IMG/VR virus record: IMGVR_UViG_3300020474_000005
Location: 1 to 64,000 of that record
Length of the DNA stretch: 64,000 nucleotides
Strand: one strand, 5' to 3'
From: a virus
In this document: positions 1 through 64,000 of the stretch, piece after piece
Position numbering within the stretch: the first letter of the stretch is position 1
How the letters are laid out: each line of letters opens with the position of its first letter
Made by a program: the position numbers and the translations under genes
Notes under the pieces: generated by a model
Seen by the model: the letters and a program-made list of their open reading frames with translations, nothing else
Databases searched by the model: none
What the model was told of the DNA's origin: nothing

Positions 1-337
1 TGCCGAAATCTCTGGCGTACTTGTCTCCGTGGAGCCAAGTCAGTGTGCCAAGGTCCCTTCCCATGATACGCAGTTCTTCTGCCTTGTGTCTCCATTCGAT
101 GTTCTTGAATCCCAACTCCGCCAACCTATCGTAGGTCTTGGCGCCTACGGCGAGGACCTTTTGGTCCAGCAGTGGTTCCAGTTCGTGTTGGTAATGTTTG
201 ATTGATTCTATGTGAGTGATGATTAAGCCTTGCGGCGTGGCGGGATCGTGATCCACTGTATAAGTCTTCATACAGGGGAGCCACACGTCATCCTCATTCA
301 ACTCATTGGGGCGAGTTATTTGTGTGTATACTATCAT
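1..337 (-). CDS. HemD-like (uroporphyrinogen-III synthase-like) protein, partial
   Basis: About 112 residues are visible from an ATG at 337; the gene runs off the left edge of the window, so its C-terminal part is missing. The N-terminus has a T-R-P motif (ITRPNELN) followed by a proline-containing strand (LPCMKTYTV), like the start of HemD. Residues about 41-50 (LIITHIESIKHY) match the HemD 'TSxxAV' strand-helix. The stretch VLAVGAKTYDRLAELGF is close to the HemD hallmark 'aVGxxTaxaLxxlG'. It is followed by KAEEL and a strand ending in HGDK. HemD cyclises hydroxymethylbilane to uroporphyrinogen III. The N-terminal domain looks shorter than in cellular HemD. hemB lies about 11 kb away on the other strand, which supports a tetrapyrrole theme. 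The call rests on motif resemblance only; another Rossmann-like two-domain protein is possible. Confidence 0.5.
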   Translation of the reverse strand, partial: MIVYTQITRPNELNEDDVWLPCMKTYTVDHDPATPQGLIITHIESIKHYQHELEPLLDQKVLAVGAKTYDRLAELGFKNIEWRHKAEELRIMGRDLGTLTWLHGDKYARDFG

Positions 338-344
338 ACAGGAT

Positions 345-351
345 TATTTAG
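345..351 (-). promoter_or_regulatory. T4-type late promoter (CTAAATA) for the HemD-like gene
   Basis: CTAAATA on the minus strand ends 7 nt before the ATG at 337. With T4 late promoter geometry, transcription would start about 1-2 nt before the ATG, giving a leaderless message. No Shine-Dalgarno sequence is present. Confidence 0.5.
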
Positions 352-442
352 AACAGTTGGTTGTGTCATTAAAACAGCATATTTGCTTTTTGATGTCGGT
401 ATGGTATGATATTTCTACACTTTATATTATGTGCAATATACG

Positions 443-631
443 TTAAAAGAACGGTTGTCCTGTTTTTTTGGCTGTGTCCAAGTTTTCTTTTATCACTTTC
501 GCCATCACTTGTCTGTCTTCGTGTGATGTGCCGAACAGTTCGTCCAGTGTGACGCCGCCACGCATGAACCATGCTATCTTGTACAGTTCTGCTTTGAAGT
601 TTTTGATTTCGTTGTCCATTTCTTTGGACAT
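443..631 (-). CDS. gp51-like short tail/baseplate assembly protein, probably a -1 frameshift extension of the gp26-like gene
   Basis: The frame encodes 62 residues from an ATG at 631, with a central K-I-A-W-F-M-R-G-G-V motif and an end of T-G-Q-P-F-F. From memory this resembles short proteins found next to gp26 in T4-like marine phages, named gp51-like (baseplate hub assembly). There is no clear ribosome binding site before the ATG. The reading frame stays open upstream, with no stop, back into the end of the gp26-like gene, where slippery heptamers lie at 673-682. A -1 slip would add 14 residues (RIKIATLDTSEILK) before this ATG and make a 363-residue fusion. This mirrors the G/GT tail chaperone arrangement of many tailed phages. 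Separate initiation at 631 cannot be excluded. Confidence 0.6.
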   Translation of the reverse strand: MSKEMDNEIKNFKAELYKIAWFMRGGVTLDELFGTSHEDRQVMAKVIKENLDTAKKTGQPFF

Positions 632-666
632 CTTTAAGATCTCAGATGTGTCGAGAGTCGCTATCT

Positions 667-1533
667 TTATCCGAAAAAATTTGCTGAGTCAAATGCAACT
701 GGAACTGTGTATTCAGCAGGTGCACCTCCCTTAACTTCCTCTTCCGTGGAAATAACTTTCTGTGGAGCAAGTTGGAATGCTTTTCTATTTTCTTCTAGAT
801 GGTCCATTATTGCTTTGAAAAATGCTTTACTTGTATTGTCTATGAAATCTTTTATCATGCCTTTGTCTGTAACAGTTTCGCCATCTACTCTGATTGATCT
901 AATAGTCTGTGAAACCATGCCAACATTTAGTTCAGTAAGTTTTGTGAAACTTTTTTGGAACTCTCTGATCTTTTCTTCGTCTGTTAATTCTGTATCATTT
1001 ATGACACTTTGCAATCTTGCTTGTTCAAACTGTTTAAGAGCACTTGCAGTGAACTCTGCATAACTCAAAGGTCTTGTTTTAATTTCCATATTTTCATATA
1101 GGAAAGTGTCTTTGTAAGTTGCTCCAAGTATTGTTGTTAAAGTTTCTTGTAAATTTAATTCTAAATCTTTTTCAATTTTTGTGCCGGGCACTGTGACTGG
1201 CAAAGTCATGCTTTCACCATATGTAGCCATTCTGATTGCAATCAGAGCCGCATCACAATCTATGGAAGGCATTGCCCAAGCATTTTTAATTTGTGGTATA
1301 CAACTTTGTATTACCTGCACAGTTGCTTCGCCGTTTAATAATGCATCTGGAGTTTTGAACAGCATTTCGTCTTTAGCAGTCATAGGATACACAGCAATCT
1401 CTTTGGATTCTGGTACTTCTATTGTGCCTTCAGGATAAAATTCATATTTGCTAGGCAGTGTCACAAACTGTTTAGGTTGTCTGTAATACTTCTTAAGCGG
1501 GTTACTAGGTGTCTTTATTTGTTCGTTTGACAT
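667..1533 (-). CDS. gp26-type baseplate/tail assembly protein (T4_baseplate family)
   Basis: This 288-residue protein carries the pattern of the T4 gp26 / T4_baseplate family: a V-T-L-P-S-K-Y-E-F-Y-P-E-G segment near residues 23-36, then 'pMTAKDEmLfKTPDALLNGEA' split over residues about 50-70, 'VIQSCIP' and 'IRMATYGES'. Members sit in or assemble the baseplate hub; by position and by the frameshift signal at its 3' end it may act as a tail tape-measure chaperone like phage lambda gpG. A good ribosome binding site (GGAGTAAAA) precedes the ATG at 1533, with a CTAAATA late promoter at 1584-1578. It is transcribed divergently from the tape-measure-like gene at 1640. Confidence 0.8.
   Translation of the reverse strand: MSNEQIKTPSNPLKKYYRQPKQFVTLPSKYEFYPEGTIEVPESKEIAVYPMTAKDEMLFKTPDALLNGEATVQVIQSCIPQIKNAWAMPSIDCDAALIAIRMATYGESMTLPVTVPGTKIEKDLELNLQETLTTILGATYKDTFLYENMEIKTRPLSYAEFTASALKQFEQARLQSVINDTELTDEEKIREFQKSFTKLTELNVGMVSQTIRSIRVDGETVTDKGMIKDFIDNTSKAFFKAIMDHLEENRKAFQLAPQKVISTEEEVKGGAPAEYTVPVAFDSANFFG
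673..682 (-). other. Candidate programmed -1 ribosomal frameshift site
   Basis: Read on the minus strand, the end of the gp26-like gene is GCA AAT TTT TTC GGA TAA. This contains two overlapping X-XXY-YYZ heptamers in the zero frame, A AAT TTT (682-676) and T TTT TTC (679-673), two codons before the stop. After a -1 slip the next codons are CGG ATA AAG ATA and the frame stays open into the 62-residue gp51-like frame, ending at 443. No clear downstream pseudoknot was identified. Confidence 0.6.
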
Positions 1534-1542
1534 TTTTACTCC

Positions 1543-1550
1543 AATAAATA
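1543..1550 (+). promoter_or_regulatory. T4-type late promoter candidate (AATAAATA)
   Basis: AATAAATA followed by CA matches the late promoter consensus and points toward the tape-measure-like gene, 89 nt upstream of its ATG. It overlaps the leader of the divergent gp26-like gene. Confidence 0.45.
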
Positions 1551-1577
1551 CATATAAAGTTAATTGTTATATGCGTA

Positions 1578-1584
1578 TATTTAG
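1578..1584 (-). promoter_or_regulatory. T4-type late promoter (CTAAATA) for the gp26/gp51 unit
   Basis: CTAAATA followed by TAC on the minus strand, 44 nt upstream of the ATG at 1533, leaves room for a leader of about 40 nt with a Shine-Dalgarno sequence. Confidence 0.55.
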
Positions 1585-1617
1585 TGGAGTGAATAAACTG
1601 CGTACTTAATGATTGGC

Positions 1618-1625
1618 ATTAAATA
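1618..1625 (+). promoter_or_regulatory. Second late promoter candidate (ATTAAATA) close to the tape-measure start
   Basis: ATTAAATA lies 14 nt before the ATG at 1640. A transcript from here would have a leader of about 9 nt and no Shine-Dalgarno sequence. Confidence 0.4.
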
Positions 1626-1639
1626 CATTTTGGTACCAC

Positions 1640-3796
1640 ATGGCAATAGACGAAAGATTACTTGAAAAACTTATGGACGGCGTCGACGCGAAGGGCGGGA
1701 TAGCCTCCGAACAGACTTTACAAGAGTTAAAAGACGTATTGTCCGGTAGAACGAGTACCGGATTCGGAAAAGTCATTAAAGATGTTGCTAAAGGGGGAGG
1801 CGGCATGGGCGGAATGTTTAAACGTCTAGCCGTTGCAATTACCGATGTCCAAGATGAGGGCGAATTTTTAAAGGACAGTTTCGAAGCAATTAAAATATCC
1901 ACAAGAGCCGCGGCAGGCGGAATGGAAGGCATGACTGCCGGACTTTATGAACTGGGTGATTTGGCTGGAGGCATAACAGGTAAATTAATAACTGGATTAG
2001 CAATGGCTTCGGAAGTTATTGGTGCTAACGTAACAGCATTTAGAAATTTGTCAAACGTTGGAGCCAATGCAACACTTGATTTGGAAAGATTAAGAGAAGC
2101 ATCAGGAAGAACAGGAATAGACTTAGACACACTAGTTGGCGAAACTGTAAGACTATCTAAAGAGTTTGCACAATTAACTGGATCACCTGCAACCGGTGTT
2201 AATAGATTTTTCAACATTCTCGAATCCTTCAACCAAGGTGACTTTAGAAGAGATTTCCAAGCACTAGGTTTAACAACAGCGGATCTTGCCGAGCAGACTG
2301 GAACCTATCTAGAAATACAAACTAGATTAGGAAGAGCACAAAGCATGACACAAGGACAGTTGAATACTGGAGCAAGTAATTTTATCCTGCAATTAGATGA
2401 ACTTGCAAGATTGACCGGACAACAGAAAAGTGAATTACAGGCAGAATTGAGAACGCAGGCATTGGATAGAAGAATTCGATTGACTGGTAACCAAGAAATG
2501 CAATCAAGTATTGCCAGGGTAGCCGCGTTTGCACCGGAACTGCGTGACAGTTTTGTAAACATAATTGGTACAGGGTTTCCAAGAACAATGGAAGAGATAG
2601 GTATCTTCAGTAAGGCTGGAGTTGGAGAAGCCGTTCAAGCAATCAGAGACGGAGTACCTGGAGCATCGGATCAATTAGTGGCGGCACTACAAAGAGCGTC
2701 TATGGAAACTGCCAACATGAGTGCAGAGGAAAGAAAAAGATTACAAACACTAGTAAACACAACTGATGGATTCTTTAATGCCGACGTTGCTTTAATTGGA
2801 TTCCAAAAAGCGACACAAGAGCAAACAGAAACAATTAGGAAACAACAAGAGTTTCAGAAGTCACAAGAAAGTAATTTAATAAATTTAGACAGAGCGTCTG
2901 AAAGACTACGTACAGCATTCTTATCGTTAGTATCACAATTCACTCCAGTGTTTGATGTTATTGCGGCAGGCTTAGAAAAATTTGCTACTATATTAACAAA
3001 TATTTCTGTAGGTTTGCAAAATAAATTTGAAGGACTAGGAGACAGCACAGCAAAACTTATTGCCGCTTTCGCAGTTTTAACAACAGGAGTTCTTGCAGTC
3101 AAAGGTGGAAAAGCATTAATAGGTGCAGGTAAAAGTTTATTTGGTGGAGGCGCACAAACAAATCCATTACAGAACGTTGCACCAGGAACAGGTGGAATGT
3201 TAGGTGGACTAGGTATGGGACTGAAAGGTTTCGCTGGTGGTTTGAGAGCATTCGCTAATCCGATGGTAGTGTTAGGTGCAGGTGCATTAGGTGCCTCGAT
3301 AACATTAGTTGGAGCAGGTATCGCCGGTGCAACATACTTGATGGGCGGTGCATTAGAAAAATTTGGAGAAGGTCTAAAGAGCATAGGTGAAGTTGATGGC
3401 AAGAACTTAATGGAAGTTGCCAAAGGTTCAACAGCACTTGCAGGAGCAATGGTGGCTTTGGCAGGCGGAGGTACCGTTTCAGCAGTAACAGGCTTCTTTG
3501 GTAAACTTTTAGGTGGCGGAACAGATAATTTTGCCAAAAACATCAATAATATGCTAGATAATCTTGACAAAAACAAAATAGATATGTATGCTACAAGTAT
3601 TAACAATCTTGGAGAATCTATGCAATCACTTTCTTCTGGAATGCAAACGGTGACAACTGGAGCCGCAAAGGGAACAGGAGATAAATTGGATCAGTTAAAT
3701 AGTACAATGGAGCAGATTTTAATGGTGATGAGTGAAAATACTAGATATGCTCTTAAAACATCACGGTCATCTACAGAGGTAGCAGAAGCAGTATAA
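1640..3796 (+). CDS. Tape-measure-like tail/structural protein
   Basis: This 718-residue protein has long helical, Gln- and Leu-rich stretches followed by a Gly/Ala-rich hydrophobic segment at about residues 470-575 (for example VLTTGVLAVKGG and GAGALGASITLVGAGIAGA), typical of tail tape-measure proteins that span the tail tube and cross the membrane on DNA entry. It lies between the gp26-like gene and gp20, and its stop overlaps the gp20 ATG (TAATG). The frame extends back to a TTG at 1613, but the ATG at 1640 is preferred because a late promoter motif lies between the two. No strong ribosome binding site is visible. T4 gp29 would be the functional counterpart; direct homology was not recognised. 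Confidence 0.55.
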   Translation: MAIDERLLEKLMDGVDAKGGIASEQTLQELKDVLSGRTSTGFGKVIKDVAKGGGGMGGMFKRLAVAITDVQDEGEFLKDSFEAIKISTRAAAGGMEGMTAGLYELGDLAGGITGKLITGLAMASEVIGANVTAFRNLSNVGANATLDLERLREASGRTGIDLDTLVGETVRLSKEFAQLTGSPATGVNRFFNILESFNQGDFRRDFQALGLTTADLAEQTGTYLEIQTRLGRAQSMTQGQLNTGASNFILQLDELARLTGQQKSELQAELRTQALDRRIRLTGNQEMQSSIARVAAFAPELRDSFVNIIGTGFPRTMEEIGIFSKAGVGEAVQAIRDGVPGASDQLVAALQRASMETANMSAEERKRLQTLVNTTDGFFNADVALIGFQKATQEQTETIRKQQEFQKSQESNLINLDRASERLRTAFLSLVSQFTPVFDVIAAGLEKFATILTNISVGLQNKFEGLGDSTAKLIAAFAVLTTGVLAVKGGKALIGAGKSLFGGGAQTNPLQNVAPGTGGMLGGLGMGLKGFAGGLRAFANPMVVLGAGALGASITLVGAGIAGATYLMGGALEKFGEGLKSIGEVDGKNLMEVAKGSTALAGAMVALAGGGTVSAVTGFFGKLLGGGTDNFAKNINNMLDNLDKNKIDMYATSINNLGESMQSLSSGMQTVTTGAAKGTGDKLDQLNSTMEQILMVMSENTRYALKTSRSSTEVAEAV

Positions 3797-5523
3797 TGAG
3801 TTGGAAAAAATTTTTTAGTGAAGTGCCGGTACAAGGCGCAACAGACGGAACATATTCAGCAATGGGCGGAGCCGCTACAGGCAAACCAGGTCCAGCAAAA
3901 ACAAACTATTCATCATATCTTCCAGATGTGTACAGCGGTGCACCAAACAGGATAGAAAGATATGGACAATACAATGTGATGGACATGGACAGTGAGGTGA
4001 ATGCCGCACTAGACATACTTGCAGAATTTTGCACACAGAACAATTCACAGAACGACACTCCATTCAAGTTCGGATACAAACAAAAAGCAACAAACACTGA
4101 AGTACAGATACTAGAACAGTATCTTCACCAATGGTGCAAGTTGAATGATTTCAACAAACGTATCTTTAAGGTTATGCGTAACGTATTCAAGTTTGGTGAT
4201 GCTTTCTTTATTAGAGATCCTGAAACTAAAAAATTGTTTCATGTTGATCCAGCAAAAGTTTCTAAAATTATAGTTAATGAAAGCACAGGAAAGACTCCTG
4301 AGCAATATGTTATTAGAGACATCAACTTTAATTTTAGAAGTTTAGTAGCAACAACTCCTTTTCAAACAACAGGTAACGTGACTGGCGGCGGTTCAGGATA
4401 CTTAACTGGTGGGGTAAGAGGCATGGTTGGTGCAAACTACAATGATTCACCTGGCACAAGATTTGCAACAGGACAAAGAGAGATAGCGGTAAACGCCGAG
4501 CACGTGTTCCATTTAAGTTTAAGTGAAGGTCTTGACATGAACTTTCCTTTCGGAAACAGTTTATTAGAGAGTGTGTTTAAGGTTTACAAACAAAAAGAAC
4601 TATTAGAAGATGCAATTATAATTTATAGAGTACAAAGAGCACCTGAAAGACGTGTGTTTTACATAGACGTAGGTAATATGCCATCGCACTTGGCAATGCA
4701 ATTTGTAGAAAGAGTTAAAACTGAGATCCACCAAAGACGTATTCCGTCAAGCACAGGTGGAGGAACAAACGTAATTGATTCAAGTTACAATCCTTTATCA
4801 ATTAATGAGGACTACTTCTTCCCACAAACAGCAGAAGGAAGAGGTTCTAAAGTAGAAACACTACCAGGTGGTACTAACTTAGGTGAAATAGATGACCTTA
4901 AGTACTTTACAAACAAACTATTAAGAGGTTTACGTATACCTAGTTCATACTTGCCAACAGGAGCAGACGATGGACAAAGCCAATACAACGATGGTAGAGT
5001 AGGAACTGCCTACATACAGGAATTAAGATTTAACAAATACTGCGAAAGATTACAAAATTTAGTGTCTAATGAATTCAATCAAGAGTTTAAACAGTATTTG
5101 ATAGAAAAAGGTGTGAACATTGATGTTGCGATGTTCGATATCAAGTTCCAACCACCAATGAACTTTGCATCTTACAGACAAGCAGAAGTAGACAACAACA
5201 GAATTAGTACATACACACAGATTGCAACTGTTCCTTATGTTAGCAAACGTTATGCACTACAAAGATTCTTAGGACTTACTCCAGAAGAGATGGCTGAAAA
5301 TGAAAAACTATGGAGAGAAGAGAACGACGAGAACATTAAAGCGAAGCCTACAACATCAGCAACTGAATTAAGAAGTGCTGGAATCAGCACAGCAGGTATA
5401 GATGCTGACTTAGATGCGGCTGAGCCAGATGCACCAGCAACAGAACCAGGAGCACCAGCAGGTGACACGCCAGCAGACGCTACTCCAGGCGGTACGACAC
5501 CAACTCCAGGTCAAGGAACATAA
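3796..5523 (+). CDS. 20: Portal vertex protein gp20
   Basis: This 575-residue protein is the T4-type portal that forms the dodecameric DNA gate at the capsid vertex and initiates prohead assembly. The N-terminus has R-Y-x-x-Y-N-V-M-D-M-D-S-E-V-N-A-A-L-D near residues 54-74, then a 'VFKFGDAFF' segment and 'RAPERRVFYIDVGNMP', all strongly typical of gp20. 'PAGADD'-type text (LPTGADDG) and an 'F-N-x-Y-C-E-R-L-Q' helix follow. The last 50 residues are a low-complexity Ala/Pro/Thr/Asp tail. Length is slightly above T4 gp20 (524). The start overlaps the stop of the tape-measure gene. Confidence 0.95.
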   Translation: MSWKKFFSEVPVQGATDGTYSAMGGAATGKPGPAKTNYSSYLPDVYSGAPNRIERYGQYNVMDMDSEVNAALDILAEFCTQNNSQNDTPFKFGYKQKATNTEVQILEQYLHQWCKLNDFNKRIFKVMRNVFKFGDAFFIRDPETKKLFHVDPAKVSKIIVNESTGKTPEQYVIRDINFNFRSLVATTPFQTTGNVTGGGSGYLTGGVRGMVGANYNDSPGTRFATGQREIAVNAEHVFHLSLSEGLDMNFPFGNSLLESVFKVYKQKELLEDAIIIYRVQRAPERRVFYIDVGNMPSHLAMQFVERVKTEIHQRRIPSSTGGGTNVIDSSYNPLSINEDYFFPQTAEGRGSKVETLPGGTNLGEIDDLKYFTNKLLRGLRIPSSYLPTGADDGQSQYNDGRVGTAYIQELRFNKYCERLQNLVSNEFNQEFKQYLIEKGVNIDVAMFDIKFQPPMNFASYRQAEVDNNRISTYTQIATVPYVSKRYALQRFLGLTPEEMAENEKLWREENDENIKAKPTTSATELRSAGISTAGIDADLDAAEPDAPATEPGAPAGDTPADATPGGTTPTPGQGT

Positions 5524-5531
5524 ATATCAAT

Positions 5532-5771
5532 ATGATATTACGTGAATTATTCTATTTCGATCAAATTAGCACCCAACCAGGTGAGCAAAAACAGTACGAT
5601 TCTACTGAAGACCAGTCAATCATGCAGATGGATGACACACGTAAAACAAGATTAAGTCTAAAACAGATCAACAAAGCACGTAAAGCCGGTGAATTCCACA
5701 AAGATGAACAAGAGAAAGAACTTGTATTTGTGAGACAGATGTACGGCACAGCCAACCAGCCAGAGGTTTAA
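5532..5771 (+). CDS. Small conserved protein downstream of gp20
   Basis: This 79-residue basic protein follows gp20 after 8 nt. Its middle, T-R-K-T-R-L-S-L-K-Q-I-N-K-A-R-K, and the C-terminal Q-M-Y-G-T-A resemble short proteins found between gp20 and gp21 in T4-like marine phages. In T4 this place is held by gp67 and gp68 (prohead core), so a role in prohead assembly is possible but is inferred from position only. Confidence 0.6.
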   Translation: MILRELFYFDQISTQPGEQKQYDSTEDQSIMQMDDTRKTRLSLKQINKARKAGEFHKDEQEKELVFVRQMYGTANQPEV

Positions 5772-5774
5772 TAA

Positions 5775-6362
5775 GTGTCCGTTGCTTTTGTCTTGGGCAA
5801 TGGTCTCAGTCGCAAACCGATACCTTTCGATCCACTTAAAAAGATAGGCAAAGTTTATGCCTGCAATGCCGTTTACCGATCACACACCCCAGATTACCTT
5901 GTGGCAGTTGATGCCAAGATGGTTAATGAGATATGTGATGCAGGAGCACAATTAAGAATGCCTGTTTGGACCAATCCTAATCACGCATATAAGAAATTCA
6001 AGGGATTAAACTTCTTTGAACCAAGCCTTGGTTGGTCATCTGGACCAACTGCACTATGGTTGTGTTGTTCACATAACCATCAACTGGTGTATTTGCTTGG
6101 TTTCGACTTCCTAGGCACAGATCAAGGCAAACTAAACAACATCTACGGTGACACAGACAACTACAAAAAGAATTCAGATGTTGCAACATACCATGGCAAC
6201 TGGAATAGGCAAACAGCAATCATACTACAGAAGAACGGACAGAAGAAATTTTGCAGAGTTATACCCGATGGTGGTCAGGTATTTCCAGCAGAAGACCTTA
6301 AAAAGTACACAAATTACAGCGAAATCACGGTATCTGAGTTCAAACATCAATACCACCTGTAA
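5775..6362 (+). CDS. Conserved Rossmann-like protein of unknown function
   Basis: The 195-residue frame starts with GTG at 5775, four nt after the previous stop. The N-terminus reads V-A-F-V-L-G-N-G-x-S-R, then a 'YACNAVYR' strand and 'YLVAVDAKM', and later 'LLGFDF' followed by 'NNIYGDTDNYKK'. This order (a G-N-G loop, an N after a strand, a D after 'VAV') recalls DUF115/MptE-like and sialyltransferase-like Rossmann proteins that bind nucleotides or nucleotide sugars. The enzyme activity is not known. Its place between portal and prohead core genes suggests it travels with the head module. A hairpin follows it at 6374-6394. Confidence 0.6.
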   Translation: MSVAFVLGNGLSRKPIPFDPLKKIGKVYACNAVYRSHTPDYLVAVDAKMVNEICDAGAQLRMPVWTNPNHAYKKFKGLNFFEPSLGWSSGPTALWLCCSHNHQLVYLLGFDFLGTDQGKLNNIYGDTDNYKKNSDVATYHGNWNRQTAIILQKNGQKKFCRVIPDGGQVFPAEDLKKYTNYSEITVSEFKHQYHL

Positions 6363-6373
6363 ATTTGAACATA

Positions 6374-6394
6374 AAAGGGGCCGATTGGCCCTTT
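6374..6394 (+). terminator. Terminator-like hairpin after the Rossmann-like gene
   Basis: AAAGGGGCC, a GATT loop and GGCCCTTT form a GC-rich stem with one bulged G. Only a weak T-rich stretch follows, so termination may be partial. Confidence 0.5.
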
Positions 6395-6418
6395 ATCGAC
6401 CCGTTTTATTAATAAAAG

Positions 6419-6426
6419 TGTAAATA
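6419..6426 (+). promoter_or_regulatory. Late promoter candidate (TGTAAATA) for the prohead core and capsid genes
   Basis: TGTAAATA lies 44 nt upstream of the ATG at 6471 and just after a terminator-like hairpin. The leader contains AATAGGAGAAA as ribosome binding site. Confidence 0.5.
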
Positions 6427-6470
6427 ATAACAGACAGTCTTATCATATAAACGTTAATAGGAGAAAAACA

Positions 6471-7532
6471 ATGACAGACAAAAGTAAATTCGAGCAAATG
6501 CTTGAAAAACTAGTTGCTGACGACAAAACAGCGGCTGAAGAGATTTTCCACAATATCGTTGTTGAAAAATCGAGATCAATATATGAAGGTCTTTTAGAAG
6601 ATGATATCAAAGATATCGAAGTAGAAGAAACTTCAAAAGAAGAGTCTAAAGAAAAATCAGCAGAAACTACAGAAGCGTCTAAAGAAGACAAAAAAGAAGA
6701 CGAAAAAGTAGAAGAAAAAACTGAAGAAACTAAAGACGAAGAAACTACAGAAGCATCAAAAGACGACGCTAAAGAAGATGAAGCGGTTGAAGAAGCATCA
6801 AAAGACGAAGAAGCAAAAGAAGAAGAGTCAAAAGATGAAGACGCAACTGATGAATCATTAGCAGACGTTCAAGATTCAGAAGCACCAGCAGTAGAAACAC
6901 CAGTAGTACCAGCAGAAATGGGCGGCGACGCAACTGATGATATGATGGGTGACATCGAAGCAGACAAAGGTGAAGAAGACAAGGAAGGCGACACTGACGG
7001 AGAAGACATGGAAGACAGAGTTGTTGACTTGGAAGATGCAATTGACGACCTTAAGGCAGAATTTGAAAAAATGATGTCAGACAAAGGTGATGATGAAGAA
7101 GGCGACGACGACGCTGAAGACAAAGGCGAAGAAGAAGCAATCATCAGTCAAGACGCAGAGGGAGAAACAGAAGTTGCTCCCGAACTTGCTCCTGAAGAAG
7201 TAGCACCGGCAGTAGAATCGAAAGAATCTGCTCCAAAATCAGCAACAGAAGAAATAAGAGAGTACGTAAACAAAGTTGAAGCAAGCCATTCAGATGGTAG
7301 CGACAACACTGCGTCTCCAGTTGCTAAATCAGGCGGAACTGATGCAAAAGCAGATGCAAAAGGTTTAGTCCAAGGTGGTGAGGAAAAAGGTAGACCTGCA
7401 CCAAAGGCTAAAGAGCATGATGCTGGAAACATCAACAAACCTGGTAACAAAAGTGCGGCTCCGAAGGCGGCAAAGGCTAATACAGCAGACGGAACAGATG
7501 GTTCATCTAAGAAATCTGCAATTGGCAGTTAA
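6471..7532 (+). CDS. Acidic prohead core/scaffold protein (gp67/68-type position)
   Basis: This 353-residue protein starts with a short helical domain (FEQMLEKLVADD, then AEEIFHNIVVEKSRSIYEGL, residues 7-43) and continues as a very acidic Glu/Asp/Lys low-complexity region to about residue 250, then an Ala/Lys/Gly tail. The N-terminal 'VVEKSRxIYE' segment resembles prohead core proteins of T4-like marine phages. It sits directly before gp21 and gp22, so it is likely an internal core component that the gp21 protease cleaves. It is far longer than T4 gp67 (80 residues). The Leu-rich and Ser-rich frames seen opposite are shadows of its repetitive codons. Confidence 0.65.
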   Translation: MTDKSKFEQMLEKLVADDKTAAEEIFHNIVVEKSRSIYEGLLEDDIKDIEVEETSKEESKEKSAETTEASKEDKKEDEKVEEKTEETKDEETTEASKDDAKEDEAVEEASKDEEAKEEESKDEDATDESLADVQDSEAPAVETPVVPAEMGGDATDDMMGDIEADKGEEDKEGDTDGEDMEDRVVDLEDAIDDLKAEFEKMMSDKGDDEEGDDDAEDKGEEEAIISQDAEGETEVAPELAPEEVAPAVESKESAPKSATEEIREYVNKVEASHSDGSDNTASPVAKSGGTDAKADAKGLVQGGEEKGRPAPKAKEHDAGNINKPGNKSAAPKAAKANTADGTDGSSKKSAIGS

Positions 7533-7553
7533 TAGTTGAGTTTAGGAAAACGG

Positions 7554-8177
7554 ATGTTACAATTACGAGAGACACTGACTTTCGACCAAGCGGGAATAGT
7601 CGTTGAGTCCAAGGATGAAAACAACGGTAAAAGCCTTTATATGAAAGGCATATGCATTCAAGGTGGCGTGAAGAACGCTAACCAGAGAGTGTACCCTGTT
7701 AACGAAATCCAAAGGGCTGTCAGTACGCTCAACGATCAAATCAAGGGCGGATATTCAGTTCTCGGAGAAATTGATCATCCAGAAGGCTTAAACATCAATT
7801 TGGATCGTGTATCACACATGGTAAATGAAATGTGGATGGACGGACCTAACGGATACGGGAAATTAAAAGTATTACCTACACCGATGGGATCTCTAATCAA
7901 AACAATGCTGGAAAGCGGAGTTAAATTAGGAGTCTCATCGCGTGGTAGTGGTAATGTATCAGAAGACGGATCCGGAAAAGTATCAGATTTTGAAATTATT
8001 ACCGTTGACATAGTTGCACAACCATCGGCGCCGGGAGCATATCCTGAGCCCATCTACGAGCACCTAATGAATACAAAAGGCGGTTATAAAGCATTTAACT
8101 CAGCAAGGGACAAACAGGCACAAGAATACTTAAAAGAAAAACTAGTAAACATAATTGGAAAACTCCAATCTAAGTAG
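7554..8177 (+). CDS. 21: Prohead core protease gp21
   Basis: This 207-residue protein is the T4-type maturation protease that cleaves capsid and core proteins. The motif GEIDHPEG carries the expected catalytic His (residue 75), and LGVSSRGSG carries the Ser (residues 128/129); 'DIVAQPSAPGA' follows, as in the family. Length matches T4 gp21 (212). The frame is open back to a TTG at 7536, but the ATG at 7554 has TAGGAAAA at proper distance and gives the usual N-terminus (LRETLTF). gp22 follows 14 nt after the stop. Confidence 0.93.
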   Translation: MLQLRETLTFDQAGIVVESKDENNGKSLYMKGICIQGGVKNANQRVYPVNEIQRAVSTLNDQIKGGYSVLGEIDHPEGLNINLDRVSHMVNEMWMDGPNGYGKLKVLPTPMGSLIKTMLESGVKLGVSSRGSGNVSEDGSGKVSDFEIITVDIVAQPSAPGAYPEPIYEHLMNTKGGYKAFNSARDKQAQEYLKEKLVNIIGKLQSK

Positions 8178-8191
8178 AGGAGAAAAATAAA

Positions 8192-9274
8192 ATGTTAGAA
8201 GCACTGAAATCACTTTTTGAAACGAACGCAATTTCGGAAGAGATCAGAGCGGAAATAGAATCAGCGTGGAACAAAAAAGTTGACGAAAACAAACTTGCTG
8301 TTACTGCCGAATTGAGAGGTGAATTTGCAGAGAAGTACGAACACGACAAAGCAAATTTAACTGATGCTGTTGATAAAATGGTATCAGAGAGAATCGAAGC
8401 AGAAATGGCTGAATTCGCGGAAGACAAGAAAGCATTGGCAGAAGAAAAAGTCAAGTATGCTACTCAAATTCGTGAGCATTCAGATAAGTTAAAATCATTT
8501 GTTTTTGAACAACTTAAGAGTGAAATTGCTGAACTACACAATGACCAAAAAGTTATGGCTGAAAACTTCAGTAAACTTGAGGACTTTGTGGTTGAGGCTC
8601 TATCAAAGGAAATTAGTGAGTTCCATCAAGACAAACAAGACGTTGCCGAAACAAAGGTACGTCTAATCCGTGAAGCAAAAGCACATTTTGAAAAAGTTAG
8701 AAATAACTTCATATCAAAAGGCGCTGAAAAAGTATCAGAAATAGTAGGCAAAACTCTTAACAAAGAGATTAGTTCACTAAAAGATGATATTGATGCGGCA
8801 CGTAAGAATGACTTTGGTCGCAGAATGTTCGAAACTTACAGCACAGAATACTCAAACAGTTTTCTGAACAGTAAGAGCGAAACTTCAAAACTTCTAAAAG
8901 TTGTGGATACAGCGAAGCAACAATTAGAAACTGCGAAAGAGACTGCCAACGAGAAAGACAAGATCATCGAGTCAAAAGTTAAAGAAATAGAAGATCTTAA
9001 GAACACGGCAGAGAGAGATTCAGTTATCAATGAGTTAATTCAACCATTGAATGCTGAACAAAAAGATATAATGACAAATCTTTTGGAGAGTGTACAGACC
9101 GGACAACTTAGAAAGCAGTTCGAAAAGTATGTACCGGCTGTAATAAACGGTAGGTCTCCAGCGAAGAAACAGGCTTTAAAAGAAGGCACAGAAATAACAG
9201 GCGACAAACAAATAGTAAACGCAGGTCAATTCAACAGCAAACTTGTTGATATTAAAAGACTTGCAGGTATATAA
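8192..9274 (+). CDS. 22: Prohead scaffold protein gp22
   Basis: This 360-residue protein is almost entirely charged helix (Glu, Lys, Ala, Asp), with heptad-like coiled-coil segments from about residue 20 to 280, and lies between gp21 and gp23, the fixed position of the T4 scaffold gene. The C-terminal part contains V-x-x-x-x-G-R-S-P-A-K-K. A clear ribosome binding site (AGAGGAGAAA) precedes the ATG. The product forms the inner core around which gp23 assembles and is later degraded by gp21. Confidence 0.88.
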   Translation: MLEALKSLFETNAISEEIRAEIESAWNKKVDENKLAVTAELRGEFAEKYEHDKANLTDAVDKMVSERIEAEMAEFAEDKKALAEEKVKYATQIREHSDKLKSFVFEQLKSEIAELHNDQKVMAENFSKLEDFVVEALSKEISEFHQDKQDVAETKVRLIREAKAHFEKVRNNFISKGAEKVSEIVGKTLNKEISSLKDDIDAARKNDFGRRMFETYSTEYSNSFLNSKSETSKLLKVVDTAKQQLETAKETANEKDKIIESKVKEIEDLKNTAERDSVINELIQPLNAEQKDIMTNLLESVQTGQLRKQFEKYVPAVINGRSPAKKQALKEGTEITGDKQIVNAGQFNSKLVDIKRLAGI

Positions 9275-9287
9275 GGAGAAACGACAA

Positions 9288-10460
9288 ATGTCAGAACTAA
9301 CAGAAACACGCTGGCAGGATACGAAGAGTGCGTTATTAGAAGGCTTAACTGGAAACAGAAAAGCAGTCATGGAGTCAACTTTAGAAAATACTAAAAAGTA
9401 TTTGGCTGAGGCGGCGACAGCAGGTGCCACATCTGCAGGTAACGTAGCAACTTTGAACAGAGTGATCCTACCGGTAATAAGACGGGTTATGCCTACTGTG
9501 ATCGCAAACGAGATCGTTGGTGTACAACCAATGACTGGTCCAGTTGGACAAATCCACACTCTAAGAGTAAGATACGCATCGACTAACGACGCTACTGGAA
9601 CATCAAATGATGTAACAGCAGGCGACGAAGCATTATCTCCATTCAAAATAGGTCAAGCCTATTCTGGAGATGGAACTGCCGGAAAAGCAGACGCAACAGC
9701 ATCTAAAGAAGGTGTTGGCGGTAATGCAATGTCAATCCAAATCTTGAAACAGACAGTTGAAGCAAAAACTAGAAAGTTACAAGCAAGATGGACATTCGAA
9801 TCGGCGCAAGATGCTCAAGCACAACAAGGCATTGATGTAGAGGCTGAAATCATGGCGGCATTAGCACAAGAAATTACTGCTGAAATCGACCAAGAGATCA
9901 TCAACTCATTAAGAGCTCTAGCGGCTACTGAAGAAACATTCAACCAAGCGGCAGTATCAGGTACGGCAACGTTCGTAGGTGATGAACACGCGGCTTTGGC
10001 TGTTTTAATCAACAGAGTTGCTAACAAAATCGCACAAAGAACAAGACGTGGTGCAGGTAACTATGCAGTGGTATCACCACAAGCATTAACTATACTTCAG
10101 TCTGCAACAACTTCTGCGTTCGCAAGAACAACAGAAGGTGCGTTTGAGGCTCCAACAAACCAAAAATTCGTTGGTACTTTAAACAGTGCGATGAAAGTAT
10201 ATGTTGATACATATGCGGCTGACGACACGGCAGTATTAGTAGGTTACAAAGGTTCATCTGAAGCAGATGCGGCGGCGTTCTACTGTCCATACATTCCGTT
10301 AATGTCAAGCGGCGTTGTACTTGACCCGTCAACTTTCGAACCAGTAGTGTCATTTATGACAAGATATGGTTATGTAGAGTTGAACAACACGGCAAGTTCA
10401 CTAGGTAATGCTGGTGACTACGTGGGTGAAGTTGCAATATCTAACGTATCTTTTGCTTAA
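9288..10460 (+). CDS. 23: Major capsid protein gp23
   Basis: This 390-residue precursor has the gp23 signature I-V-G-V-Q-P-M-T-G-P-V-G-Q-I at about residues 75-88 and the C-terminal motif Y-C-P-Y-I-P-L-M followed by FMTRYGY. The ATG at 9288 follows AAGGAGAAACGACAA; an upstream in-frame extension to 9243 overlaps gp22 and is unlikely. A T4-type protease site is visible: Y-L-A-E at residues 38-41 followed by A-A-T-A, which fits the L/I-x-E cleavage rule of gp21, so the mature protein likely starts at residue 42. A strong terminator follows at 10486. Confidence 0.96.
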   Translation: MSELTETRWQDTKSALLEGLTGNRKAVMESTLENTKKYLAEAATAGATSAGNVATLNRVILPVIRRVMPTVIANEIVGVQPMTGPVGQIHTLRVRYASTNDATGTSNDVTAGDEALSPFKIGQAYSGDGTAGKADATASKEGVGGNAMSIQILKQTVEAKTRKLQARWTFESAQDAQAQQGIDVEAEIMAALAQEITAEIDQEIINSLRALAATEETFNQAAVSGTATFVGDEHAALAVLINRVANKIAQRTRRGAGNYAVVSPQALTILQSATTSAFARTTEGAFEAPTNQKFVGTLNSAMKVYVDTYAADDTAVLVGYKGSSEADAAAFYCPYIPLMSSGVVLDPSTFEPVVSFMTRYGYVELNNTASSLGNAGDYVGEVAISNVSFA

Positions 10461-10485
10461 TAATTAGAGCAACAGAAAACATTTT

Positions 10486-10515
10486 AAAGGGCGGCTTTTT
10501 TAAGTCGCCCTTTTT
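10486..10515 (+). terminator. Strong intrinsic terminator after gp23
   Basis: AAAGGGCGGC and GTCGCCCTTT pair across a T-rich 8-nt loop (one G-T wobble) and are followed by TTTTT. It ends the capsid transcript. Confidence 0.85.
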
Positions 10516-10541
10516 GTTTATAACCAATCAGGAGAAATAAA

Positions 10542-10652
10542 ATGAAAGCATTTTTGAAAAGTAAGAAAACATGGATTGCAGTTGCAGTTGTTGTGATTGT
10601 ATTCGCTTATGTTCTTTGGACAGGTCAACCTGCTCCAGAAGTTACACAATAA
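10542..10652 (+). CDS. Small single-pass membrane protein (36 residues)
   Basis: ATG at 10542 follows a clear GGAGAAATAAA ribosome binding site and encodes 36 residues: a short basic N-terminus (MKAFLKSKKTW), one hydrophobic segment (IAVAVVVIVFAYVLW) and a short tail ending PEVTQ. It is bracketed by two similar intrinsic terminators (10486 and 10677), which suggests a real, separately bounded gene. No function is recognised. Charge distribution suggests N-in, C-out topology in the inner membrane. Confidence 0.6.
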   Translation: MKAFLKSKKTWIAVAVVVIVFAYVLWTGQPAPEVTQ

Positions 10653-10676
10653 TAGATTTCAATTTTAATCTAACTG

Positions 10677-10710
10677 AAGGGCGGCAATGAAGAACGTGCC
10701 GTCCTTTTTT
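10677..10710 (+). terminator. Intrinsic terminator after the small membrane protein
   Basis: AAGGGCGGCA pairs with TGCCGTCCTT across a loop of about 10 nt, followed by TTTTTT. The stem resembles the terminator after gp23. Confidence 0.85.
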
Positions 10711-10762
10711 TATGGCTGAATAACAGCACATAATTTTCTCCAAATACCACGTAAGTATTATT

Positions 10763-10990
10763 GTGAAGTGGTTAGTTATATATTTTTACCTATCAGGTGT
10801 ATGGATAGCCGGGGACTTTGTTCACCCTGAAGGCTGGAGCAGTATCCAATATGCGACCGAAAAAGAGTGCATAGAACATATGAAGTATGCCAACGAAAAC
10901 CTTCAAAAAAGCGACAGATTTAATGATAATGCCAAAGCAGTATGCATGGCTCATAAGCCTGGACCATTCACACCCACACCAAAATTTTAG
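10763..10990 (+). CDS. Small secreted or membrane-anchored protein, unknown function
   Basis: This 75-residue frame starts with GTG at 10763 and has an N-terminal hydrophobic segment (residues 3-17, LVIYFYLSGVWIAGD) like a signal peptide or anchor. Two cysteines (in KECIEHM and AVCMAHK) could form a disulfide after export. No strong ribosome binding site is visible. The next promoter begins at the base after its stop. No family is recognised. Confidence 0.5.
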   Translation: MKWLVIYFYLSGVWIAGDFVHPEGWSSIQYATEKECIEHMKYANENLQKSDRFNDNAKAVCMAHKPGPFTPTPKF

Positions 10991-11019
10991 TTGACATCTT
11001 AACCAAAATTTGTTATATT
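10991..11019 (+). promoter_or_regulatory. Consensus sigma70-type promoter for the lipoprotein-hemB operon
   Basis: TTGACA (10991-10996), a 17-nt spacer and TATATT (11014-11019) form a near-perfect host-type promoter. The ATG of the lipoprotein gene is only 8 nt after the -10 box, so the predicted transcript is leaderless or nearly so. The same layout recurs at 61340. Confidence 0.8.
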
Positions 11020-11027
11020 ATTAGTGT

Positions 11028-11225
11028 ATGAAGAACATCGCGATAATAATACTAGGATTCTTATTCTTATCTGCTTGTAGTGTATCTAATCCAAAAGTTT
11101 CTTTGGGTAAAAAATGTGTGGTAAAAGACGACAGCGTCAGTTACTCATATGTTTGGATATATGACAAAAACACAGGTTTACCTGCGTCAGAAGAACAGTG
11201 CAAAGCACTACCTAAGAAAGACTAG
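11028..11225 (+). CDS. Small lipoprotein
   Basis: This 65-residue protein has a typical type II signal: MKN, a hydrophobic core (IAIIILGFLFL) and lipobox L-S-A-C with Cys at residue 17. The mature part is about 49 residues with two more cysteines. Phage lipoproteins of this size can act in superinfection exclusion or envelope modification, but nothing specific is visible. It is the first gene after the promoter at 10991 and lies 2 nt before hemB, so the two should share a transcript. Confidence 0.7.
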   Translation: MKNIAIIILGFLFLSACSVSNPKVSLGKKCVVKDDSVSYSYVWIYDKNTGLPASEEQCKALPKKD

Positions 11226-11227
11226 TA

Positions 11228-12019
11228 ATGGAACTAATCCAGCCTATCTTTGTGAACCAATCTGGCTCTACTAGAGAGGCTGGTTTAGGAATAGAAAATT
11301 CGAACTATTCGGAAACAGATATACTTGAAAGAATACAAAAAGATGTAGACAAGGGAGTTGACAGTTTCCTACTATTCATAACTCCAGACACAAAAACATG
11401 GAATCCTACTTGGGATTTCCAAGCGGACATAGTAAACAAAATTAAAAATAAATTTCCAAAAAATGAATTAATAGTAGACGTGTGTCTATGCTCGACACTG
11501 CCAGATGGTCATTGTAGAGTTTTGGATAAACCAGACACAACTGATAGGTTGCTTACAGATTTAGGTATAAAATTAGAGAAGGCAGGAGCAGATATATTAG
11601 CACCAAGCGACATGGGAGACAACACAGTACAAAATTTAAAATTAGAAACAAAGTCTACAATAATGGCATACGTGAAATGGAGAAGTGTGTTTTACAGTTC
11701 ATTTAGAGAATTGGCAGACAGCAGTCCAAGTAGCGAAAGATTTTATCAGATGAATTTAGACAACAGTTGGAATGCCACAGGCACAGCACACAAATATGAT
11801 AAAGCAGGAGCAGATATGCTTTTACTAAAACCAGCAATGCATTCAATAGATGTTTTTGGAATAATCAAGGCTGGCACATACAAACAATGCGGATTCTTCC
11901 AGGTGTCAGACGAGTACAAAGGATTACCTACAATTAAACATCAAGTAGAAGTTGCAGGCATAATGAAAAGAGCAGGAGCACAATTTTTAGTTACATATGG
12001 AGCAAGAGATCTGGTATGA
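11228..12019 (+). CDS. hemB: 5-aminolevulinate dehydratase (porphobilinogen synthase)
   Basis: HemB condenses two 5-aminolevulinate molecules to porphobilinogen in heme and other tetrapyrrole synthesis. The protein is 263 residues, shorter than cellular HemB (about 320-340). Visible family motifs: LIQPIFV near the start; the metal site D-V-C-L-C then G-H-C (Cys86, Cys88, Cys96, with the spacing of the zinc-type enzyme); ADILAPSDM; MAYVKWRS with Schiff-base Lys150; FYQM and NS; ADMLLLKPA with the second Lys201; FFQVSDEY; and a C-terminal RAGAQFLVTY. All catalytic and zinc ligands appear present. The missing part is mainly the N-terminal arm that holds the octamer together in cellular enzymes, and there is a one-residue deletion near Lys150. 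It is co-transcribed with the lipoprotein gene and overlaps the next gene by ATGA. Confidence 0.92.
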   Translation: MELIQPIFVNQSGSTREAGLGIENSNYSETDILERIQKDVDKGVDSFLLFITPDTKTWNPTWDFQADIVNKIKNKFPKNELIVDVCLCSTLPDGHCRVLDKPDTTDRLLTDLGIKLEKAGADILAPSDMGDNTVQNLKLETKSTIMAYVKWRSVFYSSFRELADSSPSSERFYQMNLDNSWNATGTAHKYDKAGADMLLLKPAMHSIDVFGIIKAGTYKQCGFFQVSDEYKGLPTIKHQVEVAGIMKRAGAQFLVTYGARDLV

Positions 12020-12291
12020 CGGAAGAAGAAAAATTACTCGCGGAATACAACGACTACATGAATAGGATCACAACATGGAAAAAGAACCATGGAATATTCT
12101 ATAAGGACATACAAAAATTAGAAGACGCAGTTGCTATAATCATGGATAAGCGGTCAGATAAACTGATTGATTACCGTAGAACACGAAAACAACGTTATCT
12201 AGACGAAGCAAACGATATACTCAAAGATGCACTAAAAACCATTAAAACGTTCTCGAAAGTGGAACTATTGGCATCACTCAGCAAACGATAA
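12016..12291 (+). CDS. Conserved small helical protein, unknown function
   Basis: This 91-residue charged, mostly helical protein overlaps the hemB stop by four bases (ATGA), so translation is coupled. It has a Y-N-x-Y-M-N-R-I-T-T-W-K-K-N helix near the start, a D-Y-R-R-T-R-K-Q-R segment in the middle and a C-terminal K-V-E-L-L-A-S-L. No family or function is recognised; the basic middle part could bind nucleic acid or protein. Confidence 0.55.
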   Translation: MTEEEKLLAEYNDYMNRITTWKKNHGIFYKDIQKLEDAVAIIMDKRSDKLIDYRRTRKQRYLDEANDILKDALKTIKTFSKVELLASLSKR

Positions 12292-12294
12292 ATA
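12287..12294 (+). promoter_or_regulatory. T4-type late promoter (GATAAATA) for the start of the fibre block
   Basis: GATAAATA overlaps the last codons of the previous gene. Transcription would start near 12300, giving a leader of about 90 nt before the gene at 12390. Confidence 0.6.
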
Positions 12295-12299
12295 CCTTG

Positions 12300-12389
12300 T
12301 AACATATGTTTTGGGCCAGGAGTTTACTCTTGGACTTATGGGGAATACCGACCCCGTAGACCTAGAACGTCAAAAAGAGGAGAAAACAA
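12300..12389 (+). other. Structured leader of the 12390 gene
   Basis: The predicted leader contains two hairpins: CCAGGAG/CTCTTGG with loop TTTA (12316-12333), and TATGGGG/CCCCGTA with an 8-nt loop (12337-12358), each with one G-T pair. A clean ribosome binding site (AGAGGAGAAA) follows. It matches no riboswitch known to me and could stabilise or control a strongly expressed late message. Confidence 0.4.
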
Positions 12390-12764
12390 ATGGGAAGACC
12401 AGTAAACAAACGTAACTTCGGCGCTCTTGCCGATGGTACTAATATCACTATCAACTGTAAAGTAGCGGGTAATGGCGCTTCAGCAGTAGGTATGATTAAA
12501 AGACAACGTTCAAACAACAAATTCTTAGTTGATGATGCAAAAGACGATTCAGGAAATGAAGGCGTTTGTACACTTGTAAACAAAGCAAGTGGATCACTAG
12601 GATCAAATGAAATGTCTATAAACGGACAAATCGCGGCAACAGGTCAATCTGTGTTTATCAAAAGACTTTACAACAGAACTTGTAGAGACTTTGAAAACAG
12701 AAGATACACTTATGCAATAAGTGATGACTCAACTGTTTCACAGTTATTGTTAACCGAGATATAA
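12390..12764 (+). CDS. Conserved virion protein of T4-like marine phages
   Basis: This 124-residue protein starts M-G-R-P-V-N-K-R-N-F-G, a start I associate with small conserved structural proteins of T4-like marine phages. It then has NITINCKVAGNG, an 'RQRSNNKFLVDD' strand pair, and EMSINGQIA, consistent with a small beta-rich protein. It has its own late promoter and structured leader, and a long hairpin follows, so it is likely made in quantity. A decoration or tail-associated role is inferred. Confidence 0.55.
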   Translation: MGRPVNKRNFGALADGTNITINCKVAGNGASAVGMIKRQRSNNKFLVDDAKDDSGNEGVCTLVNKASGSLGSNEMSINGQIAATGQSVFIKRLYNRTCRDFENRRYTYAISDDSTVSQLLLTEI

Positions 12765-12773
12765 TAAATTGAT

Positions 12774-12803
12774 TTTTTAGGGGGTGGAAACACTCCCTAA
12801 AAA
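12774..12803 (+). terminator. Long symmetric hairpin, possible terminator
   Basis: TTTTTAGGGGGTG and CACTCCCTAAAAA form a 13-bp stem (one G-T pair) closed by a GAAA tetraloop. The A/T ends allow it to work in both directions. It lies only 16 nt before the ATG at 12820, so it may act as processing or stability element rather than full terminator. Confidence 0.6.
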
Positions 12804-12819
12804 TTAAAAAGGATTTTTG

Positions 12820-13827
12820 ATGTCGAAAAATGTAATAGTAACAGATGGCAATTATAAAATTGTTGTACCTGATAATAACAGTATCGTTCTTGATACTGGT
12901 ACGTCTGTCGGCACAGTTGAGATTACAGGTAACTTACTTGTAAAAGGAACACAAACAACAGTAAATTCTGCAACACTAGAAATTGATGACAACATAATTG
13001 TTGTTAACAAAAATGAAAGTGCAAATGGTGTTTCTGAGACAACAGCAGGATTAAGAGTAGACAGAGGTGGACAAACTTATGAAGACGTTCAATTTGTTTA
13101 TGATGAATCAATTTCTTGGAACGATCCACAAACACAAACAACGTCACAAGGACCAAAAGGTGGTGGACCGCAAGGACCAAACTTTGGTGGCTGGGCAGTA
13201 ACTTCAGCATCAGGAGATATATTAAGTTTAAGAGTTGCGAACATTAATAACAACAATGCAATTTATTTCCAACCAGGTGGTGCAGGCACATTAAGAATTA
13301 TTAGAGCAGGATACAAAGCATTAATAACAGACAACAATGATATTCCTAACAAAGAATATGTTGACTATGAAATTAATCAGGCTGTAATTGGTGCTAACAT
13401 TCCTAAGATTGGACAACAGGATACAGAAGTAATAATCACTGACACAGGTGTAGGTAAAATAGAATTTAAAGTTGATAACTCACTTTTAGGTTTATGGAAA
13501 CTAGGTGGTAACAACACAGGTCATTTAGAAATTTACAATGGCACAACTGATATAGGAAGTGTAAGAATAGAAGATGCAACAATAAGTGGATTGAATTCAA
13601 ACCAAGATTTAGAACTTGTTGCTCCAGGAACTGGATCAGTAAGAATAAATGATTCAATGGTTATGCAAAACGTAACTGTTGATCCAGCAAAAGACAATAC
13701 AGGTGTCAAAATGTATGCTAAAACTCCAGGCGGAGGAGGCACAGGATTAAATTTTGTAAATACAAACGACTCAAGAGGAGAAGTAATCAGCACAAATAGA
13801 GCATTACTTTTTGGATTGATATTTTAA
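12820..13827 (+). CDS. Tail-fibre-like virion protein
   Basis: This 335-residue protein begins SKNVIVTDGNYKIVVPD and contains 'GNLLVKGTQTTVNSATLEID' followed by DNIIVVNKNES, a module typical of long fibre proteins of T4-like marine phages. A Gly-rich loop (GPKGGGPQGPNFGG) and repeats of the 'GTGSVRIND' kind follow. The chosen ATG at 12820 follows AAAAAGGA; a TTG one codon earlier is less likely. It is probably a trimeric beta-rich fibre segment. Confidence 0.6.
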   Translation: MSKNVIVTDGNYKIVVPDNNSIVLDTGTSVGTVEITGNLLVKGTQTTVNSATLEIDDNIIVVNKNESANGVSETTAGLRVDRGGQTYEDVQFVYDESISWNDPQTQTTSQGPKGGGPQGPNFGGWAVTSASGDILSLRVANINNNNAIYFQPGGAGTLRIIRAGYKALITDNNDIPNKEYVDYEINQAVIGANIPKIGQQDTEVIITDTGVGKIEFKVDNSLLGLWKLGGNNTGHLEIYNGTTDIGSVRIEDATISGLNSNQDLELVAPGTGSVRINDSMVMQNVTVDPAKDNTGVKMYAKTPGGGGTGLNFVNTNDSRGEVISTNRALLFGLIF

Positions 13828-13836
13828 GGAGAAACA

Positions 13837-14169
13837 ATGGCAATAACAAATGGTAACGTTGGATCAGGACAAACAGTTGACGTGTTAACTGTGCCTGCAG
13901 GTAAAAGTTATGCTATCACTTCTGTGTTAATAACAAACACAGGATCAGAAGACCCAAATGGTGGACAGGACAGTAGATTTTATCTATATGCTGTGACTGG
14001 TTCGTACACTGCGAACAATTCTATGATAGTCAATAATGCAGTACTTCCAGGAGCAGAAACGTTTACGTTAGACACTGAAAAATTAGTGTTAGCGGAAAAT
14101 GACAAGTTAAAAGTTAGTGTGTCTGGTACAAACAGTGCATCAGTAGTAGTAAGTTATCTGGAGGTATAA
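13837..14169 (+). CDS. Small beta-rich virion protein (paralogue family)
   Basis: This 110-residue protein (VDVLTVPAGKSYAITSVLITN near the start) is one of three related small proteins in the fibre block, with those at 22074 and 35485. All have a 'strand - N-T/N-R - strand' start and a C-terminal 'SVVVSYLEV/V-L-S-Y-V-E-I' strand. They lie between large fibre genes, which suggests they attach to or cap fibres. The ribosome binding site is AAGGAGAAACA. The stop overlaps the next ATG (TAATG). Confidence 0.55.
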   Translation: MAITNGNVGSGQTVDVLTVPAGKSYAITSVLITNTGSEDPNGGQDSRFYLYAVTGSYTANNSMIVNNAVLPGAETFTLDTEKLVLAENDKLKVSVSGTNSASVVVSYLEV

Positions 14170-14966
14170 TGAGATATCTTAAGAGACAAAGCACCAACAG
14201 AAGACTGTTGAGAGGTAAAGGCGTAATATACGATCAATATGAAAATATTGAAATCCAATCTACTGGAGCCTTGTTAATGCCTAAAGGTACGACAGCGGAA
14301 AGACCGGTTTCTGTCGTTGGACAATTAAGATACAACACAACAACAAAATCATTTGAAGCCTATGAAGATTTACAAGGAGGTGGAGCCACTTGGAAAGAAT
14401 TTAGACTGGCTGAGCCTGTTGCCATCACACAACAAAATTTAGGAAATGGTGACGACACAGAAGTAAACTTTGGAATATTAAATTCTGCATACACAGGATA
14501 TCTTGTGCCAACAACTGCACAATCAGTTTTAGTAATGGTGGAAAATGTTTTACAAATTCCAAGCACAAACTATACACTAACACAAAATCCATGCGATGTT
14601 TCAAGCAATCTTATAGGCGCAATTGGTAATTACAACTCAACTGGCGTAGGTGCATATGTAAGTTCTAACACAGGTATTGTAGACTTTACTTCTAAAGGAT
14701 ACCACGTTGGACAGACTATTGTAGTATCAGGTGCCCAGACTGGTGGAAACAACGGAACAAAAACTGTAACGGCTGTAACGCCAAGTCATTTGAGTGTAAA
14801 TGCATTATTAACCACTGAAGCAAACAGTGGACAAGGAAATACCTTCGTCATTGACGGTAAAAGTTCAATTACAGGTGTTTCATATCCAACAGGCACATAC
14901 ATCACATTCGGTACAGCAGTACCAACAGGAAAGCCTGTTACTGTGCTACATAACTTCGACAAATAA
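14169..14966 (+). CDS. Virion/fibre protein with a 'TTAERP' module
   Basis: This 265-residue protein carries 'MPKGTTAERPVSVVGQLRYN' followed by TTTKSFEAYE, a short module (I/MPxGxTAxRP...RYN...xExY) repeated in several other fibre proteins here (14994, 18339). The second half is Thr/Asn/Gly-rich beta structure (for example GYHVGQTIVVSGAQ). Translation is coupled to the previous gene. A role in the tail fibre or its connector is inferred. Confidence 0.55.
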   Translation: MRYLKRQSTNRRLLRGKGVIYDQYENIEIQSTGALLMPKGTTAERPVSVVGQLRYNTTTKSFEAYEDLQGGGATWKEFRLAEPVAITQQNLGNGDDTEVNFGILNSAYTGYLVPTTAQSVLVMVENVLQIPSTNYTLTQNPCDVSSNLIGAIGNYNSTGVGAYVSSNTGIVDFTSKGYHVGQTIVVSGAQTGGNNGTKTVTAVTPSHLSVNALLTTEANSGQGNTFVIDGKSSITGVSYPTGTYITFGTAVPTGKPVTVLHNFDK

Positions 14967-14969
14967 TCC

Positions 14970-14977
14970 AATAAATA
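14970..14977 (+). promoter_or_regulatory. T4-type late promoter (AATAAATA) for the 14994 fibre gene
   Basis: AATAAATA followed by CTA lies 16 nt before the ATG at 14994, and AAAAAGGAG lies between them. The predicted leader is about 10 nt, so the ribosome binding site would sit at the very 5' end of the message. Confidence 0.55.
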
Positions 14978-14993
14978 CTAAAAAAGGAGTGTC

Positions 14994-17900
14994 ATGCCAG
15001 TCACAAATGTAGGTAAAATATCGGGTCAGTTATTAAAAGCAAATTTAACACGTACAAGTGATTTGCTTATAGATAACACTCAAACCACATCCACTCCTAC
15101 ACTATTCATCGGACACACAAACAATAGAATAGGTATCAAAACAGATAGTCCTACAAGAGAATTATTAGTAAATGGAGATACCAAAATTGCTGGTGACAGT
15201 ATTCAAACAAACTCCATGACCGTGGGAAATCTTACCTTTAACGGCGTCACAAGCACCGTTACAGCGTCGGTAGGCAAGATTAACTTAAACAGTAGCGGAA
15301 GCCACGTGTTCAGCGAATTACGTACAGATAATTTGGCATTTACCAATAGCGGTATTAGAAGTTTGGGTGGATCGGACATTATGATTTATCCAGGTCCTGG
15401 CACAGGAAAATTTATAATTCCAACAGATTTAAAAAGTTATGGTGGCATTCATGCAACTGGTGATATAACTTTTGACGGCAGTGTATTCCTTGGAGGAGAT
15501 GGTTCAGAAGATTCATTAACTATTGGTGCAGATATCCATTCTAATTTAATTCCAGATGTCACAGGAACATATGATTTAGGTGAAACAGGAAAACGTTGGG
15601 GCGATGTAAGATTGGCTTCAATGCCAGGATTGAATGACGTAACAATTGACAACACAATTTCATTGGCAGGTGTTGCCGTCAACTTAGGTATTCAGAATAA
15701 ATGGTATGTAAGTACAAACGGTGCAGACAACTTGGCAGGTAATCACCCTAACTTTGCGTTTGGTTCTATAAAACACGCATTAAGTTACATACAAGAAAGT
15801 TCAGGTGGTCCACATCAATTACACATTTTGCCAGGAACATATATAGAAGACTTTCCATTAGAAATACCTGAAAACGTAAGTATAAAAGGTTCAGGCATAC
15901 GTTCATGTATTATTAAACCTAGAGTACAATACAGAGGTAATGATGCATTCATAATGAACAATGCAACTATGGTTGCAGATGTAACCATTACAGATTTCCA
16001 GTATGTCCCGGCGGAGGACAAAGGTTATGCATTTAGATTTTCTACAAATGCTGGAATAGTAAGTAAGTCACCTTACGTTCAAAACGTGACAGTATTAACA
16101 CATGGCGAAACAACTTCAGCATCTGATCCAAGAGGTTTTGCTTCAGGAGATGCTGGTAAGGGTGCATTATTAGATGCCAACGTTTTAGATACTGCATCAC
16201 CAAGAGCAAGTATGCTTTTCAATGGTGTAACATTTATCACTCCAGGTGTAGATGCTGTAACAGTTAAAAATGGATCAAGAATAGAATTTATAGATTGTTT
16301 TACATACTTCGCAAACAGAGGTTTGTATATGCAACACTCATTGAATCAGTACACACCATCAGCAGGTTCATACAATCCAGTTACTGGAGACATGAGTTTG
16401 ACAGTTGGAAGTCATACAATGAGAGTTGGCGAAACTGTAACAATCGCAGACAACAGTTTAACTTTCACGTGTGCCCAAGACAATCATCAAACTGATCACA
16501 CTTACCCTAGATCTACTGATCCTTATTCAGGTAAAAAAGTAACAATCACAGCCACAACTGCAACTGGTTTCACTTGTAACGTTGGAACTTCGAGCAACGT
16601 CACAGCACACTTATTCAAAAGTGCAACTTCAAACGCAGTTTCAGAAGGCACAATGAACGAAGCAAGAGTAATTGCAAGTGCAACAATATATGGAAACAAA
16701 GGTGTTGTTGCAGATGGTAATGGTTGTTTAGCATACCTTATCAGTCATAACTTTGCTTATGTTGGCACAGGAAAAAATGTTGAAAACGAAACAGATCAAA
16801 TCAATCAAGAAAATGAAGTTGAAGCATTAAACAATGCGAAAGTACACTTTGTAAGTCAAGACCAAGATGGAGATTTTAGAGTTGGTGACAACTTTGTTGT
16901 TGATTTAGGAAAAGGTACAACCACAATAGATGTAACTGGATTAGATTTAACAGGTTCAACGTTAACTGTTGGTACACCAGGTTCAACAACATTAATCAGT
17001 GCAACAGGTATCGACGTACCAAATTTCAGAATTAGTAATAATACTGTATCAACATTAGACAATGGATTAACAATAGATTCATCTGGTACAACTAATATTA
17101 CTGCAAATGCAAATATGCAGGCAAATGTAACTGTGTCAGGTGATGCAACTATTGCCGGTAGCGGTATTAATTTTGGTGATGCTCCTGGAGATACTATTAA
17201 TTTCTCTATGGACTTTACTGATAATCTTTTACCAAGCACAACCACTTTAAGCAATTTAGGAAGTGCAATTAAACAATGGCGTTCTGCCCAATTTGAGACG
17301 GCAAATATTGATGGAATACAAATTAAAGATTCTACAATACAAACAACGGATACAAACTCAGGTTTAGATTTAAGAGGTAGCGGAACAGGTTCAGTAAACC
17401 TAGAAGACATAAAATTCAAAACAGAAATAACATCAAATAATTCAAATGATGTGGGATTTGGTGTTGGCTCAGGTAGTTTACGATTTACAGGTTTACAAGA
17501 CATTCAATTGCCTAAAGGTACAACTGCACAAAGACCGGTTGCACAAAATTCAGTTAGATACAACACAGATGTAAATGAATTTGAAGTTCAATCAACTGGA
17601 AATATTCCTTTAGGTGGAATTAGAGATGGTGATTTAGATACAAAAGTTGACCTAACAAACAATGAATTTACTTTCTTTGCACAAGGCAACAACATGGGAA
17701 CAATCAACGGTTCGGGCCATTTGACTGTGCCAAGATTTGCTTCTCAAGACAAATTTACTATTGATGGCAATCAAATTACAGTCAGCACACCCGGTCAAGA
17801 AGCGGCCCTTGTTGCTAAAGGAAATGCAAAAGTTTTCCTAGATACATCACAATTTGAAATTCAAGGCGGTGAATTATTGACCACTGGCACAAACAGTGAC

Positions 17901-18164
17901 ATGGTATTCACTGGTACTGGTCTAAAACAAAACAGAGTTATCTTCTTTGAAACTACACAGGCTTACAAAGGTCACGCAGGAAACACTGCGGCCCGAGATG
18001 CACAAACAGCCAGACAGGGTGAATTGTGGTGGAATCAAACAACTTCGACACTTGAAGTATACACAGGAACTCAATGGAAATCTGCAACAGGTTTACAAGA
18101 AATCACAGTTACAGAGTCGTTTGCACAGGACTTGAATTTGCTCTACAACCTCATATTAAACTAA
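14994..18164 (+). CDS. Large beta-helix tail fibre protein
   Basis: This 1056-residue protein starts 'MPVTNVGKISGQLLKANL', shared with the gene at 18339. Residues about 235-345 look like a pectate-lyase-type beta helix (YVSTNGADN..., LHILPGTYIEDFPLEIPENV, GSGIRSCIIKP), followed by 'SPYVQNVTVLTHG' and 'TFITPGVDAVTVKNG'. A 'SQDQDGDFRVGDNF' motif near residue 622 recurs in four large fibres of this window. The C-terminal third has fibre repeats and the 'LPKGTTAQRPV' module. Likely a receptor-binding or structural fibre; the helix may bind or cut polysaccharide, but no catalytic residues could be assigned. Confidence 0.65.
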   Translation: MPVTNVGKISGQLLKANLTRTSDLLIDNTQTTSTPTLFIGHTNNRIGIKTDSPTRELLVNGDTKIAGDSIQTNSMTVGNLTFNGVTSTVTASVGKINLNSSGSHVFSELRTDNLAFTNSGIRSLGGSDIMIYPGPGTGKFIIPTDLKSYGGIHATGDITFDGSVFLGGDGSEDSLTIGADIHSNLIPDVTGTYDLGETGKRWGDVRLASMPGLNDVTIDNTISLAGVAVNLGIQNKWYVSTNGADNLAGNHPNFAFGSIKHALSYIQESSGGPHQLHILPGTYIEDFPLEIPENVSIKGSGIRSCIIKPRVQYRGNDAFIMNNATMVADVTITDFQYVPAEDKGYAFRFSTNAGIVSKSPYVQNVTVLTHGETTSASDPRGFASGDAGKGALLDANVLDTASPRASMLFNGVTFITPGVDAVTVKNGSRIEFIDCFTYFANRGLYMQHSLNQYTPSAGSYNPVTGDMSLTVGSHTMRVGETVTIADNSLTFTCAQDNHQTDHTYPRSTDPYSGKKVTITATTATGFTCNVGTSSNVTAHLFKSATSNAVSEGTMNEARVIASATIYGNKGVVADGNGCLAYLISHNFAYVGTGKNVENETDQINQENEVEALNNAKVHFVSQDQDGDFRVGDNFVVDLGKGTTTIDVTGLDLTGSTLTVGTPGSTTLISATGIDVPNFRISNNTVSTLDNGLTIDSSGTTNITANANMQANVTVSGDATIAGSGINFGDAPGDTINFSMDFTDNLLPSTTTLSNLGSAIKQWRSAQFETANIDGIQIKDSTIQTTDTNSGLDLRGSGTGSVNLEDIKFKTEITSNNSNDVGFGVGSGSLRFTGLQDIQLPKGTTAQRPVAQNSVRYNTDVNEFEVQSTGNIPLGGIRDGDLDTKVDLTNNEFTFFAQGNNMGTINGSGHLTVPRFASQDKFTIDGNQITVSTPGQEAALVAKGNAKVFLDTSQFEIQGGELLTTGTNSDMVFTGTGLKQNRVIFFETTQAYKGHAGNTAARDAQTARQGELWWNQTTSTLEVYTGTQWKSATGLQEITVTESFAQDLNLLYNLILN

Positions 18165-18202
18165 TAGTTTATTAAAGCAATATAATATAAAAACCAAATC
18201 TT

Positions 18203-18210
18203 AATAAATA
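18203..18210 (+). promoter_or_regulatory. T4-type late promoter (AATAAATA) for the 18339 fibre gene
   Basis: AATAAATA followed by GTA in the 174-nt gap after 18164. A transcript from here has a leader of about 120 nt. Confidence 0.6.
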
Positions 18211-18338
18211 GTATTAATGGTATGTCAGACCAGATATGCCAGGACAAACCGTGGTTAACCGGCGAAGAACTAACAAATAACGTTAGGTGAAAAACAGGTT
18301 AGAGGGACAAGATCCCCGTGCTAAAAAAGGAGTACACA
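18211..18338 (+). other. Structured leader of the 18339 fibre gene
   Basis: This is the longest non-coding stretch in the fibre block. It can form several small hairpins: GGTAT/ATGCC (18219-18240), the palindrome GGTTAACC (18253-18260), CTAAC/GTTAG (18270-18286) and GGGA/TCCC (18304-18316), then AAAAAAGGAG as ribosome binding site. No known riboswitch was matched. It may be a regulatory or stabilising leader. Confidence 0.4.
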
Positions 18339-21300
18339 ATGGCCGTTGGTCGAATTTCCGGGCAACTCTTGAAGTCAAACCTTCTGAGACAAGGTCAGAA
18401 TTTGGCTTTTGAGACTAACCTGTTATACATTGATGTTAATAACAACAGGGTCGGTATTAAAACCGCAACTCCGCAATATCCGTTAGATGTTAACGGAACA
18501 GCACGTACAACAAATTTAGAAGCAACTGGAAACGTCCAAGTTGGCAATATCACAATATCAGGAAACAGTATCACAACAACTGCATCGCAGTTAAACTTAT
18601 CTGCACCTGACGGAATTCTATACAACAACAATCTACAAATTGATGACCTTATAATCAGCGGAAATACTATTAGAGCCACTGATTCTAATCAAAATTTTGA
18701 AATTGTTACAAGTGGAACAGGTACAGTTGATATCTATGGTGACACAAGAGTAAATGGTAATATCCATGCAACAGGTAACATCAGAACAGATGGTAATATT
18801 ACAATTGGTGACCAAGACACAGACTCATTAACAATCAATGCAGACGTGGCATCCAACTTAACTCCTGATGTTAGCAACACATATAACTTGGGTACAGCAA
18901 CAAAAAGATGGAACAACGCATACGCAAACAATTTAACTGTTGATAACTTAACACTATCAGGCAACATCACAGTACAAGGACTAAACTTAACAGCACGTCC
19001 AGGTAAAGTGATTTACGTTGCAACTAACGGCAGTGACAGTAATTCAGGAACTCACCAAAATGATCCTTACGCAACAATAGAACAGGCTTTGTCTGTATGT
19101 GTTGCTGGTGATCACGTTCACGTTTATCCAGGCACATACACAGAAGCATTTCCTTTAACTGTGCCAACAGGCGTATCAATAAGAGGTGATGGTTTAAGAG
19201 CAGTATCAATCCAACCAACTGGTTCAACAAATACGAAAGATGCTTTTATATTAAATGGTGAAGTAACAATTGAAGATATCACTATCACAGGTTTTTATTA
19301 CAACAGTTCAGCAAATGAAGGACACGCATTTAGATTTAATCCGTCTGGCAATGATGACAGTAGTGGTTTCCAAGTTACATCTAGATCACCTTACATAAGA
19401 AATATTACAGTAATCACGCAAGGTTCAACAACAACTGCGGCTGACCCAAGAGGTTTTGCGGCGGGAGATGCTGGAAGAGGAGCATTTTTTGATGGAGAAC
19501 TTGCTACACCAAACAGTAACGAAGCAAGTTGTTTATTTCAAAATGCAACATTTATTACTCCAGGTGTTGACGCAATCACATTAACAAACGGTGTTAGAAT
19601 TGAATGGTTAAACTCTTTCACATACTTTGCATTAACAAGTATCAATGCTTACGACGGCACAAACGGAATTAAAGGTGCAGGTCAAACTGCATTGAAACTT
19701 GGTGGCTTTTCAGGAGCCGCACTTGCACAAGGTCAAGTACTTTCTTACTATGACACATCAGGAAATATATTAGCAACAGGAACTATTGCGGCAGTTGATG
19801 GTGGTAAAATTTTTATTAACGGAAAAAGCAGTGGTTTCCAATTGCCTTCAGAGCAAAACGGAAAAACAATTCAAGCAATAGGTGATGCAAAATTAGACAC
19901 AACAACTAAAAAATTCGGTTCAGCAAGTTTAAAATTAGACGGAACTGGTGACGCGGCAAAAATTAATACCAATGCCGACTTTGGATTTGGAACGGGTGAC
20001 TTTACGATTGACTTCTGGGCATATCCTAACGCAGTACAAACAACTTCATTGATTGATATGCGTAACAATGTATCAGTAGAAAATGCTTTTTACTTTTATG
20101 TCGCAAACAATGTTCCAAAAATTTACATAAATGGTGTAGATATCATAACTGGTACACAGGGTTTCAACTTATCGGTATGGACGCACTGTGAAATAGTTAG
20201 AAGCAGTGGCACAATAACAGTTTACATCAATGGTACAAGTGTAGGAAGTGCAAGTGCATCGGCGGATTTTGCAAACGCGAAACCAATGGTAATAGGAAAC
20301 AACTATGGAAACACAAATGGTTGGAACGGATACATTGATGGATTAAGAGTTTACAAAGGACAAGCATTACACACAGGTAACTTTACAGCGCCAACTACAG
20401 AAGCAGTTGGTAATGCAAACACAAAACTAGTTGCAAACTTTAACGGTAACAATGCATCTACAACATTCTTAGATACAAATTTAATTGCACAAGATATTAG
20501 AACATCTGCAGGTGCAACAGCAACATCATTCACTCTTGTTGATTACACAGACTTTGGTGCTGAAGTAAGATCAATAGCATCTGCTTCTATCTATGGAAGA
20601 TTTGGAGTTAAAGGTGACGGTGTTGGTGTAAAAATGTATTTGATAAGTCATAACTTTGCGTACATTGGAAATGATTATGAAGTAGACAACGATGCGGCAA
20701 CAGTAATTCAAGCAAACGAAGTCGTTGCAAACAATGGAGCAAAAATATTTTATAGTTCAGTTGACCATAGAGGAGACTTTAGAGTTGGTGATCAATTTAG
20801 TGTTAATCAACAAACTGGACAAGTAAGTTTCACAAGTGCGGATTTAAACATTGATGTTGATTCTACTTTAACATTTACTACAGGTTCAGATGTTACAACT
20901 ATTTCAGGAAGTGAAATCCAATCAGGAAATGTAAAAATTAGTGGTAATACAATTACAACAACTTCAGGAAATTTAAATTTAGATTCATTTACTAATACAG
21001 TTGCTTTCAGCGACAATGTTAACATCACAGGAAATTTAGATGTTGGTGGAGATATTACAATTGGTGGTAACGTAACTATTGGTGATCAAACAACTGACAA
21101 TATTACAATATCGGCAGGTATTGCATCTGACTTAATTCCTGCAACAAACAATTTATACAACATTGGTTCTCCTACAAAAAACTGGAACAAACTTTTTGCA
21201 AACGAAGTAATAGTTGACAGTGTAAAAATTACAGGTAATCAGATTGAAACTATTGACACAAATGCAGATTTAGATTTAAGAACAAGTGGAACAGGAAACA

Positions 21301-22067
21301 TAACACTTGAAAACTTTACGGCATCAGGTGATACAATTTCAAACACAACTGGAGACTTTATAGTAAATCCAGCAAGTTCAGTGTTTAAGGTTTCAGGTAC
21401 TGGCTCAATTAGAATACCATCTGGTAACACAGCACAAAGACCAGGCTCTCCAGTAGCAGGTATGATGAGATTTAACACTCAAACAAATGTATTTGAGGGT
21501 TACAACGGCAGTAACTGGATAGCACTTACTGGTGTTTATGACCTTGACCAAGACACTTACATCACAGCAGAACTTACGCCAGGTAACGATGATGACACAA
21601 TAAGATTTTATGCGGCAAATACTTTAGTAGCCAGTGTAAATTCAACTAGATTTGACGTCACAAAATTGGTAGTTGATAATATTGAAATTAGTGGAAACAC
21701 ACTTACGACCACTGGAACCGACCAGGATTTGATCTTAAACGCCAATGGAAATGGTAGTATCAGGATTGAAGACTTCAGATTCCAAGGAAATACGATAACT
21801 AATACTATATCGGCTCCGTTAAAGTTAAAAACTACTGGAACTGGGTATATTGACGTATCAGACGCTGGTGGATTTGTTATTCCGGTTGGATCAACAATTG
21901 ATAGACCAGCAACTGGCTTGTTAGGTATGATTAGATACAATACCAATGATGAGCGGGTTGAGTTATACGACGGTCTACAATGGGGATCAATTGCAGGATC
22001 TTCAGGTGCAGTAAGTATAATTGATGCAACAGAAATAGCCGTACAAATGGCGGTAACATTAGGATAG
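18339..22067 (+). CDS. Large beta-helix tail fibre protein with a LamG-like insertion
   Basis: This 1242-residue protein is a paralogue of the protein at 14994: same start (MAVGRISGQLLKSNLL), same 'YVATNGSDSN' beta-helix start near residue 226, same 'RSPYIRNITVITQG' and 'DPRGFAAGDAGRGAFF', and the 'SVDHRGDFRVGDQF' motif. Between the helix and that motif (residues about 505-695) lies a concanavalin/LamG-type jelly roll: FGSASLKLDG, DFTIDFWAYP, FYFYVANNVPKIYINGV, VWTHCEIVRSSG, TVYINGTSVG and GYIDGLRVYKG. Such domains often bind glycans. Two 'IPxGxTxxRP' modules follow near the C-terminus. The ATG at 18339 has a strong AAAAAAGGAG; the upstream GTG at 18318 is rejected. Confidence 0.65.
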   Translation: MAVGRISGQLLKSNLLRQGQNLAFETNLLYIDVNNNRVGIKTATPQYPLDVNGTARTTNLEATGNVQVGNITISGNSITTTASQLNLSAPDGILYNNNLQIDDLIISGNTIRATDSNQNFEIVTSGTGTVDIYGDTRVNGNIHATGNIRTDGNITIGDQDTDSLTINADVASNLTPDVSNTYNLGTATKRWNNAYANNLTVDNLTLSGNITVQGLNLTARPGKVIYVATNGSDSNSGTHQNDPYATIEQALSVCVAGDHVHVYPGTYTEAFPLTVPTGVSIRGDGLRAVSIQPTGSTNTKDAFILNGEVTIEDITITGFYYNSSANEGHAFRFNPSGNDDSSGFQVTSRSPYIRNITVITQGSTTTAADPRGFAAGDAGRGAFFDGELATPNSNEASCLFQNATFITPGVDAITLTNGVRIEWLNSFTYFALTSINAYDGTNGIKGAGQTALKLGGFSGAALAQGQVLSYYDTSGNILATGTIAAVDGGKIFINGKSSGFQLPSEQNGKTIQAIGDAKLDTTTKKFGSASLKLDGTGDAAKINTNADFGFGTGDFTIDFWAYPNAVQTTSLIDMRNNVSVENAFYFYVANNVPKIYINGVDIITGTQGFNLSVWTHCEIVRSSGTITVYINGTSVGSASASADFANAKPMVIGNNYGNTNGWNGYIDGLRVYKGQALHTGNFTAPTTEAVGNANTKLVANFNGNNASTTFLDTNLIAQDIRTSAGATATSFTLVDYTDFGAEVRSIASASIYGRFGVKGDGVGVKMYLISHNFAYIGNDYEVDNDAATVIQANEVVANNGAKIFYSSVDHRGDFRVGDQFSVNQQTGQVSFTSADLNIDVDSTLTFTTGSDVTTISGSEIQSGNVKISGNTITTTSGNLNLDSFTNTVAFSDNVNITGNLDVGGDITIGGNVTIGDQTTDNITISAGIASDLIPATNNLYNIGSPTKNWNKLFANEVIVDSVKITGNQIETIDTNADLDLRTSGTGNITLENFTASGDTISNTTGDFIVNPASSVFKVSGTGSIRIPSGNTAQRPGSPVAGMMRFNTQTNVFEGYNGSNWIALTGVYDLDQDTYITAELTPGNDDDTIRFYAANTLVASVNSTRFDVTKLVVDNIEISGNTLTTTGTDQDLILNANGNGSIRIEDFRFQGNTITNTISAPLKLKTTGTGYIDVSDAGGFVIPVGSTIDRPATGLLGMIRYNTNDERVELYDGLQWGSIAGSSGAVSIIDATEIAVQMAVTLG

Positions 22068-22073
22068 AATAAA

Positions 22074-22406
22074 ATGGCAACGACCTTTAGAAACAACGTA
22101 ACAAAAAACATAGGTACAATACCTAACTCAGTTTATACAGCAGGTAATGGAATTTACACAACTGTGGTTGGAATGGTTTTAGCAAATTTAACAGAATCAG
22201 TTGTAAAAGCAAGTGTAACTTTAACTGCTACTCCAGATTCAGTATCAGGTTTTATAGTAAAAGATGTTTTGATAGCACCTAACTCAAGTTTACGTGTGTT
22301 AAACTCGGGAGAAAAATTAATTGTTGCAAGTCAAAACAGTTTGAACGTACAAGCAAACATCAACGACTCACTTGATTGTGTGTTAAGTTATGTGGAGATA
22401 AGTTAA
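22074..22406 (+). CDS. Small beta-rich virion protein (paralogue family)
   Basis: This 110-residue protein is related to those at 13837 and 35485 (strand 'GMVLANLTESVVKASVTLTA', 'LRVLNSGEKLIV', and the end VLSYVEIS). It lies 6 nt after the large fibre gene and 1 nt before the next gene, as part of a fibre operon. Function is inferred from position: a fibre connector or accessory virion protein. Confidence 0.55.
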   Translation: MATTFRNNVTKNIGTIPNSVYTAGNGIYTTVVGMVLANLTESVVKASVTLTATPDSVSGFIVKDVLIAPNSSLRVLNSGEKLIVASQNSLNVQANINDSLDCVLSYVEIS

Positions 22407-22407
22407 G

Positions 22408-22869
22408 ATGTCAAATACAGTTGGACAGGATACAGTTGTTTATTTAGAAAATGGTATAAAGTCGAGATACTTCTACGGATTAAGAAGAACAGAAGAAGGA
22501 ACTTTATACATTGGAAAAGTTGACCAACTACAAGCAAACGACCCTGTAACGATAAACGTACCAGGTGCAGTCGCTGACAACTACGAAGGATTTGACCAAG
22601 GTGAAGATTTTTACGAAGGAAGAGATTTAAATCACGCTAAACCATTTAAAAATTTACAATACGAACAATTTAGATGGGATGATGTAAACTTAAATTATTA
22701 CATCAACAGCGAAGGAGAATTTGTTGTTCGATTAAACAGTAAAGTTGGAGACGGAACTATCACGTATCCACAAACTGATGAAACTTTAGTGGCACAACCA
22801 AGTGTGTTTACTATGGACAAGAACACAATTAAGTTTGATAGTAACGAAATAACATTCGATAGAACGTAA
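22408..22869 (+). CDS. Virion-associated protein, paralogue of the 24181 protein
   Basis: This 153-residue protein shares with the protein at 24181 the segments R-Y-F-Y-G-L-R-R-T-E/S-x-G-T and 'DQGEDFYEGRDLNH', then 'K-N-L-x-Y-E-Q-F/Y-R/K-W-D'. The pair flanks the cupredoxin-bearing fibre gene at 22889, which suggests a tandem duplication of a small fibre module. No enzymatic motif is visible. Confidence 0.55.
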   Translation: MSNTVGQDTVVYLENGIKSRYFYGLRRTEEGTLYIGKVDQLQANDPVTINVPGAVADNYEGFDQGEDFYEGRDLNHAKPFKNLQYEQFRWDDVNLNYYINSEGEFVVRLNSKVGDGTITYPQTDETLVAQPSVFTMDKNTIKFDSNEITFDRT

Positions 22870-22888
22870 ACGTGGGAGGATACGAAGA

Positions 22889-24172
22889 ATGACAAGACAA
22901 CTAATTAACACCGGTACTTTACCTAACGATGGTCAGGGTGACTCGTTACGTGATGCTGGTACAAAACTAAATTCCAATTTCAATGAGGTATATACTGCCC
23001 TTGGAAATGGAACGACTTTAACAGTCGTACAAAATAATTTATTCAACGCAACAGGTGCCAACAAAATTGCATTTTTATATAATGCACTTTCCGATCTGCC
23101 TAATGCTACAACCTATCATGGTATGTTCGCCCACGTACATACTGAAGGTGCGGCATACTACGCTCACGCAGGCAACTGGGTTAAACTTCTTGACGCTAAC
23201 AAGTCGATTGACCTTCTATCGGATGTAGACACTTCATCAGCGGCTCCAACAAATGGACAAGCATTAGTTTGGGACGCAGGTGGTTCAAAATGGAAACCGG
23301 GAACAGTATCCGGTGGTGGAGGCGGCAGTGGTGTCACTTTATTCACAGGACTGACTGATACTCCAAGTTCATTCAGTGGATATGCAAATGGTTTTTTAAG
23401 AGTTAACACCGCGGCAGATGGTCTAGAACTTACAACAAGTTTTGGAATTGACACATTGTCAGATGTTGACACAACAACTTCGGCTCCAACAGCAGGACAA
23501 GTTTTAAAATGGAGTGGTACAAAATGGCAACCAGCGGCTGATTCAACATCAGGCGGCGGTGCATCGGATGCCTCAACATTAGATGGTTTAGATAGTACAT
23601 ACTTCTTAAACTACAACAACTTGAACAACAAACCTACAATCGCAACTGCATTTACAGGATTAACAGATACTCCTGCAAACTTCTCAGGTGCTGAAGGTAG
23701 ATTTGTTAAAGTCAACGCAGGTGGAACAGCATTAGAATTTGTGACTTCGTCAGCGGCTTCAACAGCATTCAATGATTTGACAGACGTTACAACAACAGGT
23801 GCGGCACAAGGTGATGTAGTTTACTACAATGGAACTGCATGGGTGTTGCAAAATGGTCCAGTAACTAGATGGAATCTTGGAACTAATGGAGCACAAGACT
23901 ACACATTCAGTGGTCCTGGTTTTCCAACAACAACTAATGACCCAGTATTATATTTGAGCAGAGGACAGACTTACGTTTTTGTAAATGGTGGAGGCTCTAC
24001 GCACCCATTTGAAATAAGAGTTTCAAACGGTGGAAGTGCGTATAGTTCAGGAGTAAGTGGTTCACAATCAGGAACACAGGTGTTCACTGTACCAATGAAT
24101 GCTCCAAGTACTTTGTATTATCAATGTACGGCGCATAGTGGAATGGGTAACACAATTAATATTGTAACATAA
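22889..24172 (+). CDS. Fibre protein with a C-terminal cupredoxin-like domain
   Basis: This 427-residue protein has an N-terminal module common to phage fibres (RQLINTGTLPNDGQGDSLRD, then NSNFNEVYTAL), two 'LSDVDTxxxAPTxGQxLxW' repeats and a GFTDTP-type repeat. The last 100 residues resemble a cupredoxin: 'LYLSRGQTYVFVN', HPFEI, 'TQVFTVPMNAPSTLYYQC' and TAHSGMGNTINIV. His372, Cys413, His416 and Met419 stand where type-1 copper ligands are expected, with the C-x2-H-x2-M spacing of amicyanin. Whether it binds copper is unknown; in a fibre it may be a stable beta sandwich used for binding. Confidence 0.65.
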   Translation: MTRQLINTGTLPNDGQGDSLRDAGTKLNSNFNEVYTALGNGTTLTVVQNNLFNATGANKIAFLYNALSDLPNATTYHGMFAHVHTEGAAYYAHAGNWVKLLDANKSIDLLSDVDTSSAAPTNGQALVWDAGGSKWKPGTVSGGGGGSGVTLFTGLTDTPSSFSGYANGFLRVNTAADGLELTTSFGIDTLSDVDTTTSAPTAGQVLKWSGTKWQPAADSTSGGGASDASTLDGLDSTYFLNYNNLNNKPTIATAFTGLTDTPANFSGAEGRFVKVNAGGTALEFVTSSAASTAFNDLTDVTTTGAAQGDVVYYNGTAWVLQNGPVTRWNLGTNGAQDYTFSGPGFPTTTNDPVLYLSRGQTYVFVNGGGSTHPFEIRVSNGGSAYSSGVSGSQSGTQVFTVPMNAPSTLYYQCTAHSGMGNTINIVT

Positions 24173-24180
24173 GGATTATA

Positions 24181-24555
24181 ATGGCACAAGTTTTTGGAGT
24201 AGGCATAGATGAATTACAGAAGACACTTGGTAACAACAGGTATTTCTATGGTTTACGCAGAACTTCAGATGGAACGATCTACATGGTAAAAGCAGATTTG
24301 CTTGAACTGGAAGATGGTGTAGAATTGAATAGACCAGGAAATATTAATGAAAATTATAACAATTGGTCACGTGGAGAGGATTTCTTTGAAGGCAGAGACA
24401 CTCAACACAAACTTGTTTATAAAAACCTTGTTTATGAACAGTACAAATGGGACGGAAGAAACCTATTTTACTACGTGAATAAAGATGGTGAATTGGTATT
24501 AAAAGTTAACGAGGCGCAGACGTATACAGGATACGTTGAACCTTATAGTAGTTAG
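24181..24555 (+). CDS. Virion-associated protein, paralogue of the 22408 protein
   Basis: This 124-residue protein has the same 'RYFYGLRRTSDGTIYMVK' and 'RGEDFFEGRDTQHK' segments and the W-D-G-R-N-L-F-Y-Y-V motif as the protein at 22408, without its C-terminal 30 residues. It follows the cupredoxin fibre gene after 8 nt and precedes a late promoter. Function unknown; part of the fibre block. Confidence 0.55.
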   Translation: MAQVFGVGIDELQKTLGNNRYFYGLRRTSDGTIYMVKADLLELEDGVELNRPGNINENYNNWSRGEDFFEGRDTQHKLVYKNLVYEQYKWDGRNLFYYVNKDGELVLKVNEAQTYTGYVEPYSS

Positions 24556-24557
24556 GA

Positions 24558-24565
24558 AATAAATA
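24558..24565 (+). promoter_or_regulatory. T4-type late promoter (AATAAATA) for the 24584 gene
   Basis: AATAAATA followed by GTA lies 18 nt before the ATG at 24584, with AAGGAATTAATCA between. The leader would be short (about 13 nt). Confidence 0.55.
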
Positions 24566-24583
24566 GTATTAAGGAATTAATCA

Positions 24584-27500
24584 ATGGCAGATTTTCGAAT
24601 AGATAGGATACGTTTTAAATGGAGAGGTGACTGGACAGCAGGAACTCTTTATGTAAAAGATGATGTCCTAAGATTCGGTGCAAAAGTTTATGTTTGTACT
24701 GAAGTACACACATCAGATTCAAATTTTTACAACGACTTAAACGCAACAATTCCAAGATGGACACAAATGATGGACGGTCAAAGTTGGACCGGCGCATGGC
24801 AACCATCTACATTTTACAAAATAGGTGAACTTGTTAAAGTTGGTGGTCTTATATACAAATGTATAACAGGACACACTTCTAATTCATCAGCATCAAATGG
24901 TGTATTAGGTGATGAAACAAAATGGGTTTACTTTGCTAGAGGAGAAGACTGGGCAAGTGTATGGCAACCAGCGACTCTTTACAACGTTGACCAAACTGTT
25001 ATCTATGGTGGATCAATTTGGAAGTGTAACACAGCACACACTTCTGCCACAGCAGATGACGGTTTGCAATACAACGCGGCATACTGGGATCAATATTCAA
25101 GATCAGACAACTGGAGAGGTGACTGGACACACAATACTTTATACTATCCAGATGATGTTATATACCACGGTGGTATGGTTTACAGATGTCTATCAGGACA
25201 CAGATCTTCCACAACAAATGAATTTATTAGTCCAACAATAAAAACAAGTAACGTATCAGGTACAAGTTTTACATTCGCAATTTTCAAAGTAACAACAACT
25301 TACTATTGTAGAATTATTACTGCTGGTTCAGGATACACAGCACTAGGCACAATCACAATAGATGGTGCGAACATAGGCGGTGTGACTGGAACAAATGATG
25401 CAGTGATTACACTTAACACCGTAGACGGTTCAGGTGCGGTAACGGCAGTTTCAGTTGATGGTACTCCTAATTCAAACACAGATGGCTTAGAAGCCAACCA
25501 AGCACAATGGGAAACTGTTATGGATGGTATTAGATACCAAGGTGATTGGGGATTTGGTAAGAGATATTCAAAAGGTGATTTAGTAAGATGGTCTCCAGGT
25601 ATGTGGAGAACAACAACAGGACACTGGTCAACTACTGGAACTATGGACGAATCCAAGTTTACACTGTGGTTACCAGGATTAGAATTCGAACAACTTTGGA
25701 CAACGTCACAATATTACCAACAAGGTGACATTGTTTTATATGGAGGTTACACATATCTTGCTTTAAAAAGTAACATCGGCGTAACTCCATTAGTAACAGA
25801 TTCAAGCGCCACATGGCAATTACAGATTGTTGGATACACATTCAAAGGCGACTGGGTAGGACAAACAATAGTAAACAACCAACTTACTCCATACGAATAC
25901 AAAACAGGTGATGTTGTAACAGCAGGTGGTCATTTATACATCGCGGTTAGAACGCACAGCAACACAGATCCGAACACGGATACAACCTACGATCCTGGTA
26001 CAGATACTCCATTCCCATGGCAAAAACTTGTAGATGCTCATGCTTGGAAAGGTCCTTGGAAAACACAAGACATCGGTGGCAAAACTGGTGAGTCAACTTA
26101 TTTCCCAGGAGATGTAGTTTCAGTTGCAGGTACAATATATAGATGTATACTAACACACGAAGCAAATTCATCAGATGCTAAACCACCGTTAGACTTTGCA
26201 TCTGAAAACGTTGGACCATATTGGGTATTATTAGCACAAGGTCACGCACCAAACGTATTGGAATATCCAGGTGATGTTAAAACAGTACAATCAGATTCAA
26301 CAAGATTAAGAATAGGTTTAGGAACGGCGGGACAATTATTAAAAGTAAACACAAACGGTTTACCTTATTGGGAAGACTTTGAAGTAGTACAAAAAGTTTT
26401 CTATGTTGCTCCAGAAGGAAATGACACAATTAATAATGGAGATAAATTATCTGCTCCATTCAAAACTATAAAATATGCTTGTGATTACATTCAACAAGAT
26501 TTAAACAACAGAGCACCAGCAACTGTTTTTGTTAAAACAGGAATTTATGAAGAAATATTACCAATCACAGTTCCAAGAGACGTTGCTATTGTTGGAGATG
26601 AATTAAGAAGTACAACAATTAAACCTGCGTCAGGATATGAAACAGGTTATGATATGTTCAGAGTAAACAACGGAACTGGTATTAGAAATTTAAGTTTAAT
26701 GGGACTAACAGGTTCTTTGGGAGCGATGAATTCCTATGGTACAAAACGTCCAACAGGTGGAGCATTTGTTACCTTAAATCCAGGAACAGGTCCAACAGAC
26801 GCAAGTGCATGGATTACAAGTAAATCTTGTTATGTACAAAACGTTTCTACATTTGGTACAGGTTGTATTGGAATGAAAGTAGACGGCGATTTACACAATG
26901 GTGGTAACAAATCAATTGTTGCCAATGACTTTACACAGGTAATTGACCAAGGTATTGGTTATTGGGCAAACGGTGAAGGTAAATCGGAACTTGTATCTGT
27001 GTTTACGTACTATTGCCACATAGGTTATCTTGCTACAAACGGTGGAAAAGTTAGAGCAACAAACGGAAACAATTCATATGGAGATTTTGGTTCGGTTGCA
27101 GAAGGTGTTACACCAACTGAAACAGCAATTACGGCAAAAATTAACAACAGAACAAAAGAAGCGACTGTTGACGCAGTTTACAATGATGAAAACGAAATAT
27201 TTGCATTTGCTTATGCTCATGCAGGTCAGGATTACACATCAGGAACAATTACAATTTCAGGTTCAGGTGCAGGAGCGGCAGGTACTCTTGGATATGCAAA
27301 CACACGTGATGGTGGTGTAAACAGAATTAGATTAATGGGTCCTGGAGATTCTACTCCAGCAGGAGGTGCCGGTTATACAAGTATATCTGGTCCAGCAATT
27401 TCAGGTGATAAAACATCTATCAAACTTAATGCACAATTTCAAGGTACGTCGGCACAGACTATTGGACAAAGAATATACATAAGAGAAGGTACAGGTAGAG

Positions 27501-29749
27501 GACAGTACGCGATAGTTGATACTTTTAACGAAGTGACAAAAGTTGCAACAGTTAAAAAAGAATTTGATAATACACCAGGTTGGCAACATTTACTAGGTGG
27601 CTTCCCGATTGCGGCTGTATTAGATCCATCTACAAAATATTTCATCGAGCCTAGAGCCAGTTTTGCAGAACCAAGTTATACTAGCACAACTCCAAATTTA
27701 GCGATAGCAGGTGATTATCAAGTTGGTTGTCATGGAAGAATAGGTTCTTCTAACATCACAGTATTATTAGGTTCTGGCAGAGGTTCTAGAACATCAGACG
27801 GTACAAACTTTACTACTTGTAGTGGTGTATCCACAACTACTTGGAATGATATCGAAGCAAATCAAAATAAATTTATAGCAGTTTCGTCAAGCGGTGTAGT
27901 AAACACATCTAACGATGGTGCTACATGGAGTGACATAAGTGGTTCAGTTGGTTCAGACACATTCACAGGTGTTGCGGCGATTGGAACAACTTGGATAATT
28001 GTATCAGACACAGGTATTATATATCGTTCAACAGATAACGGTTCAAGTTGGACAAACTCACAAGTAGAACCATATGATGGTTCAACTCCGATATTTAAAT
28101 ATGTTGCGGCAGGTAACGGATTGTTTATAACTTCTAACCAATACGGACAAACTTGGGAATCAGTTGATGATGGTGTTACATGGCAATTGGCGGCAATAGT
28201 TGGTGGACAAGGTGTAGGTGGTTACAAATATCTTGCAAAAGATTTAGTTTTCAAAAATGGAAAATTCTTAATGCCTGTACAAGATTCACCATTAGATGAT
28301 TCAACGTCATTGAATAAAATTTTTGTAACAAACGCTAACGTGGCACAAAGTTCTACAAGTGCAGTTACAACTTGGACTGAATCAGATACTTTACCACACA
28401 GTGGACCTTACAAAGTTACAGGTATGCAAGGAACTTTTGTGGCAATCACTGCAAATGGTGAGGTAGCATACAGTTACGATGGTATGTGTTGGAAACAATT
28501 AACAGGAACACTTTCAGGAACATATGACAAAATTGTTGAAGGAAGAAATTCAGGTGGTTACTTTATTCCACTAAAAACAACTGCAATGAGTTCAGCAACT
28601 GTAATGAAAAAAGGTGCTCCACCATTAGCAAGAGTTATTACAAACGCAGGAAAACTTTCAAAAGTACAAATTTTTGATCCAGGAAGTGGTTATTCGGCGG
28701 CGCCTAACATAACAATTACTGATAATAGAAATACTATAGATGCACAACTGCAATGTAGAATTGCAAATGGTGTACTAGGGCAACCTACATTTACAAACAG
28801 AGGTACAGGATTTATAAATGTAAGTGCAACAATTACTGGTGATGGTTTAGCAGATGAATATCAAGTTGGAAAAGTTGTACAAATAAAAGATTTATCACGT
28901 GAACCTGGTCCAGGAGACTTGTTATACGTGACTGGAATCGCAGATCAAATATATAGAGTTACACAAATTACAAACGTAAGTGGAAGTGCACCAAACTTAT
29001 CAGCAACGTTTAGAATATCACCAAGTTTTAAAGAAAATGAATCTCCGGATCATGAAACAACGTTAACTATCAGACAACAATATTCACAAATTAGATTAAC
29101 TGGACACGACTTCCTAGATATAGGTACTGGTGGAACAAGCACAACAAACTATCCAGACTTATACACTAACCTAGGATTTACTACTGGTTATGAAGCACAA
29201 CAAAATAAAGAAGTTAAAATGAGTGGTGGTGGAAGAGTATTCTACACTTCAACTGACCAAGATGGTAACTTTAGAACAGGTGAATTGTTTGAAGTAGAAC
29301 AGTCAACAGGTATTGTAACACTAAACGCAGACTTATTCAACCTATCAGGATTAAGTGAATTAAGTTTAGGTGGTGTTGTATTAGGTGGTACAGAAGTTGT
29401 AATTAGAGAATTTAGTACAGACGAAACTATGTCTGCCAACTCTAATGAAAAAGTTCCAACGCAGAAAGCAGTTGTTTCTTACATTGGAAACAGAGTATCT
29501 GGCGGTGGTGCTAACTTGAACGTTTCTGGATTTAGAGCAGGTCAAGTTAAAGTAAGAAATGCCGAAATATTTAACGAAGCATTTCCAACTAATGGAACTA
29601 TTACGTTCCCACAAACCACTGAATTAGCAGGTGGAATTGACGGTTACTTGATGGCATTAAACTATTTTACAGGTGGTGTTGCAAGTACAGAATTAAATGA
29701 AGGAGATCCGATTAGTGCAACAGACCCATCTAACGGATATGGACAATAA
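24584..29749 (+). CDS. Giant fibre protein: carbohydrate-binding-like repeats, beta helix and BNR-type repeats
   Basis: This 1721-residue protein has, in order: eight repeats of the type W-x-G-x-W-x3-T-x-Y-x2-G/D-D-x-V-x2-G-G-x-x-Y-x-C (residues about 10-540), like CBM5/12 carbohydrate-binding modules; a pectate-lyase-like beta helix from about residue 605 (YVAPEGNDTINNG, PFKTIKYACDYI, 'PRDVAIVGDELRSTTIKP'); an Asp-box/BNR-like region at about residues 1060-1310 (TSNDGATW, YRSTDNGSSW, ESVDDGVTW, YSYDGMCW), which suggests a beta propeller; and the C-terminal module 'STDQDGNFRTGELFEVEQ' with 'PTQKAVVSYI', shared with the protein at 29785. Likely a host-surface polysaccharide-binding fibre. No catalytic site was assigned. 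Confidence 0.65.
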   Translation: MADFRIDRIRFKWRGDWTAGTLYVKDDVLRFGAKVYVCTEVHTSDSNFYNDLNATIPRWTQMMDGQSWTGAWQPSTFYKIGELVKVGGLIYKCITGHTSNSSASNGVLGDETKWVYFARGEDWASVWQPATLYNVDQTVIYGGSIWKCNTAHTSATADDGLQYNAAYWDQYSRSDNWRGDWTHNTLYYPDDVIYHGGMVYRCLSGHRSSTTNEFISPTIKTSNVSGTSFTFAIFKVTTTYYCRIITAGSGYTALGTITIDGANIGGVTGTNDAVITLNTVDGSGAVTAVSVDGTPNSNTDGLEANQAQWETVMDGIRYQGDWGFGKRYSKGDLVRWSPGMWRTTTGHWSTTGTMDESKFTLWLPGLEFEQLWTTSQYYQQGDIVLYGGYTYLALKSNIGVTPLVTDSSATWQLQIVGYTFKGDWVGQTIVNNQLTPYEYKTGDVVTAGGHLYIAVRTHSNTDPNTDTTYDPGTDTPFPWQKLVDAHAWKGPWKTQDIGGKTGESTYFPGDVVSVAGTIYRCILTHEANSSDAKPPLDFASENVGPYWVLLAQGHAPNVLEYPGDVKTVQSDSTRLRIGLGTAGQLLKVNTNGLPYWEDFEVVQKVFYVAPEGNDTINNGDKLSAPFKTIKYACDYIQQDLNNRAPATVFVKTGIYEEILPITVPRDVAIVGDELRSTTIKPASGYETGYDMFRVNNGTGIRNLSLMGLTGSLGAMNSYGTKRPTGGAFVTLNPGTGPTDASAWITSKSCYVQNVSTFGTGCIGMKVDGDLHNGGNKSIVANDFTQVIDQGIGYWANGEGKSELVSVFTYYCHIGYLATNGGKVRATNGNNSYGDFGSVAEGVTPTETAITAKINNRTKEATVDAVYNDENEIFAFAYAHAGQDYTSGTITISGSGAGAAGTLGYANTRDGGVNRIRLMGPGDSTPAGGAGYTSISGPAISGDKTSIKLNAQFQGTSAQTIGQRIYIREGTGRGQYAIVDTFNEVTKVATVKKEFDNTPGWQHLLGGFPIAAVLDPSTKYFIEPRASFAEPSYTSTTPNLAIAGDYQVGCHGRIGSSNITVLLGSGRGSRTSDGTNFTTCSGVSTTTWNDIEANQNKFIAVSSSGVVNTSNDGATWSDISGSVGSDTFTGVAAIGTTWIIVSDTGIIYRSTDNGSSWTNSQVEPYDGSTPIFKYVAAGNGLFITSNQYGQTWESVDDGVTWQLAAIVGGQGVGGYKYLAKDLVFKNGKFLMPVQDSPLDDSTSLNKIFVTNANVAQSSTSAVTTWTESDTLPHSGPYKVTGMQGTFVAITANGEVAYSYDGMCWKQLTGTLSGTYDKIVEGRNSGGYFIPLKTTAMSSATVMKKGAPPLARVITNAGKLSKVQIFDPGSGYSAAPNITITDNRNTIDAQLQCRIANGVLGQPTFTNRGTGFINVSATITGDGLADEYQVGKVVQIKDLSREPGPGDLLYVTGIADQIYRVTQITNVSGSAPNLSATFRISPSFKENESPDHETTLTIRQQYSQIRLTGHDFLDIGTGGTSTTNYPDLYTNLGFTTGYEAQQNKEVKMSGGGRVFYTSTDQDGNFRTGELFEVEQSTGIVTLNADLFNLSGLSELSLGGVVLGGTEVVIREFSTDETMSANSNEKVPTQKAVVSYIGNRVSGGGANLNVSGFRAGQVKVRNAEIFNEAFPTNGTITFPQTTELAGGIDGYLMALNYFTGGVASTELNEGDPISATDPSNGYGQ
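24614..26200 (+). repeat. Eight CBM5/12-like repeats at the N-terminus of the 24584 protein
   Basis: Repeat units of about 50-70 residues carry W-x2-x-W, then T-x-Y-x2-x-D-x-V and G-G-x-x-Y-x-C/A followed by H-T-S or similar. The fourth and fifth units are separated by an insertion of about 80 residues. The same array occurs in the 29785 gene. Confidence 0.6.
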
Positions 29750-29750
29750 T

Positions 29751-29758
29751 GATAAATA
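29751..29758 (+). promoter_or_regulatory. T4-type late promoter (GATAAATA) for the 29785 gene
   Basis: GATAAATA lies 26 nt before the ATG at 29785, and AGAGGAAATT lies between as ribosome binding site. Confidence 0.6.
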
Positions 29759-29784
29759 ACTTTAATAAGAGGAAATTTTAACCC

Positions 29785-32700
29785 ATGGCAGAGTTTAAAC
29801 TAGGTAGAATACGTTTTGTATGGAAAGGTGCTTGGTACACGAGCACTATATACAGTGTAGATGACGTTGTAAGATACGGTGGTAGAACATATATCTGTGT
29901 TGTCAACCACACGGCTAACGCATCATTTCAAGTTGATTTAACAGCGGCAAATTGGGCGTTGATGTCCGATGGTCAAGAATGGAAAGGCGATTGGAGTCTT
30001 AACACAACTTACAAACCAAACGATATTGTAAAATACGGTGGTTACATTTACATTGCTAACACAGGACACACATCTAGTTCAAGTGCATCAGACGGATTAG
30101 AAGTTGATTCTTCTAAATGGGATTTATTCATTGAAGGTTTTGATTACAAATCATCTTGGGCAATCAACACAAGATACAAAGTTAACGATTTAGTAAAATA
30201 CGGCGGAGTAGTTTATCTTTGTATAACAGAACACACTTCAGCGGCAACAACCGCAGATGGTTTAGAAACTGATCAAGCGAAATGGGAAGCATTTTCAAAA
30301 GGATTCAATTGGTTAAACACTTGGGCAACTAGCACAAGATACAAATCAAAAGACACAGTTTCATATGGTGGACAGATTTATGTTTGTATAACAGGTCACA
30401 CATCAAACGCATCGGCGGCATCAGGATTAGAAGCCGACCAAGCGAAATGGGAATACCTACACAAAGGTATAGAGTACAAAGGTGCTTTCGCAGGTACAAC
30501 AAGATACAAAGCAAACGATGTTGTTAAAGGTGGAGCAAACTTATACATCTGTACAACAGGTTACACATCAACAACAGATATAAATGCAGATGCATCTAAC
30601 TGGTCATTATTTGTTCCAGGTTTAGAATTTGAAGATTCATGGAGTTCAGCAACAAAATATCAACCAGGTGACACAGTTACTTACGGTGGTTACCAATATG
30701 TTGCAAAAACTTTAAACGAAAATAAAGTTCCGTCAACGCAAACAAGTGACTGGGCATTATTTGTAACAGGATTTAATTTAAGAGGCGACTACAACAACGG
30801 AACAGCATACAAAACTGGTGACGTTGTAAGAGTTGGTGGTTTCACTTACATAAACATTGCAGACTCAACAGGTAATAGACCACCTAACGTTGTATACTGG
30901 AACAAACTTAATGAAGGTATGTACTGGAAAGGCAACTGGGCCAATGCAACTTATTACGACAAAGGTGATATTGTAAGAGGAACATTAAACACAGATACAT
31001 CTTATATTTGTGTTGGTTCGCACACATCGAACAATCAAGCACCAAGCACAATCAATCAACCAGATTATCCAGCAGGAGCAGGTGTAGACACATCTAACTG
31101 GCAATTATTATCAGGCGGTCCTGAAAATGATGTATTATCTGCACAAGGTGATATTTTAATTTACGGTGCATCTGGTCCACAAAGATTACCAATTGGCACA
31201 TCGGGACAAGCATTAGTTGTTAATGCGGCAGGTACTTTACCAGAATGGGGCAACGTAGGTAAAATTGATCAAGTTTATTATGTAAGTCCAAATGGAACGG
31301 ACAAACCAGCACCAACATCAGGTGTAACTTTAGATAGAGCATGGAAAACAATTAGATATGCACTTCATGAAATAGATAAAGGTCCTAGAAACCCACAAGC
31401 GGCTTATATGCTTACAAGAAACAAAGCATACATCCAAGATGAAACTATTGCTTGGATCAATGCACAGATTGCCGGTAACGTTCCACCATTTACAACTTCG
31501 TTCACATACGGCGCAGTAAAATGTAGAAGAGACATTGGTATAATCATTGACGCAACAATCTATGACTTAACACACGGTGGAAACATTAAATCAAGATTTG
31601 CGGCATTAAATTACTTTACACCAGCAGGTGCTTCTTATGTAACAGGACAAACGTCTGAAACAGCGGCGTCTATTGTTCAGGCAAGTGCTATTGCTAAATT
31701 AGTTGTTGCAAACGGAACACACAGTAACTTACAAGGTTCAACACCTAAGTATGCAAATGCGGCTTACACAGCAGAAGAAGGTACAACTACACTAATTGAA
31801 ACATTGATGAAATATTCATCAGATGCAATCACGGCAGGTAACGTAACAAGTGTACCAGTAGCAAACAATCCAAACATTACTTTAAATGTTAAAACAGGAA
31901 TTTACAACGAAATTCTTCCAATGAGAGTTTCAAGAAACACAGCAGTTGTTGGAGATGAATTAAGATCAACAAACATCAGACCAGCGGCTTCAGTTGTTAA
32001 CTCTTCAGATGTACAATACAGTCTACAAGGTATACAACGTATGGAAGCAATTATAAGCGATGTTGTACAAAACAACTCAGTAACAAAAACACCATCAGGT
32101 GGTGTTGTGTCAGTTACTATGCCAGGTGGTTACATAGGTGTAACTCAAGGTACAGGAACAGCAGTTTCTTCAACTGGTGGTGATGGTACAGGTGCAACAT
32201 TTAATATCACAACTAACGCATTTGGTTTCGTAACTAATTTAACAGTGGCGGCTCCAGGACAAAGTTATATAATTGGAAACAATATTACAATACCAGCAAG
32301 TACAGTTATCGTTGGAACAAGTGGTAACACAACACTTGGTGTTGCAGTTACTTTCCCAGTTACAGCAGTAACTTCAGGAAACACACTAACACAGAACACA
32401 GATGCTCCGGCAGGTAACGCGACTGTTGGTACTAGAGCGGCTACAATCGCTGATCAAATTGAGAAGTACATTGACTTCAAAATCAACGCAAACGGTTCGG
32501 AACCAGCACTTCAAGGTAGCAATATTGCTGAATTTACAGCGGCTTACACAGATGCAAGATTAAGACTTTTAGCAAACAAAGAATTTATTGCCAAAGAGGC
32601 GGCTGAATATGTGAAAAGACAAAACCCAGGCGTAAGTTTTGTTGTTGCAGATTGTGAAGATGACATCAAAGATTACGTAGACGGAATTATTCACGACTTA

Positions 32701-35460
32701 CAATACACTGGTAACCAAAGATCATTACAAGGTGCAGAATGGTATGTGAACGCAGTACAAGGTTCAACTACTAAAAATATGTTCCATATGAGAAATGCAA
32801 CTGGTTTAAGAAACTGTACACTACAAGGTTTAACAGGAACACTAGGATCAGCAAACAGTTATGGTACAAAACGTCCATCAGCAGGTGCTTTTGTTTCACT
32901 AGATCCAGGATACGGTCCACAAGATTACAAAACATGGATTGCTACTCCGGCGGCAGGTACATTATCATACACACCAACTAATGGTACATATGATCCTGCA
33001 ACAGGAACAACAGTATTAACAATTGGTGCTCACAACATGGAAGCAGGTGAGTCTGTTAGAATTACAACAGCAAGTTTAAGTTTCCAATGTTCACAGGACA
33101 ACTACAACACAACTCATGCTTATCCAAGAACAACTGACCCAGCGGCAGGTAAAGAATTATTAATCGAAGCAGTCACTGACACAACAATTCAAGTTAATGT
33201 TGGTGCAAGTGGCGGCGGAGACCAATACATTCACAGATGGGTAAGTGCATCAGCAAACTCAGTACAACAAGAAGTTGTATGTAGAGTAGGTGGTAGATCA
33301 CCTTACGTACAAAACGTAACAAACTTTGGTACAGCGGCAATTGGATTAAAAATTGATGGTAACTTACACGAAGGTGGTAACGATTCAATCGTTGCTAATG
33401 ACTTCACACAGGTAATTTCCGATGGTATAGGTGCTTGGGTAACTAACTTAGGTAGAGCAGAACTTGTTTCTGTATTCTCATACTACGGACACATAGGTTA
33501 CCTTGCAGAGAACGGTGGAAAAATTAGAGCAACAAACGGTAACTCATCATATGGTGACTTTGGTTGTGTGTCAGAAGGTGTTGACTCAACAGAAGTTCCA
33601 ATTACAGCAACAGTTGACAACAGATCAACAGATGCACTTGCAGATGTATTCACAGACGGAAGTGCGATACAGGCGCTATTCTACAAAAACGCAGGTAGAG
33701 AATATGTTGCTAACCAAGTAACTTTAACTTTCTCAGGTGATGGTTACGGATTGAACACACCAGCGGCAACAGTTAATACAGGTGGTATATACGAAATTAG
33801 AGTAACTGATCCAGCAGGTAACAACTTGGGTGGTGACGGTTACATTACAACAACTAACTCAGCACAAACAGGAACAACAACACAGATCACTTTAGCGGCG
33901 GCAGACAGCAGAGCCTCAAGTGCTTATGTTGGTATGTTCTTATTAATTACAGAAGGTAAAGGTGCAGGTCAATATGGTTACATTGACACTTACAGTTCAG
34001 CAAGTAAAATTGCAACAATTAAAAAACTTTCAGACAACAGTGCAGGTTTTGATGTACTAGGTGGCGTAAGTGTTGAAGCAAGTTTAGATTCTACAACAAC
34101 TTATGAAATTACTCCAAGAGTACAGATAGGTGCACCGGCAGGAGATGGTTCAACTGCAACAAGAAACGCAGTTGGTATAGCAACAGTTGTAACAAATAAA
34201 ATTACACAAATTAGAATGATCGATTGTGGTGCTTCTTACACAACTGCACCAACAATAACACTTGTTGATCCTAACAACACAGCGGACGCAACATTACAAT
34301 CTTACATTGGTGATGGTGTGTTAGGTCCACCAACATTTGTTGCAAGAGGTATTGATTACAAAACAGCGGCAGTAACTATAACTGCACAAGGTACACAGGC
34401 AACTGTGACAGGTATCACACAGGCTGGACCTGCAGTGGTAACAACACAGGCGGCTCACAACTTTAGCACAGGTGATAGAGTTAAATTCACTGGTATAGTT
34501 GGAATGATAGAATTGAATACTGCTGTGTTCTATTATGTAAAAACTATAAACGCAACTACATTTTATCTTTTTGCTGATAATGACTTTTTAGTTCCAATAG
34601 ATTCAACAAATTACACTGCATACTCAAGTGGTGGTACAGCAGAATTGTTTGGTGGATTTAGAGATTCACATCAATCAGGCAAATACATACAAGTAGAAAA
34701 TTTAAGTGCTTTACCAAGAGCAGGAGCAAACATCGAGTTTGGTCACAGACCAGGCATTTACTACAAACTAGTTGCTATCACTAGTCAACTTGGAACACAA
34801 ACACCTTACAGTGCATTGTTACAAGTTTCACCAAACGTGACGGCGCAGTATGCACCTGACCATGGAACAAGTTTATCTATAAGAATTAGATATTCACAAA
34901 ACAGATTAACAGGACACGATTTCTTAGATATTGGTACTGGTAACTTCACTTCAACGAATTATCCAGGCTCACCAAATCAGAATCCAATACCGGCTAACGA
35001 AACTGTTGAAGGCGGCGGAGGTAGAGTATTCTTTACTTCAACTGACCAAGACGGTAACTTCAGAGTTGGTGACTTGTTCAACGTAGAACAGGCAACAGGT
35101 ATTGCGTCATTGAATGCAGATGCATTCAACATTTCAGGACTACAAGAATTACAGTTGGGAGATCTAGCATTAGGAGGATCTAGTGCTTCAATTAACGAGT
35201 TTTCAACTGATGGAACGATGGCGGCTAACTCAGACGCTATTGTACCAACACAAAGAGCAATACGAACTTATATCGCTTCACAGATCGGTGGTGGTGCTAG
35301 TTCGCTCAATGTTAACTTAATTACTGCTGGATTAGTGGTAATTACGGGTAATACAATAAGTACAAGTAACAACAGTAAAATTACTATTAGCAGTGTTGCA
35401 AACTTCACAAAAGGTGTAACTGGTGTGCCAATAGCGATGAATATGTTGATACATAGTTAA
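29785..35460 (+). CDS. Giant fibre protein, paralogue of the 24584 protein
   Basis: This 1891-residue protein starts AEFKLGRIRFVWKGAWY and has the same eight N-terminal carbohydrate-binding-like repeats, a beta-helix start near residue 497 (YYVSPNGTDKPA), 'VKTGIYNEILPMRVSRNTAV' and 'GDELRSTNIRPA', and the same C-terminal module (GRVFFTSTDQDGNFRVGDLF, 'PTQRAIRTYI'). It differs from its paralogue by an extra helical segment (about residues 545-690 and 895-985, with 'RLLANKEFIAKEAAEYV' and DDIKDYVDGIIHDL) and lacks the BNR-like part. The pair arose by duplication and then exchanged central domains, which may change binding specificity. Confidence 0.65.
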   Translation: MAEFKLGRIRFVWKGAWYTSTIYSVDDVVRYGGRTYICVVNHTANASFQVDLTAANWALMSDGQEWKGDWSLNTTYKPNDIVKYGGYIYIANTGHTSSSSASDGLEVDSSKWDLFIEGFDYKSSWAINTRYKVNDLVKYGGVVYLCITEHTSAATTADGLETDQAKWEAFSKGFNWLNTWATSTRYKSKDTVSYGGQIYVCITGHTSNASAASGLEADQAKWEYLHKGIEYKGAFAGTTRYKANDVVKGGANLYICTTGYTSTTDINADASNWSLFVPGLEFEDSWSSATKYQPGDTVTYGGYQYVAKTLNENKVPSTQTSDWALFVTGFNLRGDYNNGTAYKTGDVVRVGGFTYINIADSTGNRPPNVVYWNKLNEGMYWKGNWANATYYDKGDIVRGTLNTDTSYICVGSHTSNNQAPSTINQPDYPAGAGVDTSNWQLLSGGPENDVLSAQGDILIYGASGPQRLPIGTSGQALVVNAAGTLPEWGNVGKIDQVYYVSPNGTDKPAPTSGVTLDRAWKTIRYALHEIDKGPRNPQAAYMLTRNKAYIQDETIAWINAQIAGNVPPFTTSFTYGAVKCRRDIGIIIDATIYDLTHGGNIKSRFAALNYFTPAGASYVTGQTSETAASIVQASAIAKLVVANGTHSNLQGSTPKYANAAYTAEEGTTTLIETLMKYSSDAITAGNVTSVPVANNPNITLNVKTGIYNEILPMRVSRNTAVVGDELRSTNIRPAASVVNSSDVQYSLQGIQRMEAIISDVVQNNSVTKTPSGGVVSVTMPGGYIGVTQGTGTAVSSTGGDGTGATFNITTNAFGFVTNLTVAAPGQSYIIGNNITIPASTVIVGTSGNTTLGVAVTFPVTAVTSGNTLTQNTDAPAGNATVGTRAATIADQIEKYIDFKINANGSEPALQGSNIAEFTAAYTDARLRLLANKEFIAKEAAEYVKRQNPGVSFVVADCEDDIKDYVDGIIHDLQYTGNQRSLQGAEWYVNAVQGSTTKNMFHMRNATGLRNCTLQGLTGTLGSANSYGTKRPSAGAFVSLDPGYGPQDYKTWIATPAAGTLSYTPTNGTYDPATGTTVLTIGAHNMEAGESVRITTASLSFQCSQDNYNTTHAYPRTTDPAAGKELLIEAVTDTTIQVNVGASGGGDQYIHRWVSASANSVQQEVVCRVGGRSPYVQNVTNFGTAAIGLKIDGNLHEGGNDSIVANDFTQVISDGIGAWVTNLGRAELVSVFSYYGHIGYLAENGGKIRATNGNSSYGDFGCVSEGVDSTEVPITATVDNRSTDALADVFTDGSAIQALFYKNAGREYVANQVTLTFSGDGYGLNTPAATVNTGGIYEIRVTDPAGNNLGGDGYITTTNSAQTGTTTQITLAAADSRASSAYVGMFLLITEGKGAGQYGYIDTYSSASKIATIKKLSDNSAGFDVLGGVSVEASLDSTTTYEITPRVQIGAPAGDGSTATRNAVGIATVVTNKITQIRMIDCGASYTTAPTITLVDPNNTADATLQSYIGDGVLGPPTFVARGIDYKTAAVTITAQGTQATVTGITQAGPAVVTTQAAHNFSTGDRVKFTGIVGMIELNTAVFYYVKTINATTFYLFADNDFLVPIDSTNYTAYSSGGTAELFGGFRDSHQSGKYIQVENLSALPRAGANIEFGHRPGIYYKLVAITSQLGTQTPYSALLQVSPNVTAQYAPDHGTSLSIRIRYSQNRLTGHDFLDIGTGNFTSTNYPGSPNQNPIPANETVEGGGGRVFFTSTDQDGNFRVGDLFNVEQATGIASLNADAFNISGLQELQLGDLALGGSSASINEFSTDGTMAANSDAIVPTQRAIRTYIASQIGGGASSLNVNLITAGLVVITGNTISTSNNSKITISSVANFTKGVTGVPIAMNMLIHS
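29815..31120 (+). repeat. Eight CBM5/12-like repeats at the N-terminus of the 29785 protein
   Basis: Units begin WKGAW, WKGDW, YKSSW, WLNTW, YKGAF, FEDSW, LRGDY and WKGNW and each continues with T-x-Y-x3-D-x-V and G-G-x-x-Y. Spacing is more regular than in the paralogue, without the large insertion. Confidence 0.6.
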
Positions 35461-35484
35461 TAATAAAAAGAAGGAGAAAAGGAC

Positions 35485-35805
35485 ATGGCATCAGGAAGAA
35501 TAGGAAAAGCAAATCTTACTGCCGCTACCAATACCACTGTGTATACGACACCTGCTTCAACTTTCACGGTTGCATCAGTATCGTTTTGTAACAGAGGTAA
35601 TCAAGCCATTAGTGTCAGATTAGCGGTGGCGGATAGTGCAACTCCAGATAACGCAGAATTTGTTGAATTTGAAACAGAAATTCTGTCTCATGGGGTGTTA
35701 GAAAGAACAGGTTTGGTACTGAGTGCAACACAGAAATTGGTTGCATACTCTAGTGCGGCTAACGTAAGTGTGGTAGTTACTGGTATAGAAACAAGTACTG
35801 CTTAA
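35485..35805 (+). CDS. Small beta-rich virion protein (paralogue family)
   Basis: This 106-residue protein (GRIGKANLTAATNTTVYTTP at the start, then 'TVASVSFCNRGNQAISVRLA') is related to the proteins at 13837 and 22074. A strong GAAGGAGAAAAGGAC ribosome binding site precedes it. It follows the giant fibre gene after 24 nt and is probably an accessory fibre or virion protein. Confidence 0.55.
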   Translation: MASGRIGKANLTAATNTTVYTTPASTFTVASVSFCNRGNQAISVRLAVADSATPDNAEFVEFETEILSHGVLERTGLVLSATQKLVAYSSAANVSVVVTGIETSTA

Positions 35806-35820
35806 TTTTGTGTAGAATAA

Positions 35821-35828
35821 CATAAATA
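35821..35828 (+). promoter_or_regulatory. T4-type late promoter (CATAAATA) for the 35853 gene
   Basis: CATAAATA followed by GTA lies 24 nt before the ATG at 35853, with CGAAGGAAAC between. Confidence 0.6.
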
Positions 35829-35852
35829 GTATAAACGAAGGAAACAAAAAAA

Positions 35853-36185
35853 ATGGGAAGATACATATCAACAACTGGAACTGCTGGAGTATCCACTAAA
35901 ATAGTGAGTACAACACACCAAGCGGCGGTAAATGAGAGAATCTTAGCAAACAGTTCTTCAGGAACGTTTACAATAACGTTACCTACGAACACTAGTTTAT
36001 TGACAAATGATACAATTCAAATCATCGACGCAAACTCTAGTTTCGGAACTAACGCGGTAACTGTTGCAAGAAATTCATCTTTAATTCAAGGAGCGGCAGA
36101 CGATTTGACTCTTGACTTAAATGGTGCAATAGTAACTTTAATTTACACAGGTTCGACTTATGGTTGGATCGTAGGTGCTGTATAA
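35853..36185 (+). CDS. Small virion/fibre protein
   Basis: This 110-residue protein (MGRYISTTGTAGVSTKIVST) has a beta-rich Thr/Ser/Asn composition with 'SGTFTITLPTNTSLLTNDTI' and ends in Y-G-W-I-V-G-A-V. The pattern 'tltLP...n...vtv...ns...i.g.a....l' is common in phage tail fibre heads. It lies just before the three cysteine-rich genes. No family name can be given. Confidence 0.5.
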   Translation: MGRYISTTGTAGVSTKIVSTTHQAAVNERILANSSSGTFTITLPTNTSLLTNDTIQIIDANSSFGTNAVTVARNSSLIQGAADDLTLDLNGAIVTLIYTGSTYGWIVGAV

Positions 36186-36233
36186 TATTTTTTATTATAC
36201 TACACTTATAAAACTAATTGGGAATCGGAGACT

Positions 36234-37196
36234 ATGGCAAGTTTAAAATCATTACTCGGTACAAAGCAAGATGCATTCGTATCGGTTGCGGAATCTAACC
36301 TAGAAAAAGGTCAGATTTTTACATACCATAACGGTGCAAACTACTCTAGAATATGGTGCGGATTTTGTTTCCATCCAAGCGTATCTGGAACAGCAGTAGT
36401 AGAGGCGTGGGGAGCAGGTGGCTCTGGCGCTGAGATGTGTTGTTGCGGTTTTGGTCTTCCAGGTAACTCAGGTGCCTATGTTAAGAAAACAGTTGTGATG
36501 TCAGTCGGCGACTACATTTGTGGTTGTACTGGTATATCTTGCGGAAATTCATCAGATTTATGTTTTAGAGGTTGTTCAGAACCTACCATGTTAAGATTTT
36601 GCATAGGTGGCGCAGAGACTTGCGTGTGTGCAGAAGGTGGTAGAGGTGGAATAACTTATTGTTCAACTAATAACAGTTTTTATTGTTGCTACAGAGCAAA
36701 TGGTTTCTGTGTAACAAAAACAGACAATAACCAATGTGGAATTATTTGTAACCAATGTAACGGTGCATGGGTAGCCTGTGCATACGGTGGTGAAACAAAT
36801 AAACCAGGATTAAATTCTTGTGTATCAGCATTTGGTTGTTATCCATCATGTATTTGTATGTTTAATCACCACATTCCAACTCCAGCGGGACAAGGTTCCA
36901 AAGAGGGAAGGATGATTGTATATACAAATGACAACAGTAACGATTTTGCACAATGGTCAGGTCAAGGTCATCACCAACACAGAGCAAATTTAGGATCAGG
37001 TAGATTTCCAACAGGCGGTATACCTTGGTCATCTTGTTGGGGTTTCAGTGGTGCTTGTGGTTGTTATGAAAACGACGGTTGTGTTCCAGTGCTTCCAGTA
37101 GGAACTGGTGGTAGAGGACCTAACCCTTGTCCAGGTGTTAGAGATCACGCAATCAGAGGTGGCTTTGGAGCAGTAAGGATTAGATTTATTAGTTAA
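36234..37196 (+). CDS. Cysteine- and glycine-rich protein, copy 1 of 3
   Basis: This 320-residue protein contains about 30 cysteines, many as CC, CCC, CxC or CxxC, plus glycine-rich strands (VEAWGAGGSGAEMCCCGFG, AEGGRGG) and a conserved end R-D-H-x2-R-G-G-x-G-A-V-R-I-R-F. No signal peptide is visible. It is the first of three tandem paralogues. The G-x-G-G-S-G segment resembles glycine-rich adhesin or fibre-tip loops; the cysteines could bind metal or form disulfides in the virion outside the cell. The ribosome binding site is GGAATCGGAGACT. Function not known. Confidence 0.6.
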   Translation: MASLKSLLGTKQDAFVSVAESNLEKGQIFTYHNGANYSRIWCGFCFHPSVSGTAVVEAWGAGGSGAEMCCCGFGLPGNSGAYVKKTVVMSVGDYICGCTGISCGNSSDLCFRGCSEPTMLRFCIGGAETCVCAEGGRGGITYCSTNNSFYCCYRANGFCVTKTDNNQCGIICNQCNGAWVACAYGGETNKPGLNSCVSAFGCYPSCICMFNHHIPTPAGQGSKEGRMIVYTNDNSNDFAQWSGQGHHQHRANLGSGRFPTGGIPWSSCWGFSGACGCYENDGCVPVLPVGTGGRGPNPCPGVRDHAIRGGFGAVRIRFIS

Positions 37197-37205
37197 GGAT
37201 TTATT

Positions 37206-38219
37206 ATGGCAAGTTTAACAACATTATTACAAACCAAATATGATTTTGCAGTAGGTAACGAGACTAACCTAGAGCAAGGAAGAATTTATCAGTACTATCC
37301 AGGCAGTGCTAGAGGTACAAACTTTAGATGTCACGTATGTTGGGTAGCACCATCGGCTGGTACAGCAACTATTGAGATATGGGGTGCTGGTGGATCAGGT
37401 GCAGAGATGTGCTGTTGTGGATTTGGTATTAACGGAAATCCAGGAGCATACAGTAAAAAAGTTTTAACAATGGCATCAGGCTGTTTCATTTGTGGAATAG
37501 TTGGTCAGTCATGTGGTAACGCAGATGACCTATGTCACAGAGGTACTTCAGAGTCAACACAAATTTGTTGGTTTGCAGGCGGTGCCGACGGTTGTATGTG
37601 TGCCCAAGGTGGTAAGGGTGGTTACTCTTACTGTTCAACAGGTAACTCAGGTTACTGTTGTTTTGTAGCAGGTGCTTTCTGTAACACACAAGGCGGAGAT
37701 TCATACTGCGGAATTATTTGTAACTTTAAAGATTCATCAAGTGAACCAACTTTCTGTGCCCAAGCATATGGCGGAGATAATAACTGCTACGGCGGATTCA
37801 GTTGTTTCTATTTTAGAGGATGTCAACCAAACTGTAACTGTAGACAAGTTCCAGTTCTTAGATTCCCACCAGGACAGATATCTACAAAAGGTGGTGAAGT
37901 ACACTACACATTAGATTCTGACAATGGAAGATCACAATGGTCAGGAATGGGTGGTTGGATGAATGCCTCACACGGATTTAACCTTGCAACAAGATCACCA
38001 ACACAGGGTGGTCCATACACTGCTTGTTGGACAGGTAACAGAAGTTGCGGTTGTTATCAAGCAAATGGTTGTATACCTTTCATGCCAGCAGGAATTGGTG
38101 GACAAGGTCCAAGACCATGTGATGGTGTAAGAGATCACGCACACAGAGGTGGTCATGGTATGATTAGAATTAAATTTGTAAGTACTACTAGTGATTACGA
38201 TCTAGATAGTGCACCGTAA
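37206..38219 (+). CDS. Cysteine- and glycine-rich protein, copy 2 of 3
   Basis: This 337-residue paralogue of the 36234 protein has about 29 cysteines at largely the same positions, for example IEIWGAGGSGAEMCCCGFG, the CxC before GGKGG, C-G-I-I-C-N and the G-C-Q-P-N-C-N-C cluster, with the same terminal R-D-H-x2-R-G-G motif plus a short extra tail (STTSDYDLDSAP). It starts 9 nt after copy 1. Sequence between the cysteines differs clearly, so the copies are old or under divergent selection. Confidence 0.6.
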   Translation: MASLTTLLQTKYDFAVGNETNLEQGRIYQYYPGSARGTNFRCHVCWVAPSAGTATIEIWGAGGSGAEMCCCGFGINGNPGAYSKKVLTMASGCFICGIVGQSCGNADDLCHRGTSESTQICWFAGGADGCMCAQGGKGGYSYCSTGNSGYCCFVAGAFCNTQGGDSYCGIICNFKDSSSEPTFCAQAYGGDNNCYGGFSCFYFRGCQPNCNCRQVPVLRFPPGQISTKGGEVHYTLDSDNGRSQWSGMGGWMNASHGFNLATRSPTQGGPYTACWTGNRSCGCYQANGCIPFMPAGIGGQGPRPCDGVRDHAHRGGHGMIRIKFVSTTSDYDLDSAP

Positions 38220-38227
38220 GGATAAGG

Positions 38228-38235
38228 AGTAAATA
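38228..38235 (+). promoter_or_regulatory. Late promoter-like motif (AGTAAATA) before cysteine-rich copy 3
   Basis: AGTAAATA ends 6 nt before the ATG at 38242, the same spacing seen at the leaderless candidates. AAGGAG directly overlaps its start and could serve as ribosome binding site for a read-through transcript, so the promoter role is uncertain. Confidence 0.35.
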
Positions 38236-38241
38236 TAGTAT

Positions 38242-39219
38242 ATGGCTAGTTTAAAAGGATTATTAACTAATAGAAACCCAGCAGAGATGGTTGAGGAAAA
38301 CCTAGAGACTGGATATATCTACGTATGGACTCCAGGTACTAACTACACTAACTTTTGTAATGGTGTATGTTGGACGGCTCCAGCGGCTGGTAAGGCTCAC
38401 ATAGAAATATGGGGAGCAGGCGGTTCAGGTGCTAGAATGTGTTGTTGTGGTGACGGATTACCAGGCAACGCAGGTGGATATTCTTATAGAGAAATTACTG
38501 TAGAAGCAAACGACACACTAACAGGATGTACAGGTATGCCTTGTCAGGCTCACCCATTATGTCACTCAGGATGTTCTAACCCAACAGGTATTTGTTGGAT
38601 AACAGCATCTAACGGAAATGGCTGTATGTGTGCAAGAGGTGGTTACGGTGGAAAATCAATGTGTACAACAGGAAGTTCTTTATACTGTTGTTACAGAGCA
38701 CAAGGATTCTGCACTGTAAGATGTAACAATGATAACTGTGGACTAGTTTGTAACGTATGTACAGACGGTAGTACAGATTCATGGCAGTCGTGTGCTTATG
38801 GTGGAACAATTAACTGTTGCGGACAATTCGGTTGTGTATCATTCTTTGGATGTTGCCCACACTGTAAATGTAGATTCCAGCAACACGTTCCGATTCCAGC
38901 AGGACAATTTGCTGTTAACGGTGCGTTGATTACTTTCCAGAAAGAGTCGGATGGAACTCCGATGTCTAACTGGTCAGGTAACCAAATATTCCAATACTAT
39001 GCGGCTTTGAACTCAGCATCTAAAACGCCAAGACAAGGAACTCCAGACTCACACTGTTGGAGATCAGATAGAGCGTGTGGATGTTATGAAATGCAAGGAT
39101 GTAACAACTATCTACCAGTGGGTGGTGGCGGAATTGGCCCTAACCCATGTCCTGATGTAAGAGATCACGGAATCAGAGGTGGATTCGGAGGAGTAAGAAT
39201 CAGATTTGTTGCTTCATAA
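38242..39219 (+). CDS. Cysteine- and glycine-rich protein, copy 3 of 3
   Basis: This 325-residue paralogue has about 33 cysteines and keeps the order of copies 1 and 2: C-N-G-V-C-W, IEIWGAGGSGARMCCCGDG, C-x-C before GGYGG, LYCCYRAQGFC, F-G-C-C-P-H-C-K-C, and the end VRDHGIRGGFGGVRIRF. Like its neighbours it has no signal peptide or membrane segment. Three such copies in a row suggest they form a hetero-oligomer or offer alternative receptor-binding tips. Function not known. Confidence 0.6.
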   Translation: MASLKGLLTNRNPAEMVEENLETGYIYVWTPGTNYTNFCNGVCWTAPAAGKAHIEIWGAGGSGARMCCCGDGLPGNAGGYSYREITVEANDTLTGCTGMPCQAHPLCHSGCSNPTGICWITASNGNGCMCARGGYGGKSMCTTGSSLYCCYRAQGFCTVRCNNDNCGLVCNVCTDGSTDSWQSCAYGGTINCCGQFGCVSFFGCCPHCKCRFQQHVPIPAGQFAVNGALITFQKESDGTPMSNWSGNQIFQYYAALNSASKTPRQGTPDSHCWRSDRACGCYEMQGCNNYLPVGGGGIGPNPCPDVRDHGIRGGFGGVRIRFVAS

Positions 39220-39231
39220 TAATTGAAGTTA

Positions 39232-39239
39232 GATAAATA
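39232..39239 (+). promoter_or_regulatory. T4-type late promoter (GATAAATA) for the 39262 gene
   Basis: GATAAATA lies 22 nt before the ATG at 39262, with AGAGGATAAA between as ribosome binding site. Confidence 0.6.
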
Positions 39240-39261
39240 AAACTGTAAGAGGATAAAAACA

Positions 39262-39906
39262 ATGTTTACAAAAGAATTTAGTATAGCAATGCCAAATGAA
39301 CCACTAAAGAACGACTTTAGTGACAACACAACTATCACAGGAACTTACAAAGGTCCAAGATACATTAAAATCGAGTACAACAACGAATCTAAAGTTGTTG
39401 GTAACTGGATTGATGAAGGTGACACAGAGGCAGAATTTGCAGGTAACCCAGTAGCAGAAGGTTATACATCAACAACTTTAGACGCAGATGTTGATACAAA
39501 ATGGGTTGCATACATAACAGGTTTTTATTCAACAGGTGACGTTGCTGACTACGAAGAAGACTTAGGCACAACAGATGGTAACGGTGACGCAGAAAAATTT
39601 ACTTTTTACTGGCACGATGGTTCAGGTGTACTTGCACAGATTTACAATCAAGGCACAATGAAATTTGAAGACGGTGCTATCACAGAACCTTCAGTAAGAG
39701 TTCACACAGTATCAGAAGCAGATTTCACAGAATCAGTAAACAGCCATATTGCTAACGCAACAACAGAAGCGGCAAGAGATGTTTACTCAGATGATGAAAA
39801 AACGGCTATCAATGCTTACAAATCTACACTAGAAGGTTTAAGCACAAAATACAGTGGTAAAGATCACTGGAAAATTCCTTTCCCACAACAACCAGACTAC
39901 AAATAA
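39262..39906 (+). CDS. Conserved phage protein, paralogue of the 40361 protein
   Basis: This 214-residue protein shares with the protein at 40361 an 'F-x-I-A/T-x-P-N-x-P' start, the middle 'W-V/E-A-Y/F-I-T/S-G-x-Y' and 'D-V-x-x-Y-x-E-x-x-G-T-T-D', 'G-V/L-x-A-Q-I-Y' and the end 'K-D/K-H-W-K-I-P/L-F-P-Q-x-P'. Both copies end with the same helix plus Pro-rich tail. No known domain is recognised. Its position among fibre genes suggests a virion or fibre-assembly role. Confidence 0.5.
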   Translation: MFTKEFSIAMPNEPLKNDFSDNTTITGTYKGPRYIKIEYNNESKVVGNWIDEGDTEAEFAGNPVAEGYTSTTLDADVDTKWVAYITGFYSTGDVADYEEDLGTTDGNGDAEKFTFYWHDGSGVLAQIYNQGTMKFEDGAITEPSVRVHTVSEADFTESVNSHIANATTEAARDVYSDDEKTAINAYKSTLEGLSTKYSGKDHWKIPFPQQPDYK

Positions 39907-39915
39907 TAATTTGCC

Positions 39916-40302
39916 ATGGCAACTGTAACAAGAGTAAACGGATCAGGTCTTTCAACAGCAGGAAACGTTTTTTACCCAGGTGCATTTGCATTTAAAATTT
40001 TAGTAAAAATTGCAAACGGTACAGCAGTTGATTTAAGAGCAGAAGATGATGCCCTTGACGAAACAGTAGAAGCAATTTGCAAAGAAATTAATCCTTTAGT
40101 TTATTGTACTACAGACGACAACAGTGGGACAATGACTGTTGTATGTGATAACAGTGCAACAGCGGCGGACTTACAAGCACGTATTAGACTAATTGGTAGA
40201 GCGGAAAACTATCCAACAAGCACAGTTACAGCAGTTGGACCAAATACTATTGATACAAGCGGTACATTAGTAACTCTCGCGGCAACATTAACAGCAACGT
40301 AA
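39916..40302 (+). CDS. Small virion-like protein, unknown function
   Basis: This 128-residue protein (MATVTRVNGSG at the start) has an alternating hydrophobic beta pattern with a central helix (DETVEAICKEINPLVYC) and ends in a Thr-rich strand (VTLAATLTAT). It sits between the two paralogues at 39262 and 40361. No family is recognised. Confidence 0.5.
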   Translation: MATVTRVNGSGLSTAGNVFYPGAFAFKILVKIANGTAVDLRAEDDALDETVEAICKEINPLVYCTTDDNSGTMTVVCDNSATAADLQARIRLIGRAENYPTSTVTAVGPNTIDTSGTLVTLAATLTAT

Positions 40303-40360
40303 TCCAAAAAACACCAATCATTTTTAAAAGCAAGGTTTCGTTCACAAAATAAGTACGAGT

Positions 40361-41089
40361 ATGCCTTACAAAAAGATTGAAGTAGATGAAGCAGACAAAT
40401 ACTCACAAGATGATTTGAATCATCTCACATTTATCAACAATAAAATCCCATTCGACGTCACACTACCAAATCAACCATACGTAGACGATTTCAGCGAAGG
40501 TGTAACTCACCCTTGTTTTTACACAGGACTGAATTTCATGAGAGTCAATAGACGTATCAAGGATGGATTGATATTGGAAGTTCTAGTAGAAGCAATGAGC
40601 CTGGAAGAAATAGAATCTAGAAAGATTATTCACGACGAGGGTTGCGACAGTTTTATAATTGATGCGAGAGAATATCCATGGGAAGCGGCTTTTATCAGTG
40701 GTAGATACTATCATGAAGATGTTCCAAACTATGTAGAGGAAATAGGCACAACAGATTTCTGGGGCAAACCAGAAGTTTGGGAGTATGTGCATTCACCTGA
40801 AACAGGATTAATGGCACAAATTTATTATGTGGGATCAATGCATTACAACGACGGCAAATATAGCACACCAAAATTTAGAGCACACATAATCGAACGCGAA
40901 TCATTTGATATGAACGTACAGGTACACATCAAAGACTGTGTTAGAGAAGCAAAAAGAGATGTTTACAACACGGAAGAAAGAGATTATATTATTAAGTATG
41001 GTGAATGGTTAAAAACAGTGCCTCAAACATACAAAAATATCAAGCATTGGAAGATATTATTCCCTCAACTTCCCGAGTTTAAACCCTAA
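40361..41089 (+). CDS. Conserved phage protein, paralogue of the 39262 protein
   Basis: This 242-residue protein aligns with the 39262 protein over most of its length and adds an N-terminal segment of about 30 charged residues. It is more acidic and has fewer Thr/Asn residues than the surrounding fibre proteins, and lacks a clear ribosome binding site. It directly precedes the glycosyltransferase trio, which leaves open a role in glycan handling or chaperoning rather than in the virion. Confidence 0.5.
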   Translation: MPYKKIEVDEADKYSQDDLNHLTFINNKIPFDVTLPNQPYVDDFSEGVTHPCFYTGLNFMRVNRRIKDGLILEVLVEAMSLEEIESRKIIHDEGCDSFIIDAREYPWEAAFISGRYYHEDVPNYVEEIGTTDFWGKPEVWEYVHSPETGLMAQIYYVGSMHYNDGKYSTPKFRAHIIERESFDMNVQVHIKDCVREAKRDVYNTEERDYIIKYGEWLKTVPQTYKNIKHWKILFPQLPEFKP

Positions 41090-41120
41090 TCAGACTTAAC
41101 ATACCTTTAGCAGACCAATC

Positions 41121-41128
41121 ATTAAATA
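41121..41128 (+). promoter_or_regulatory. T4-type late promoter (ATTAAATA) for the glycosyltransferase trio
   Basis: ATTAAATA ends 6 nt before the ATG at 41135. No Shine-Dalgarno sequence is present, so transcripts would be leaderless. Confidence 0.5.
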
Positions 41129-41134
41129 AATTAT

Positions 41135-42085
41135 ATGAGCAATTCGAAAAGACCTAAGGCTTTTTTTCTAAATGGCGGAATGGGAAGAATAATATCTGCG
41201 ATTCCTGCCTTGGAAAAATATTATGAATCAAAGGAAGATCCTGATTTTATTATTGTGATTGAAGGTATTTGTAATATCCTAAATGGACATCCAACATTGG
41301 ATAATAAAACTTATGATATGTATCATAAAAATTTATTCCACACAAAATTAATTAACATGGACATAGTAAGTCCTGAACCTTACAGACTGAATGAATATTT
41401 CAATCAGAAATGTGACATCGCCCAAGCATTTGATATACTGATTAACAAAAAAGGAGTAAGAAAATTGCCTGCTCCAACGTTAATATTAAGTAAAGAAGAA
41501 CTTTTAGAAGGAAGAAAAGCAGTAGATGAAATAAAAGAAAAAGTTAAGAAAGAAAAATTAGTCATCATACAACCTTTTGGACGTGCTATTACACAAATAG
41601 ATAATTCTTTCATAGACAAAAGCAATAGAAGTATAGAATTCACAAATTTAAAAAAAATTATTAAAAAATTACAAGAAAAAGATTGGGCAGTATGCGTAAT
41701 GGCTGAGTTCGGAATAGAATTTAAAGACGCAGGATTTAAAGATGAGGTTGCTATTCCTGAAATAGCAGATTTACGTAACTGGGCAGGTTTAATAAAGTAT
41801 GCAGATCACTTTTTAGGATGTGATAGTGTAGGTCAACATCTTGCAAAAGCAATGGAAACTCCAGCAAGTGTTGTTATGGGAGCAACGTATCCGATAAACA
41901 CTTCATATCCAGACGATAAAAGTTTTAAAATTATTGATATGGGACAATTTGATAGAGAATATGACCCTATAAGAATAAGTTTCGATGAAAGGATCAGTAG
42001 AAAGCATGAAAGAATTATGTCAATGACTCCTGAAATAGAAGATTATGTAGTGTCTGCTGTTAACGGAGATCCAATAGAGGAATAA
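41135..42085 (+). CDS. GT9 (heptosyltransferase)-like glycosyltransferase, copy 1
   Basis: This 316-residue protein begins FFLNGGMGRIISAIPALEK, the G-x-G-D/R-x3-x-P-A-L pattern of family 9 transferases, and has the C-terminal nucleotide-sugar site 'HFLGCDSVGQHLAKAMETPA' followed by VVMGATYPIN, like the 'GxDSGxxHLAxAxxxPxxxxFGxtxP' of WaaC/WaaF. GT9 enzymes typically use ADP-heptose. The phage also encodes HldE and HldD for ADP-heptose at 54650-57307, which supports this donor. It shares its architecture with the protein at 43912, and the two flank a carbamoyltransferase with almost no spacing. Confidence 0.7.
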   Translation: MSNSKRPKAFFLNGGMGRIISAIPALEKYYESKEDPDFIIVIEGICNILNGHPTLDNKTYDMYHKNLFHTKLINMDIVSPEPYRLNEYFNQKCDIAQAFDILINKKGVRKLPAPTLILSKEELLEGRKAVDEIKEKVKKEKLVIIQPFGRAITQIDNSFIDKSNRSIEFTNLKKIIKKLQEKDWAVCVMAEFGIEFKDAGFKDEVAIPEIADLRNWAGLIKYADHFLGCDSVGQHLAKAMETPASVVMGATYPINTSYPDDKSFKIIDMGQFDREYDPIRISFDERISRKHERIMSMTPEIEDYVVSAVNGDPIEE

Positions 42086-42086
42086 C

Positions 42087-43919
42087 ATGAGTGATGATTT
42101 AAACAAATACAACAAAACAGGATACATAGCCGCAGTGGCAAGAGGTCACAACGCAGGTGTATGTTTACTGAAAGACGGCAAAATAGTATTTTCAATAGAA
42201 GAAGAAAGACTATCAAGAAGAAAATATGATGGTGGTCCTTATGCTTCCATGTTTGAAATATTAAAATACACGGACAAGATTGATTACCTAATAATTGCAC
42301 ATACACAATCATTGAAAGATCCATCTACTGGCAGAGTAGATTATTCAGGAGATGATGTATACACAGGTATTGCTAGAAAGTTAGGATTAATAGATCCATA
42401 CATTCATAAGATAGAACATCCACAAGTTATTGACTTATCACATATACACCACAAACTTCATGCCGCGTGTGCATTTTATAGATCAGGTTTTGACAAAGCA
42501 GTTGCAGTGATTGTTGACGGTGCAGGAACTTTTATACCTATTAAGAATAGTGTAGCAGGTGACATGACTGTATTTGAAGTTGAAAGTATATTCAGTTGTG
42601 ATTATCCTAATGATATCTTTGCACTGTACAAACATTATGCAACAGGCACAGCAAGTCCAGGAGGTTACTATCCTGAAATGGATTCGGAAAGTATTAGTGA
42701 ACCAGGAAAAACACATGAAGCATTATTCACAGACAAAGCAGGCATAACAAAAACATATGAAGCAATAACTCAGTATTGTGGATTCAGTGCCATTGAGGCA
42801 GGAAAGACTATGGGATTGTTTCCTTATGGAAAGAAAAATGATGTAATACCACCACTGTTTCAAAAAGAAGGAAAATTTGAATTATCAAATAGAAACTTTA
42901 TCATACCAACTTACCCAAATGCGGCGCAGGTAAACAGTCAAATATATCCTTTTGTGGATGCTAATCCTGATTCTGATAAAGGCGAAGATTGGACAAAAAT
43001 GCAAAACAGAAGAGACATGGCTTACGCAGTACAAAAAGAAACACAGAAACAATGTTTAGATTTAATTTACAAAGCAGTTGAGATGAGTGGATGTAAAAAT
43101 GTTGTGTTTTCTGGAGGATACGGATTAAATTGTGTGGCAAATTATTATTATCTTGAAAGTTTACAAAAAGACGGTATTAAGTTATATGCTGAACCAGTTT
43201 CAAATGATGCGGGAACGGCAATGGGTGCGGCTATGTTGTTCTATTACAGCCTTACACAAACAAAAGAAAAGAAAGTTGATGCACCAACTTTGTACTTAGG
43301 TCCAAAAAGAGAATACACACAAGAGCAAATAAGCGGAATATGTCAAAGACCAGGTGTTGTTTTAGAAGATTGTGACGATTCTAAAGTTGTAGAACTTTTA
43401 GTTAATAAAAATATTGTATCAATATTCCAAGGGCAAAGTGAAAATGGTCCTAGGGCATTAGGTAATAGAAGTATTTTGTTTGATCCAAGATTCAAAGACG
43501 GTAAAGATTATGTAAACAGAGTGAAAAACCGTGAATACTTTAGACCATTTGCTGGAACAATACTTCATGATTACGTGCATGATTGGTTTGATCTACGTGG
43601 AATGGAAGAAACTCCACATATGATGTATGCTGTAAACTGTCAACCAGGTATAGAAGAGAAGATTCCAAGTATAATTCACGTGGACGGTACTTGCAGAATA
43701 CAATCTGTGAAACGTGAACAGAATCCTTTGTATTATGACCTAATAAAAGAGTTCCATAAACAAACAGAATGTCCTATAATTTTCAATACATCATTTAATT
43801 TAGGTGGTGAACCATTAGTTGAGACATTAGAAGACGCAGTAAGAACATTACAACACAGCGAAATAGAATATCTATATTTGCCAGAGTACAAAAAGATAGT
43901 AAAGGTTTTAAATGGCTAG
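42087..43919 (+). CDS. Carbamoyltransferase (NodU/CmcH/TobZ family)
   Basis: This 610-residue protein has the full two-domain layout of O-carbamoyltransferases. The N-terminal Kae1-like domain begins with 'RGHNAGVCLLKDGKIVFSIE' then E-E-R-L-S-R, and carries a metal-binding H-H-x2-H-A motif (IHHKLHAACAFY) and D-G-A-G. A second conserved part has FSGGYGLNC near residue 340. The C-terminal YrdC-like domain has QGQSENGPRALGNRS near residue 450 and 'YFRPFAGTILHDY'. Such enzymes make carbamoyl-adenylate and pass the carbamoyl group to a sugar hydroxyl. Lying between two GT9 genes, with overlap to the second, it probably decorates the sugar these enzymes transfer. Confidence 0.88.
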   Translation: MSDDLNKYNKTGYIAAVARGHNAGVCLLKDGKIVFSIEEERLSRRKYDGGPYASMFEILKYTDKIDYLIIAHTQSLKDPSTGRVDYSGDDVYTGIARKLGLIDPYIHKIEHPQVIDLSHIHHKLHAACAFYRSGFDKAVAVIVDGAGTFIPIKNSVAGDMTVFEVESIFSCDYPNDIFALYKHYATGTASPGGYYPEMDSESISEPGKTHEALFTDKAGITKTYEAITQYCGFSAIEAGKTMGLFPYGKKNDVIPPLFQKEGKFELSNRNFIIPTYPNAAQVNSQIYPFVDANPDSDKGEDWTKMQNRRDMAYAVQKETQKQCLDLIYKAVEMSGCKNVVFSGGYGLNCVANYYYLESLQKDGIKLYAEPVSNDAGTAMGAAMLFYYSLTQTKEKKVDAPTLYLGPKREYTQEQISGICQRPGVVLEDCDDSKVVELLVNKNIVSIFQGQSENGPRALGNRSILFDPRFKDGKDYVNRVKNREYFRPFAGTILHDYVHDWFDLRGMEETPHMMYAVNCQPGIEEKIPSIIHVDGTCRIQSVKREQNPLYYDLIKEFHKQTECPIIFNTSFNLGGEPLVETLEDAVRTLQHSEIEYLYLPEYKKIVKVLNG

Positions 43920-44892
43920 AAAAACAGCAATATTTGTAAACGGTGGTGCAGGTAGAAGCATAAGTTCAATACCAGCAATAGAAAAATACATAGAAGAGAA
44001 CGCAGATCTAGATCCAATTATCATTTGCGAAGGTGGTACAGATGCATACAAAGGTCATCCTAAACTACATTATAGAGCATATGACAATTGGCACAAAAAT
44101 TTATTCCAAGATTTATTAAAAGATAGAGATTTATTATCGCCTGAACCATATAGAGTATGGGAATATTACAATCAAAAATGTAGTTTAGGTCAAGCATATG
44201 ATATAGCAATAAATGATAAAGGAATTAGAGATTTGCCAAGAGCAAATTTAAAATTAAGCAAGGAAGAAATATTATTAGCACGAAAAATGATTGCGGAAGT
44301 CAAAGAAAAAACAGGAAAAGATAAGATTGTTGTATTCCAACCTTTCGGCAGAGGCGCACAGCCAGAAAAACTTGATGAAAAACAAAAAGAAAAACAACCT
44401 GACATAATAGACTCTACAGGAAGAAGTGTAGAACTACAAAATGTTTGGAATATTGTACGTAAATTAAGCAAAGATTATGGTGTAATGGTAATGAGTGAAT
44501 TTCCATTAGACTTTGGAAAGCACATACCCAATAAACCAGTGGCATTGCCTATGGGAACACACATTAGAGTATGGATGGGTATTATTCAACAAGCGGATCA
44601 TTTTGTTGGTTGCGATTCAGTGGGTCAACATATTGCTCATTCATATAATAAATCAGCAACTGTGATAATAGGCTCTACGTATCCTATTAATACTACTTTT
44701 CCAGATGATGAAAAATTCAATGTAATTGATTTAGGTAAAGATGAACGTGTGTACAGTCCAATAAGAGTCACTTCAGATGAGTTTTCAGACAGACTTAATG
44801 AAGGTATTATGGCTATGGATGAGGAAGTAGAAACACGTATTATTAAATCTGTACAAAGGCTTATCAAACACGGCAAAAACGCCCGTAAATAA
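43912..44892 (+). CDS. GT9 (heptosyltransferase)-like glycosyltransferase, copy 2
   Basis: This 326-residue paralogue of the 41135 protein starts with IFVNGGAGRSISSIPAIEK and has 'HFVGCDSVGQHIAHSYNKSA' followed by VIIGSTYPINTTFPD. Both share 'Y-D-x-x-H-K-N-L-F-x' and S-P-E-P-Y-R near residues 60-85. The start overlaps the carbamoyltransferase by 8 nt. The two copies are clearly diverged, so they may attach two different sugars or act on different acceptors. Whether the acceptor is a virion protein, LPS or DNA cannot be seen. Confidence 0.7.
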   Translation: MARKTAIFVNGGAGRSISSIPAIEKYIEENADLDPIIICEGGTDAYKGHPKLHYRAYDNWHKNLFQDLLKDRDLLSPEPYRVWEYYNQKCSLGQAYDIAINDKGIRDLPRANLKLSKEEILLARKMIAEVKEKTGKDKIVVFQPFGRGAQPEKLDEKQKEKQPDIIDSTGRSVELQNVWNIVRKLSKDYGVMVMSEFPLDFGKHIPNKPVALPMGTHIRVWMGIIQQADHFVGCDSVGQHIAHSYNKSATVIIGSTYPINTTFPDDEKFNVIDLGKDERVYSPIRVTSDEFSDRLNEGIMAMDEEVETRIIKSVQRLIKHGKNARK

Positions 44893-44927
44893 CCTATATC
44901 TACGTATTCCACAACTACTGCCAATTA

Positions 44928-44935
44928 GGTAAATA
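44928..44935 (+). promoter_or_regulatory. T4-type late promoter (GGTAAATA) for the 44960 gene group
   Basis: GGTAAATA followed by CAC lies 24 nt before the ATG at 44960. A weak AAGGGA lies between. Confidence 0.5.
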
Positions 44936-44959
44936 CACTATAACAAGGGATTTTCGACT

Positions 44960-45394
44960 ATGTTTGATGTATCAAGATTTTTTGGCAAGGGTGATAAAAA
45001 CACGCTTCTTTTGAAGAATGGTTTAAATTTTTCACACAATGGGCCATATGGAGTTGTAGAGGACGGTCTAGTATTAGACAAGTTCCATGTGAATACGTTT
45101 TCATCGGCTGAATATGCCATACAAGTTGACTACGATACTAACAACAAAGAACTTATTAAAATGTTAGTAACAGCAAGTCCCAATCAATCAGCACTTACAA
45201 TATATGCTAGAACAAATTTAGGAAACAATCTAATAACAATAGACAGCACAGTAGACAATTCATTGTGTAAAATAACAGTAAGTCCTACGGATAAAACTCA
45301 AACAGAGAAATATTCAGGATCTAAAATAATATTCAGTGCCACTTATTTTGCAACGCAAAATGCATTAGTGGGAGGAAGTCAGGTAACAAGTTAA
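44960..45394 (+). CDS. Small virion/fibre-associated protein
   Basis: This 144-residue protein has a short Lys-rich start (MFDVSRFFGKGDKN) and then beta-rich sequence ending in A-L-V-G-G-S-Q-V-T-S. It lies 1 nt before the hydrolase-bearing fibre gene, so the two are co-translated. No family is recognised; a connector or fibre cap is an inference from position. Confidence 0.5.
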   Translation: MFDVSRFFGKGDKNTLLLKNGLNFSHNGPYGVVEDGLVLDKFHVNTFSSAEYAIQVDYDTNNKELIKMLVTASPNQSALTIYARTNLGNNLITIDSTVDNSLCKITVSPTDKTQTEKYSGSKIIFSATYFATQNALVGGSQVTS

Positions 45395-45395
45395 T

Positions 45396-47252
45396 ATGGC
45401 AGTAGTAAAAAGACCTTTCATAAGTGAAAATGGTTTTCAAAGTACAGGATTCGCAGTTGATACGGCAGGTAACGTAACTGTCCGTACAATTACTAACACA
45501 TATACTCCACCTGCTCCGGCAGTGGTTCCAGATTTTAATGTAGAGGAAACATCAGGTGCTTTTACATGGAAAAAAGACGGTACAGCAGTTGCAGGAAACA
45601 ATCCAACAATTACTATAGAACGTGGTAAAACATATTCTATAAATTTAACTTTAAACAGTTTAGCATTTAACATTTACAAAGCAGATACAGGTAACAGTGC
45701 TGTTCCAGGATTACTTTACAGCACAGGATTATCACACACAAACATTGTAACTGGTTCGACATTAGTTACAGGAAGTAAAAATTTCTCACAAACTTGGCAA
45801 CAAGCAACTACTGGAGCAAATAGAACTGCACAATATTTTGTGCCTGACACAACAGGAACGTCATATGCAACTAAAAAATTACCAGTTGTAATTGCTTTAC
45901 ATGATTCAGGTAGCACTAGTGCAACAGGATTAGCGTCAATAAATTACATTACAAATTCAGTGTTAATTGCGCCTCAAGGTTACAATAACACATGGAACGT
46001 AGGATATCAATCTAGTAAAGCAGATGATATAGCATTGTTAGATTCAATTATTGCTGACTTGGCAAATTATGATAACGTTGATACAAGAGAAATTACAATA
46101 ATAGGTTATGGAAACGGTGCTCAGTTGGCTCTACAATATTCTAATTACAATCAATCTGCAACAATAAAAAATATAATTTGTTACAATGGTCTTCTACACA
46201 TGGACCAATACAATTCTACTTTAGGAAAATTTTACAATTATTCTTTAAATTCTGTAGACAACGATACATCAACTGAAATTAGTTGGAGTGAACTTACACC
46301 AATAGGACAAAGACAAGTATTAATGTTCAATGGTGAACAAGAACTTAATTTTTTATTCAACGGCGGAACTTACTTAGGTCAAAGTTTATACAGCGGTGTA
46401 GATAGTATTCATGGAATGGCTGTTGCAAACGCTTACAGTGGAACAAAAATTACATCAGCAACTTTACAACCAAATGGAAGTAATCTATACGATTACACAT
46501 CAGTTAAAATGTACTCATTTCCAACTGTGGCTAACAATTTTTCTGGTGTACAGAATGATATTAGAACATTAATTACAACACAAATTACTCCTTCAACATA
46601 TTTGGATATTCCTACATCTACGACTTTGACAGATGCGGCGGCGCAAGGTCAACAAACAGGAAATTTAAGTTACACAGTTCCAGTAGATGCTCCGGACAGT
46701 ATGTTTTATGGTGACAGTGATGGAAATCCGTTCGGAACGGTTACAGTTACACAACCATCAGTAATTGGTGTTGGTGTATTCAGCAGTATTTTAAACACAG
46801 GAAATTTATTACAGAATGGTGTTAATGCAAATATAGAAATGAAACCAACTGGAACAGGATTGATCACCATTAATCCTGAGACTACAGGTAGCATTAATAA
46901 CATGAATGTTAATACAGCACAATTAACAACATCAGGAAACGTAAATTTAACACCAAATGCAGATGTTACAATAAGTCCACAAGCAAGTGGTAACCTTACA
47001 ATTAGTCCTCTTTCAGTAGGCTCATTAGATAACGTCACAGTGGGCGGAACAACACCAAGAAATGGAACCTTTTCAAGTTTGGTTTCGAGTGCAGGAACGT
47101 TAAATAGTACTACAATAGGATTAACAACTGCGGCGCAGGCGGCATTTACATCGGCTACTGTAACAAGTGGGCCGGCAACGGCTAATAGTTTAACTAGAAA
47201 GTCGTATGTAGATAACACGGCGACAGTATTAAGTATTGCCTTAGGAGCATAG
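45396..47252 (+). CDS. Fibre protein with an alpha/beta-hydrolase-like domain inserted in a cupredoxin-like domain
   Basis: This 618-residue protein begins as a fibre (KRPFISENGFQSTGFAVDT). Residues about 48-110 look like the first half of a cupredoxin (PTITIERGKTYSINLTL). Residues about 155-400 then resemble a PHB-depolymerase/LpqC-type esterase: LPVVIALHDSGS, LIAPQGYNNTW, 'KADDIALLDSIIADLANYDN' and 'VDTREITIIGYGNGAQLALQ'. The nucleophile elbow, normally G-x-S-x-G, reads G-Y-G-N-G (residues 237-241), so the catalytic Ser is missing. The cupredoxin fold resumes at about residue 420 (LSYTVPVDAPDSMFYGDSDG, then GTVTV) without copper ligands. The C-terminus is fibre repeat. The hydrolase part may now only bind its ligand. 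Confidence 0.55.
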   Translation: MAVVKRPFISENGFQSTGFAVDTAGNVTVRTITNTYTPPAPAVVPDFNVEETSGAFTWKKDGTAVAGNNPTITIERGKTYSINLTLNSLAFNIYKADTGNSAVPGLLYSTGLSHTNIVTGSTLVTGSKNFSQTWQQATTGANRTAQYFVPDTTGTSYATKKLPVVIALHDSGSTSATGLASINYITNSVLIAPQGYNNTWNVGYQSSKADDIALLDSIIADLANYDNVDTREITIIGYGNGAQLALQYSNYNQSATIKNIICYNGLLHMDQYNSTLGKFYNYSLNSVDNDTSTEISWSELTPIGQRQVLMFNGEQELNFLFNGGTYLGQSLYSGVDSIHGMAVANAYSGTKITSATLQPNGSNLYDYTSVKMYSFPTVANNFSGVQNDIRTLITTQITPSTYLDIPTSTTLTDAAAQGQQTGNLSYTVPVDAPDSMFYGDSDGNPFGTVTVTQPSVIGVGVFSSILNTGNLLQNGVNANIEMKPTGTGLITINPETTGSINNMNVNTAQLTTSGNVNLTPNADVTISPQASGNLTISPLSVGSLDNVTVGGTTPRNGTFSSLVSSAGTLNSTTIGLTTAAQAAFTSATVTSGPATANSLTRKSYVDNTATVLSIALGA

Positions 47253-47259
47253 AAAAAGA

Positions 47260-50200
47260 ATGGCTAAAAAACGAATAAACGACTATAAATTTATACCAGG
47301 TATACCTTCAACAGGTAATCTTTATCCTAATGCTTGGGCACAACTAAATGCCAACTTTGAATTTTTAAAAGATGAAGCAACGGCTTTTATTGCTTCAAGA
47401 GTAACAACAGACACAGCATACAATCCCTACCCAAATGCATCAGCAAGAATAGTAAACAACTTAAATTACATCAAGGCGGAAGTTGCCAAGTATGTTGAAA
47501 ACCAAGTTGCAGGAAACGTGGCTCCATTTGCAGGTTACACAGGTTTATCAGCGAACATCAAAGCAGACGTTGAGAAAGTTGTTAATGCGGCATACAAAGA
47601 CACAAGATATGGTGGTAACGAAAGAATGCGAACACAATCCAACACATACTATATCGATGGTGTACTACAATTAGGAGACCAAGGTAATCCTGAAATACAA
47701 TATTTGACTTACGCAAGAACTTTGATCGACAGTTACATCTTACCAGGTGTTGCTAACTCTACAATAAACACAGAAGGAATATCACAAAACACTTCAGGTT
47801 CTAATGGAGAAGCGGCTGGTAGAACATTGATGAAGTCAAACATGGATGTAATAATTAATGCGATTGACAATGGAATACTTACTTTACCAGCAGAAGTGAT
47901 TTCAAGTTATCCATTTGCAGATTACACATATGACTCTTACCTTTGTGAAAGAGATATGGGTTACAATCTAACTGGTATATTAAAAGATTTAAGATATGGT
48001 GGAAATGAACAATCAAGATACAACGCAGGAACTTACTGGAACGGTGAAGTATCTGTTTTAACAGGAAATAGACAACCAGAAATACAAACAAAAAATGAAA
48101 TAAAAAGCATTATCAACAATTACATTTTTCCTGGTACAGCATTTTCAAGCAGACAGAGTCCTGTTGTTACACAACAAACAATTTTAGGTTCAGCAGGTGA
48201 ATCTGCGGCAAGTACAAGAGTTACGAGTTTATTCGGAATAATCACAGACGTGATACAAAATGGTTTAGACAACTTACCTGCACAGGTATCAAACGGAATA
48301 TCTAGTGTAAAAATTCCTGAAAGAGTTGAATTAGCAGAATTATTATTGATCACGAACACTACAGACAACACAGTATTATACACATTCAACGACGCGACAC
48401 AAGGTGCAACAGTAAGTTACAAAAGAGAATACGAAACAGGAACATCTAACACAACAGCATTTGTTGATCCAGATTTTCCTAAGGCATATCACGGAAATGA
48501 TGTAATCACTACAATATTTTTAAATGCTGATACATCAGCAGATGCCTCAACAGATGAAATACAAATATTTGTTGAAGATGATGAAGTAAGAACACGTCCA
48601 CATGACTTTGGAACAGATGCGATTGAAAGACTTAGAGTTGCACAACCAGAATCAATGCTTGACGCTGACTTTGAATACGGACTTCAGCCTACGAAGTGGC
48701 AAGCGATTGCAACACAAAGAGGTTATCCATCAATTTATGAAGTACCAGGTACAGACTTTGATATAGCAACTGTAACTTCTGATGCTTCTGCGGGAACACA
48801 AGGTATTGGTTCATCTTTAATCACTGTGACAACAGTAGGTCCACACAACTTTGAAGCAGGACAACCGTTTACAATTACAGGATTTAACAACGCAGTATCA
48901 GGTTCAAGTAGAGCGGCGGGTTCATTTGTTGTAAACACTATTGTAAGTAACACACAATTTACATACTACGCAAAAGCAAAAGTTGCCGTTGCAAACCCAA
49001 CAACGATTTCTACAACTAACACACAGTTAAGAGAAGGTGACTTCTACACAGGAGCGGCGATTGGATTTCCTTCGTTCAGTGTTGCAAGTAATGGTTCTTC
49101 AGGAACTTTCACAACAACAATAAGTGCTTTAAGTGGTGCGAGTATTTTACCATACACAGGTACAACGCCACCAATTGGTGCACCTTTATCAGGAACAGGT
49201 ATACAAACAGGTACACAGGTAACTGGTGCTAACGGATCCGGTGGTTCATTAGCATCTCCAAACGTTACAGGAGACTTTTTATCAGGTGTTACAGAAATTA
49301 CTGTGGCAAGTTCAGCAGGTATTGTGCAAAACTCAGTAATTGATAGAGGAGATGGTTACGCAGTTGCAATCACAAACATCGCTGGAAATAACTTAACATT
49401 ATCAGGACCTCTTACACAAAATTTAATTGGTGACATTACACAATACACAGGACTAGCAGGTGTAAATTATAACCCAGCGGGACAATTAGCAACATTTGAT
49501 ATCACTAGAAATGGTGGAAACTACTCCGTTGTTATTGCGGGATCAGGTCAAGACTACACAGTAGGTGATGCGATAGTTGTAGCAGGAACAACTCTAGGTG
49601 GTTCTACTCCAGCCAATGACGCAACAGTATTAGTAGAAAGTGTAGACACAGGAGGAGAAATCCTTACAGCAACTATTTCAGGATCTGCATTCACTGGTTC
49701 AGGAAGCACAACAGGTACACCAGCAGTATTCCAAGGTGGATTAGGACAAGGTGCACAACTCAATGTAACAAAAACAAACCAATCTTACACAGTTGCATTA
49801 AATTCACCAACTTACACAGGCACAGCAGTAGGAACTTTCCCAGGAGCGGCAGGTTCAAGTGCAACATTTGATGTTGTTGCAACAGCAGGATCTTATTCTG
49901 CAAGTGTAAACGGAGCAGGTACAGGATACATTGTCAATGATGTAATTAGAATTGACGGTTCAACATTTGGTGGTACAAGTGCCAACCATGCAAACATCAG
50001 AGTAACAGCAGTAACAGGTGGTGGAGCAATTCAAACACTTTCAGTATTAGGTACAGCACCAGCACAGACAGTAACTTATAACACAGTTGCATTTACAGGT
50101 GGTAACGGTTCGTCAGCGGCATTTAACATTACGAGAACAGGTACAACTTATTCAGCGGCAATTACAAATTTAGGTTCTAACTATCAACAGAATGATATTT

Positions 50201-53200
50201 TAACTTTCGTTGGAACAAATCTAGGTGGTGCTACAACTGCCAATGATGCGGCATTAGAAGTAACAGCAGTTGATGGCAATGGTGGAATTTTAACTTTCAA
50301 CGTTACAGGTACAGCGGTTGATACAAAATCTTACACAGCAATATCAAGCGGTACAAACTTATCAGGTGTTGACGCAACATTTGATGTTGCAATTTCTGGA
50401 ACATCTTATTCAGTATCAGTAAACCAAGCAGGTAGCGATTACAGTGTAGGACAAGATTTAAAAATATTAGGAACTTCTTTAGGTGGTACAACACCAGCAA
50501 ACGATTTAACAATAACAGTAGCATCAATCACAGGTTCTACTGGTGCAGGCCCTATCAACACAATTTCAACATCAGGCACAGCGGCACTAGAAGGAACAAA
50601 TGGTTACAAAGTAGGTGATCGATTCTTAGTAGGCGGCGGTGACGTAGGTGGAGTGGCAACAACCAATGATGCTTATGTGGCTGTAAGTGGTGTAAACGGT
50701 ACAGGTGGTATCACAGGTGTAACAATCAGTGGTACGGCAACAGATGCCAATGTAGATTATACAAGTCCAGCATACACAACATCCGCTTCGGGTACTGGTG
50801 CAGTGTTTGATATAAACAGAACAGGCACAACTTATACAGCAACATTCAGCAACAATGGTAGTTCATTTGTAGGTGCAGAAACAATAGATATTGCGGGTAC
50901 GGCATTAGGTGGAACAAGTCCAGCAAATGATTGTCAAATTACTGTTGACACAGTTTCAGCAGGTGCGGTAGCAACATTCACAGTAACTGGTACGGCTGTA
51001 AACACACAGGTTTACAACAATGTTAACAAAGCAGGTATAACAGGAACAGGTTTAAGTGTTAACGTAACACTGAACAGTGGTTCTTACAACGTTGCACTTA
51101 ACAATCCAGGTGCAAACTACGCCGTTGATCAAACATTTAAAATTGCAGGAACAGATTTATTTGGTACATCACCAACAAACGATTTAACTTTTACAATCAC
51201 AGCGGTAAACAATATTCCAAGTGGTGTTGTAACAACAATAGGCAGTGTGGCAGGAACGGCAAACACAGGTACTGGTAACTCTTTAGGAGTAAGTGGTACA
51301 AACAGAACTCCATCAGGAGTTGGTGCTCAGTTCAGTGCTACAAGATCCAACCAGACTGACTCTTCAACAGCATACACAGAAGTTACAATAACAAGTTTAG
51401 GTTCGAACTATGCAATAGGTGACAAACTTGTGATAGCAGGTACTAGTTTAGGTGGACAAACTCCGGCAAATGATATCACGTTAAGAGTTCAAAGTGTAAA
51501 CACAACTGGCGGAATATTGACACAAACACACAGCGGTACAGCAGTGGCTGGTACAGGATTAAGTGTGTATGGTTCGATATCTATATCAGAAACAATTTCA
51601 CAAAACATCGCACAGAACAGCACAATAAGTTACAGTGCGTTAGCAACTATACAGGTAGACTTTACTACTCCTCACGGACTAGTTCCAGGAAACGCATTCT
51701 TGATTGTGATACAATCAGATGACGGTGCCAATAATCACATACTTGCATCAGGTCCATTCCTAGCAACGGCAATTCCATCCTCAACAAGATTACAATATCA
51801 AGTTAGATCTCCGGGTGCAATAACAGATTCAGGTTGGCAAGGTTTTGTATATGCAAGACCAGATTCATTCTTTATACATAGACCATTTGATGGAGGTGTA
51901 CAATTAGGTACAGGTGGTCCATCACACGGTGCACAGGCGATACGTCAATCTAAAAAATACATTAGATATCAATCAGGTAAGGGTTGTATGTATACGACGG
52001 GTGCCTTGTTTGCTCCAAGTTATGACCTATTGACTGTGACAGCAGACGGATTAGCACAGGGATCAACAATCACAGTAACGACTGATGATGTTGACCACAA
52101 TTTACAGGTAGGTGCTAGAATAAGATTGATTGGTATTGCCACATCGGGTTATGATGGCACATACACTATCGCAAGTATTGTAAATGAAAGAACATTTACA
52201 GTATTGGCAACTATCGCACTTGGCGGAACGACAGCAGAATTTACAGATCAACCACAGGTATCATTGTATCAATGGAATGGTGCAACTGTAAGATCAGGAA
52301 TATTTGATGACCAAAACGGAATTTATTGGGAATATGATGGACAAACAACAAACGCAGTACAAAGAACAGCAACAAGACAACTTGCAGGTGTAGTAACTGT
52401 TACACCTAACAGTAACACTGTATCAGGAACTGGTACAAGATTTAGAGAACAAGTTAAAGCAGGTGACAGAATAGTAATCAGAGGTATGACACACGTTATA
52501 TCATCTGTTGCTTCTAATACATCAATGTTTGTTACTCCAGATTATAGAGGTGTCAACACTTCAACTGGTGTAAAAGTTTGTGCTGTTGTAGACAAAAAAG
52601 CAAAACAATCAGAATTTAATAGAGATAAAATGGACGGTAATAGCAAGAGCGGTTACAATTGGGACGTATCTAAGATGCAGATGATCGGGATACAATTTTC
52701 ATGGTACGGGGCTGGATTTATTGACTGGATGGCAAGAGGTCAAAAGGGTGACTTTATATTTGCTCACAGAATGAGAAATTCAAACATTAACACAGAAGCA
52801 TTTATGAGAACAGGTAACCAACCTGTACGTTACGAAGTAACCAACGAAGGTCCAAACGGTAGATTAGAATTAGATATGACAACTGTACAAACAACTGTAC
52901 AATTAGTTGATGCAAGTTTCTTTCCGTCAACAGGTGGAACAATTTTCATAGACAATGAAATTATCACTTACACAGGTAAGACAGGTGACGTATTGACTGG
53001 TGCCACAAGAGCGGCAACACTTACAAACTTTAACGCAGGTGCTACAAGAAACTATACAGCCGGCGCGGCAACAACACACTTTAGAAACACAGGAGTTGTG
53101 TTAATATCTAACACAGCATCACCGATCATATCACACTGGGGATCAGCATATCTAACAGATGGTAACTTCGATGAAGATAGAGGATATCTATTCAGTTACG

Positions 53201-54270
53201 CTTCCACAGGATTAGCACTTACAACTACAAAACAAACAGTGTTCCTATTAAGACTAGCACCGTCAGTATCCAACGCATTGACAGGTGACCTAGGAGATAG
53301 AGATCTACTTAACAGAGCCCAGTTGCTACTAGACGGTGTTGAGATTACAACTGACGTTCCAGCGGCGGGTGTAAACGGACAGTTGGTTGTACAGGGTGTA
53401 TTGAATCCACAAAACTATCCAATTGATCCAGCAGATATAGGTTGGGGTGACTTGAAAGGTCCAGCACAAGGTGGACAGCCAAGTTTTGCCCAGATTGCGG
53501 CAGGTGGTTCGGTTAACTGGAACGGTGGTGCATCGCAAACAACAGCGACAGCAAATACACAGGCACAGATGACTGCAACAGCAAACCACTGGTTCAACTT
53601 GAGTGGTAACAGAAACTATGCATACTTCCTTGAAGCACAATGGGAAGGCAAAGGTTTAAGAGTAGGTATGGCAGTATCTTCCGGACAGTTCCCTTCAGGT
53701 ACAGTTGTTACACAGATTATTGACTACAACTCATACTACTTTGTAAGATTCAGTAATAGACACACAGGAATAAGTTCAAATCAAGCAGTGACATTTACAC
53801 TTGGTGGTGATCTATCCGGTACTAACTTCTTGTACATGGATCAAACAACGTGGGAGGCTTCTAACGCAGTTAGCGGTACAGAAGTTGATGTAAGTTACGC
53901 TACTTTCCCACCAGGTACAACAGTGGCATCAGTTGACTCATTAGATACATTTGGAACAACTGACTTCTACAGAGTTACGTTCACACAGACGTCGACGGGT
54001 AATATTGCGGCGGGTGATGCAATTACATTTACATTTGGACAACCACCATATGCACAACCGGGTGAAACAATCTTTTCATTCATTGGGGTACCGGGTGAAA
54101 GAGCAACATTGGCTCTTAGCGCCATTAAAGCCTTAACTAACACAACACTAGGTGGACGTGGTACGTTCCCTAATGGTCCAGACGTGTTGGCTATCAACGT
54201 ATTTAGAACAGCGGGAACGGGTTCTGTTGCAGGAACAGTTACACTGCGTTGGTCAGAAGCACAGGCTTAA
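47260..54270 (+). CDS. Giant repeat-containing virion protein (2336 residues)
   Basis: This is the largest gene in the window. The N-terminal 350 residues contain a duplicated helical unit (KDTRYGGNERMRTQSNTYY and KDLRYGGNEQSRYNAGTYW, each followed by a 'Y-x-L/F-P-G' segment). Residues about 744-1430 hold eight units of about 80 residues with 'Y-x-V/I-G-D-x-L/I-x-I-A-G-T-x-L-G-G-x-T-P-A-N-D'. The C-terminal third (from about residue 1440) has 'FDGGVQLGTGGPSHGAQAIR', 'QSGKGCMYTTGALFAPSYDL' and 'IGIQFSWYGAGFIDWMARGQ', non-repetitive and probably globular. It is likely a long virion fibre or tail-associated protein. It ends the plus-strand fibre block, tail to tail with the cupin gene. Confidence 0.6.
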   Translation: MAKKRINDYKFIPGIPSTGNLYPNAWAQLNANFEFLKDEATAFIASRVTTDTAYNPYPNASARIVNNLNYIKAEVAKYVENQVAGNVAPFAGYTGLSANIKADVEKVVNAAYKDTRYGGNERMRTQSNTYYIDGVLQLGDQGNPEIQYLTYARTLIDSYILPGVANSTINTEGISQNTSGSNGEAAGRTLMKSNMDVIINAIDNGILTLPAEVISSYPFADYTYDSYLCERDMGYNLTGILKDLRYGGNEQSRYNAGTYWNGEVSVLTGNRQPEIQTKNEIKSIINNYIFPGTAFSSRQSPVVTQQTILGSAGESAASTRVTSLFGIITDVIQNGLDNLPAQVSNGISSVKIPERVELAELLLITNTTDNTVLYTFNDATQGATVSYKREYETGTSNTTAFVDPDFPKAYHGNDVITTIFLNADTSADASTDEIQIFVEDDEVRTRPHDFGTDAIERLRVAQPESMLDADFEYGLQPTKWQAIATQRGYPSIYEVPGTDFDIATVTSDASAGTQGIGSSLITVTTVGPHNFEAGQPFTITGFNNAVSGSSRAAGSFVVNTIVSNTQFTYYAKAKVAVANPTTISTTNTQLREGDFYTGAAIGFPSFSVASNGSSGTFTTTISALSGASILPYTGTTPPIGAPLSGTGIQTGTQVTGANGSGGSLASPNVTGDFLSGVTEITVASSAGIVQNSVIDRGDGYAVAITNIAGNNLTLSGPLTQNLIGDITQYTGLAGVNYNPAGQLATFDITRNGGNYSVVIAGSGQDYTVGDAIVVAGTTLGGSTPANDATVLVESVDTGGEILTATISGSAFTGSGSTTGTPAVFQGGLGQGAQLNVTKTNQSYTVALNSPTYTGTAVGTFPGAAGSSATFDVVATAGSYSASVNGAGTGYIVNDVIRIDGSTFGGTSANHANIRVTAVTGGGAIQTLSVLGTAPAQTVTYNTVAFTGGNGSSAAFNITRTGTTYSAAITNLGSNYQQNDILTFVGTNLGGATTANDAALEVTAVDGNGGILTFNVTGTAVDTKSYTAISSGTNLSGVDATFDVAISGTSYSVSVNQAGSDYSVGQDLKILGTSLGGTTPANDLTITVASITGSTGAGPINTISTSGTAALEGTNGYKVGDRFLVGGGDVGGVATTNDAYVAVSGVNGTGGITGVTISGTATDANVDYTSPAYTTSASGTGAVFDINRTGTTYTATFSNNGSSFVGAETIDIAGTALGGTSPANDCQITVDTVSAGAVATFTVTGTAVNTQVYNNVNKAGITGTGLSVNVTLNSGSYNVALNNPGANYAVDQTFKIAGTDLFGTSPTNDLTFTITAVNNIPSGVVTTIGSVAGTANTGTGNSLGVSGTNRTPSGVGAQFSATRSNQTDSSTAYTEVTITSLGSNYAIGDKLVIAGTSLGGQTPANDITLRVQSVNTTGGILTQTHSGTAVAGTGLSVYGSISISETISQNIAQNSTISYSALATIQVDFTTPHGLVPGNAFLIVIQSDDGANNHILASGPFLATAIPSSTRLQYQVRSPGAITDSGWQGFVYARPDSFFIHRPFDGGVQLGTGGPSHGAQAIRQSKKYIRYQSGKGCMYTTGALFAPSYDLLTVTADGLAQGSTITVTTDDVDHNLQVGARIRLIGIATSGYDGTYTIASIVNERTFTVLATIALGGTTAEFTDQPQVSLYQWNGATVRSGIFDDQNGIYWEYDGQTTNAVQRTATRQLAGVVTVTPNSNTVSGTGTRFREQVKAGDRIVIRGMTHVISSVASNTSMFVTPDYRGVNTSTGVKVCAVVDKKAKQSEFNRDKMDGNSKSGYNWDVSKMQMIGIQFSWYGAGFIDWMARGQKGDFIFAHRMRNSNINTEAFMRTGNQPVRYEVTNEGPNGRLELDMTTVQTTVQLVDASFFPSTGGTIFIDNEIITYTGKTGDVLTGATRAATLTNFNAGATRNYTAGAATTHFRNTGVVLISNTASPIISHWGSAYLTDGNFDEDRGYLFSYASTGLALTTTKQTVFLLRLAPSVSNALTGDLGDRDLLNRAQLLLDGVEITTDVPAAGVNGQLVVQGVLNPQNYPIDPADIGWGDLKGPAQGGQPSFAQIAAGGSVNWNGGASQTTATANTQAQMTATANHWFNLSGNRNYAYFLEAQWEGKGLRVGMAVSSGQFPSGTVVTQIIDYNSYYFVRFSNRHTGISSNQAVTFTLGGDLSGTNFLYMDQTTWEASNAVSGTEVDVSYATFPPGTTVASVDSLDTFGTTDFYRVTFTQTSTGNIAAGDAITFTFGQPPYAQPGETIFSFIGVPGERATLALSAIKALTNTTLGGRGTFPNGPDVLAINVFRTAGTGSVAGTVTLRWSEAQA
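49489..51550 (+). repeat. Eight tandem protein repeats of about 80 residues
   Basis: Each unit begins with a 'A-T/x-F-D/N-I-T-R' strand, then 'Y-S-V-x-I-x-x-x-G-x-x-Y-x-V-G-D', 'G-T-x-L-G-G-x-T-P-A-N-D' and ends near 'G-G-I-L-T-x-T-x-S-G-T-A'. One unit (around 50590-50740) lacks its first strands. DNA-level identity between units is modest, so this is an old expansion. Confidence 0.65.
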
Positions 54271-54660
54271 TTATTTTTCTTCAGTAACGGTAGTTTGTTG
54301 ATTATCGCCTTTAATTATGCGATAATTGTCATTGGGATCATCAGCAGTACTAACTTCAGTAATACTTCCATTGTCAGTAAGACATTGTACTTGATGAGGT
54401 AGGAACGGCGGATTACGCCATGTGTCGCCTTCATTTAATTCTTTGGTATATAATGTTGCATCTTTGGTATCTATCCAACTTAATAAAAATTTACCGTTGT
54501 TTATAAACCATGATTCATCTTTTACAGCGTGATAGTGCATTGAAAATTTTGCACCTTTTCTATTGAAAACCATTATTTTTCCACAATATAAATCATTGGA
54601 AGCAAAGATTAATTCATATCCCCAACCTTTGTCTATTTTTCCTTCTTTATTAATTGACAT
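54271..54660 (-). CDS. Cupin (mannose-6-phosphate isomerase type II-like)
   Basis: This 129-residue single-domain cupin has K-G-W-G-Y-E near residue 11, metal ligands H42, H44 and E49 in M-H-Y-H-A-V-K-D-E, and H89 in FLPHQVQ, followed by 'EVSTADDPNDNYRI', the order seen in the C-terminal domain of type II phosphomannose isomerases. It is the last gene of the minus-strand operon and overlaps HldD by 11 nt. It may isomerise or bind a sugar phosphate in the same pathway as HldE and HldD; the substrate cannot be read from sequence. Confidence 0.7.
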   Translation of the reverse strand: MSINKEGKIDKGWGYELIFASNDLYCGKIMVFNRKGAKFSMHYHAVKDESWFINNGKFLLSWIDTKDATLYTKELNEGDTWRNPPFLPHQVQCLTDNGSITEVSTADDPNDNYRIIKGDNQQTTVTEEK

Positions 54661-55468
54661 TTAAGAATTCCTCCACTGTTCTAAATTTGTGTTCTATATT
54701 TTTATTTAATTCTGTTAAATCTGCACTGGTGTAGGTCTGATATTGACCTTGTAATTTTGCAGGCATGGGTATTGTTTCTATTTGTGCGTCATATTTTTTG
54801 GCAACAAGTTCTGCAACTTTTTGAAAAGATATTGGTGCTCCTGTGCCAACATTGAATATACCAGAAACATCAGCATTAAGCATTTTTCCATGTACCTCAC
54901 AGACATCATCTACACTAACAAAATCACGTAGATACTTGTCACTGTTTTCAAACAATTTTATTTTGCCAGTCTTTGCTTGATTGGCAAATTTAGTTACAGG
55001 AGATGCTTGATCGCCTTTCTTTTCTTCGTTGTGTCCATACACATTAAAATATCTAAATCCTTGTACAAGCACTTTAAATTCTCCCATTACAGAATTAACA
55101 AATCTATCAAATAGGTATTTGCTCCAAGCATAAGCATTTAATGGATACACGTCACCATCTTCCTTGAAATTTCCTGTGTTCCCATACACACTTGCGGAAC
55201 TGGCATACTGAAAATTTGTACCCATGTTGTCGCACATTTCCAAAAGTTTCATGCTGTATTCTAAATTCGTTTTCATGATTTTATCAACGTCTCTTTCAGT
55301 TGTGCTTGTGATTGCTCCTAGATGTATGATCCAATCATACAAAGACGGATCCGGAAAATGATTATAATCTTCCCATCTAAAGCCGATGACTTCATGCCCT
55401 TGTTTTGTAAGATGCATTCCTAAATGATCTCCGATAAATCCTTTGTAACCTGTTAAGCAAATTTTCAT
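54650..55468 (-). CDS. hldD: ADP-L-glycero-D-manno-heptose 6-epimerase (HldD-like)
   Basis: This 272-residue short-chain epimerase has the NAD site T-G-Y-K-G-F-I-G (residues 6-13), S-S-A-S-V-Y-G (90-96) and catalytic Y113-x3-K117 (YAWSK). HldD-specific parts follow: KGDQASPVTKF, 'IKLFENSDKYLRDFVSVDDV', GIFNVGTGAPISFQ, and 'IPMPAKLQGQYQTYTSADLT', which closely match the E. coli enzyme in order. It would convert ADP-D,D-heptose to ADP-L,D-heptose. It is about 40 residues shorter than E. coli HldD (310). The ATG overlaps the stop of the upstream oxygenase gene (ATGA), and HldE lies one gene upstream. Confidence 0.85.
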   Translation of the reverse strand: MKICLTGYKGFIGDHLGMHLTKQGHEVIGFRWEDYNHFPDPSLYDWIIHLGAITSTTERDVDKIMKTNLEYSMKLLEMCDNMGTNFQYASSASVYGNTGNFKEDGDVYPLNAYAWSKYLFDRFVNSVMGEFKVLVQGFRYFNVYGHNEEKKGDQASPVTKFANQAKTGKIKLFENSDKYLRDFVSVDDVCEVHGKMLNADVSGIFNVGTGAPISFQKVAELVAKKYDAQIETIPMPAKLQGQYQTYTSADLTELNKNIEHKFRTVEEFLNVN

Positions 55469-56070
55469 TTAACATTCTCCCACAATTTTATAATTTTATC
55501 AGCGCCTTCTGGTCTTATGTCTTTAGTAAGTTCATCGTGCCAGTTGGTCAAGTAGTTCATGTTTATGTTAATCCTGCTTCTTTTATCTGTACAAGTCGTG
55601 CCTGTGTGTTCCATGTAACTTGGAAATACCACCATTGAATTTTCTACACTAGGAACTTTTGTGCCATCTTTAAATTCAGTGTAACCATCTGTTGTGTTTA
55701 CATAATAAATTGCGGTGTAACTTAATGCCACTCTTGTATCTGCATGGAATCCATGCTTAATAATTTTTTCTGTTCTTGGTATGTTGTTTGCTTTTACTCT
55801 AATAAAAGTATTTGCTTTCAATACATTAAAGATTGGATAAAGCATTACCCAATTACTGTGTTCAGTGGTCACATCGGAAACTCCATGAAAGTTGTGTTGA
55901 AACTGTAATTGTTCTTTTTCCTCAGTCATTTTTTGTGCATCTTCAACAACGTGTTCCGAGTAATACCAAGGAAAATGATCACTTAACATTTTGTCCGTAA
56001 GTATCTTAAATTCTTCTTTTTGAATTACATTGGTGCAAATTAATTTGCCTTTTTCAATTCTTGTTTCCAT
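55465..56070 (-). CDS. 2OG-Fe(II) oxygenase (prolyl-hydroxylase-like)
   Basis: This 201-residue protein shows the H-x-D...H...R set of iron and 2-oxoglutarate dependent oxygenases: H109 and D111 in GFHADTR, 'TAIYYVNTTDGYTEF', H155 in SYMEHTGT and R164/R166 in DKRSRININ. It lies between HldE and HldD and overlaps both (17 nt and 4 nt), so it probably acts in the same sugar pathway or on the glycosylated target. The substrate is unknown. Confidence 0.78.
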   Translation of the reverse strand: METRIEKGKLICTNVIQKEEFKILTDKMLSDHFPWYYSEHVVEDAQKMTEEKEQLQFQHNFHGVSDVTTEHSNWVMLYPIFNVLKANTFIRVKANNIPRTEKIIKHGFHADTRVALSYTAIYYVNTTDGYTEFKDGTKVPSVENSMVVFPSYMEHTGTTCTDKRSRININMNYLTNWHDELTKDIRPEGADKIIKLWENVK

Positions 56071-57307
56071 TAACCTTGTCCACTATGTTTGATGTTGAAA
56101 AACCTTCTACTGTTGGAAATATTATCACTTCGGCAAGGTCATTTCCGACCACTGTGTCGAACGTGTAATCTCCACCTTTTACAATCACGTTTGGTGTATG
56201 TTCTTTTAATGCATCTATGGGAGTATCTTGTTCAAATACAACCACTTGGTCCACCCAGGGCAGTTGTAATAGTTGTTGTTCTCTTGCCCAAGCATTATTG
56301 AATGGTCTATCGTCACCCTTTAATCTTTTTACACTTGCATCAGAATTAATTCCAACAATTAATCTATCTCCTTGCTGTTTCGCAAATTTTAATAATTCTA
56401 AATGTCCTTTATGCAGAATATCAAAAACGCCATTTGTCCATACCACTGTGTCTTCAATATCTGATCTATCTATTATAGATACTCCTCTTTTTTGCACAAT
56501 TTTTTCTGCACCTTTAACTGCTAATTCACAACAAGCAATCATATTGTTGGTTTTAAAATAATGTGCAATTATGGCAAGTACAGAATCACCTGCACCACTT
56601 ACATCTGCAACTTCAACAGTATTGCTTTTAATATGATCATAAGAATCTTTAGTGACTACGTGTATACCGTTCGCTCCATCAGTTACAACAAGCCATGTCC
56701 ATACATTATCTTCACACATTTTTTTAGCAGTTTCAATATTAAAATTACCAAACCATGCTTCATATTCTTTCATATTTGGTTTGACTAAAAATGCACCAAC
56801 GTATCTACTAAATCCTTGTTTTGGATCCACATATACATTCTTACATTTTTCTAAAATTTTCGTTATTGTATCTTTTTTGATTACTCCTTTGTTGTAATCA
56901 CTTACAATTACCACATCGGTTTCATTTAAATTTTCAAGCAGTATTTCAACAGGAGTATCTGCCTTATATTTCTCCTCCTTGTCCACACGAATAAGGTGTT
57001 GTCCGTTCTGTCCTATGATTCTAGTTTTGGTAGTTGTCATTTCACCATCTTGGCACAGATGCGACTTTACTCCATTTTGCAGTAAAATTTCTTGGATTTT
57101 GTGTCCGGGGATGTCGTTGCCCACGGCACCATAAAGCCACGTGTCTGTGCCCAAGTTTGATAGGTTTAACGCTAGGTTTCCAGCGCCTCCAACATTGAAA
57201 TCTTTGTTTGTTTCTTTAACTACAAGCACCGGTGCTTCTGGACTCACTTTTTGGCAATCGCCCTGTGTCCACATATCAAGCATTACATCACCGATGATTT
57301 TAATCAT
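56054..57307 (-). CDS. hldE: Bifunctional heptose-7-phosphate kinase / heptose-1-phosphate adenylyltransferase (HldE-like)
   Basis: This 417-residue protein has both HldE domains. The ribokinase-like part carries IIGDVMLDMW, VSPEAPVLVV, GGAGN (residues 40-44) and the catalytic GAGD (238-241). The nucleotidyltransferase part carries TNGVFDILHKGH with H-x-G-H at residues 299-302, then VGINSDASVKRLKG and DRP. It would phosphorylate D,D-heptose-7-phosphate and, after phosphatase action, attach AMP to give ADP-heptose. It is shorter than E. coli HldE (477), mainly by trimmed loops. The ATG overlaps the stop of the Nudix gene (TAATG). Confidence 0.9.
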   Translation of the reverse strand: MIKIIGDVMLDMWTQGDCQKVSPEAPVLVVKETNKDFNVGGAGNLALNLSNLGTDTWLYGAVGNDIPGHKIQEILLQNGVKSHLCQDGEMTTTKTRIIGQNGQHLIRVDKEEKYKADTPVEILLENLNETDVVIVSDYNKGVIKKDTITKILEKCKNVYVDPKQGFSRYVGAFLVKPNMKEYEAWFGNFNIETAKKMCEDNVWTWLVVTDGANGIHVVTKDSYDHIKSNTVEVADVSGAGDSVLAIIAHYFKTNNMIACCELAVKGAEKIVQKRGVSIIDRSDIEDTVVWTNGVFDILHKGHLELLKFAKQQGDRLIVGINSDASVKRLKGDDRPFNNAWAREQQLLQLPWVDQVVVFEQDTPIDALKEHTPNVIVKGGDYTFDTVVGNDLAEVIIFPTVEGFSTSNIVDKVNGNKN

Positions 57308-57735
57308 TACATTAATTTTAACATTTTGAACACAGTATCTAATTTGACCTGGTTCATTTTATTTTGAAGAGTCTTACGTAAACCTTGGTGTAATGGCTTG
57401 GGCCAATTACCAAAACTTACCCACGCATATCCATCGTGTTCTGTGTTTAATTTTGGAATAAATTCTTTCTCTACAACACACAAGAAAGTGTGATATAAAA
57501 AATTTTCATCATTGCTTATAAAAGTTTCCATAGGTATTTTCTTTTTTATTTCTACTTCACCTACTTCCTCTTTAATCTCTCTATGTAGTCCTTCCCATAA
57601 ATTTTCATCTACGGTTGTGCCACCTACTAATCCCCATACGTGATTTTGTTTGCTCTGCACTCTATGAAGTACTAAAAACCTTTGGGTATCCAAAGTATAG
57701 AAGAGTGCACCGCACCCTATAATTTTACTGCTCAT
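57307..57735 (-). CDS. Nudix hydrolase
   Basis: This 142-residue protein contains a complete Nudix box at residues 38-60: G-x5-E44-x7-R-E-I-K-E-E-V-G-E. Before it lies VLHRVQSKQNHVWGLVGG, a usual Nudix start. Nudix enzymes cut nucleoside diphosphates linked to another group. Directly upstream of HldE and overlapping it, this one could act on a nucleotide sugar or simply clean up nucleotides. It lies 16 nt after gp15. Confidence 0.85.
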   Translation of the reverse strand: MSSKIIGCGALFYTLDTQRFLVLHRVQSKQNHVWGLVGGTTVDENLWEGLHREIKEEVGEVEIKKKIPMETFISNDENFLYHTFLCVVEKEFIPKLNTEHDGYAWVSFGNWPKPLHQGLRKTLQNKMNQVKLDTVFKMLKLM

Positions 57736-57751
57736 GTTAATAATTATGTGA

Positions 57752-59209
57752 TTAAGAGATCTTCCAGGTTCCTTTACGATATTCGCCTTCGAAACTTAAT
57801 ATCCATTCACTACCATTCCATTTATATTGGATACCAGTTTTTAAATTGGTAATGTATGTTGGTGTAAATGTGCTATCACCTGGATCAGGATTTGTACTTG
57901 CGTCAAATATTATTTGCCAATTTGCACCATTCCATTCTACAATGTCATTGGCACTTGCAATTAAATCTACATTGCTGTTGCTTTTCCAAGCATCTGCACC
58001 ATCTGTGTTTTGTGAACTACCAATATCTTTTAGTAGCAATACACGTTTTCCATTTTGTTTAATTGCACTTGGATTAAATGTTGTAGGATCAACAATAAAG
58101 TCTACACTACCTCTTGTATCTTGAGGTCCTACTATTACTGTGTCTGTAGGTATTGTGTCCATGTCCCACGTGACCAATAATTGCATAGGATTAGATTCGT
58201 TCAATGCAATAGTTCCTACTACAGGCACATCTATACCTTCTCTGTTCAATTGTATTTTACTTAAACCTGCTTTGTAATTTAACAACACATCTAAATATCC
58301 GTTCCATGCTAATCCGCCTATCACGCCTTTGTCAATTATAGATGCTGTTTGTCCTAGGACGTAGATATCGAATTGTGTTCCTGTTGTGCCTTGTACACTA
58401 GCAGTATCTTTACGCGAAGCAACGCTTGTATCGACGCTACCATCAGCATTTGTTCTGATTGACGCTTTAATACTTTTGTCATAGTCATCTTGATATGCCA
58501 TTAGTTCTGGCATAGATTGACTTAGGTCTATGTTCCCAGTCTTTTCGTTGAATATACTTGTAATAATATGAGTAATCACTCCTAATTTTTTTACTTTGGT
58601 TGGTGGACTAATGAATATAGGCATACTGAAAGTTAATGTTGCCACGTCCACTTCTGTTTCTGTACCAACAGGAATAGACCTGCTAGAAAAATTTATATTG
58701 TCTAATTCAACTACACTCAAACTTGTCCAGTCTATATAATTGTCAGTGGTTTGAATTTCTAAACTTGGATTGAATAACATACAAATTTGTTCTATTATTT
58801 GTAATTTTTGTTCTGTATTGCTTGACCAAATATCACAGTTCACTGTTAATGTGTATGGAGTTGGCATCAGTCTTTCAACTGTAACATTTTTTCCTTGCGT
58901 GTTTAGGTATTCTTTGCCTGTTGCATCGTAGGAACGTTCTCTTAAATGTACTTTACTAATAAAACTTGCATCAGATAATCTTGTTCTATCCATTTGCAAG
59001 TTGGTAATGTATATTCCCATTCTAGGAATGCTTGGCAATTTATTTTCGGAATTATCTCTGATTATGTGTGCAACTTGACGTGTCATATCACCATACATTA
59101 CAGGGATAGTTCTTAATGCATCATCACCATCTTTGTAAGAAAAATTACTCATCAATCTAATGATCTGAGTAATATATCTTCTAACCTGTCCGTCGTAAAA
59201 ATGTTGCAT
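57752..59209 (-). CDS. 15: Tail completion and sheath stabiliser protein gp15
   Basis: The 485-residue protein begins MQHFYDGQVRRYITQIIRLM and 'ALRTIPVMYGDMTRQVAHI', then LPRM/IPRMGIYI and a 'TPYTLTVNCDIWSSNTEQKL' segment with QIIEQICMLFNP, in the order of T4 gp15 (F-Y-x-x-x-x-R-R-Y..., P-Y/S-x-x..., I-V-E-Q-I-L-P-Y-F-x-P). gp15 forms the ring that joins tail to neck. It is much longer than T4 gp15 (272): the C-terminal 200 residues are a beta-rich extension with two short 'W-N-G-A/S-x-W' motifs. The ATG overlaps the stop of the 50-residue gene upstream. Confidence 0.85.
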   Translation of the reverse strand: MQHFYDGQVRRYITQIIRLMSNFSYKDGDDALRTIPVMYGDMTRQVAHIIRDNSENKLPSIPRMGIYITNLQMDRTRLSDASFISKVHLRERSYDATGKEYLNTQGKNVTVERLMPTPYTLTVNCDIWSSNTEQKLQIIEQICMLFNPSLEIQTTDNYIDWTSLSVVELDNINFSSRSIPVGTETEVDVATLTFSMPIFISPPTKVKKLGVITHIITSIFNEKTGNIDLSQSMPELMAYQDDYDKSIKASIRTNADGSVDTSVASRKDTASVQGTTGTQFDIYVLGQTASIIDKGVIGGLAWNGYLDVLLNYKAGLSKIQLNREGIDVPVVGTIALNESNPMQLLVTWDMDTIPTDTVIVGPQDTRGSVDFIVDPTTFNPSAIKQNGKRVLLLKDIGSSQNTDGADAWKSNSNVDLIASANDIVEWNGANWQIIFDASTNPDPGDSTFTPTYITNLKTGIQYKWNGSEWILSFEGEYRKGTWKIS

Positions 59210-59361
59210 TATTTTTTCTCTTTATTCTTTTCATTAATCTTGTTACCAACAGGTTCGTAATAAGTTCTTACTTTACCCATTAATTTTTTTGAAACTTTTT
59301 TAAGTCCAACTGCTTTTTCTGTACCTGGTATAGGTATTCCCCAAAGTTCTCTTAATCTCAT
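59209..59361 (-). CDS. Small basic protein between gp14 and gp15 (50 residues)
   Basis: An ATG at 59361 overlapping the gp14 stop (TAATG) starts a 50-residue frame, MRLRELWGIPIPGTEKAV and then a Lys-rich helix ending KNKEKK. Its stop (59211-59209) in turn overlaps the gp15 ATG. This double coupling argues for a real gene although it is very short. It is strongly basic in its second half. No function is recognised; a neck/tail joining or chaperone role is an inference from position. Confidence 0.6.
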   Translation of the reverse strand: MRLRELWGIPIPGTEKAVGLKKVSKKLMGKVRTYYEPVGNKINEKNKEKK

Positions 59362-60524
59362 TATCCGTCCGCCTTAGGTTTAAGTGCTTTTGATAGACTT
59401 TGTCTTTCTGTAACAGTTTCACCAGCAATAGATGATGTTTTTGTGTTATTAACGAAAGTACCTTTCAAGTTGCTTCTTGTATCTGTGTTAGATAATGTCA
59501 TACGCACATTGTCTTCCATTTTAATCCAACGTCCACCATCGTATCTAAACAATCTATTAGGTAAAAAATCTGTTCTTAAGAAATAATCACCTTTGTCTGA
59601 AGCACTCGGAAAACTAATTCCAAATCCAAATACTTCTCCGTTAGGTGCAAGTCCGTCTCCTAATAGATAACCATCATAACCTGATTTACTAGGCGTTTGA
59701 TTAATTCTGTCTGTTAAGGTATTGTGTGTTGTTGTATCTAAAGTAGAAGTATCTGTTGTTACTAGTTCAGGCTTACCTTTGTCATCTACTTGTAAGGTAT
59801 ATAAATTTGTTGTATCGTAACCTGCTTTTTTAGTATTTGCTTCTGCTTGAGCAACAACGGCATTGTTAATTTGCATTTCTTTTTCGTAAGTTGAAAGCAC
59901 ATCACGTAAAGTTTTTCCATCTCCAGCACCAGCGTCTTTTTGTAGTATTTCTTTGAACTCTTGACTGTCGTAAATTTGTTTTAATTTTACTCTATACAAG
60001 TGTGGATACCATGTTGCCGAAAATCCTTCAGCGGCTCTGTTGACATCTTCCACAACATAAAACCTTTTCAATGCTACATTAAAATCATTTAAAGCATATT
60101 CGTCTTTAAGATGTGGTAATTCAAATACATCACCTGGCATCACCTTTCTACCCAATACTTTCACACTAGAAGTTATAGGTATGGTCATGAATAAAGTGTC
60201 GTTCTGTAAAAATAAACCAAATTGACTCATATCAAAGTCAATATCTTGCACGTTGTAAATGCCTCTTAAATTATAAATTGATGAATCATATTTTCTATCG
60301 CGGTTTTCTAAAAACAGCATATCTTGAATATTTGTTTCTTTTACTGAATCGTACCTAGGTTCATCAGATGTGGCATCTGCTTCAGCAGGATTTTTAGGTC
60401 CTAAATATTTGTGGACAAAAACGTCTGTTCCACCCACAGTAAACATCTCTACTACGGTCTTATCTAAAAACGTGTAATCCTGACCTTTTTCCGGCTTATA
60501 TAGACTTAATCTAGGCATAGACAT
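59361..60524 (-). CDS. 14: Neck protein gp14
   Basis: This protein (387 residues from the ATG at 60524; 385 from the ATG at 60518) starts (MS)MPRLSLYKPEKGQDYTFLD and has FTVGGTDVFVHKYLG, ENRDRKYD, 'FDMSQFGLFLQNDTLFMTIP' and GRKVMPGDVFELPHL, all typical of gp14 of T4-like marine phages. gp14 joins the portal/connector to the tail with gp13, whose gene lies divergently next to it. The frame extends to 60581, but this would overlap gp13 and run through the late promoter at 60533-60526, so 60524 or 60518 is preferred. The last 150 residues include Thr/Asp-rich linker sequence not expected from T4 gp14 (256). Confidence 0.88.
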   Translation of the reverse strand: MSMPRLSLYKPEKGQDYTFLDKTVVEMFTVGGTDVFVHKYLGPKNPAEADATSDEPRYDSVKETNIQDMLFLENRDRKYDSSIYNLRGIYNVQDIDFDMSQFGLFLQNDTLFMTIPITSSVKVLGRKVMPGDVFELPHLKDEYALNDFNVALKRFYVVEDVNRAAEGFSATWYPHLYRVKLKQIYDSQEFKEILQKDAGAGDGKTLRDVLSTYEKEMQINNAVVAQAEANTKKAGYDTTNLYTLQVDDKGKPELVTTDTSTLDTTTHNTLTDRINQTPSKSGYDGYLLGDGLAPNGEVFGFGISFPSASDKGDYFLRTDFLPNRLFRYDGGRWIKMEDNVRMTLSNTDTRSNLKGTFVNNTKTSSIAGETVTERQSLSKALKPKADG

Positions 60525-60525
60525 A

Positions 60526-60533
60526 TATTTATC
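60526..60533 (-). promoter_or_regulatory. T4-type late promoter (GATAAATA) for the gp14-cupin operon
   Basis: GATAAATA on the minus strand ends 1 nt before the ATG at 60524 and 7 nt before the ATG at 60518. A T4-type start site would lie near 60520, so the message is probably leaderless from 60518. It forms an inverted repeat with the promoter at 60548. Confidence 0.6.
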
Positions 60534-60547
60534 GGATGGTGGTGAGT

Positions 60548-60555
60548 GATAAATA
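60548..60555 (+). promoter_or_regulatory. T4-type late promoter (GATAAATA) for gp13
   Basis: GATAAATA followed by TAT lies 19 nt before the gp13 ATG, with TAAGGAACG between. It is the plus-strand half of a divergent promoter pair. Confidence 0.65.
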
Positions 60556-60574
60556 TATGTAAGGAACGTATTAA

Positions 60575-61333
60575 ATGGCAAATTTAACCACAGAAAAACA
60601 AGAGATATTCGACTACGTATTCAATTCGCTGGGTGGCGGAATGGTAGATGTAGAGTTGGATCCTGCCCACTATGAGACCGCTGTAAAGGATGCCTTAGAT
60701 AGATTCAGACAGAGATCGGACAATGCAGTAGAAGAAAGTTACATATTTTTACCATTAGTGCAAGATCAGAATGATTATACACTTGCTGATGAGATAATTG
60801 AAGTAAGACAAATTTTCAGAAGAAGCATTGGTTCTAGATCAGGTGGTGGAGACGGTGGTACACTATTTGAACCATTCAATCTTGCCTACACAAACACTTA
60901 CCTATTAGCAAGTTCTAATATGGGTGGTGTTGCAACTTACAATATGTTCTCGCAGTTCCAAGAATTGGTTGGAAGAATGTTTGGTTCTTTCATAGAATTT
61001 AAATGGAACACCACAACTAAAAAATTAACAATCCTACAAAGACCAAGACAGGGTGAAGAAGTTTTGATGTATGTCTATATGTACAGACCAGATACGGAAC
61101 TATTCAAAGACTATTTGGCAAAAAAATGGATTAAAGATTACACTTTGGCAAAGTGCAAATTTATGCTTGGCGAAGCCAGAAGCAAATTTAACACAATAGC
61201 AGGACCACAAGGCGGAACCACATTAAATGGTGACGCACTTAAACAAGAAGCACTTGCAGAAATGGAACGTTTGGATGCAGAAGTCAAAACTCAAACTGCT
61301 GGTGGTCAAGGTTACAGTTTCTTAATCGGCTAA
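60575..61333 (+). CDS. 13: Neck protein gp13
   Basis: This 252-residue protein matches gp13 of T4-like phages: an N-terminal 'VELDPAHYETAVKDALDRFR' helix with QRSDNAVEES, 'YIFLPLVQDQNDYTLADEII' and 'EVRQIFRR', then a W-N-T-T-T-K-K-L-T-I motif and a C-terminal 'KKWIKDYTLAKCKFMLGEAR' with 'KFNTIAGPQGG' and 'LNGDALKQEAL'. It forms the gp13/gp14 neck with the product of the divergent gene. The ATG at 60575 is preceded by AAGGAACG. A sigma70-type promoter starts 6 nt after its stop. Confidence 0.92.
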   Translation: MANLTTEKQEIFDYVFNSLGGGMVDVELDPAHYETAVKDALDRFRQRSDNAVEESYIFLPLVQDQNDYTLADEIIEVRQIFRRSIGSRSGGGDGGTLFEPFNLAYTNTYLLASSNMGGVATYNMFSQFQELVGRMFGSFIEFKWNTTTKKLTILQRPRQGEEVLMYVYMYRPDTELFKDYLAKKWIKDYTLAKCKFMLGEARSKFNTIAGPQGGTTLNGDALKQEALAEMERLDAEVKTQTAGGQGYSFLIG

Positions 61334-61339
61334 TTCCTA

Positions 61340-61368
61340 TTGACATTACCGTAATTTTGTTGTATTAT
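61340..61368 (+). promoter_or_regulatory. Consensus sigma70-type promoter for the oxygenase-dNMP kinase pair
   Basis: TTGACA (61340-61345), a 17-nt spacer and TATTAT (61363-61368), then exactly 8 nt to the ATG at 61377. The layout is identical to the promoter at 10991 and predicts a leaderless early message. Confidence 0.8.
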
Positions 61369-61376
61369 CGTAAGAT

Positions 61377-62021
61377 ATGCAACATGAAATGATTCCGTTA
61401 TTTTCCGTGCCTTTGATCAAAACTAACATTGGAGTAATGGATCCAGTGTCTATGGCATGGGTACGTGGGTTGGATTATCCTTCCCAAAGAACAGGTACAG
61501 ATCATTCAGATGATGATTTACCTATGATGAATAGAGGTATGAAAATACTTGAAAGACCACAACTAAAAGATTTAAAATACAAAATACAAAATGCAATAAA
61601 TTATTTTGTGGGCGATGTTTTAGGCATAGTGCAAAATTTTCAAATTACAACAAGTTGGATTAACAAAACAGACAAGACAGAATACATAGACAAACATTCA
61701 CACCCAAACAGTATAATAAGTGGTGTATATTATATAAGCACAACTCCTAAATGTGCTCCAATTATTTTCAGCAAACCTCATCTATACTCTAACATTACAT
61801 TTCAAAACATACAGTTGGCGTACAGTGGTGAAAATAAAAATCAATACAATACAGATTACTATGGAATAAATCCACTGCCTGGAGAATTATTAATGTTTCC
61901 ATCTTGGTTAGAACATGAAGTATTAGAACAAGGACCAGAACACAACCGTATCAGTCTAGCATTTAATACATATCCAAAAGGAGACATTGGAGAAGGTACA
62001 AAGCAGTTAAAAATATTATGA
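61377..62021 (+). CDS. 2OG-Fe(II) oxygenase (T4-like phage type)
   Basis: This 214-residue protein has the late part of a 2OG-Fe(II) oxygenase fold: KHSHPNSIISGVYYIST (metal His107 or His109), 'PGELLMFPSWLEHEVLEQGP' (His180) and NRISLAFN (Arg191 for 2-oxoglutarate). The first ligand pair is less certain than in the 55465 protein. Proteins of this kind are frequent in T4-like marine phages, where the substrate is not known. It has its own early-type promoter and overlaps the dNMP kinase by 4 nt, so it is likely expressed early. Confidence 0.75.
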   Translation: MQHEMIPLFSVPLIKTNIGVMDPVSMAWVRGLDYPSQRTGTDHSDDDLPMMNRGMKILERPQLKDLKYKIQNAINYFVGDVLGIVQNFQITTSWINKTDKTEYIDKHSHPNSIISGVYYISTTPKCAPIIFSKPHLYSNITFQNIQLAYSGENKNQYNTDYYGINPLPGELLMFPSWLEHEVLEQGPEHNRISLAFNTYPKGDIGEGTKQLKIL

Positions 62022-62644
62022 TAGTTGGAATTTGTGGATTAATAGGGTCTGGAAAAGACACAATAGCAGATCATTTAGTAAAAGATCATAATTTTGTAAA
62101 AATATCCTTTGCAGATAAACTTAAAGACACAGTGGCAACATTATTCGACTGGGATCGAACGTTGCTTGACGGCAAGACCGAACAAAGTAGACTATGGAGA
62201 GAACAAGAAGATCCTTATTGGAGCAAAGAATTAAAGAAAAAAGTTACTCCAAGATATGTACTTCAAGTATTTGGAACTGAATGTATGCGTGATGGATTTT
62301 ACGATGGTATTTGGGTCAGTATGTTAAAGAAGAAAGTGACTGAAAATCCAGACATAAATTGGGTTATACCCGATGTTAGATTTGAAAATGAAGTGAAAGT
62401 ACTCAATGACATAGGCGGTGAAGTATGGTGGGTAAAACGTGGTCAAATTCCTATGTGGTTTAGAATGTATCAAGACATAGGTCAAAAACCTAAGGACATA
62501 CATCCATCGGAATGGCAATGGGCAAGATCAAAATTTCATAAAGTTTTCGACAATGACAGCACTATAAATTCGCTTAAAAGTCAGGTACAAGATCACCTTG
62601 TTTCCAACGGATTCCTTCAAGGTGCAGTGTTGTTTGACAATTAG
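62018..62644 (+). CDS. 1: Deoxynucleoside monophosphate kinase (T4 gp1-like)
   Basis: This 208-residue kinase has the P-loop G-L-I-G-S-G-K-D-T (residues 7-15), then DHLVKDHNFVKISFADKLK, the 'YVLQVFGTECMRDGFYDGIW' segment and VIPDVRFENEV with a catalytic Asp/Arg pair, in the order of T4 dNMP kinase and related phage enzymes. It converts dNMPs to dNDPs for phage DNA synthesis in the cytoplasm. It is translated from the same transcript as the oxygenase (ATGA overlap). Its 3' end overlaps the convergent HNH-like gene by 71 nt. Confidence 0.88.
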   Translation: MIVGICGLIGSGKDTIADHLVKDHNFVKISFADKLKDTVATLFDWDRTLLDGKTEQSRLWREQEDPYWSKELKKKVTPRYVLQVFGTECMRDGFYDGIWVSMLKKKVTENPDINWVIPDVRFENEVKVLNDIGGEVWWVKRGQIPMWFRMYQDIGQKPKDIHPSEWQWARSKFHKVFDNDSTINSLKSQVQDHLVSNGFLQGAVLFDN

Positions 62645-62915
62645 CACACACAGTTTTTAAATTATCAAATTTACAGTTATTAAGATTAGTGTCTATATGA
62701 AACACTCTGAAATGCTCTTTGTATTCACTTTTATGACCACACTTATCACATTGTTGCTTAGGTCTATATCCTGCCACATACCATTTGGGCATATAACCAG
62801 AAGGTCCACCATAACGTAAACACATTTCACAAAGGCTTCTATAGTAAGTCTTGTTGCCCTTTTTATAGTTTACTGCCGAGGGTCTTTCGTTGCATTTATT
62901 ACATAAAGGTCTCAT
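62574..62915 (-). CDS. Zinc-finger HNH-like protein
   Basis: This protein (113 residues from the ATG at 62915; a GTG at 62921 would add two) has four cysteine pairs: CNKC, CEMC, CDKCG and CANCQ, plus 'FRVFHIDTNLNNCKFDNLKT', an HNH-type core (H-x-D...N...F/N-L). It ends EGIRWKQGDLVPDF. From memory, similar short proteins are common beside gp1/gp18 in T4-like marine phages and are called HNH endonucleases. No intron or split gene is seen nearby, so homing is not supported. A late promoter motif (GGTAAATA) ends 7 nt before the ATG. Confidence 0.75.
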   Translation of the reverse strand: MRPLCNKCNERPSAVNYKKGNKTYYRSLCEMCLRYGGPSGYMPKWYVAGYRPKQQCDKCGHKSEYKEHFRVFHIDTNLNNCKFDNLKTVCANCQTTLHLEGIRWKQGDLVPDF

Positions 62916-62922
62916 ATACACG

Positions 62923-62930
62923 TATTTACC
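62923..62930 (-). promoter_or_regulatory. T4-type late promoter (GGTAAATA) for the HNH-like gene
   Basis: GGTAAATA on the minus strand, then 7 nt and the ATG at 62915. No Shine-Dalgarno sequence lies between, so the transcript would be leaderless. Confidence 0.5.
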
Positions 62931-62986
62931 TGCCCTTTACCACCCCTTTTCGATGCCTTTTAATTTGGTGCATTTTACCTGTATTA

Positions 62987-62994
62987 CATAAATA
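62987..62994 (+). promoter_or_regulatory. T4-type late promoter (CATAAATA) for gp18
   Basis: CATAAATA followed by CAAACAA lies 44 nt before the gp18 ATG; the leader contains CTAGGAGATTT as ribosome binding site. Confidence 0.65.
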
Positions 62995-63038
62995 CAAACA
63001 ATACAAAAGTTTTATATTAAAACTAGGAGATTTAACAC

Positions 63039-64000
63039 ATGGCAATAGTTTCACCAGGAGTACAAGTCAGCGTAATTGACGAAAGTTTTTATACACCAGC
63101 CGAACCAGGCACGGTGCCAATGATCTTTGTTGCGACAGCACAAGATAAAACATCAAGCACAGGAACAGGAACAGCATCAGGAACAACAGCGGCTAACGCC
63201 GGCAAAGTTTTCTTAATGACTTCTCAAAGAGAGTTAGCAGAAACGTTTGGTGATCCAGTATTCAAAACAGATACAAGCAATAATCCAATCCATGGTGGTG
63301 AAACTAATGAGTTTGGATTACAAGCGGCTTATTCATACTTAGGTGTTGCCAACAGAGCATACGTTGTAAGAGCAGATGTTGACTTAGGTCAATTAGAAGC
63401 AAGTGCAAATGCACCAGCGGCAAATCCAGCATCAGGAACATATTGGTTTGACACAGCAAGTTCAAGATATGGTATATTTGAATGGAATGGTTCAGCGGCA
63501 ACTGTAACAGGTGGTCAATCATTCACAAACAAAATTCCAACAGTAATCACATCAACTACACAATTATCAGCAGGACTAGGAAGTGCACCAAAAACTTCAG
63601 TTGGTTCAATTGGTGATTATGCGATTACGGCTACAGACACAAACAACGATGTATACTACAAACAATACGACGGAAGTTGGGTTGCAGTAGGAACAGCGGC
63701 TTGGGTAGCATCAAGACCAACAATAGCAGGTGGTACTCCAGGTACTATCACAGGTGGTCAAAATTTCACAATCACTATTAACAGTGCGGCAACAACAATC
63801 ACAGCAAGTGGTACAACAGTTACAGATATAGCAAGTGATATCAGCGGTGCTGGTGTTTCAGGTTTATCTGCAAGAGTTAATGGTGGTAAATTAGATATTC
63901 ATTACAACGGTTCAAATGATAGTGCAGTAATAATAGCAGATGGTACAATGACGATCTCAACTGCTTTAGGTATTACAGCAGGAACTTATTATGTTCCAGC
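63039..64000 (+). CDS. 18: Tail sheath protein gp18, partial
   Basis: The ATG at 63039 follows CTAGGAGATTTAACAC and opens a frame that runs without stop to the end of the window (320 codons). The start M-A-I-V-S-P-G-V-Q-V-S-V-I-D-E-S is typical of T4-type sheath proteins, followed by 'TVPMIFVATAQDK', 'ELAETFGDPVF', 'NEFGLQAAYSYLGVANRAYV' and VRADVDLGQLE. The sheath contracts to drive the tail tube through the host envelope. The insertion with Thr/Ser-rich beta sequence after residue 130 is typical of the variable surface domain. Confidence 0.93.
   Translation, partial: MAIVSPGVQVSVIDESFYTPAEPGTVPMIFVATAQDKTSSTGTGTASGTTAANAGKVFLMTSQRELAETFGDPVFKTDTSNNPIHGGETNEFGLQAAYSYLGVANRAYVVRADVDLGQLEASANAPAANPASGTYWFDTASSRYGIFEWNGSAATVTGGQSFTNKIPTVITSTTQLSAGLGSAPKTSVGSIGDYAITATDTNNDVYYKQYDGSWVAVGTAAWVASRPTIAGGTPGTITGGQNFTITINSAATTITASGTTVTDIASDISGAGVSGLSARVNGGKLDIHYNGSNDSAVIIADGTMTISTALGITAGTYYVP

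Follow-up and report, generated by a model that had tools for sequence, protein, structure and literature searches.

A reduced-size HemD homologue encoded with hemB in marine T4-type phages

Introduction

Phages are already known to carry hemA (valaS), hemC, hemF, ferrochelatase and heme breakdown genes. In this pathway the macrocycle that gives rise to heme is closed by HemD; the linear intermediate also closes by itself, to isomer I, which is a dead end. Among the closest described systems are phages with valaS (5-aminolevulinate synthase), hemO and pcyA/X, of which valaS was shown to be active (PMC11480375). Deep pelagimyophages carry coproporphyrinogen oxidase and porphobilinogen deaminase (PMC7029224), and ferrochelatases have been described in pelagiphages (PMC9599517). 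Our literature search found no report of a phage hemB or hemD, although it was confined to open-licence papers, so that novelty is unproven.

Here we describe a hemD-like gene that accompanies hemB in a group of marine T4-type phages. Like the valaS phages, this group has phage-borne tetrapyrrole genes in an aquatic setting, and near such valaS genes there is a distant hemD-like homologue in one case and a hemB group in another; however, the text on the valaS phages (PMC11480375) is without hemB, hemC and hemD, whereas in the group described here we found hemB and the hemD-like gene and no valaS. The pelagimyophages (PMC7029224) are likewise marine T4-type phages with heme-synthesis genes, but those are hemC and hemF rather than hemB and a hemD-like gene.

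The hemD-like gene and its phage surroundings

The window analysed is a stretch of 64,000 nucleotides that comprises bases 1-64000 of a linear virus record of 75,999 bp, its base 1 being base 1 of the record. The hemD-like frame starts with an ATG at position 337 and leaves the window at its left end (Table 1). A terminal overlap of the 75,999-bp contig was looked for and none was found. Since base 1 of the window is the contig end, the contig itself does not contain the missing part of the gene. The nearest relative (L002) shows 99% identity over the 112 residues, and its complete protein has 187 amino acids. Other relatives have 189-190 amino acids, and a distant one, L122, which is 30% identical, has 193, compared with ∼240-260 for bacterial HemD (246 in E. 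coli). An earlier note on this DNA had pointed to a TRP start and to a stretch typical of uroporphyrinogen-III synthase within these N-terminal 112 residues. Both are present, TRP as residues 8-10 (MIVYTQITRP...) and VLAVGAKTYDRLAELGF as residues 61-77.

Our search of IMG/VR for related loci returned 47 viral loci with a hemD-like gene and, in a wider round, 69; the family (187-193 amino acids) occurs in more than 60 IMG/VR records. Searches of isolated phages and plasmids gave no match to the protein, those of genome contigs for bacterial relatives of the hemD-like protein or hemB gave pattern matches and no relative, and no BFVD structure matched the hemD-like protein at E < 0.001. With pairwise dN/dS values of ∼0.04-0.23, the hemD-like gene is a real gene under strong purifying selection. 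We also observed that its G+C content is 0.47-0.50 in the clade of the window (window 2-337 and L002-L007), compared with 0.37-0.40 for the flanking DNA, which may reflect later acquisition or codon constraint.

The setting of the hemD-like gene among phage core genes and its maintenance by selection are those expected of an auxiliary metabolic gene. On one side the hemD-like gene adjoins T4-type baseplate and tape-measure-like genes, and on the other recombination-endonuclease-subunit-like genes and a sigma factor (all but the baseplate genes named by eye). The baseplate neighbour recurs in two further records (L005 and L013) with gene order kept. Because the capsid and terminase have their closest counterparts in phages with genomes of 280-490 kb, the records of 20-134 kb are, judging from these sequences, probably fragments of large genomes.

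Table 1. Coordinates of the hemD-like gene, its companions and other genes noted in the window and in related records
Record	Feature	Position	Strand	Remark
Window	hemD-like gene, first 112 codons (contig end cuts the rest)	2..337	-	187 codons in near-identical records
Window	T4-type baseplate protein, adjoins hemD-like gene	667..1533	-	PF12322, E 3.9e-12
Window	Major capsid protein, upstream of hemB	9243..10460	+	69% identity to capsid protein of Sinorhizobium phage Phosso
Window	hemB (porphobilinogen synthase), zinc type, 263 aa	11228..12019	+	PF00490, E 8.4e-45; shortened N-terminal arm
Window	Three tandem paralogous proteins of 320-337 aa, tail-fibre region	36234..39219		Unusually cysteine- and glycine-rich
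Window	Glycosyltransferase-9-like gene	41135..42085
Window	NodU/CmcH-type carbamoyltransferase	42087..43919		Flanked by two heptosyltransferase-like genes
Window	Glycosyltransferase-9-like gene, similar to that at 41135..42085	43912..44892
Window	Cupin, NAD-epimerase, unassigned gene, PfkB-cytidylyltransferase fusion (HldE-like), Nudix gene	54271..57735	-	Nudix gene named by eye
Window	2OG-Fe(II) oxygenase	61377..62021		PF13759
L122	5-aminolevulinate synthase, small membrane-protein gene, hemD-like gene	4326..6573		In a row
L266 (G047:5000-20000)	hemE, hemF, hemC	6113..8618		Head to tail
L149 (G038)	hemB, 5-aminolevulinate synthase (hemA)	3259..4059 and 6001..7209		On one contig with hemF
G038	hemF	10041..10820

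Among the other window genes, the run at 54271-57735 together with the glycosyltransferase-9-like genes resembles a phage pathway for ADP-heptose or a similar sugar. The window also has a 2OG-Fe(II) oxygenase gene; such genes adjoin ferrochelatase in pelagiphages too (PMC9599517).

Homology to HemD and predicted fold

On its own, the 112-residue fragment matched the NCBIfam uroporphyrinogen-III synthase model NF004592 at E 7e-7 and the Pfam HEM4 family (PF02602) at E 0.02 (14.4 bits), the latter below the gathering cut-off of 27.5 bits. PF02602 was matched by all 23 full-length members scanned (best E 1.7e-5, profile positions 18-182 of 231), but none reached the cut-off, the best being L012 with 24.5 bits. 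All NCBIfam matches at E < 0.02 were uroporphyrinogen-III synthase models, with a best full-length value of 3.6e-6. Profile-profile comparison with four gammaproteobacterial HemDs gave a weak match (22 columns, probability 5%), which we did not count towards family membership, and a sequence-profile search of the PDB returned no HemD.

A first AlphaFold run, based on 23 close sequences, was poor (pLDDT 46.6) and was replaced by a second run with 35 sequences, the 30%-identical relative included. The second model has a mean pLDDT of 61.8, with residues 30-130 mostly at ∼70-89; at the chain ends (1-21 and 134-189) pLDDT is mostly below 50 and the fold there is unreliable. Foldseek searches with this model ranked uroporphyrinogen-III synthases 1 to 3 (E 4e-4 to 6e-3), followed by many methyltransferases. 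In VIA-align, ten solved uroporphyrinogen-III synthases reached Z 8.7-11.5, compared with 6.7 for the next fold. The matched range, residues 23-130 of the model, coincides with the HemD domain that the central part of the chain makes up.

The weakness of the single-sequence scores and the many methyltransferases further down the Foldseek list would fit a chance likeness, that is, a Rossmann-like domain in a phage protein of other descent. We regard this as very improbable, given that the NCBIfam matches at E < 0.02 belong to one family, that the ten best structural matches are without exception uroporphyrinogen-III synthases with a Z gap of 2 to the next fold, and that the pathway neighbours are hemB and 5-aminolevulinate synthase. 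The earlier note's naming of the gene as HemD-like thus stands as far as homology is concerned, on NCBIfam, PF02602 and fold, but the full-length protein scores below the PF02602 cut-off and only one domain is well kept.

We compared the phage proteins with four solved or reference HemDs in a multiple alignment. Conserved in the phage proteins are the TRP-type start, VGxxT, the GDKYxxDF site and the tyrosine; helix 1 (∼11 residues) and the last ∼31 residues are missing. The alignment does not show a complete second domain, the one that the chain ends form opposite the first domain, on the other side of the cleft. The tyrosine of the reference HemDs corresponds in the alignment to Y125 of L012, which is invariant in 35 members; we take it to be the published catalytic tyrosine suggested for uroporphyrinogen-III synthase. 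What the phage protein shares with HemD (PF02602) is therefore the one-domain fold (Z up to 11.5), the TRP start, VGxxT, a Gly-containing GDK/GGRE site and the tyrosine; it differs in its length of 187-193 amino acids, in its second domain, which lacks helix 1 and the ∼31 C-terminal residues, in its sub-cut-off score and in being phage-borne. A role for the conserved tyrosine of uroporphyrinogen-III synthase has been reported, while no essential residue has been identified in this enzyme and its sequence conservation is low (PMC7242693).

As the model indicates, the HemD domain from the central part of the chain is intact, while its partner is reduced. Lack of the second domain, which the earlier note would have counted against its reading, thus applies in part, that domain being cut down and the other well preserved. 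With one domain intact and the other cut down, we classify the protein as a reduced-size HemD homologue and not as a proven synthase. The active site of uroporphyrinogen-III synthase lies between the two domains. This, together with the truncation of domain 1 and the score below the family cut-off, favours a HemD descendant that no longer makes uroporphyrinogen III and instead regulates, chaperones or inhibits the host pathway by binding a bilane, a porphyrin or an enzyme of the host. We consider such a descendant unlikely, though worth keeping in view, because even the 30%-identical relative retains the TRP (or RP/KP) start, VGxxT, GDKYxxDF and the tyrosine and the catalytic residues of the partner hemB are intact.

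Companion genes of the heme pathway

The earlier note had also reported hemB in the same phage, and the gene proved to be a good one. It scores 153.7 bits against PF00490 (cut-off 24.6) and, when aligned to E. coli HemB, keeps the zinc Cys triplet DVCLCSTLPDGHC and both Schiff-base lysines (YVKWRS and LLKPA). Its product begins at about residue 28-29 of E. coli HemB, so that the octamer-building N-terminal arm is mostly missing. Compared with known HemB (PF00490) it therefore agrees in zinc cysteines, lysines and score, and differs in its length of 263 amino acids and the loss of most of the arm. The gene lies ∼11 kb from the hemD-like gene, and hemB was found in 10 of 13 records with a hemD-like gene.

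We did not find hemC, which the earlier note would expect beyond the window in the case of a complete set, in the 75,999-bp contig or in 17 related records. These 18 records, the largest of 134 kb, are all fragments, and the absence of hemC and other heme genes from the phage group is for that reason not established. Nor did the 18 fragment records contain hemE, hemF, ferrochelatase or 5-aminolevulinate synthase in our search, which covered genes of the heme pathway. The suggestion that the phage carries several steps between aminolevulinate and uroporphyrinogen III accordingly holds for hemB and a HemD homologue, but not for a complete set, with hemC in none of the 18 records.

Other phages supplied further members of the pathway. 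In L122 a 5-aminolevulinate synthase gene (561 bits) is followed, 455 nt further downstream, by the distant hemD-like gene, with one small gene between them; neighbouring genes resemble, by eye, those for a nitroreductase, a YqgE/AlgH-like product and an HD hydrolase. When we searched viral contigs for 5-aminolevulinate synthase, 80 of 543 candidates were kept. hemB was present in 3 of 50 such records (two of the 50 having been reached via hemB) and is 46% identical to that of the window, and hemC was present in 4 of 44; in a smaller set, two records had hemE and three had hemF. The phage hemC product has ∼250 amino acids; its cofactor cysteine and its active-site arginines and aspartate are conserved. 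The contig G047 carries a near-complete phage heme cluster, with nucleotide reductase genes and a tail-fibre-like gene in the vicinity and 5-aminolevulinate synthase elsewhere on the contig. In G038, hemB, hemA and hemF share one contig (Table 1). On sequence similarity, marine phages taken together have a homologue for each step between glycine plus succinyl-CoA and protoporphyrinogen, the subsets differing among phages.

The routes to siroheme, B12, bilins and heme diverge at uroporphyrinogen III (PMC7242693), which would allow hemB and the hemD-like protein to supply siroheme, vitamin B12 or bilins and not heme. With hemC, hemE and hemF as the companions in other phages, however, heme is indicated, and we judge supply of another branch improbable.

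Proposed function and significance

Our preferred reading, to which we assign a probability of roughly 0.6, is that the hemD-like product is a miniature, divergent uroporphyrinogen-III synthase and that its gene is an auxiliary metabolic gene accompanying hemB in large marine T4-type phages. Its basis is the HemD homology, the one-domain fold, conservation, purifying selection, the company of hemB and the 5-aminolevulinate synthase gene beside a distant relative. Phage HemB would convert 5-aminolevulinate to porphobilinogen, from which HemC, presumably that of the host, would make hydroxymethylbilane. The phage HemD-like protein would then direct ring closure to the useful III isomer, ahead of the spontaneous closure that gives the useless I isomer, and heme-type cofactors might in this way keep flowing in the infected cell, to the benefit of the phage.

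That the hemD-like gene is kept together with hemB in large marine phages suggests that these phages boost heme-type cofactor synthesis in the host while infecting it. hemB and the hemD homologue fill both gaps between 5-aminolevulinate and uroporphyrinogen III, and with these filled, one can test gene by gene whether phages manage the entire supply of heme in infected cells. We would go further only tentatively, at somewhat less than even odds: marine phages may jointly carry enzymes for all steps to protoporphyrinogen (hemA to hemF), split into pairs and triples and some of them shortened, with the hemD-like protein as the smallest known active uroporphyrinogen-III synthase, which would reveal the dispensable part of the enzyme. 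A natural version that is under selection with one domain reduced would directly probe how little of uroporphyrinogen-III synthase suffices.

Follow-up and report, generated by a model that had tools for sequence, protein, structure and literature searches.

In lambda, gpG coats the tape measure protein and gpGT brings in tail tube subunits, and neither protein is part of the virion. Tail assembly chaperones of T4-like phages were the subject of a study by Vladimirov, Gautam and Davidson (Virology 2022, 566:9-15), which we take up as cited in PMC10885494 and PMC12846349. The former cites it for T4-like phages that dispense with frameshifting and encode the short protein and the long fusion in a gene each, and the latter for T-rich slip signals in T4-like chaperone genes. 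The central idea developed here is thus already in print. T4 gp51 is described as essential and of unknown function in the consulted part of PMC3004832.

Here we analyze a locus in the window, the stretch of 64,000 nucleotides at positions 1 to 64,000 of the IMG/VR virus record IMGVR_UViG_3300020474_000005. A sequence-only reading of the window had proposed programmed -1 frameshifting in this phage, as in lambda G/GT, and comparative evidence strongly supports it, with T TTT TTC as the site. This is a well-supported new case of a mechanism that is already known. As far as we have seen, the new elements are the breadth of the pattern across jumbo phages, T TTT TTC as its conserved site, the lack of a start codon in PA5oct, and the case of Aeh1. 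No description of a frameshift in RaK2-like jumbo phages was recognised in a literature search that lay mostly outside subscription papers and is weak evidence of absence, and term counts found no word starting with 'frameshift' in the RaK2 paper (PMC3622015) or the Atu_ph07 paper (PMC6102473).

The gp26-like gene and its -1 frame

The gp26-like gene is single-copy in the window's source record, a virus fragment of 75,999 bases. Its protein matches PF12322, the gp26/gp51 family of Pfam, at E 3.9e-12 (46.8 bits, curated cut-off 24.5) and the baseplate hub family phrog_150 at E 1.4e-15. The reading frame closes with the codons AAT TTT TTC GGA TAA, the stop lying at 667-669, and T TTT TTC ends 3 nt and A AAT TTT 6 nt before it. 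After a slip, the -1 frame has no stop until 443-445, giving a fusion of 287 + 76 = 363 residues. The sequence-only reading had described two overlapping in-frame heptamers near the gp26-like stop, a -1 frame open into a gp51-like ORF with a 363-residue fusion, and a gp51-like ATG with no clear ribosome binding site. Recomputation bears out the coordinates, the frames and the length of the fusion, and only GAG precedes the ATG at 629-631, as against GGAG before the gp26-like start (Table 1).

Table 1. Features of the locus, in window coordinates
Feature	Position	Strand	Remarks
gp26-like ORF, 288 aa, short chaperone form (putative)	667..1533	-	PF12322 T4_baseplate, phrog_150
Slippery heptamer T TTT TTC, inferred -1 site	673..679	-	in frame; retained by almost every relative compared
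Overlapping heptamer A AAT TTT	676..682	-	poorly conserved, probably secondary
Post-slip -1 frame, 76-residue C-terminal domain and stop	443..673	-	profile matches to cyanophage domain and, weakly, T4 gp51 C-terminus
Apparent separate 62-aa ORF	443..631	-	ATG not conserved, without clear ribosome binding site
GGAG, Shine-Dalgarno-like, 5' of gp26-like ATG	1539..1542	-	
Divergent neighbour, 718-aa ORF, candidate tape measure protein	1640..3796	+	window's own protein without family match

A chance scan covered 19,857 codons, contained in the 46 non-overlapping ORFs of the window that are 100 aa or longer. It returned 102 in-frame X XXY YYZ heptamers, and only the two at the gp26-like end have a -1 frame of at least 40 codons beyond the zero-frame stop. 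T TTT TTC occurs in frame once in these codons, and the known lambda G/T site was recovered by the same scan.

The slip site across T4-like phages

Five close relatives were found in IMG/VR. In all five, as in the window, the heptamer is retained and the -1 frame stays open; L003-L006 do not differ from one another in the printed junction stretch. Viral contigs from more distant relatives were searched with single proteins as queries. Among named jumbo phages we took 16 of 61 matched phage records, the rest being mostly near duplicates by eye. T TTT TTC is present in 15 of the 16 and T TTT TTT in the remaining one (RAS14), at 3 to 33 nt 5' of the stop, and the -1 frame is always open, with FF followed by a further domain. 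Further IMG/VR loci carry T TTT TTC in four of four cases, one being RaK2 itself and two sharing the printed junction. Other T4-like phages have it in five of seven: Vibrio CZ01, Aeromonas AsFcp_2, Stenotrophomonas Mendera, Agrobacterium OLIVR5 and Xanthomonas X1. In the other two, Vibrio K474 and Serratia 3M, the region around the stop contains no X XXY YYZ heptamer, and the -1 frame is open nonetheless. In K474 (L107 2902-3905) the downstream domain lies in this open frame, with TAATG at the junction; in Serratia 3M (L113 3001-3930, Ackermannviridae) it is likewise placed, and G GTT TTC is present, which we take to be the T7 gene 10 slip site.

Cyanophage-type contigs are uniform: all of the best 80 of 276 relatives have T TTT TTC exactly 3 nt before a stop that is variously TAA, TAG or TGA. 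One of them (L047) is S-PM2 itself, in which the gene annotated as gp51 corresponds to the -1 frame that follows T TTT TTC. Aeh1, listed as being without gp51 in the consulted part of PMC3037559, carries T TTT TTC at a distance of 3 nt from the end of gp26, where the stop follows, and a -1 domain of 58 codons where no gene is annotated (L128 8836-9001). A gp51-like domain also occupies the -1 frame of AsFcp_2 (L109 3757-3922), in an unannotated stretch between gp26 and the next gene.

The compared sequences establish the frame relation, the slip site, a conserved C-terminal domain and, in some relatives, the lack of a usable separate start. The alignment of related phages that the sequence-only reading had suggested as a check thus finds heptamer and frame relation kept in nearly all relatives examined. 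Of its two heptamers, T TTT TTC stands as the conserved site; A AAT TTT, found outside the close relatives only in L127 and four cyanophage-type loci, was rejected as the main slip site because it is absent from most relatives.

The sequences compared are kin rather than independent, and the pattern is nevertheless repeated across many phage genera. Away from this site, T TTT TTC encodes only 7 of 144 FF dipeptides in the cyanophage-type loci and 7 of 105 in the others. Past the stop, the -1 frame runs for 54-75 codons at 78 distinct sites, against a median of 4 and a maximum of 29 in the +1 control. Counts of domain profiles, RNA folding, start codons and Shine-Dalgarno matches, FF background and frame length leave out K474 and Serratia 3M, as well as Aeh1 and the junction duplicates L004-L006, L124 and L126. 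At the level of sequence, the conservation of T TTT TTC is far beyond chance and is not a codon or composition effect.

RNA structure differs between the groups. Downstream stems are strong in cyanophages (mean z -2.74 for 48 distinct stretches versus shuffles, with 41 below -1), whereas the jumbo stretches average z -0.31 (21 distinct), with strong exceptions including Atu_ph07 and PA5oct. In the window the stretch after the site forms no notable hairpin (z -0.06 versus shuffles), and a stimulatory RNA structure was rejected as a general requirement for the jumbo group on these values. Many cyanophage-type loci (L027-L106) have GGAGG- or GAGGG-like stretches about 10-14 nt 5' of the slip site; these resemble internal Shine-Dalgarno stimulators, and they may only encode a conserved Leu-Glu-Gly.

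A probable tail assembly chaperone and the alternatives

We propose that a single gene of this marine T4-like phage very probably gives rise to a tail-building helper protein in two lengths, through programmed slippage of the ribosome. Most ribosomes would terminate at the zero-frame stop and yield the 288-aa short form, and a minority would slip back one base on T TTT TTC and yield the 363-aa long form, which ends in the gp51-like C-terminal domain. If the lambda pair gpG and gpGT is a guide, coating of the tape measure protein would fall to the short form and recruitment of tail tube subunits to the long form, and both would be absent from the finished virion. We infer shifting in this phage, its efficiency and the chaperone action of the products; taken as a whole, the explanation that the gp26-like gene and the downstream -1 frame form one recoded tail assembly chaperone gene is, in our judgement, highly probable.

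Structure prediction and gene order provide further context. The predicted fold of the gp26-like protein has a pLDDT of 82.5, and its alignment with the HK97 tail assembly chaperone 2ob9 (Z 5.8, 101/107 residues, rmsd 4.8) is suggestive, unrelated folds scoring likewise. Foldseek comparison of the model with the PDB found no solved structure at E <= 0.001, and a sequence-profile search of solved structures gave a chance match only. The model weakly resembles proteins of the jumbo phages Ralstonia RSF1, RP12 and Erwinia phiEaH2 in BFVD, a hint that chaperone relatives may exist in these phages. The 718-aa gene is divergent from the chaperone gene, as are its counterparts in RaK2 and PA5oct, and we regard this divergent neighbour in jumbo phages as a candidate tape measure protein. 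Tape measure PHROGs each match one or two of 11 aligned neighbours (the window's and 10 others); the window's 718-aa protein has no match of its own to any tape measure family among the PHROG profiles.

Several other explanations were weighed. Homopolymers are error-prone in some sequencing methods, and the T run could represent a sequencing or assembly error, or chance. Identical T6C is nevertheless found in independent genomes of many lineages whose flanks and stop codons differ, in 77 distinct 47-nt contexts (51 cyanophage-type and 26 others), and an artefact, already refuted by these comparative data, is exceedingly unlikely. Alternatively, there may be two genes, with translation of the 62-aa protein beginning at its own ATG, either by reinitiation or by translational coupling, once the gp26-like frame has ended. 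The window does have an ATG at 629-631, the downstream ORF is annotated as its own gene in many records, and K474 combines an overlapping TAATG with the lack of a heptamer. Yet independent initiation at this ATG is not conserved, because the codon is TTG in L002 and CTT in L003-L006. PA5oct has no ATG, GTG or TTG in its entire 73-codon -1 frame, RaK2 has its first start codon at codon 31 of 71, and at 30 of the 78 distinct sites the first start codon is at least 10 codons in or absent. A Shine-Dalgarno-like match of at least 4 bases lies before the gp26 start at 53 of the 78 sites and before the first -1-frame start at only 9 of the 78, and initiation of a second gene would leave the retention of T TTT TTC unexplained. 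Since the ATG is not conserved and PA5oct lacks a start codon, we conclude that T TTT TTC is the shift site and that what looks like a 62-residue protein belongs to a frameshift product, as its C-terminal domain; a separately initiated gene is very unlikely.

A real frameshift product could also serve a different end, with gp26 and the long form as structural hub components rather than tape measure chaperones, a role we consider unlikely. The database names read baseplate hub, and genetic studies cited in the consulted part of PMC3004832 place gp26 in the T4 hub; the same part of that article, however, tabulates gp26 and gp51 as hub assembly chaperones, with gp51 absent from the particle. The 2022 paper, as cited in PMC10885494, names these genes tail assembly chaperones. 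In PA5oct the gp26-like gene bears no ESI-MS/MS note, whereas the five adjoining genes gp331-gp335 each have one. For CBB, the consulted part of the virion table lists CBB_251, the candidate tape measure protein, with 29 in its first number column, and not CBB_250; the CBB record labels gp250 a structural protein, and the text of the paper, in the part consulted, applies CBB_250 to an 894-aa protein, perhaps by a slip. The view of gp26 and gp51 as tail assembly chaperones, put forward in the sequence-only reading and already in print, agrees with PF12322 and with the C-terminal data.

Relation to T4 and other known systems

T4 gp26 and gp51 both match PF12322 (8.8e-64 and 3.9e-52, the latter over residues 1-201 of 249). 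The family phrog_634 (baseplate hub assembly catalyst) matches T4 gp51 at 147-246, and it also matches the downstream ORFs of S-PM2, CZ01 and OLIVR5. In profile comparisons, the cyanophage -1 domain meets the T4 gp51 C-terminus at a probability of 96.6, and the jumbo -1 domain gives 62 against the cyanophage domain and 8 against T4 gp51; each of these three comparisons scored above 100/100 column shuffles. The 62-aa ORF of the window has no gp51 family match in Pfam or PHROG, only the C-terminal part of gp51 being present and no full gp26-like body. The label 'gp51-like' is apt for the C-terminal domain of T4 gp51 and does not extend to full gp51.

T4 and the window share family PF12322, and the window's C-terminal domain resembles the gp51 C-terminus. 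T4 differs in having two divergent genes and no T TTT TTC at the gene 26 end, where the window has one gene and a frameshift. Across 10 T4-type loci, gp26 was located divergently in nine, and the printed gp26 end is without T TTT TTC. T4 gp51 repeats the gp26 body in full and adds the C-terminal domain to it, and by sequence T4 appears to encode the short form in gene 26 and the long form in its paralogue, gene 51. Separate genes in relatives had been named in the sequence-only reading as an observation that would count against a frameshift. Such genes do occur in T4, but they leave the idea unharmed because gp51 itself contains the gp26 body. We lean slightly towards the view that T TTT TTC frameshifting is ancestral across the T4 superfamily, including alphaproteobacterial and enterobacterial jumbo phages, cyanophages, vibriophages and Aeh1, and that T4 and its near relatives swapped it for a duplication into divergent genes 26 and 51. 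If so, these phages would offer a natural experiment in which a recoding signal was traded for gene duplication, and the missing or short gp51 of many genomes would be explained.

Our data also suggest an annotation fix for many T4-like genomes, in which the small ORF that follows gp26 encodes one half of a frameshift product. This ORF is often unlabelled, unannotated or called missing (RaK2, PA5oct, AsFcp_2, Aeh1). The loci also provide numerous natural versions of a single slip site, some followed by a hairpin and some not, for probing what bacterial -1 frameshifting needs, and a simple test is offered for the role of the essential T4 gp51, whose function has long been given as unknown.

Among other systems, lambda G/GT is alike in its short ORF with a slippery heptamer near the 3' end, its -1 frame into a C-terminal domain and its setting among tail genes. 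It differs in the slip site (G GGA AAG, as against T TTT TTC in the window) and in the length of the -1 domain (144 residues, as against 76), and the window's tape measure candidate is divergent rather than downstream; no sequence homology was detected between the -1 domain and lambda gpT. Cyanophage S-PM2, with gp26 and a short gp51, has the same T TTT TTC 3 nt before the stop and gp51 in the -1 frame, but its large tail gene lies downstream on the same strand. In cyanophages, moreover, the stretch after the site outperforms its shuffles in folding by over one s.d. in 41 of 48 distinct cases, whereas the window's does not. The tail assembly chaperones of Vandenendeviridae and Andersonviridae belong to other phage families and are likened here by the description of their frameshift. 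They too shift to the -1 frame at a run of T, with a GTTTTT motif, shortly before the short form ends, and have a downstream ORF misannotated as a separate gene (PMC12846349).

Follow-up and report, generated by a model that had tools for sequence, protein, structure and literature searches.

The window (the whole stretch of 64,000 nucleotides analysed here) covers positions 1 to 64,000 of an IMG/VR record that is 76 kb long. Its plus strand successively encodes a T4-like portal protein gp20 (3796..5523; PF07230, E=2e-111), the prohead protease gp21 (Peptidase_S77, profile match; 7536..8177), a prohead core or scaffold protein that is gp22-like by position and serves as lineage marker (8192..9274; phrog_10922, E=6e-73) and the major capsid protein gp23 (9243..10460, with a likely start at ATG 9288; PF07068, E=3e-100), and a terminase-like gene, recognised by sequence, lies beyond the window on the same record. 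3' of gp23, a terminator-like hairpin of the intrinsic type (12 bp stem followed by a T tract; 10486..10513, plus strand) is predicted to set the capsid unit apart from a small plus-strand cassette. This cassette is composed of a small lipoprotein-like ORF of 65 aa whose sequence contains a signal peptide and an LSAC lipobox (11028..11225), the hemB gene encoding an arm-less porphobilinogen synthase (PBGS) of 263 aa (11228..12019) and a 91-aa ORF (12016..12291). We confirmed the coordinates and strand of the hemB frame, which is uninterrupted.

The cassette is preceded by a sigma70-type promoter (TTGACA-17 nt-TATATT; 10991..11019, plus strand) located just 5' of the lipoprotein-like ORF and containing in its spacer the octamer ACCAAAAT, which could be an operator. 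It is the only TTGAC[AT]-N16-18-TATA[AT]T site within the 64-kb window; its position is kept in the examined relatives, and the octamer is common to their spacers. Each of the five long near-lineage contigs in which the region is included (the window, G007, G008, G012 and G033) carries this promoter with its octamer once, at this place, and the motif occurred 0 times in shuffled sequences. The lipoprotein-like ORF precedes hemB in nearly all near-lineage contigs (its start, as mechanically called, overlaps the promoter in L129 and L131) and its stop is separated from the hemB ATG by a gap of 2 nt. The hemB stop overlaps the ATG of the 91-aa ORF (ATGA), which comes next throughout the window lineage and may encode a functional partner; neither of these two small ORFs gave a family match in profile searches. 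The arrangement suggests a translationally coupled three-gene unit that would be transcribed by a host-type RNA polymerase. Elsewhere in the window, the minus strand (54271-57735) encodes a cupin, an epimerase, a PfkB kinase-cytidylyltransferase fusion and a NUDIX protein, a set that resembles ADP-heptose/LPS sugar synthesis.

Family, fold and reduced architecture of the protein

By profile, fold and catalytic residues, the window protein is a member of the PBGS family. It matches PF00490 (E=8.4e-45, 153.7 bits for a cut-off of 24.6, profile positions 26-314 of 317), the family named in the original prediction, and in a sequence search its best matches among the porphobilinogen synthases of the PDB reach 3e-19. 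The cut-offs of the NCBIfam equivalogs NF006762 and NF009923 were missed (138.5 of 297 bits and 98.3 of 507 bits, respectively), as expected for a divergent and trimmed member. The AlphaFold2 model of the monomer (mean pLDDT 94.1, pTM 0.93) superimposes on E. coli HemB (1b4e) with a TM of 0.93 and an rmsd of 1.9 A, and its top 50 structure matches in the PDB are all PBGS/ALAD, which gives the protein a TIM-barrel fold. All the hallmarks that had been listed for this sequence were found: the zinc triad (Cys-X-Cys-X7-Cys; Cys86, Cys88 and Cys96) and the Schiff-base lysines (Lys150 and Lys201), which correspond in the alignment to the zinc-binding and Schiff-base positions of E. coli HemB, together with the APSDM and KPA motifs. 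Both the triad and the two lysines are kept in 46/46 distinct phage HemBs, in which D84, S127, Y148, S153, R160, R171, Q174 and Y257 are also invariant and Y156 (44/46) and S227 (45/46) near-invariant. With the zinc PBGS/ALAD of E. coli (1b4e, 1i8j) and Pyrobaculum (5lzl), the phage protein has in common the TIM-barrel, the Cys3 zinc site, both Schiff-base lysines, the first lid Arg, the Gln of YQ and the substrate-pocket Ser and Tyr. It differs from them (about 26-36% identity) by the absence of the arm, of ~28 aa of internal loops, of the Mg-site Glu and of a nearby Asp, and by a shift of one residue in the second lid Arg.

The missing N-terminal arm, previously noticed in this one protein, turned out to characterise the whole phage clade. 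The reduced size is also real, but its attribution to the arm (60-70 residues) has to be revised: the deficit of ~60 residues relative to E. coli HemB (323 aa) comprises ~27 residues of arm, ~27 residues of internal deletions and ~6 residues at the C-terminus. Compared with 67 cellular HemBs, a 27-aa arm block and internal blocks of 1, 5, 4, 6, 1, 2 and 9 aa are gone. The window protein opens directly with the first barrel strand (MELIQPIF), with 0 arm residues, and no phage copy has more than about 9 extra N-terminal residues, whereas the cellular matches (80/80) all have an N-terminal sequence of 25 aa or more. An arm hidden upstream behind a frameshift or a stop codon was ruled out: the DNA just 5' of hemB belongs to a different gene in a different frame, the lipoprotein ORF kept in related phages, and contains a stop in the hemB frame. 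In some contigs, in-frame upstream extensions of hemB overlap the lipoprotein gene.

Two further regions depart from the cellular type. The column of the allosteric Mg2+ glutamate, which we take to be that of E. coli Glu231/232 in the alignment, is Glu in 98% of cellular HemBs and T, R, S, H, I or L, never E, in the 46 phage HemBs (T186 in the window protein); close to it, a column that is Asp in 100% of cellular sequences is Tyr or Phe in the phages. The active-site lid of the phage HemBs is shorter by two residues than in cells. In PBGS, two lid arginines hold the carboxylate of the substrate. The first of them (R160) is kept in all 46; the column of the second, 100% Arg in cells, is occupied by E, H, G, V, K, S, D or A, and an invariant Arg (R171) stands one residue later, so that substrate affinity could differ. 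The proposal of an intact active site is therefore supported by the sequence and the model for the zinc and catalytic residues, but has to be qualified for the lid, with its two-residue shortening and one apparently displaced arginine.

In cellular PBGS, the arm underlies the octamer/hexamer switch, a textbook case of control of activity by shape change; the octamer-specific arm interface closes the active-site lid and is the only place where the allosteric Mg2+ binds, and non-octameric forms have a high Km (PMC7729013). Because this interface both holds the lid closed and binds Mg2+, the joint loss of arm and Mg-site is coherent. It suggests that the lid of the phage proteins has been re-made in an arm-independent form, and it makes plausible the idea, already advanced, of an unregulated small enzyme. 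The PBGS of Rhodobacter capsulatus, a natural and highly active non-octamer, indicates that the octamer is dispensable (PMC535902). Like the phage HemBs, it has no allosteric Mg2+ site; unlike them, it has no zinc ligands, and its published hexamer model retains N-terminal arms (PMC535902). To judge from these sequence features, the clade without arm and Mg-site constitutes a new, phage-specific PBGS variant.

Distribution and origin of the arm-less proteins

The hemB gene was found in 80 other viral contigs from three viral-contig scans (63, plus 17 new ones obtained via a scaffold-protein search). The near-lineage contigs always present the order gp21-gp22-gp23-(small ORFs, usually a lipoprotein)-HemB-91-aa ORF-structural genes, and HemB follows gp23 in 31/31 testable contigs, that is those with a gp22 at least 62% identical and at least 1 kb of sequence past gp23. 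Just outside this range (gp22 57-60% identical), the region following gp23 in L268, L273 and L274 showed no sign of HemB or of the 91-aa ORF. The slot after gp23 contains an S-adenosylmethionine decarboxylase gene in one of them (L273:8381-8752), which makes this slot an accessory-gene site that is filled by HemB, and has retained it, in one lineage. An AdoMet decarboxylase was also observed near the lone hemB of L178. Pairwise dN/dS values of 0.05-0.29 reveal purifying selection on HemB, and the frame is intact in all complete copies. With T4-like core genes (portal, protease, scaffold, capsid and terminase) alongside it, a gene order repeated without change across dozens of contigs and these dN/dS values, HemB is phage-encoded, as first proposed, and is an auxiliary metabolic gene.

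The carriers are a group of T4-like phages, aquatic and uncultured. The window gp23 is up to 69% identical to the capsid proteins of the jumbo T4-like phages Cronobacter GAP32, Pseudomonas PA5oct, Sinorhizobium Phosso and Vibrio 2.275.O; these phages differ by having no armless HemB, and a tblastn search of a phage collection that includes all four found it in no record. No isolated phage with this HemB was found: the matches in named phages look like host contamination, coming either from unannotated entries of doubtful provenance or from contigs in which bacterial genes surround the match. Two viral contigs were likewise set aside as carrying cellular-type HemBs: L007 is a contig-end fragment, and L006, a short viral contig with podovirus-like genes, ends in a gene for an Asp-type HemB that has its entire arm (5204-6208), probably because the contig includes flanking host DNA of an integrated phage or is chimeric. 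Within the window lineage, G008 (L104-L106) additionally carries GTP cyclohydrolase I, PTPS and radical SAM genes, possibly for a deazaguanine-type DNA modification, a ribosomal L7/L12 C-terminal domain, a Clp protease, an IMP dehydrogenase and, at 28515-43187, a single ORF of 4890 codons.

In a phylogeny with bacterial, archaeal and apicomplexan HemBs, the 46 distinct phage HemBs form one arm-less clade (support 100/100) placed opposite all sampled cellular HemBs, from which it is separated by 1.38 + 1.41 (about 2.8) changes per site. The nearest cellular HemBs among the matches listed share 30-36% identity with them and are spread across many phyla. We therefore rejected the suggestion that the Cys-type metal site could tell where the gene came from: since the phage clade lies outside all sampled cellular groups, on a very long branch, the type of site does not identify a donor.

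Heme operons of distant relatives and proposed function

Distant phage homologues (37-45% identity) have the same arm-less start and adjoin other heme genes. A hemF-hemC-hemE-hemB operon, the last three frames of which overlap by start and stop, was found in L168 (3059-6588) and in eleven near copies (L162-L167, L169-L172 and L174); it is adjoined by PRPP synthetase and fatty acid desaturase genes. L158 and L159 contain hemF-hemB, and L156 (4330-7138) contains pyrF (OMP decarboxylase)-hemF-hemB-heme oxygenase in overlapping frames. Altogether, HemF is present on 15/20 and URO-D on 12/20 of the distant hemB contigs. The 107-kb contig G023 combines hemF-hemC-hemE-hemB with an adjacent pair formed by a heme oxygenase and a ferredoxin-dependent bilin reductase (L182:13273-14506, at 53-54.5 kb of G023). 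A CHASE2/guanylate cyclase, CsgG and curlin repeats are likewise encoded on G023, whose cyclase-domain protein shares 70% identity with its counterpart in Methylophilales phage Melnitz and 48% with the one in Pelagibacter phage HTVC008M. Among other contigs, G013 has many genes in common with the window lineage, and the DnaB-like helicase of G015 has its nearest match in PA5oct. In the window lineage itself, HemF, HemE, heme oxygenase and bilin reductase were not found on 16 contigs of up to 134 kb, nor HemC on 13 contigs searched, all of these being fragments.

The best evidence for porphobilinogen production by the subfamily comes from these operons, which also lend indirect support to the originally proposed demand for heme or another tetrapyrrole. 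We consider it probable that the window protein is a working, arm-independent zinc PBGS of a phage-specific arm-less subfamily, raising tetrapyrrole flux during infection. A precedent is the phage 5-ALA synthase (alaS), the maker of the HemB substrate, which was shown to be active (PMC11480375). HemB would be produced in infection from its own host-type promoter, along with the small lipoprotein and the 91-aa protein, and would condense two molecules of 5-aminolevulinate by means of the Lys150/Lys201 Schiff bases and the Cys86/88/96 zinc. Porphobilinogen would then rise, leading to more heme and, in some relatives, probably also to a higher output of heme-derived bilins. As the arm and the allosteric Mg2+ glutamate are absent, the enzyme presumably cannot use the arm-dependent octamer/hexamer switch; it may work as a dimer or another arm-free assembly, in which Arg171 of the shortened lid would take the place of the displaced lid arginine. 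Several observations weigh against this reading: the missed NCBIfam cut-offs, the altered lid arginine column, the high Km of non-octameric cellular PBGS and the failure to find further heme genes on the fragmentary contigs of the window lineage.

The first alternative, which we regard as unlikely, is that the enzyme is active and serves an end other than heme, namely bilins, iron handling, cobamide for host enzymes or the draining of 5-aminolevulinate. It draws on the heme oxygenase gene directly 3' of hemB in L156, on the heme oxygenase and bilin reductase pair of G023 and on the published phage cassettes, found in aquatic T4-like phages as well, that join hemO, pcyA/pcyX/pebS and alaS and act on a different step of the same pathway than HemB (PMC11480375). 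G023 resembles these phages by its heme oxygenase and bilin reductase; against a non-heme purpose, 0/16 window-lineage contigs (fragments of up to 134 kb) yielded either gene, so that no adjacent hemO-bilin reductase-alaS cassette was seen on them.

We give still less weight to an inactive or moonlighting PBGS fold, for instance a virion component or a host-interaction protein, which would explain why HemB is flanked by gp23 and the tail/fibre genes in the window lineage and could accommodate both the displaced lid arginine and the lost arm. However, all catalytic and zinc residues are kept over deep divergence, distant homologues lie within heme operons, the putative terminator and the separate promoter split HemB from gp23, and the same slot holds a metabolic gene (S-adenosylmethionine decarboxylase) in the outgroup, as is expected of an accessory-gene slot. 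Finally, a truncated and decaying host gene or an assembly artefact, which the shortness of HemB and the contamination-like matches in named phages might have evoked, is refuted by synteny conserved across many metagenomes and by purifying selection on an intact frame, and no cellular relative exceeds 36% identity among the matches listed, leaving it a negligible probability.

Returning to the working zinc PBGS, a bolder formulation, to which we give somewhat less than even credit, is that the phages possess a PBGS branch with octamer-free lid closure, always on and Mg2+-independent, which in some aquatic T4-like phages belongs to a near-complete phage route from 5-aminolevulinate to heme and bilins (hemB, hemC, hemE, hemF, heme oxygenase and bilin reductase). 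Coproporphyrinogen oxidase and porphobilinogen deaminase have been reported in a pelagimyophage group (PMC7029224); these are the same enzymes as those encoded by the hemF and hemC genes beside hemB in the distant relatives. Word searches found no mention of hemB in the text of PMC11480375 and neither HemB nor porphobilinogen synthase in that of PMC7029224, and we found no report of a phage HemB in the openly accessible journal literature searched.

The arm-less clade is thus a natural one maintained under selection, and it makes the need for the arm and the octamer in lid closure and in activity at neutral pH directly testable. It also adds steps of the core heme pathway to a phage tetrapyrrole repertoire of 5-ALA synthase, heme oxygenase and bilin reductases, and the operons of four consecutive heme genes point to tetrapyrrole supply as a factor limiting infection in aquatic bacteria.

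Follow-up and report, generated by a model that had tools for sequence, protein, structure and literature searches.

A predicted non-catalytic alpha/beta-hydrolase domain nested in a cupredoxin-like domain of a fibre-like protein from a large marine myovirus

Gene neighbourhood and domain layout of the fibre-like protein

The window, the 64-kb stretch of a 76-kb virus record analysed here, carries contractile-tail genes for baseplate wedge proteins, a gp9-like connector and a tail sheath stabilizer, whose products are ~30% identical to their counterparts in jumbo phages such as Atu_ph07, Phosso and PA5oct. Within it lies a plus-strand gene for a 618-aa fibre-like protein, predicted from its position, its neighbours and its fibre-like tail to be a virion protein of large marine myoviruses. 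The gene, its conserved neighbours and the parts of its product are as follows.

42087..43919, +, NolO-like carbamoyltransferase, conserved neighbour upstream
44960..45394, +, 144-aa protein directly upstream of the fibre gene; the two are adjacent in the examined loci, also where the insertion is absent
45396..47252, +, fibre-like ORF, 618 aa
45396..45521, +, N-terminal tail, aa 1-42 (MAVVKRPFISENGFQSTGFAVDTAGNVTVRT...), common to the insertion-free orthologue L145; mostly low model confidence
45522..45746, +, first (N-terminal) half of the host domain, cupredoxin-like, ~aa 43-117; model strands E47-52 to E112-115; profile match to phage cupredoxin-like domains
45747..46601, +, inserted alpha/beta-hydrolase domain, ~aa 118-402, delimited by phrog_2576, model and VIA; missing from L145
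45900..45905, +, former oxyanion-hole motif HG, now H169-D170; G in 72/72 active relatives, replaced by D, E or N in the inactive clade
45993..45998, +, W200-N201 of the retained P-x-G-Y-x-N-x-W-N; W invariant and N nearly so in active and inactive relatives
46104..46118, +, nucleophile elbow G-Y-G-N-G, aa 237-241; Gly239 (46110-46112) in place of the catalytic Ser
46341..46343, +, E316, where relatives have the catalytic Asp; E, D or N within the clade
46530..46535, +, A379-N380, where the catalytic His would be; alignments put His on 379 or 380, and all clade members lack a His in the vicinity
46602..46757, +, second (C-terminal) half of the host domain, cupredoxin-like, ~aa 403-454 (TVPVDAPDSMFYGDSDGNPFGTVTV); Cys, His and Met no longer present at the ligand positions
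46758..47249, +, fibre-like tail at the C terminus, aa 455-618 (..KSYVDNTATVLSIALGA), also kept in L145; pLDDT < 50
47260..54270, +, virion structural protein of 2336 aa (phrog_5838), next gene downstream of the fibre gene; adjacency kept

The fibre gene is linked to the 144-aa and 2336-aa neighbours in all examined loci that extend far enough. Glycosyltransferase-like genes also lie upstream, and the segment 41135-44892, with the NolO-like carbamoyltransferase and two glycosyltransferase-9-like proteins (phrog_8954), is kept beside the fibre in most related loci. Elsewhere in the window, two giant tail proteins (24584-29749 and 29785-35460) contain seven and six CBM_5_12 modules of chitin-binding type, respectively, which suggests that they bind chitin or some comparable polymer. 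A database search with the C-terminal tail of the fibre-like protein gave no significant similarity to other fibre proteins, and searches of phage genomes with the N-terminal and C-terminal parts taken separately returned no match.

Hydrolase fold and active-site positions

Residues 130-375 match the PHROG profile phrog_2576 with an E value of 5.7e-21. Pfam matches to the 618-aa protein all fall under the cut-off, and a PDB search with its single sequence gave no match. The AlphaFold2 model, computed from 38 aligned sequences of the window and IMG/VR, has a pLDDT of ~90 over aa 43-450 and predicts a canonical alpha/beta-hydrolase fold, complete with the strand-turn-helix of the nucleophile elbow. 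When model residues 118-400 are aligned with VIA, the best chain is acetyl xylan esterase B (AoAXEB, 9j07; Z 25.0 over 247 residues at 2.9 Å), with a feruloyl esterase at Z 22.3 and a PHB depolymerase (8daj) at Z 21.0, and all 1000 ranked chains score Z 8 or more. Against viral models, the top Foldseek matches are cyanophage S-MbCM7_177 and the S-RIM14 YHYH protein. The domain is ~29% identical to active relatives, and profile and predicted structure together place it in the alpha/beta-hydrolase superfamily and in phrog_2576. A first-pass annotation had proposed an esterase-like segment from short motifs, which we located at aa 162-173 (LPVVIALHDSGS), 210-215 (DDIALL) and 235-243 (IIGYGNGAQ); structure prediction and fold search recovered the hydrolase fold that it anticipated.

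The relatives whose active-site columns were compared came from IMG/VR, from cultured cyanophages and from bacterial genomes. Glycine replaces the elbow serine in all 27 distinct proteins of the nested architecture, that is, the 25 of the main tally plus L139 and L143. The catalytic histidine and the oxyanion glycine are lost in 25/25 tallied nested proteins, where the glycine has become Asp, Glu or Asn and the acid position holds E, D or N. The comparison set of other architectures comprises 72 relatives, 37 from phages and 35 from bacteria (Bacteroidota and Planctomycetes). Here the oxyanion HG is intact throughout (72/72), the serine is intact in all except L057, which has Asp, and the Asp and His are intact except in one row that is gapped at both. 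Because the wider family has Ser, the elbow glycine is taken as the derived state. In the inactive clade, neither the elbow nor the His loop has a newly fixed Ser, Cys or His. Judged by its residues, the domain is thus unlikely to be an active esterase of the CE1 or PHB depolymerase type.

The replacement of Ser by Gly in G-Y-G-N-G had been read from the window alone; it proves to be fixed in every relative of the same architecture and absent from all others, and no same-architecture relative has an elbow serine or a newly fixed one there. The losses also appear wider than that annotation had stated, as the oxyanion glycine and the catalytic histidine are gone too. No second, active hydrolase copy was found in the phage's own record or in nine related records (57-134 kb, all probably fragments).

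The exceptional L057 protein (5809-9315, 1169 aa) has Asp for the nucleophile serine (GFDTGA) with its other active-site residues intact. This residue may function as in Asp-nucleophile hydrolases, or it may mark a second inactivation.

Host domain, insertion and selection

In the model, strands of one beta-sandwich (E47-E115 and E421-E452) flank the hydrolase. A host profile joining the two halves from five proteins of the inactive clade matches, by hhalign, phage domains with an invariant His, Cys, His, Met pattern (98.6%, E 5e-16). The profile of this phage set in turn matches copper nitrite reductase, plastocyanin, azurin and auracyanin in the PDB, where nearly all of its matches are cupredoxins. 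A joined-flank query against phages gave only weak matches (E 0.05-0.3), whose relationship was persuasive only once profiles were compared and via L145. Adding copper-free rows to the cupredoxin set gave a profile that lost most of its PDB cupredoxin matches; this profile was rejected and the copper-type set was used for this reason. From the profile comparison and the strand pattern of the model, we call the host domain cupredoxin-like, as the first-pass annotation had done.

All four copper-ligand positions are gone in the inactive clade, in line with the earlier observation on the window, and likewise in L145. The host domain is therefore not expected to be a type 1 copper protein, and since L145 also lacks the ligands, their absence was probably not caused by the insertion. 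Loss of the catalytic residues and loss of the copper ligands are probably separate events. In the same window, the gp9-like baseplate connector (22889-24172) has a C-terminal cupredoxin-like domain that keeps the His/Cys/His/Met pattern (HPF...YYQCTAHSGM), and the same ligand-keeping gp9-like domain is present in cyanophages S-RIM4 and S-MbCM100.

The insertion-free orthologue L145 (IMGVR_UViG_3300003937_000323, 2815-3831) is a 339-aa protein that shares the N tail, the host domain and the C tail of the window protein and has no hydrolase. It is syntenic, with a related carbamoyltransferase (59% identity), a 144-aa gene (41%) and a 2336-like gene as neighbours. By tblastn, aa 1-112 and 419-617 of the window protein align to L145; as the alignment covers only these flanks, the hydrolase sits in place of a short loop. 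The existence of this orthologue confirms the nested position proposed at first pass, makes the insertion a discrete event and means that the fibre does not strictly depend on it. The hydrolase is also missing from relatives of the host domain in other phage proteins, which makes insertion a simpler reading than loss.

The inactive sequences form a single clade with a support of 100/100, whether or not cellular sequences are included in the tree, and catalytic loss looks like one event in a single ancestor. Over the hydrolase, dN/dS is ~0.04-0.1 in well-diverged pairs, similar to the host domain and tail; estimates from very close pairs are unreliable. No stop codons interrupt the hydrolase in the nine related records searched, and the insert persists across proteins that are only ~47% identical. 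Unlike the catalytic residues, P150, G195, Y196, N198, W200, N201, D211 and N227 stay conserved in the inactive clade, and the motif P-x-G-Y-x-N-x-W-N is intact. Several dozen positions are invariant in this clade and not in the active set, partly because the clade is a less diverse sample; clade-specific invariant residues include Q194, Y204, Q243, Q247, Y248, W297 and N381. The retained W/N motif may be structural instead of pocket-forming.

Proposed function and relation to known systems

We propose that a CE1/PHB-depolymerase-like esterase domain came into one loop of the fibre's cupredoxin-like beta-sandwich in an ancestor, and that its catalytic Ser, His and oxyanion Gly were all replaced, once, in that lineage. 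The domain would afterwards have been under purifying selection, with its fold and P-x-G-Y-x-N-x-W-N intact, and may now serve as a non-hydrolytic binding module that holds an acylated glycan or other surface polymer without cutting it. Such a polymer could be the host's own or that of a particle on which the host lives. On balance we slightly favour a virion-borne pseudo-esterase reused in this way, a reading in which ligand binding, the nature of the ligand and the virion location are all inferred. The more specific picture is a tentative one: a tail esterase turned into a lectin-like, non-cutting receptor grip, plugged into a loop of a copper-free cupredoxin in which a sister lineage has nothing inserted. 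In the first-pass annotation the domain looked like an enzyme recruited for receptor binding; of that picture, an inactivated hydrolase that interrupts the cupredoxin-like, copper-free domain of a fibre-like protein holds up in the model, the alignments and L145, and the recruitment carries the weaker standing just given.

Relatives with an intact triad occur in other proteins of marine phages, where they adjoin peptidase, YHYH, Ig-like or baseplate domains. Intact-triad relatives, mostly of 350-400 aa, are also found in marine Bacteroidota and Phycisphaera-type Planctomycetes (L170-L211), and these bacterial esterases are a possible source of the phage domain.

The main rival to a binding module is a structural or docking role, in which the hydrolase would be a spacer that widens the fibre or touches a virion neighbour, for example the 2336-aa protein, with the former pocket unused. 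This is a serious but less probable reading. The constant 144-aa and 2336-aa neighbours are consistent with it, the clade-specific invariant residues could mark a protein interface no less than a pocket, and cupredoxin-like domains recur in baseplate connectors, among them the gp9-like protein of the window. Part of the esterase motif is nevertheless retained, and no partner has a strict need for the insert, as related 144-aa and 2336-like neighbours also accompany L145. Residual catalysis, by an unusual mechanism or another residue, is very improbable: most members have D or E at the acid position, Ser and Thr are plentiful and the fold is intact, but the nucleophile, the His and the oxyanion Gly have each been replaced, without a Ser, Cys or His becoming fixed in the elbow or the His loop instead. 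Decay towards loss is about as improbable; a relative without the domain (L145) could speak for it, but low dN/dS, the uninterrupted reading frames and persistence of the domain across diverged proteins all oppose it. Chance resemblance within a beta-rich fibre, with no inserted hydrolase, would agree with the sub-threshold Pfam scores taken alone, but has a negligible probability given the phrog_2576 match, the VIA Z of 25 and the identity to active relatives, and is ruled out by the predicted structure.

If a pseudo-esterase does act as a non-cutting binding module here, the gain of a pseudoenzyme could be tied directly to specificity for a host or a particle. Enzymes of phage tails are commonly seen as cutters, and in this lineage a tail-type esterase has apparently long been kept after catalysis was lost. 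The active relatives, the bacterial esterases and the insertion-free orthologue are natural controls for the question of whether a phage enzyme that has ceased to cut turns into a receptor grip.

Esterases and deacetylases that act on surface polysaccharides are often found on phage tails and are an established phage tool (PMC5380687), and two further papers are reported to describe esterase or deacetylase domains on phage tail proteins (PMC9569702, PMC13123978). These systems likewise have an esterase-type domain on a tail or fibre protein, but the domains are reported or predicted to be active, and several are of the SGNH type, which is another fold. In the open-access literature searched, neither this domain nor any inactive hydrolase in a phage fibre was found described, which does not prove that such reports are lacking.

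The phrog_2576 cyanophage hydrolases (S-MbCM7_177, S-ShM2_094) belong to the same family by ~29% identity and predicted structure. Unlike the fibre insert, they keep Ser-Asp-His and HG, and they adjoin S8 peptidase, cupredoxin or YHYH domains rather than being nested inside a cupredoxin. S-ShM2_094 (L002, 5017-6738), annotated as 'gp7 baseplate wedge initiator', is composed of a YHYH domain and an esterase domain, and its label is probably a misannotation. The closest solved folds are CE1-type acetyl xylan and feruloyl esterases and PHB depolymerases (9j07, 8jh8, 8daj; Z 21-25), which are active enzymes, only 14-18% identical to the insert and not virion-borne. Plastocyanin and azurin, both type 1 copper cupredoxins, are reached by the host-domain profile via the H/C/H/M phage relatives, whereas all four positions of their ligand set are lost in the phage host domain and in L145. 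In animals, neuroligin and other cholinesterase-like adhesion proteins carry an alpha/beta-hydrolase without the nucleophile that is now an adhesion domain; these are eukaryotic cell-surface proteins and derive from another hydrolase family than the phage insert.
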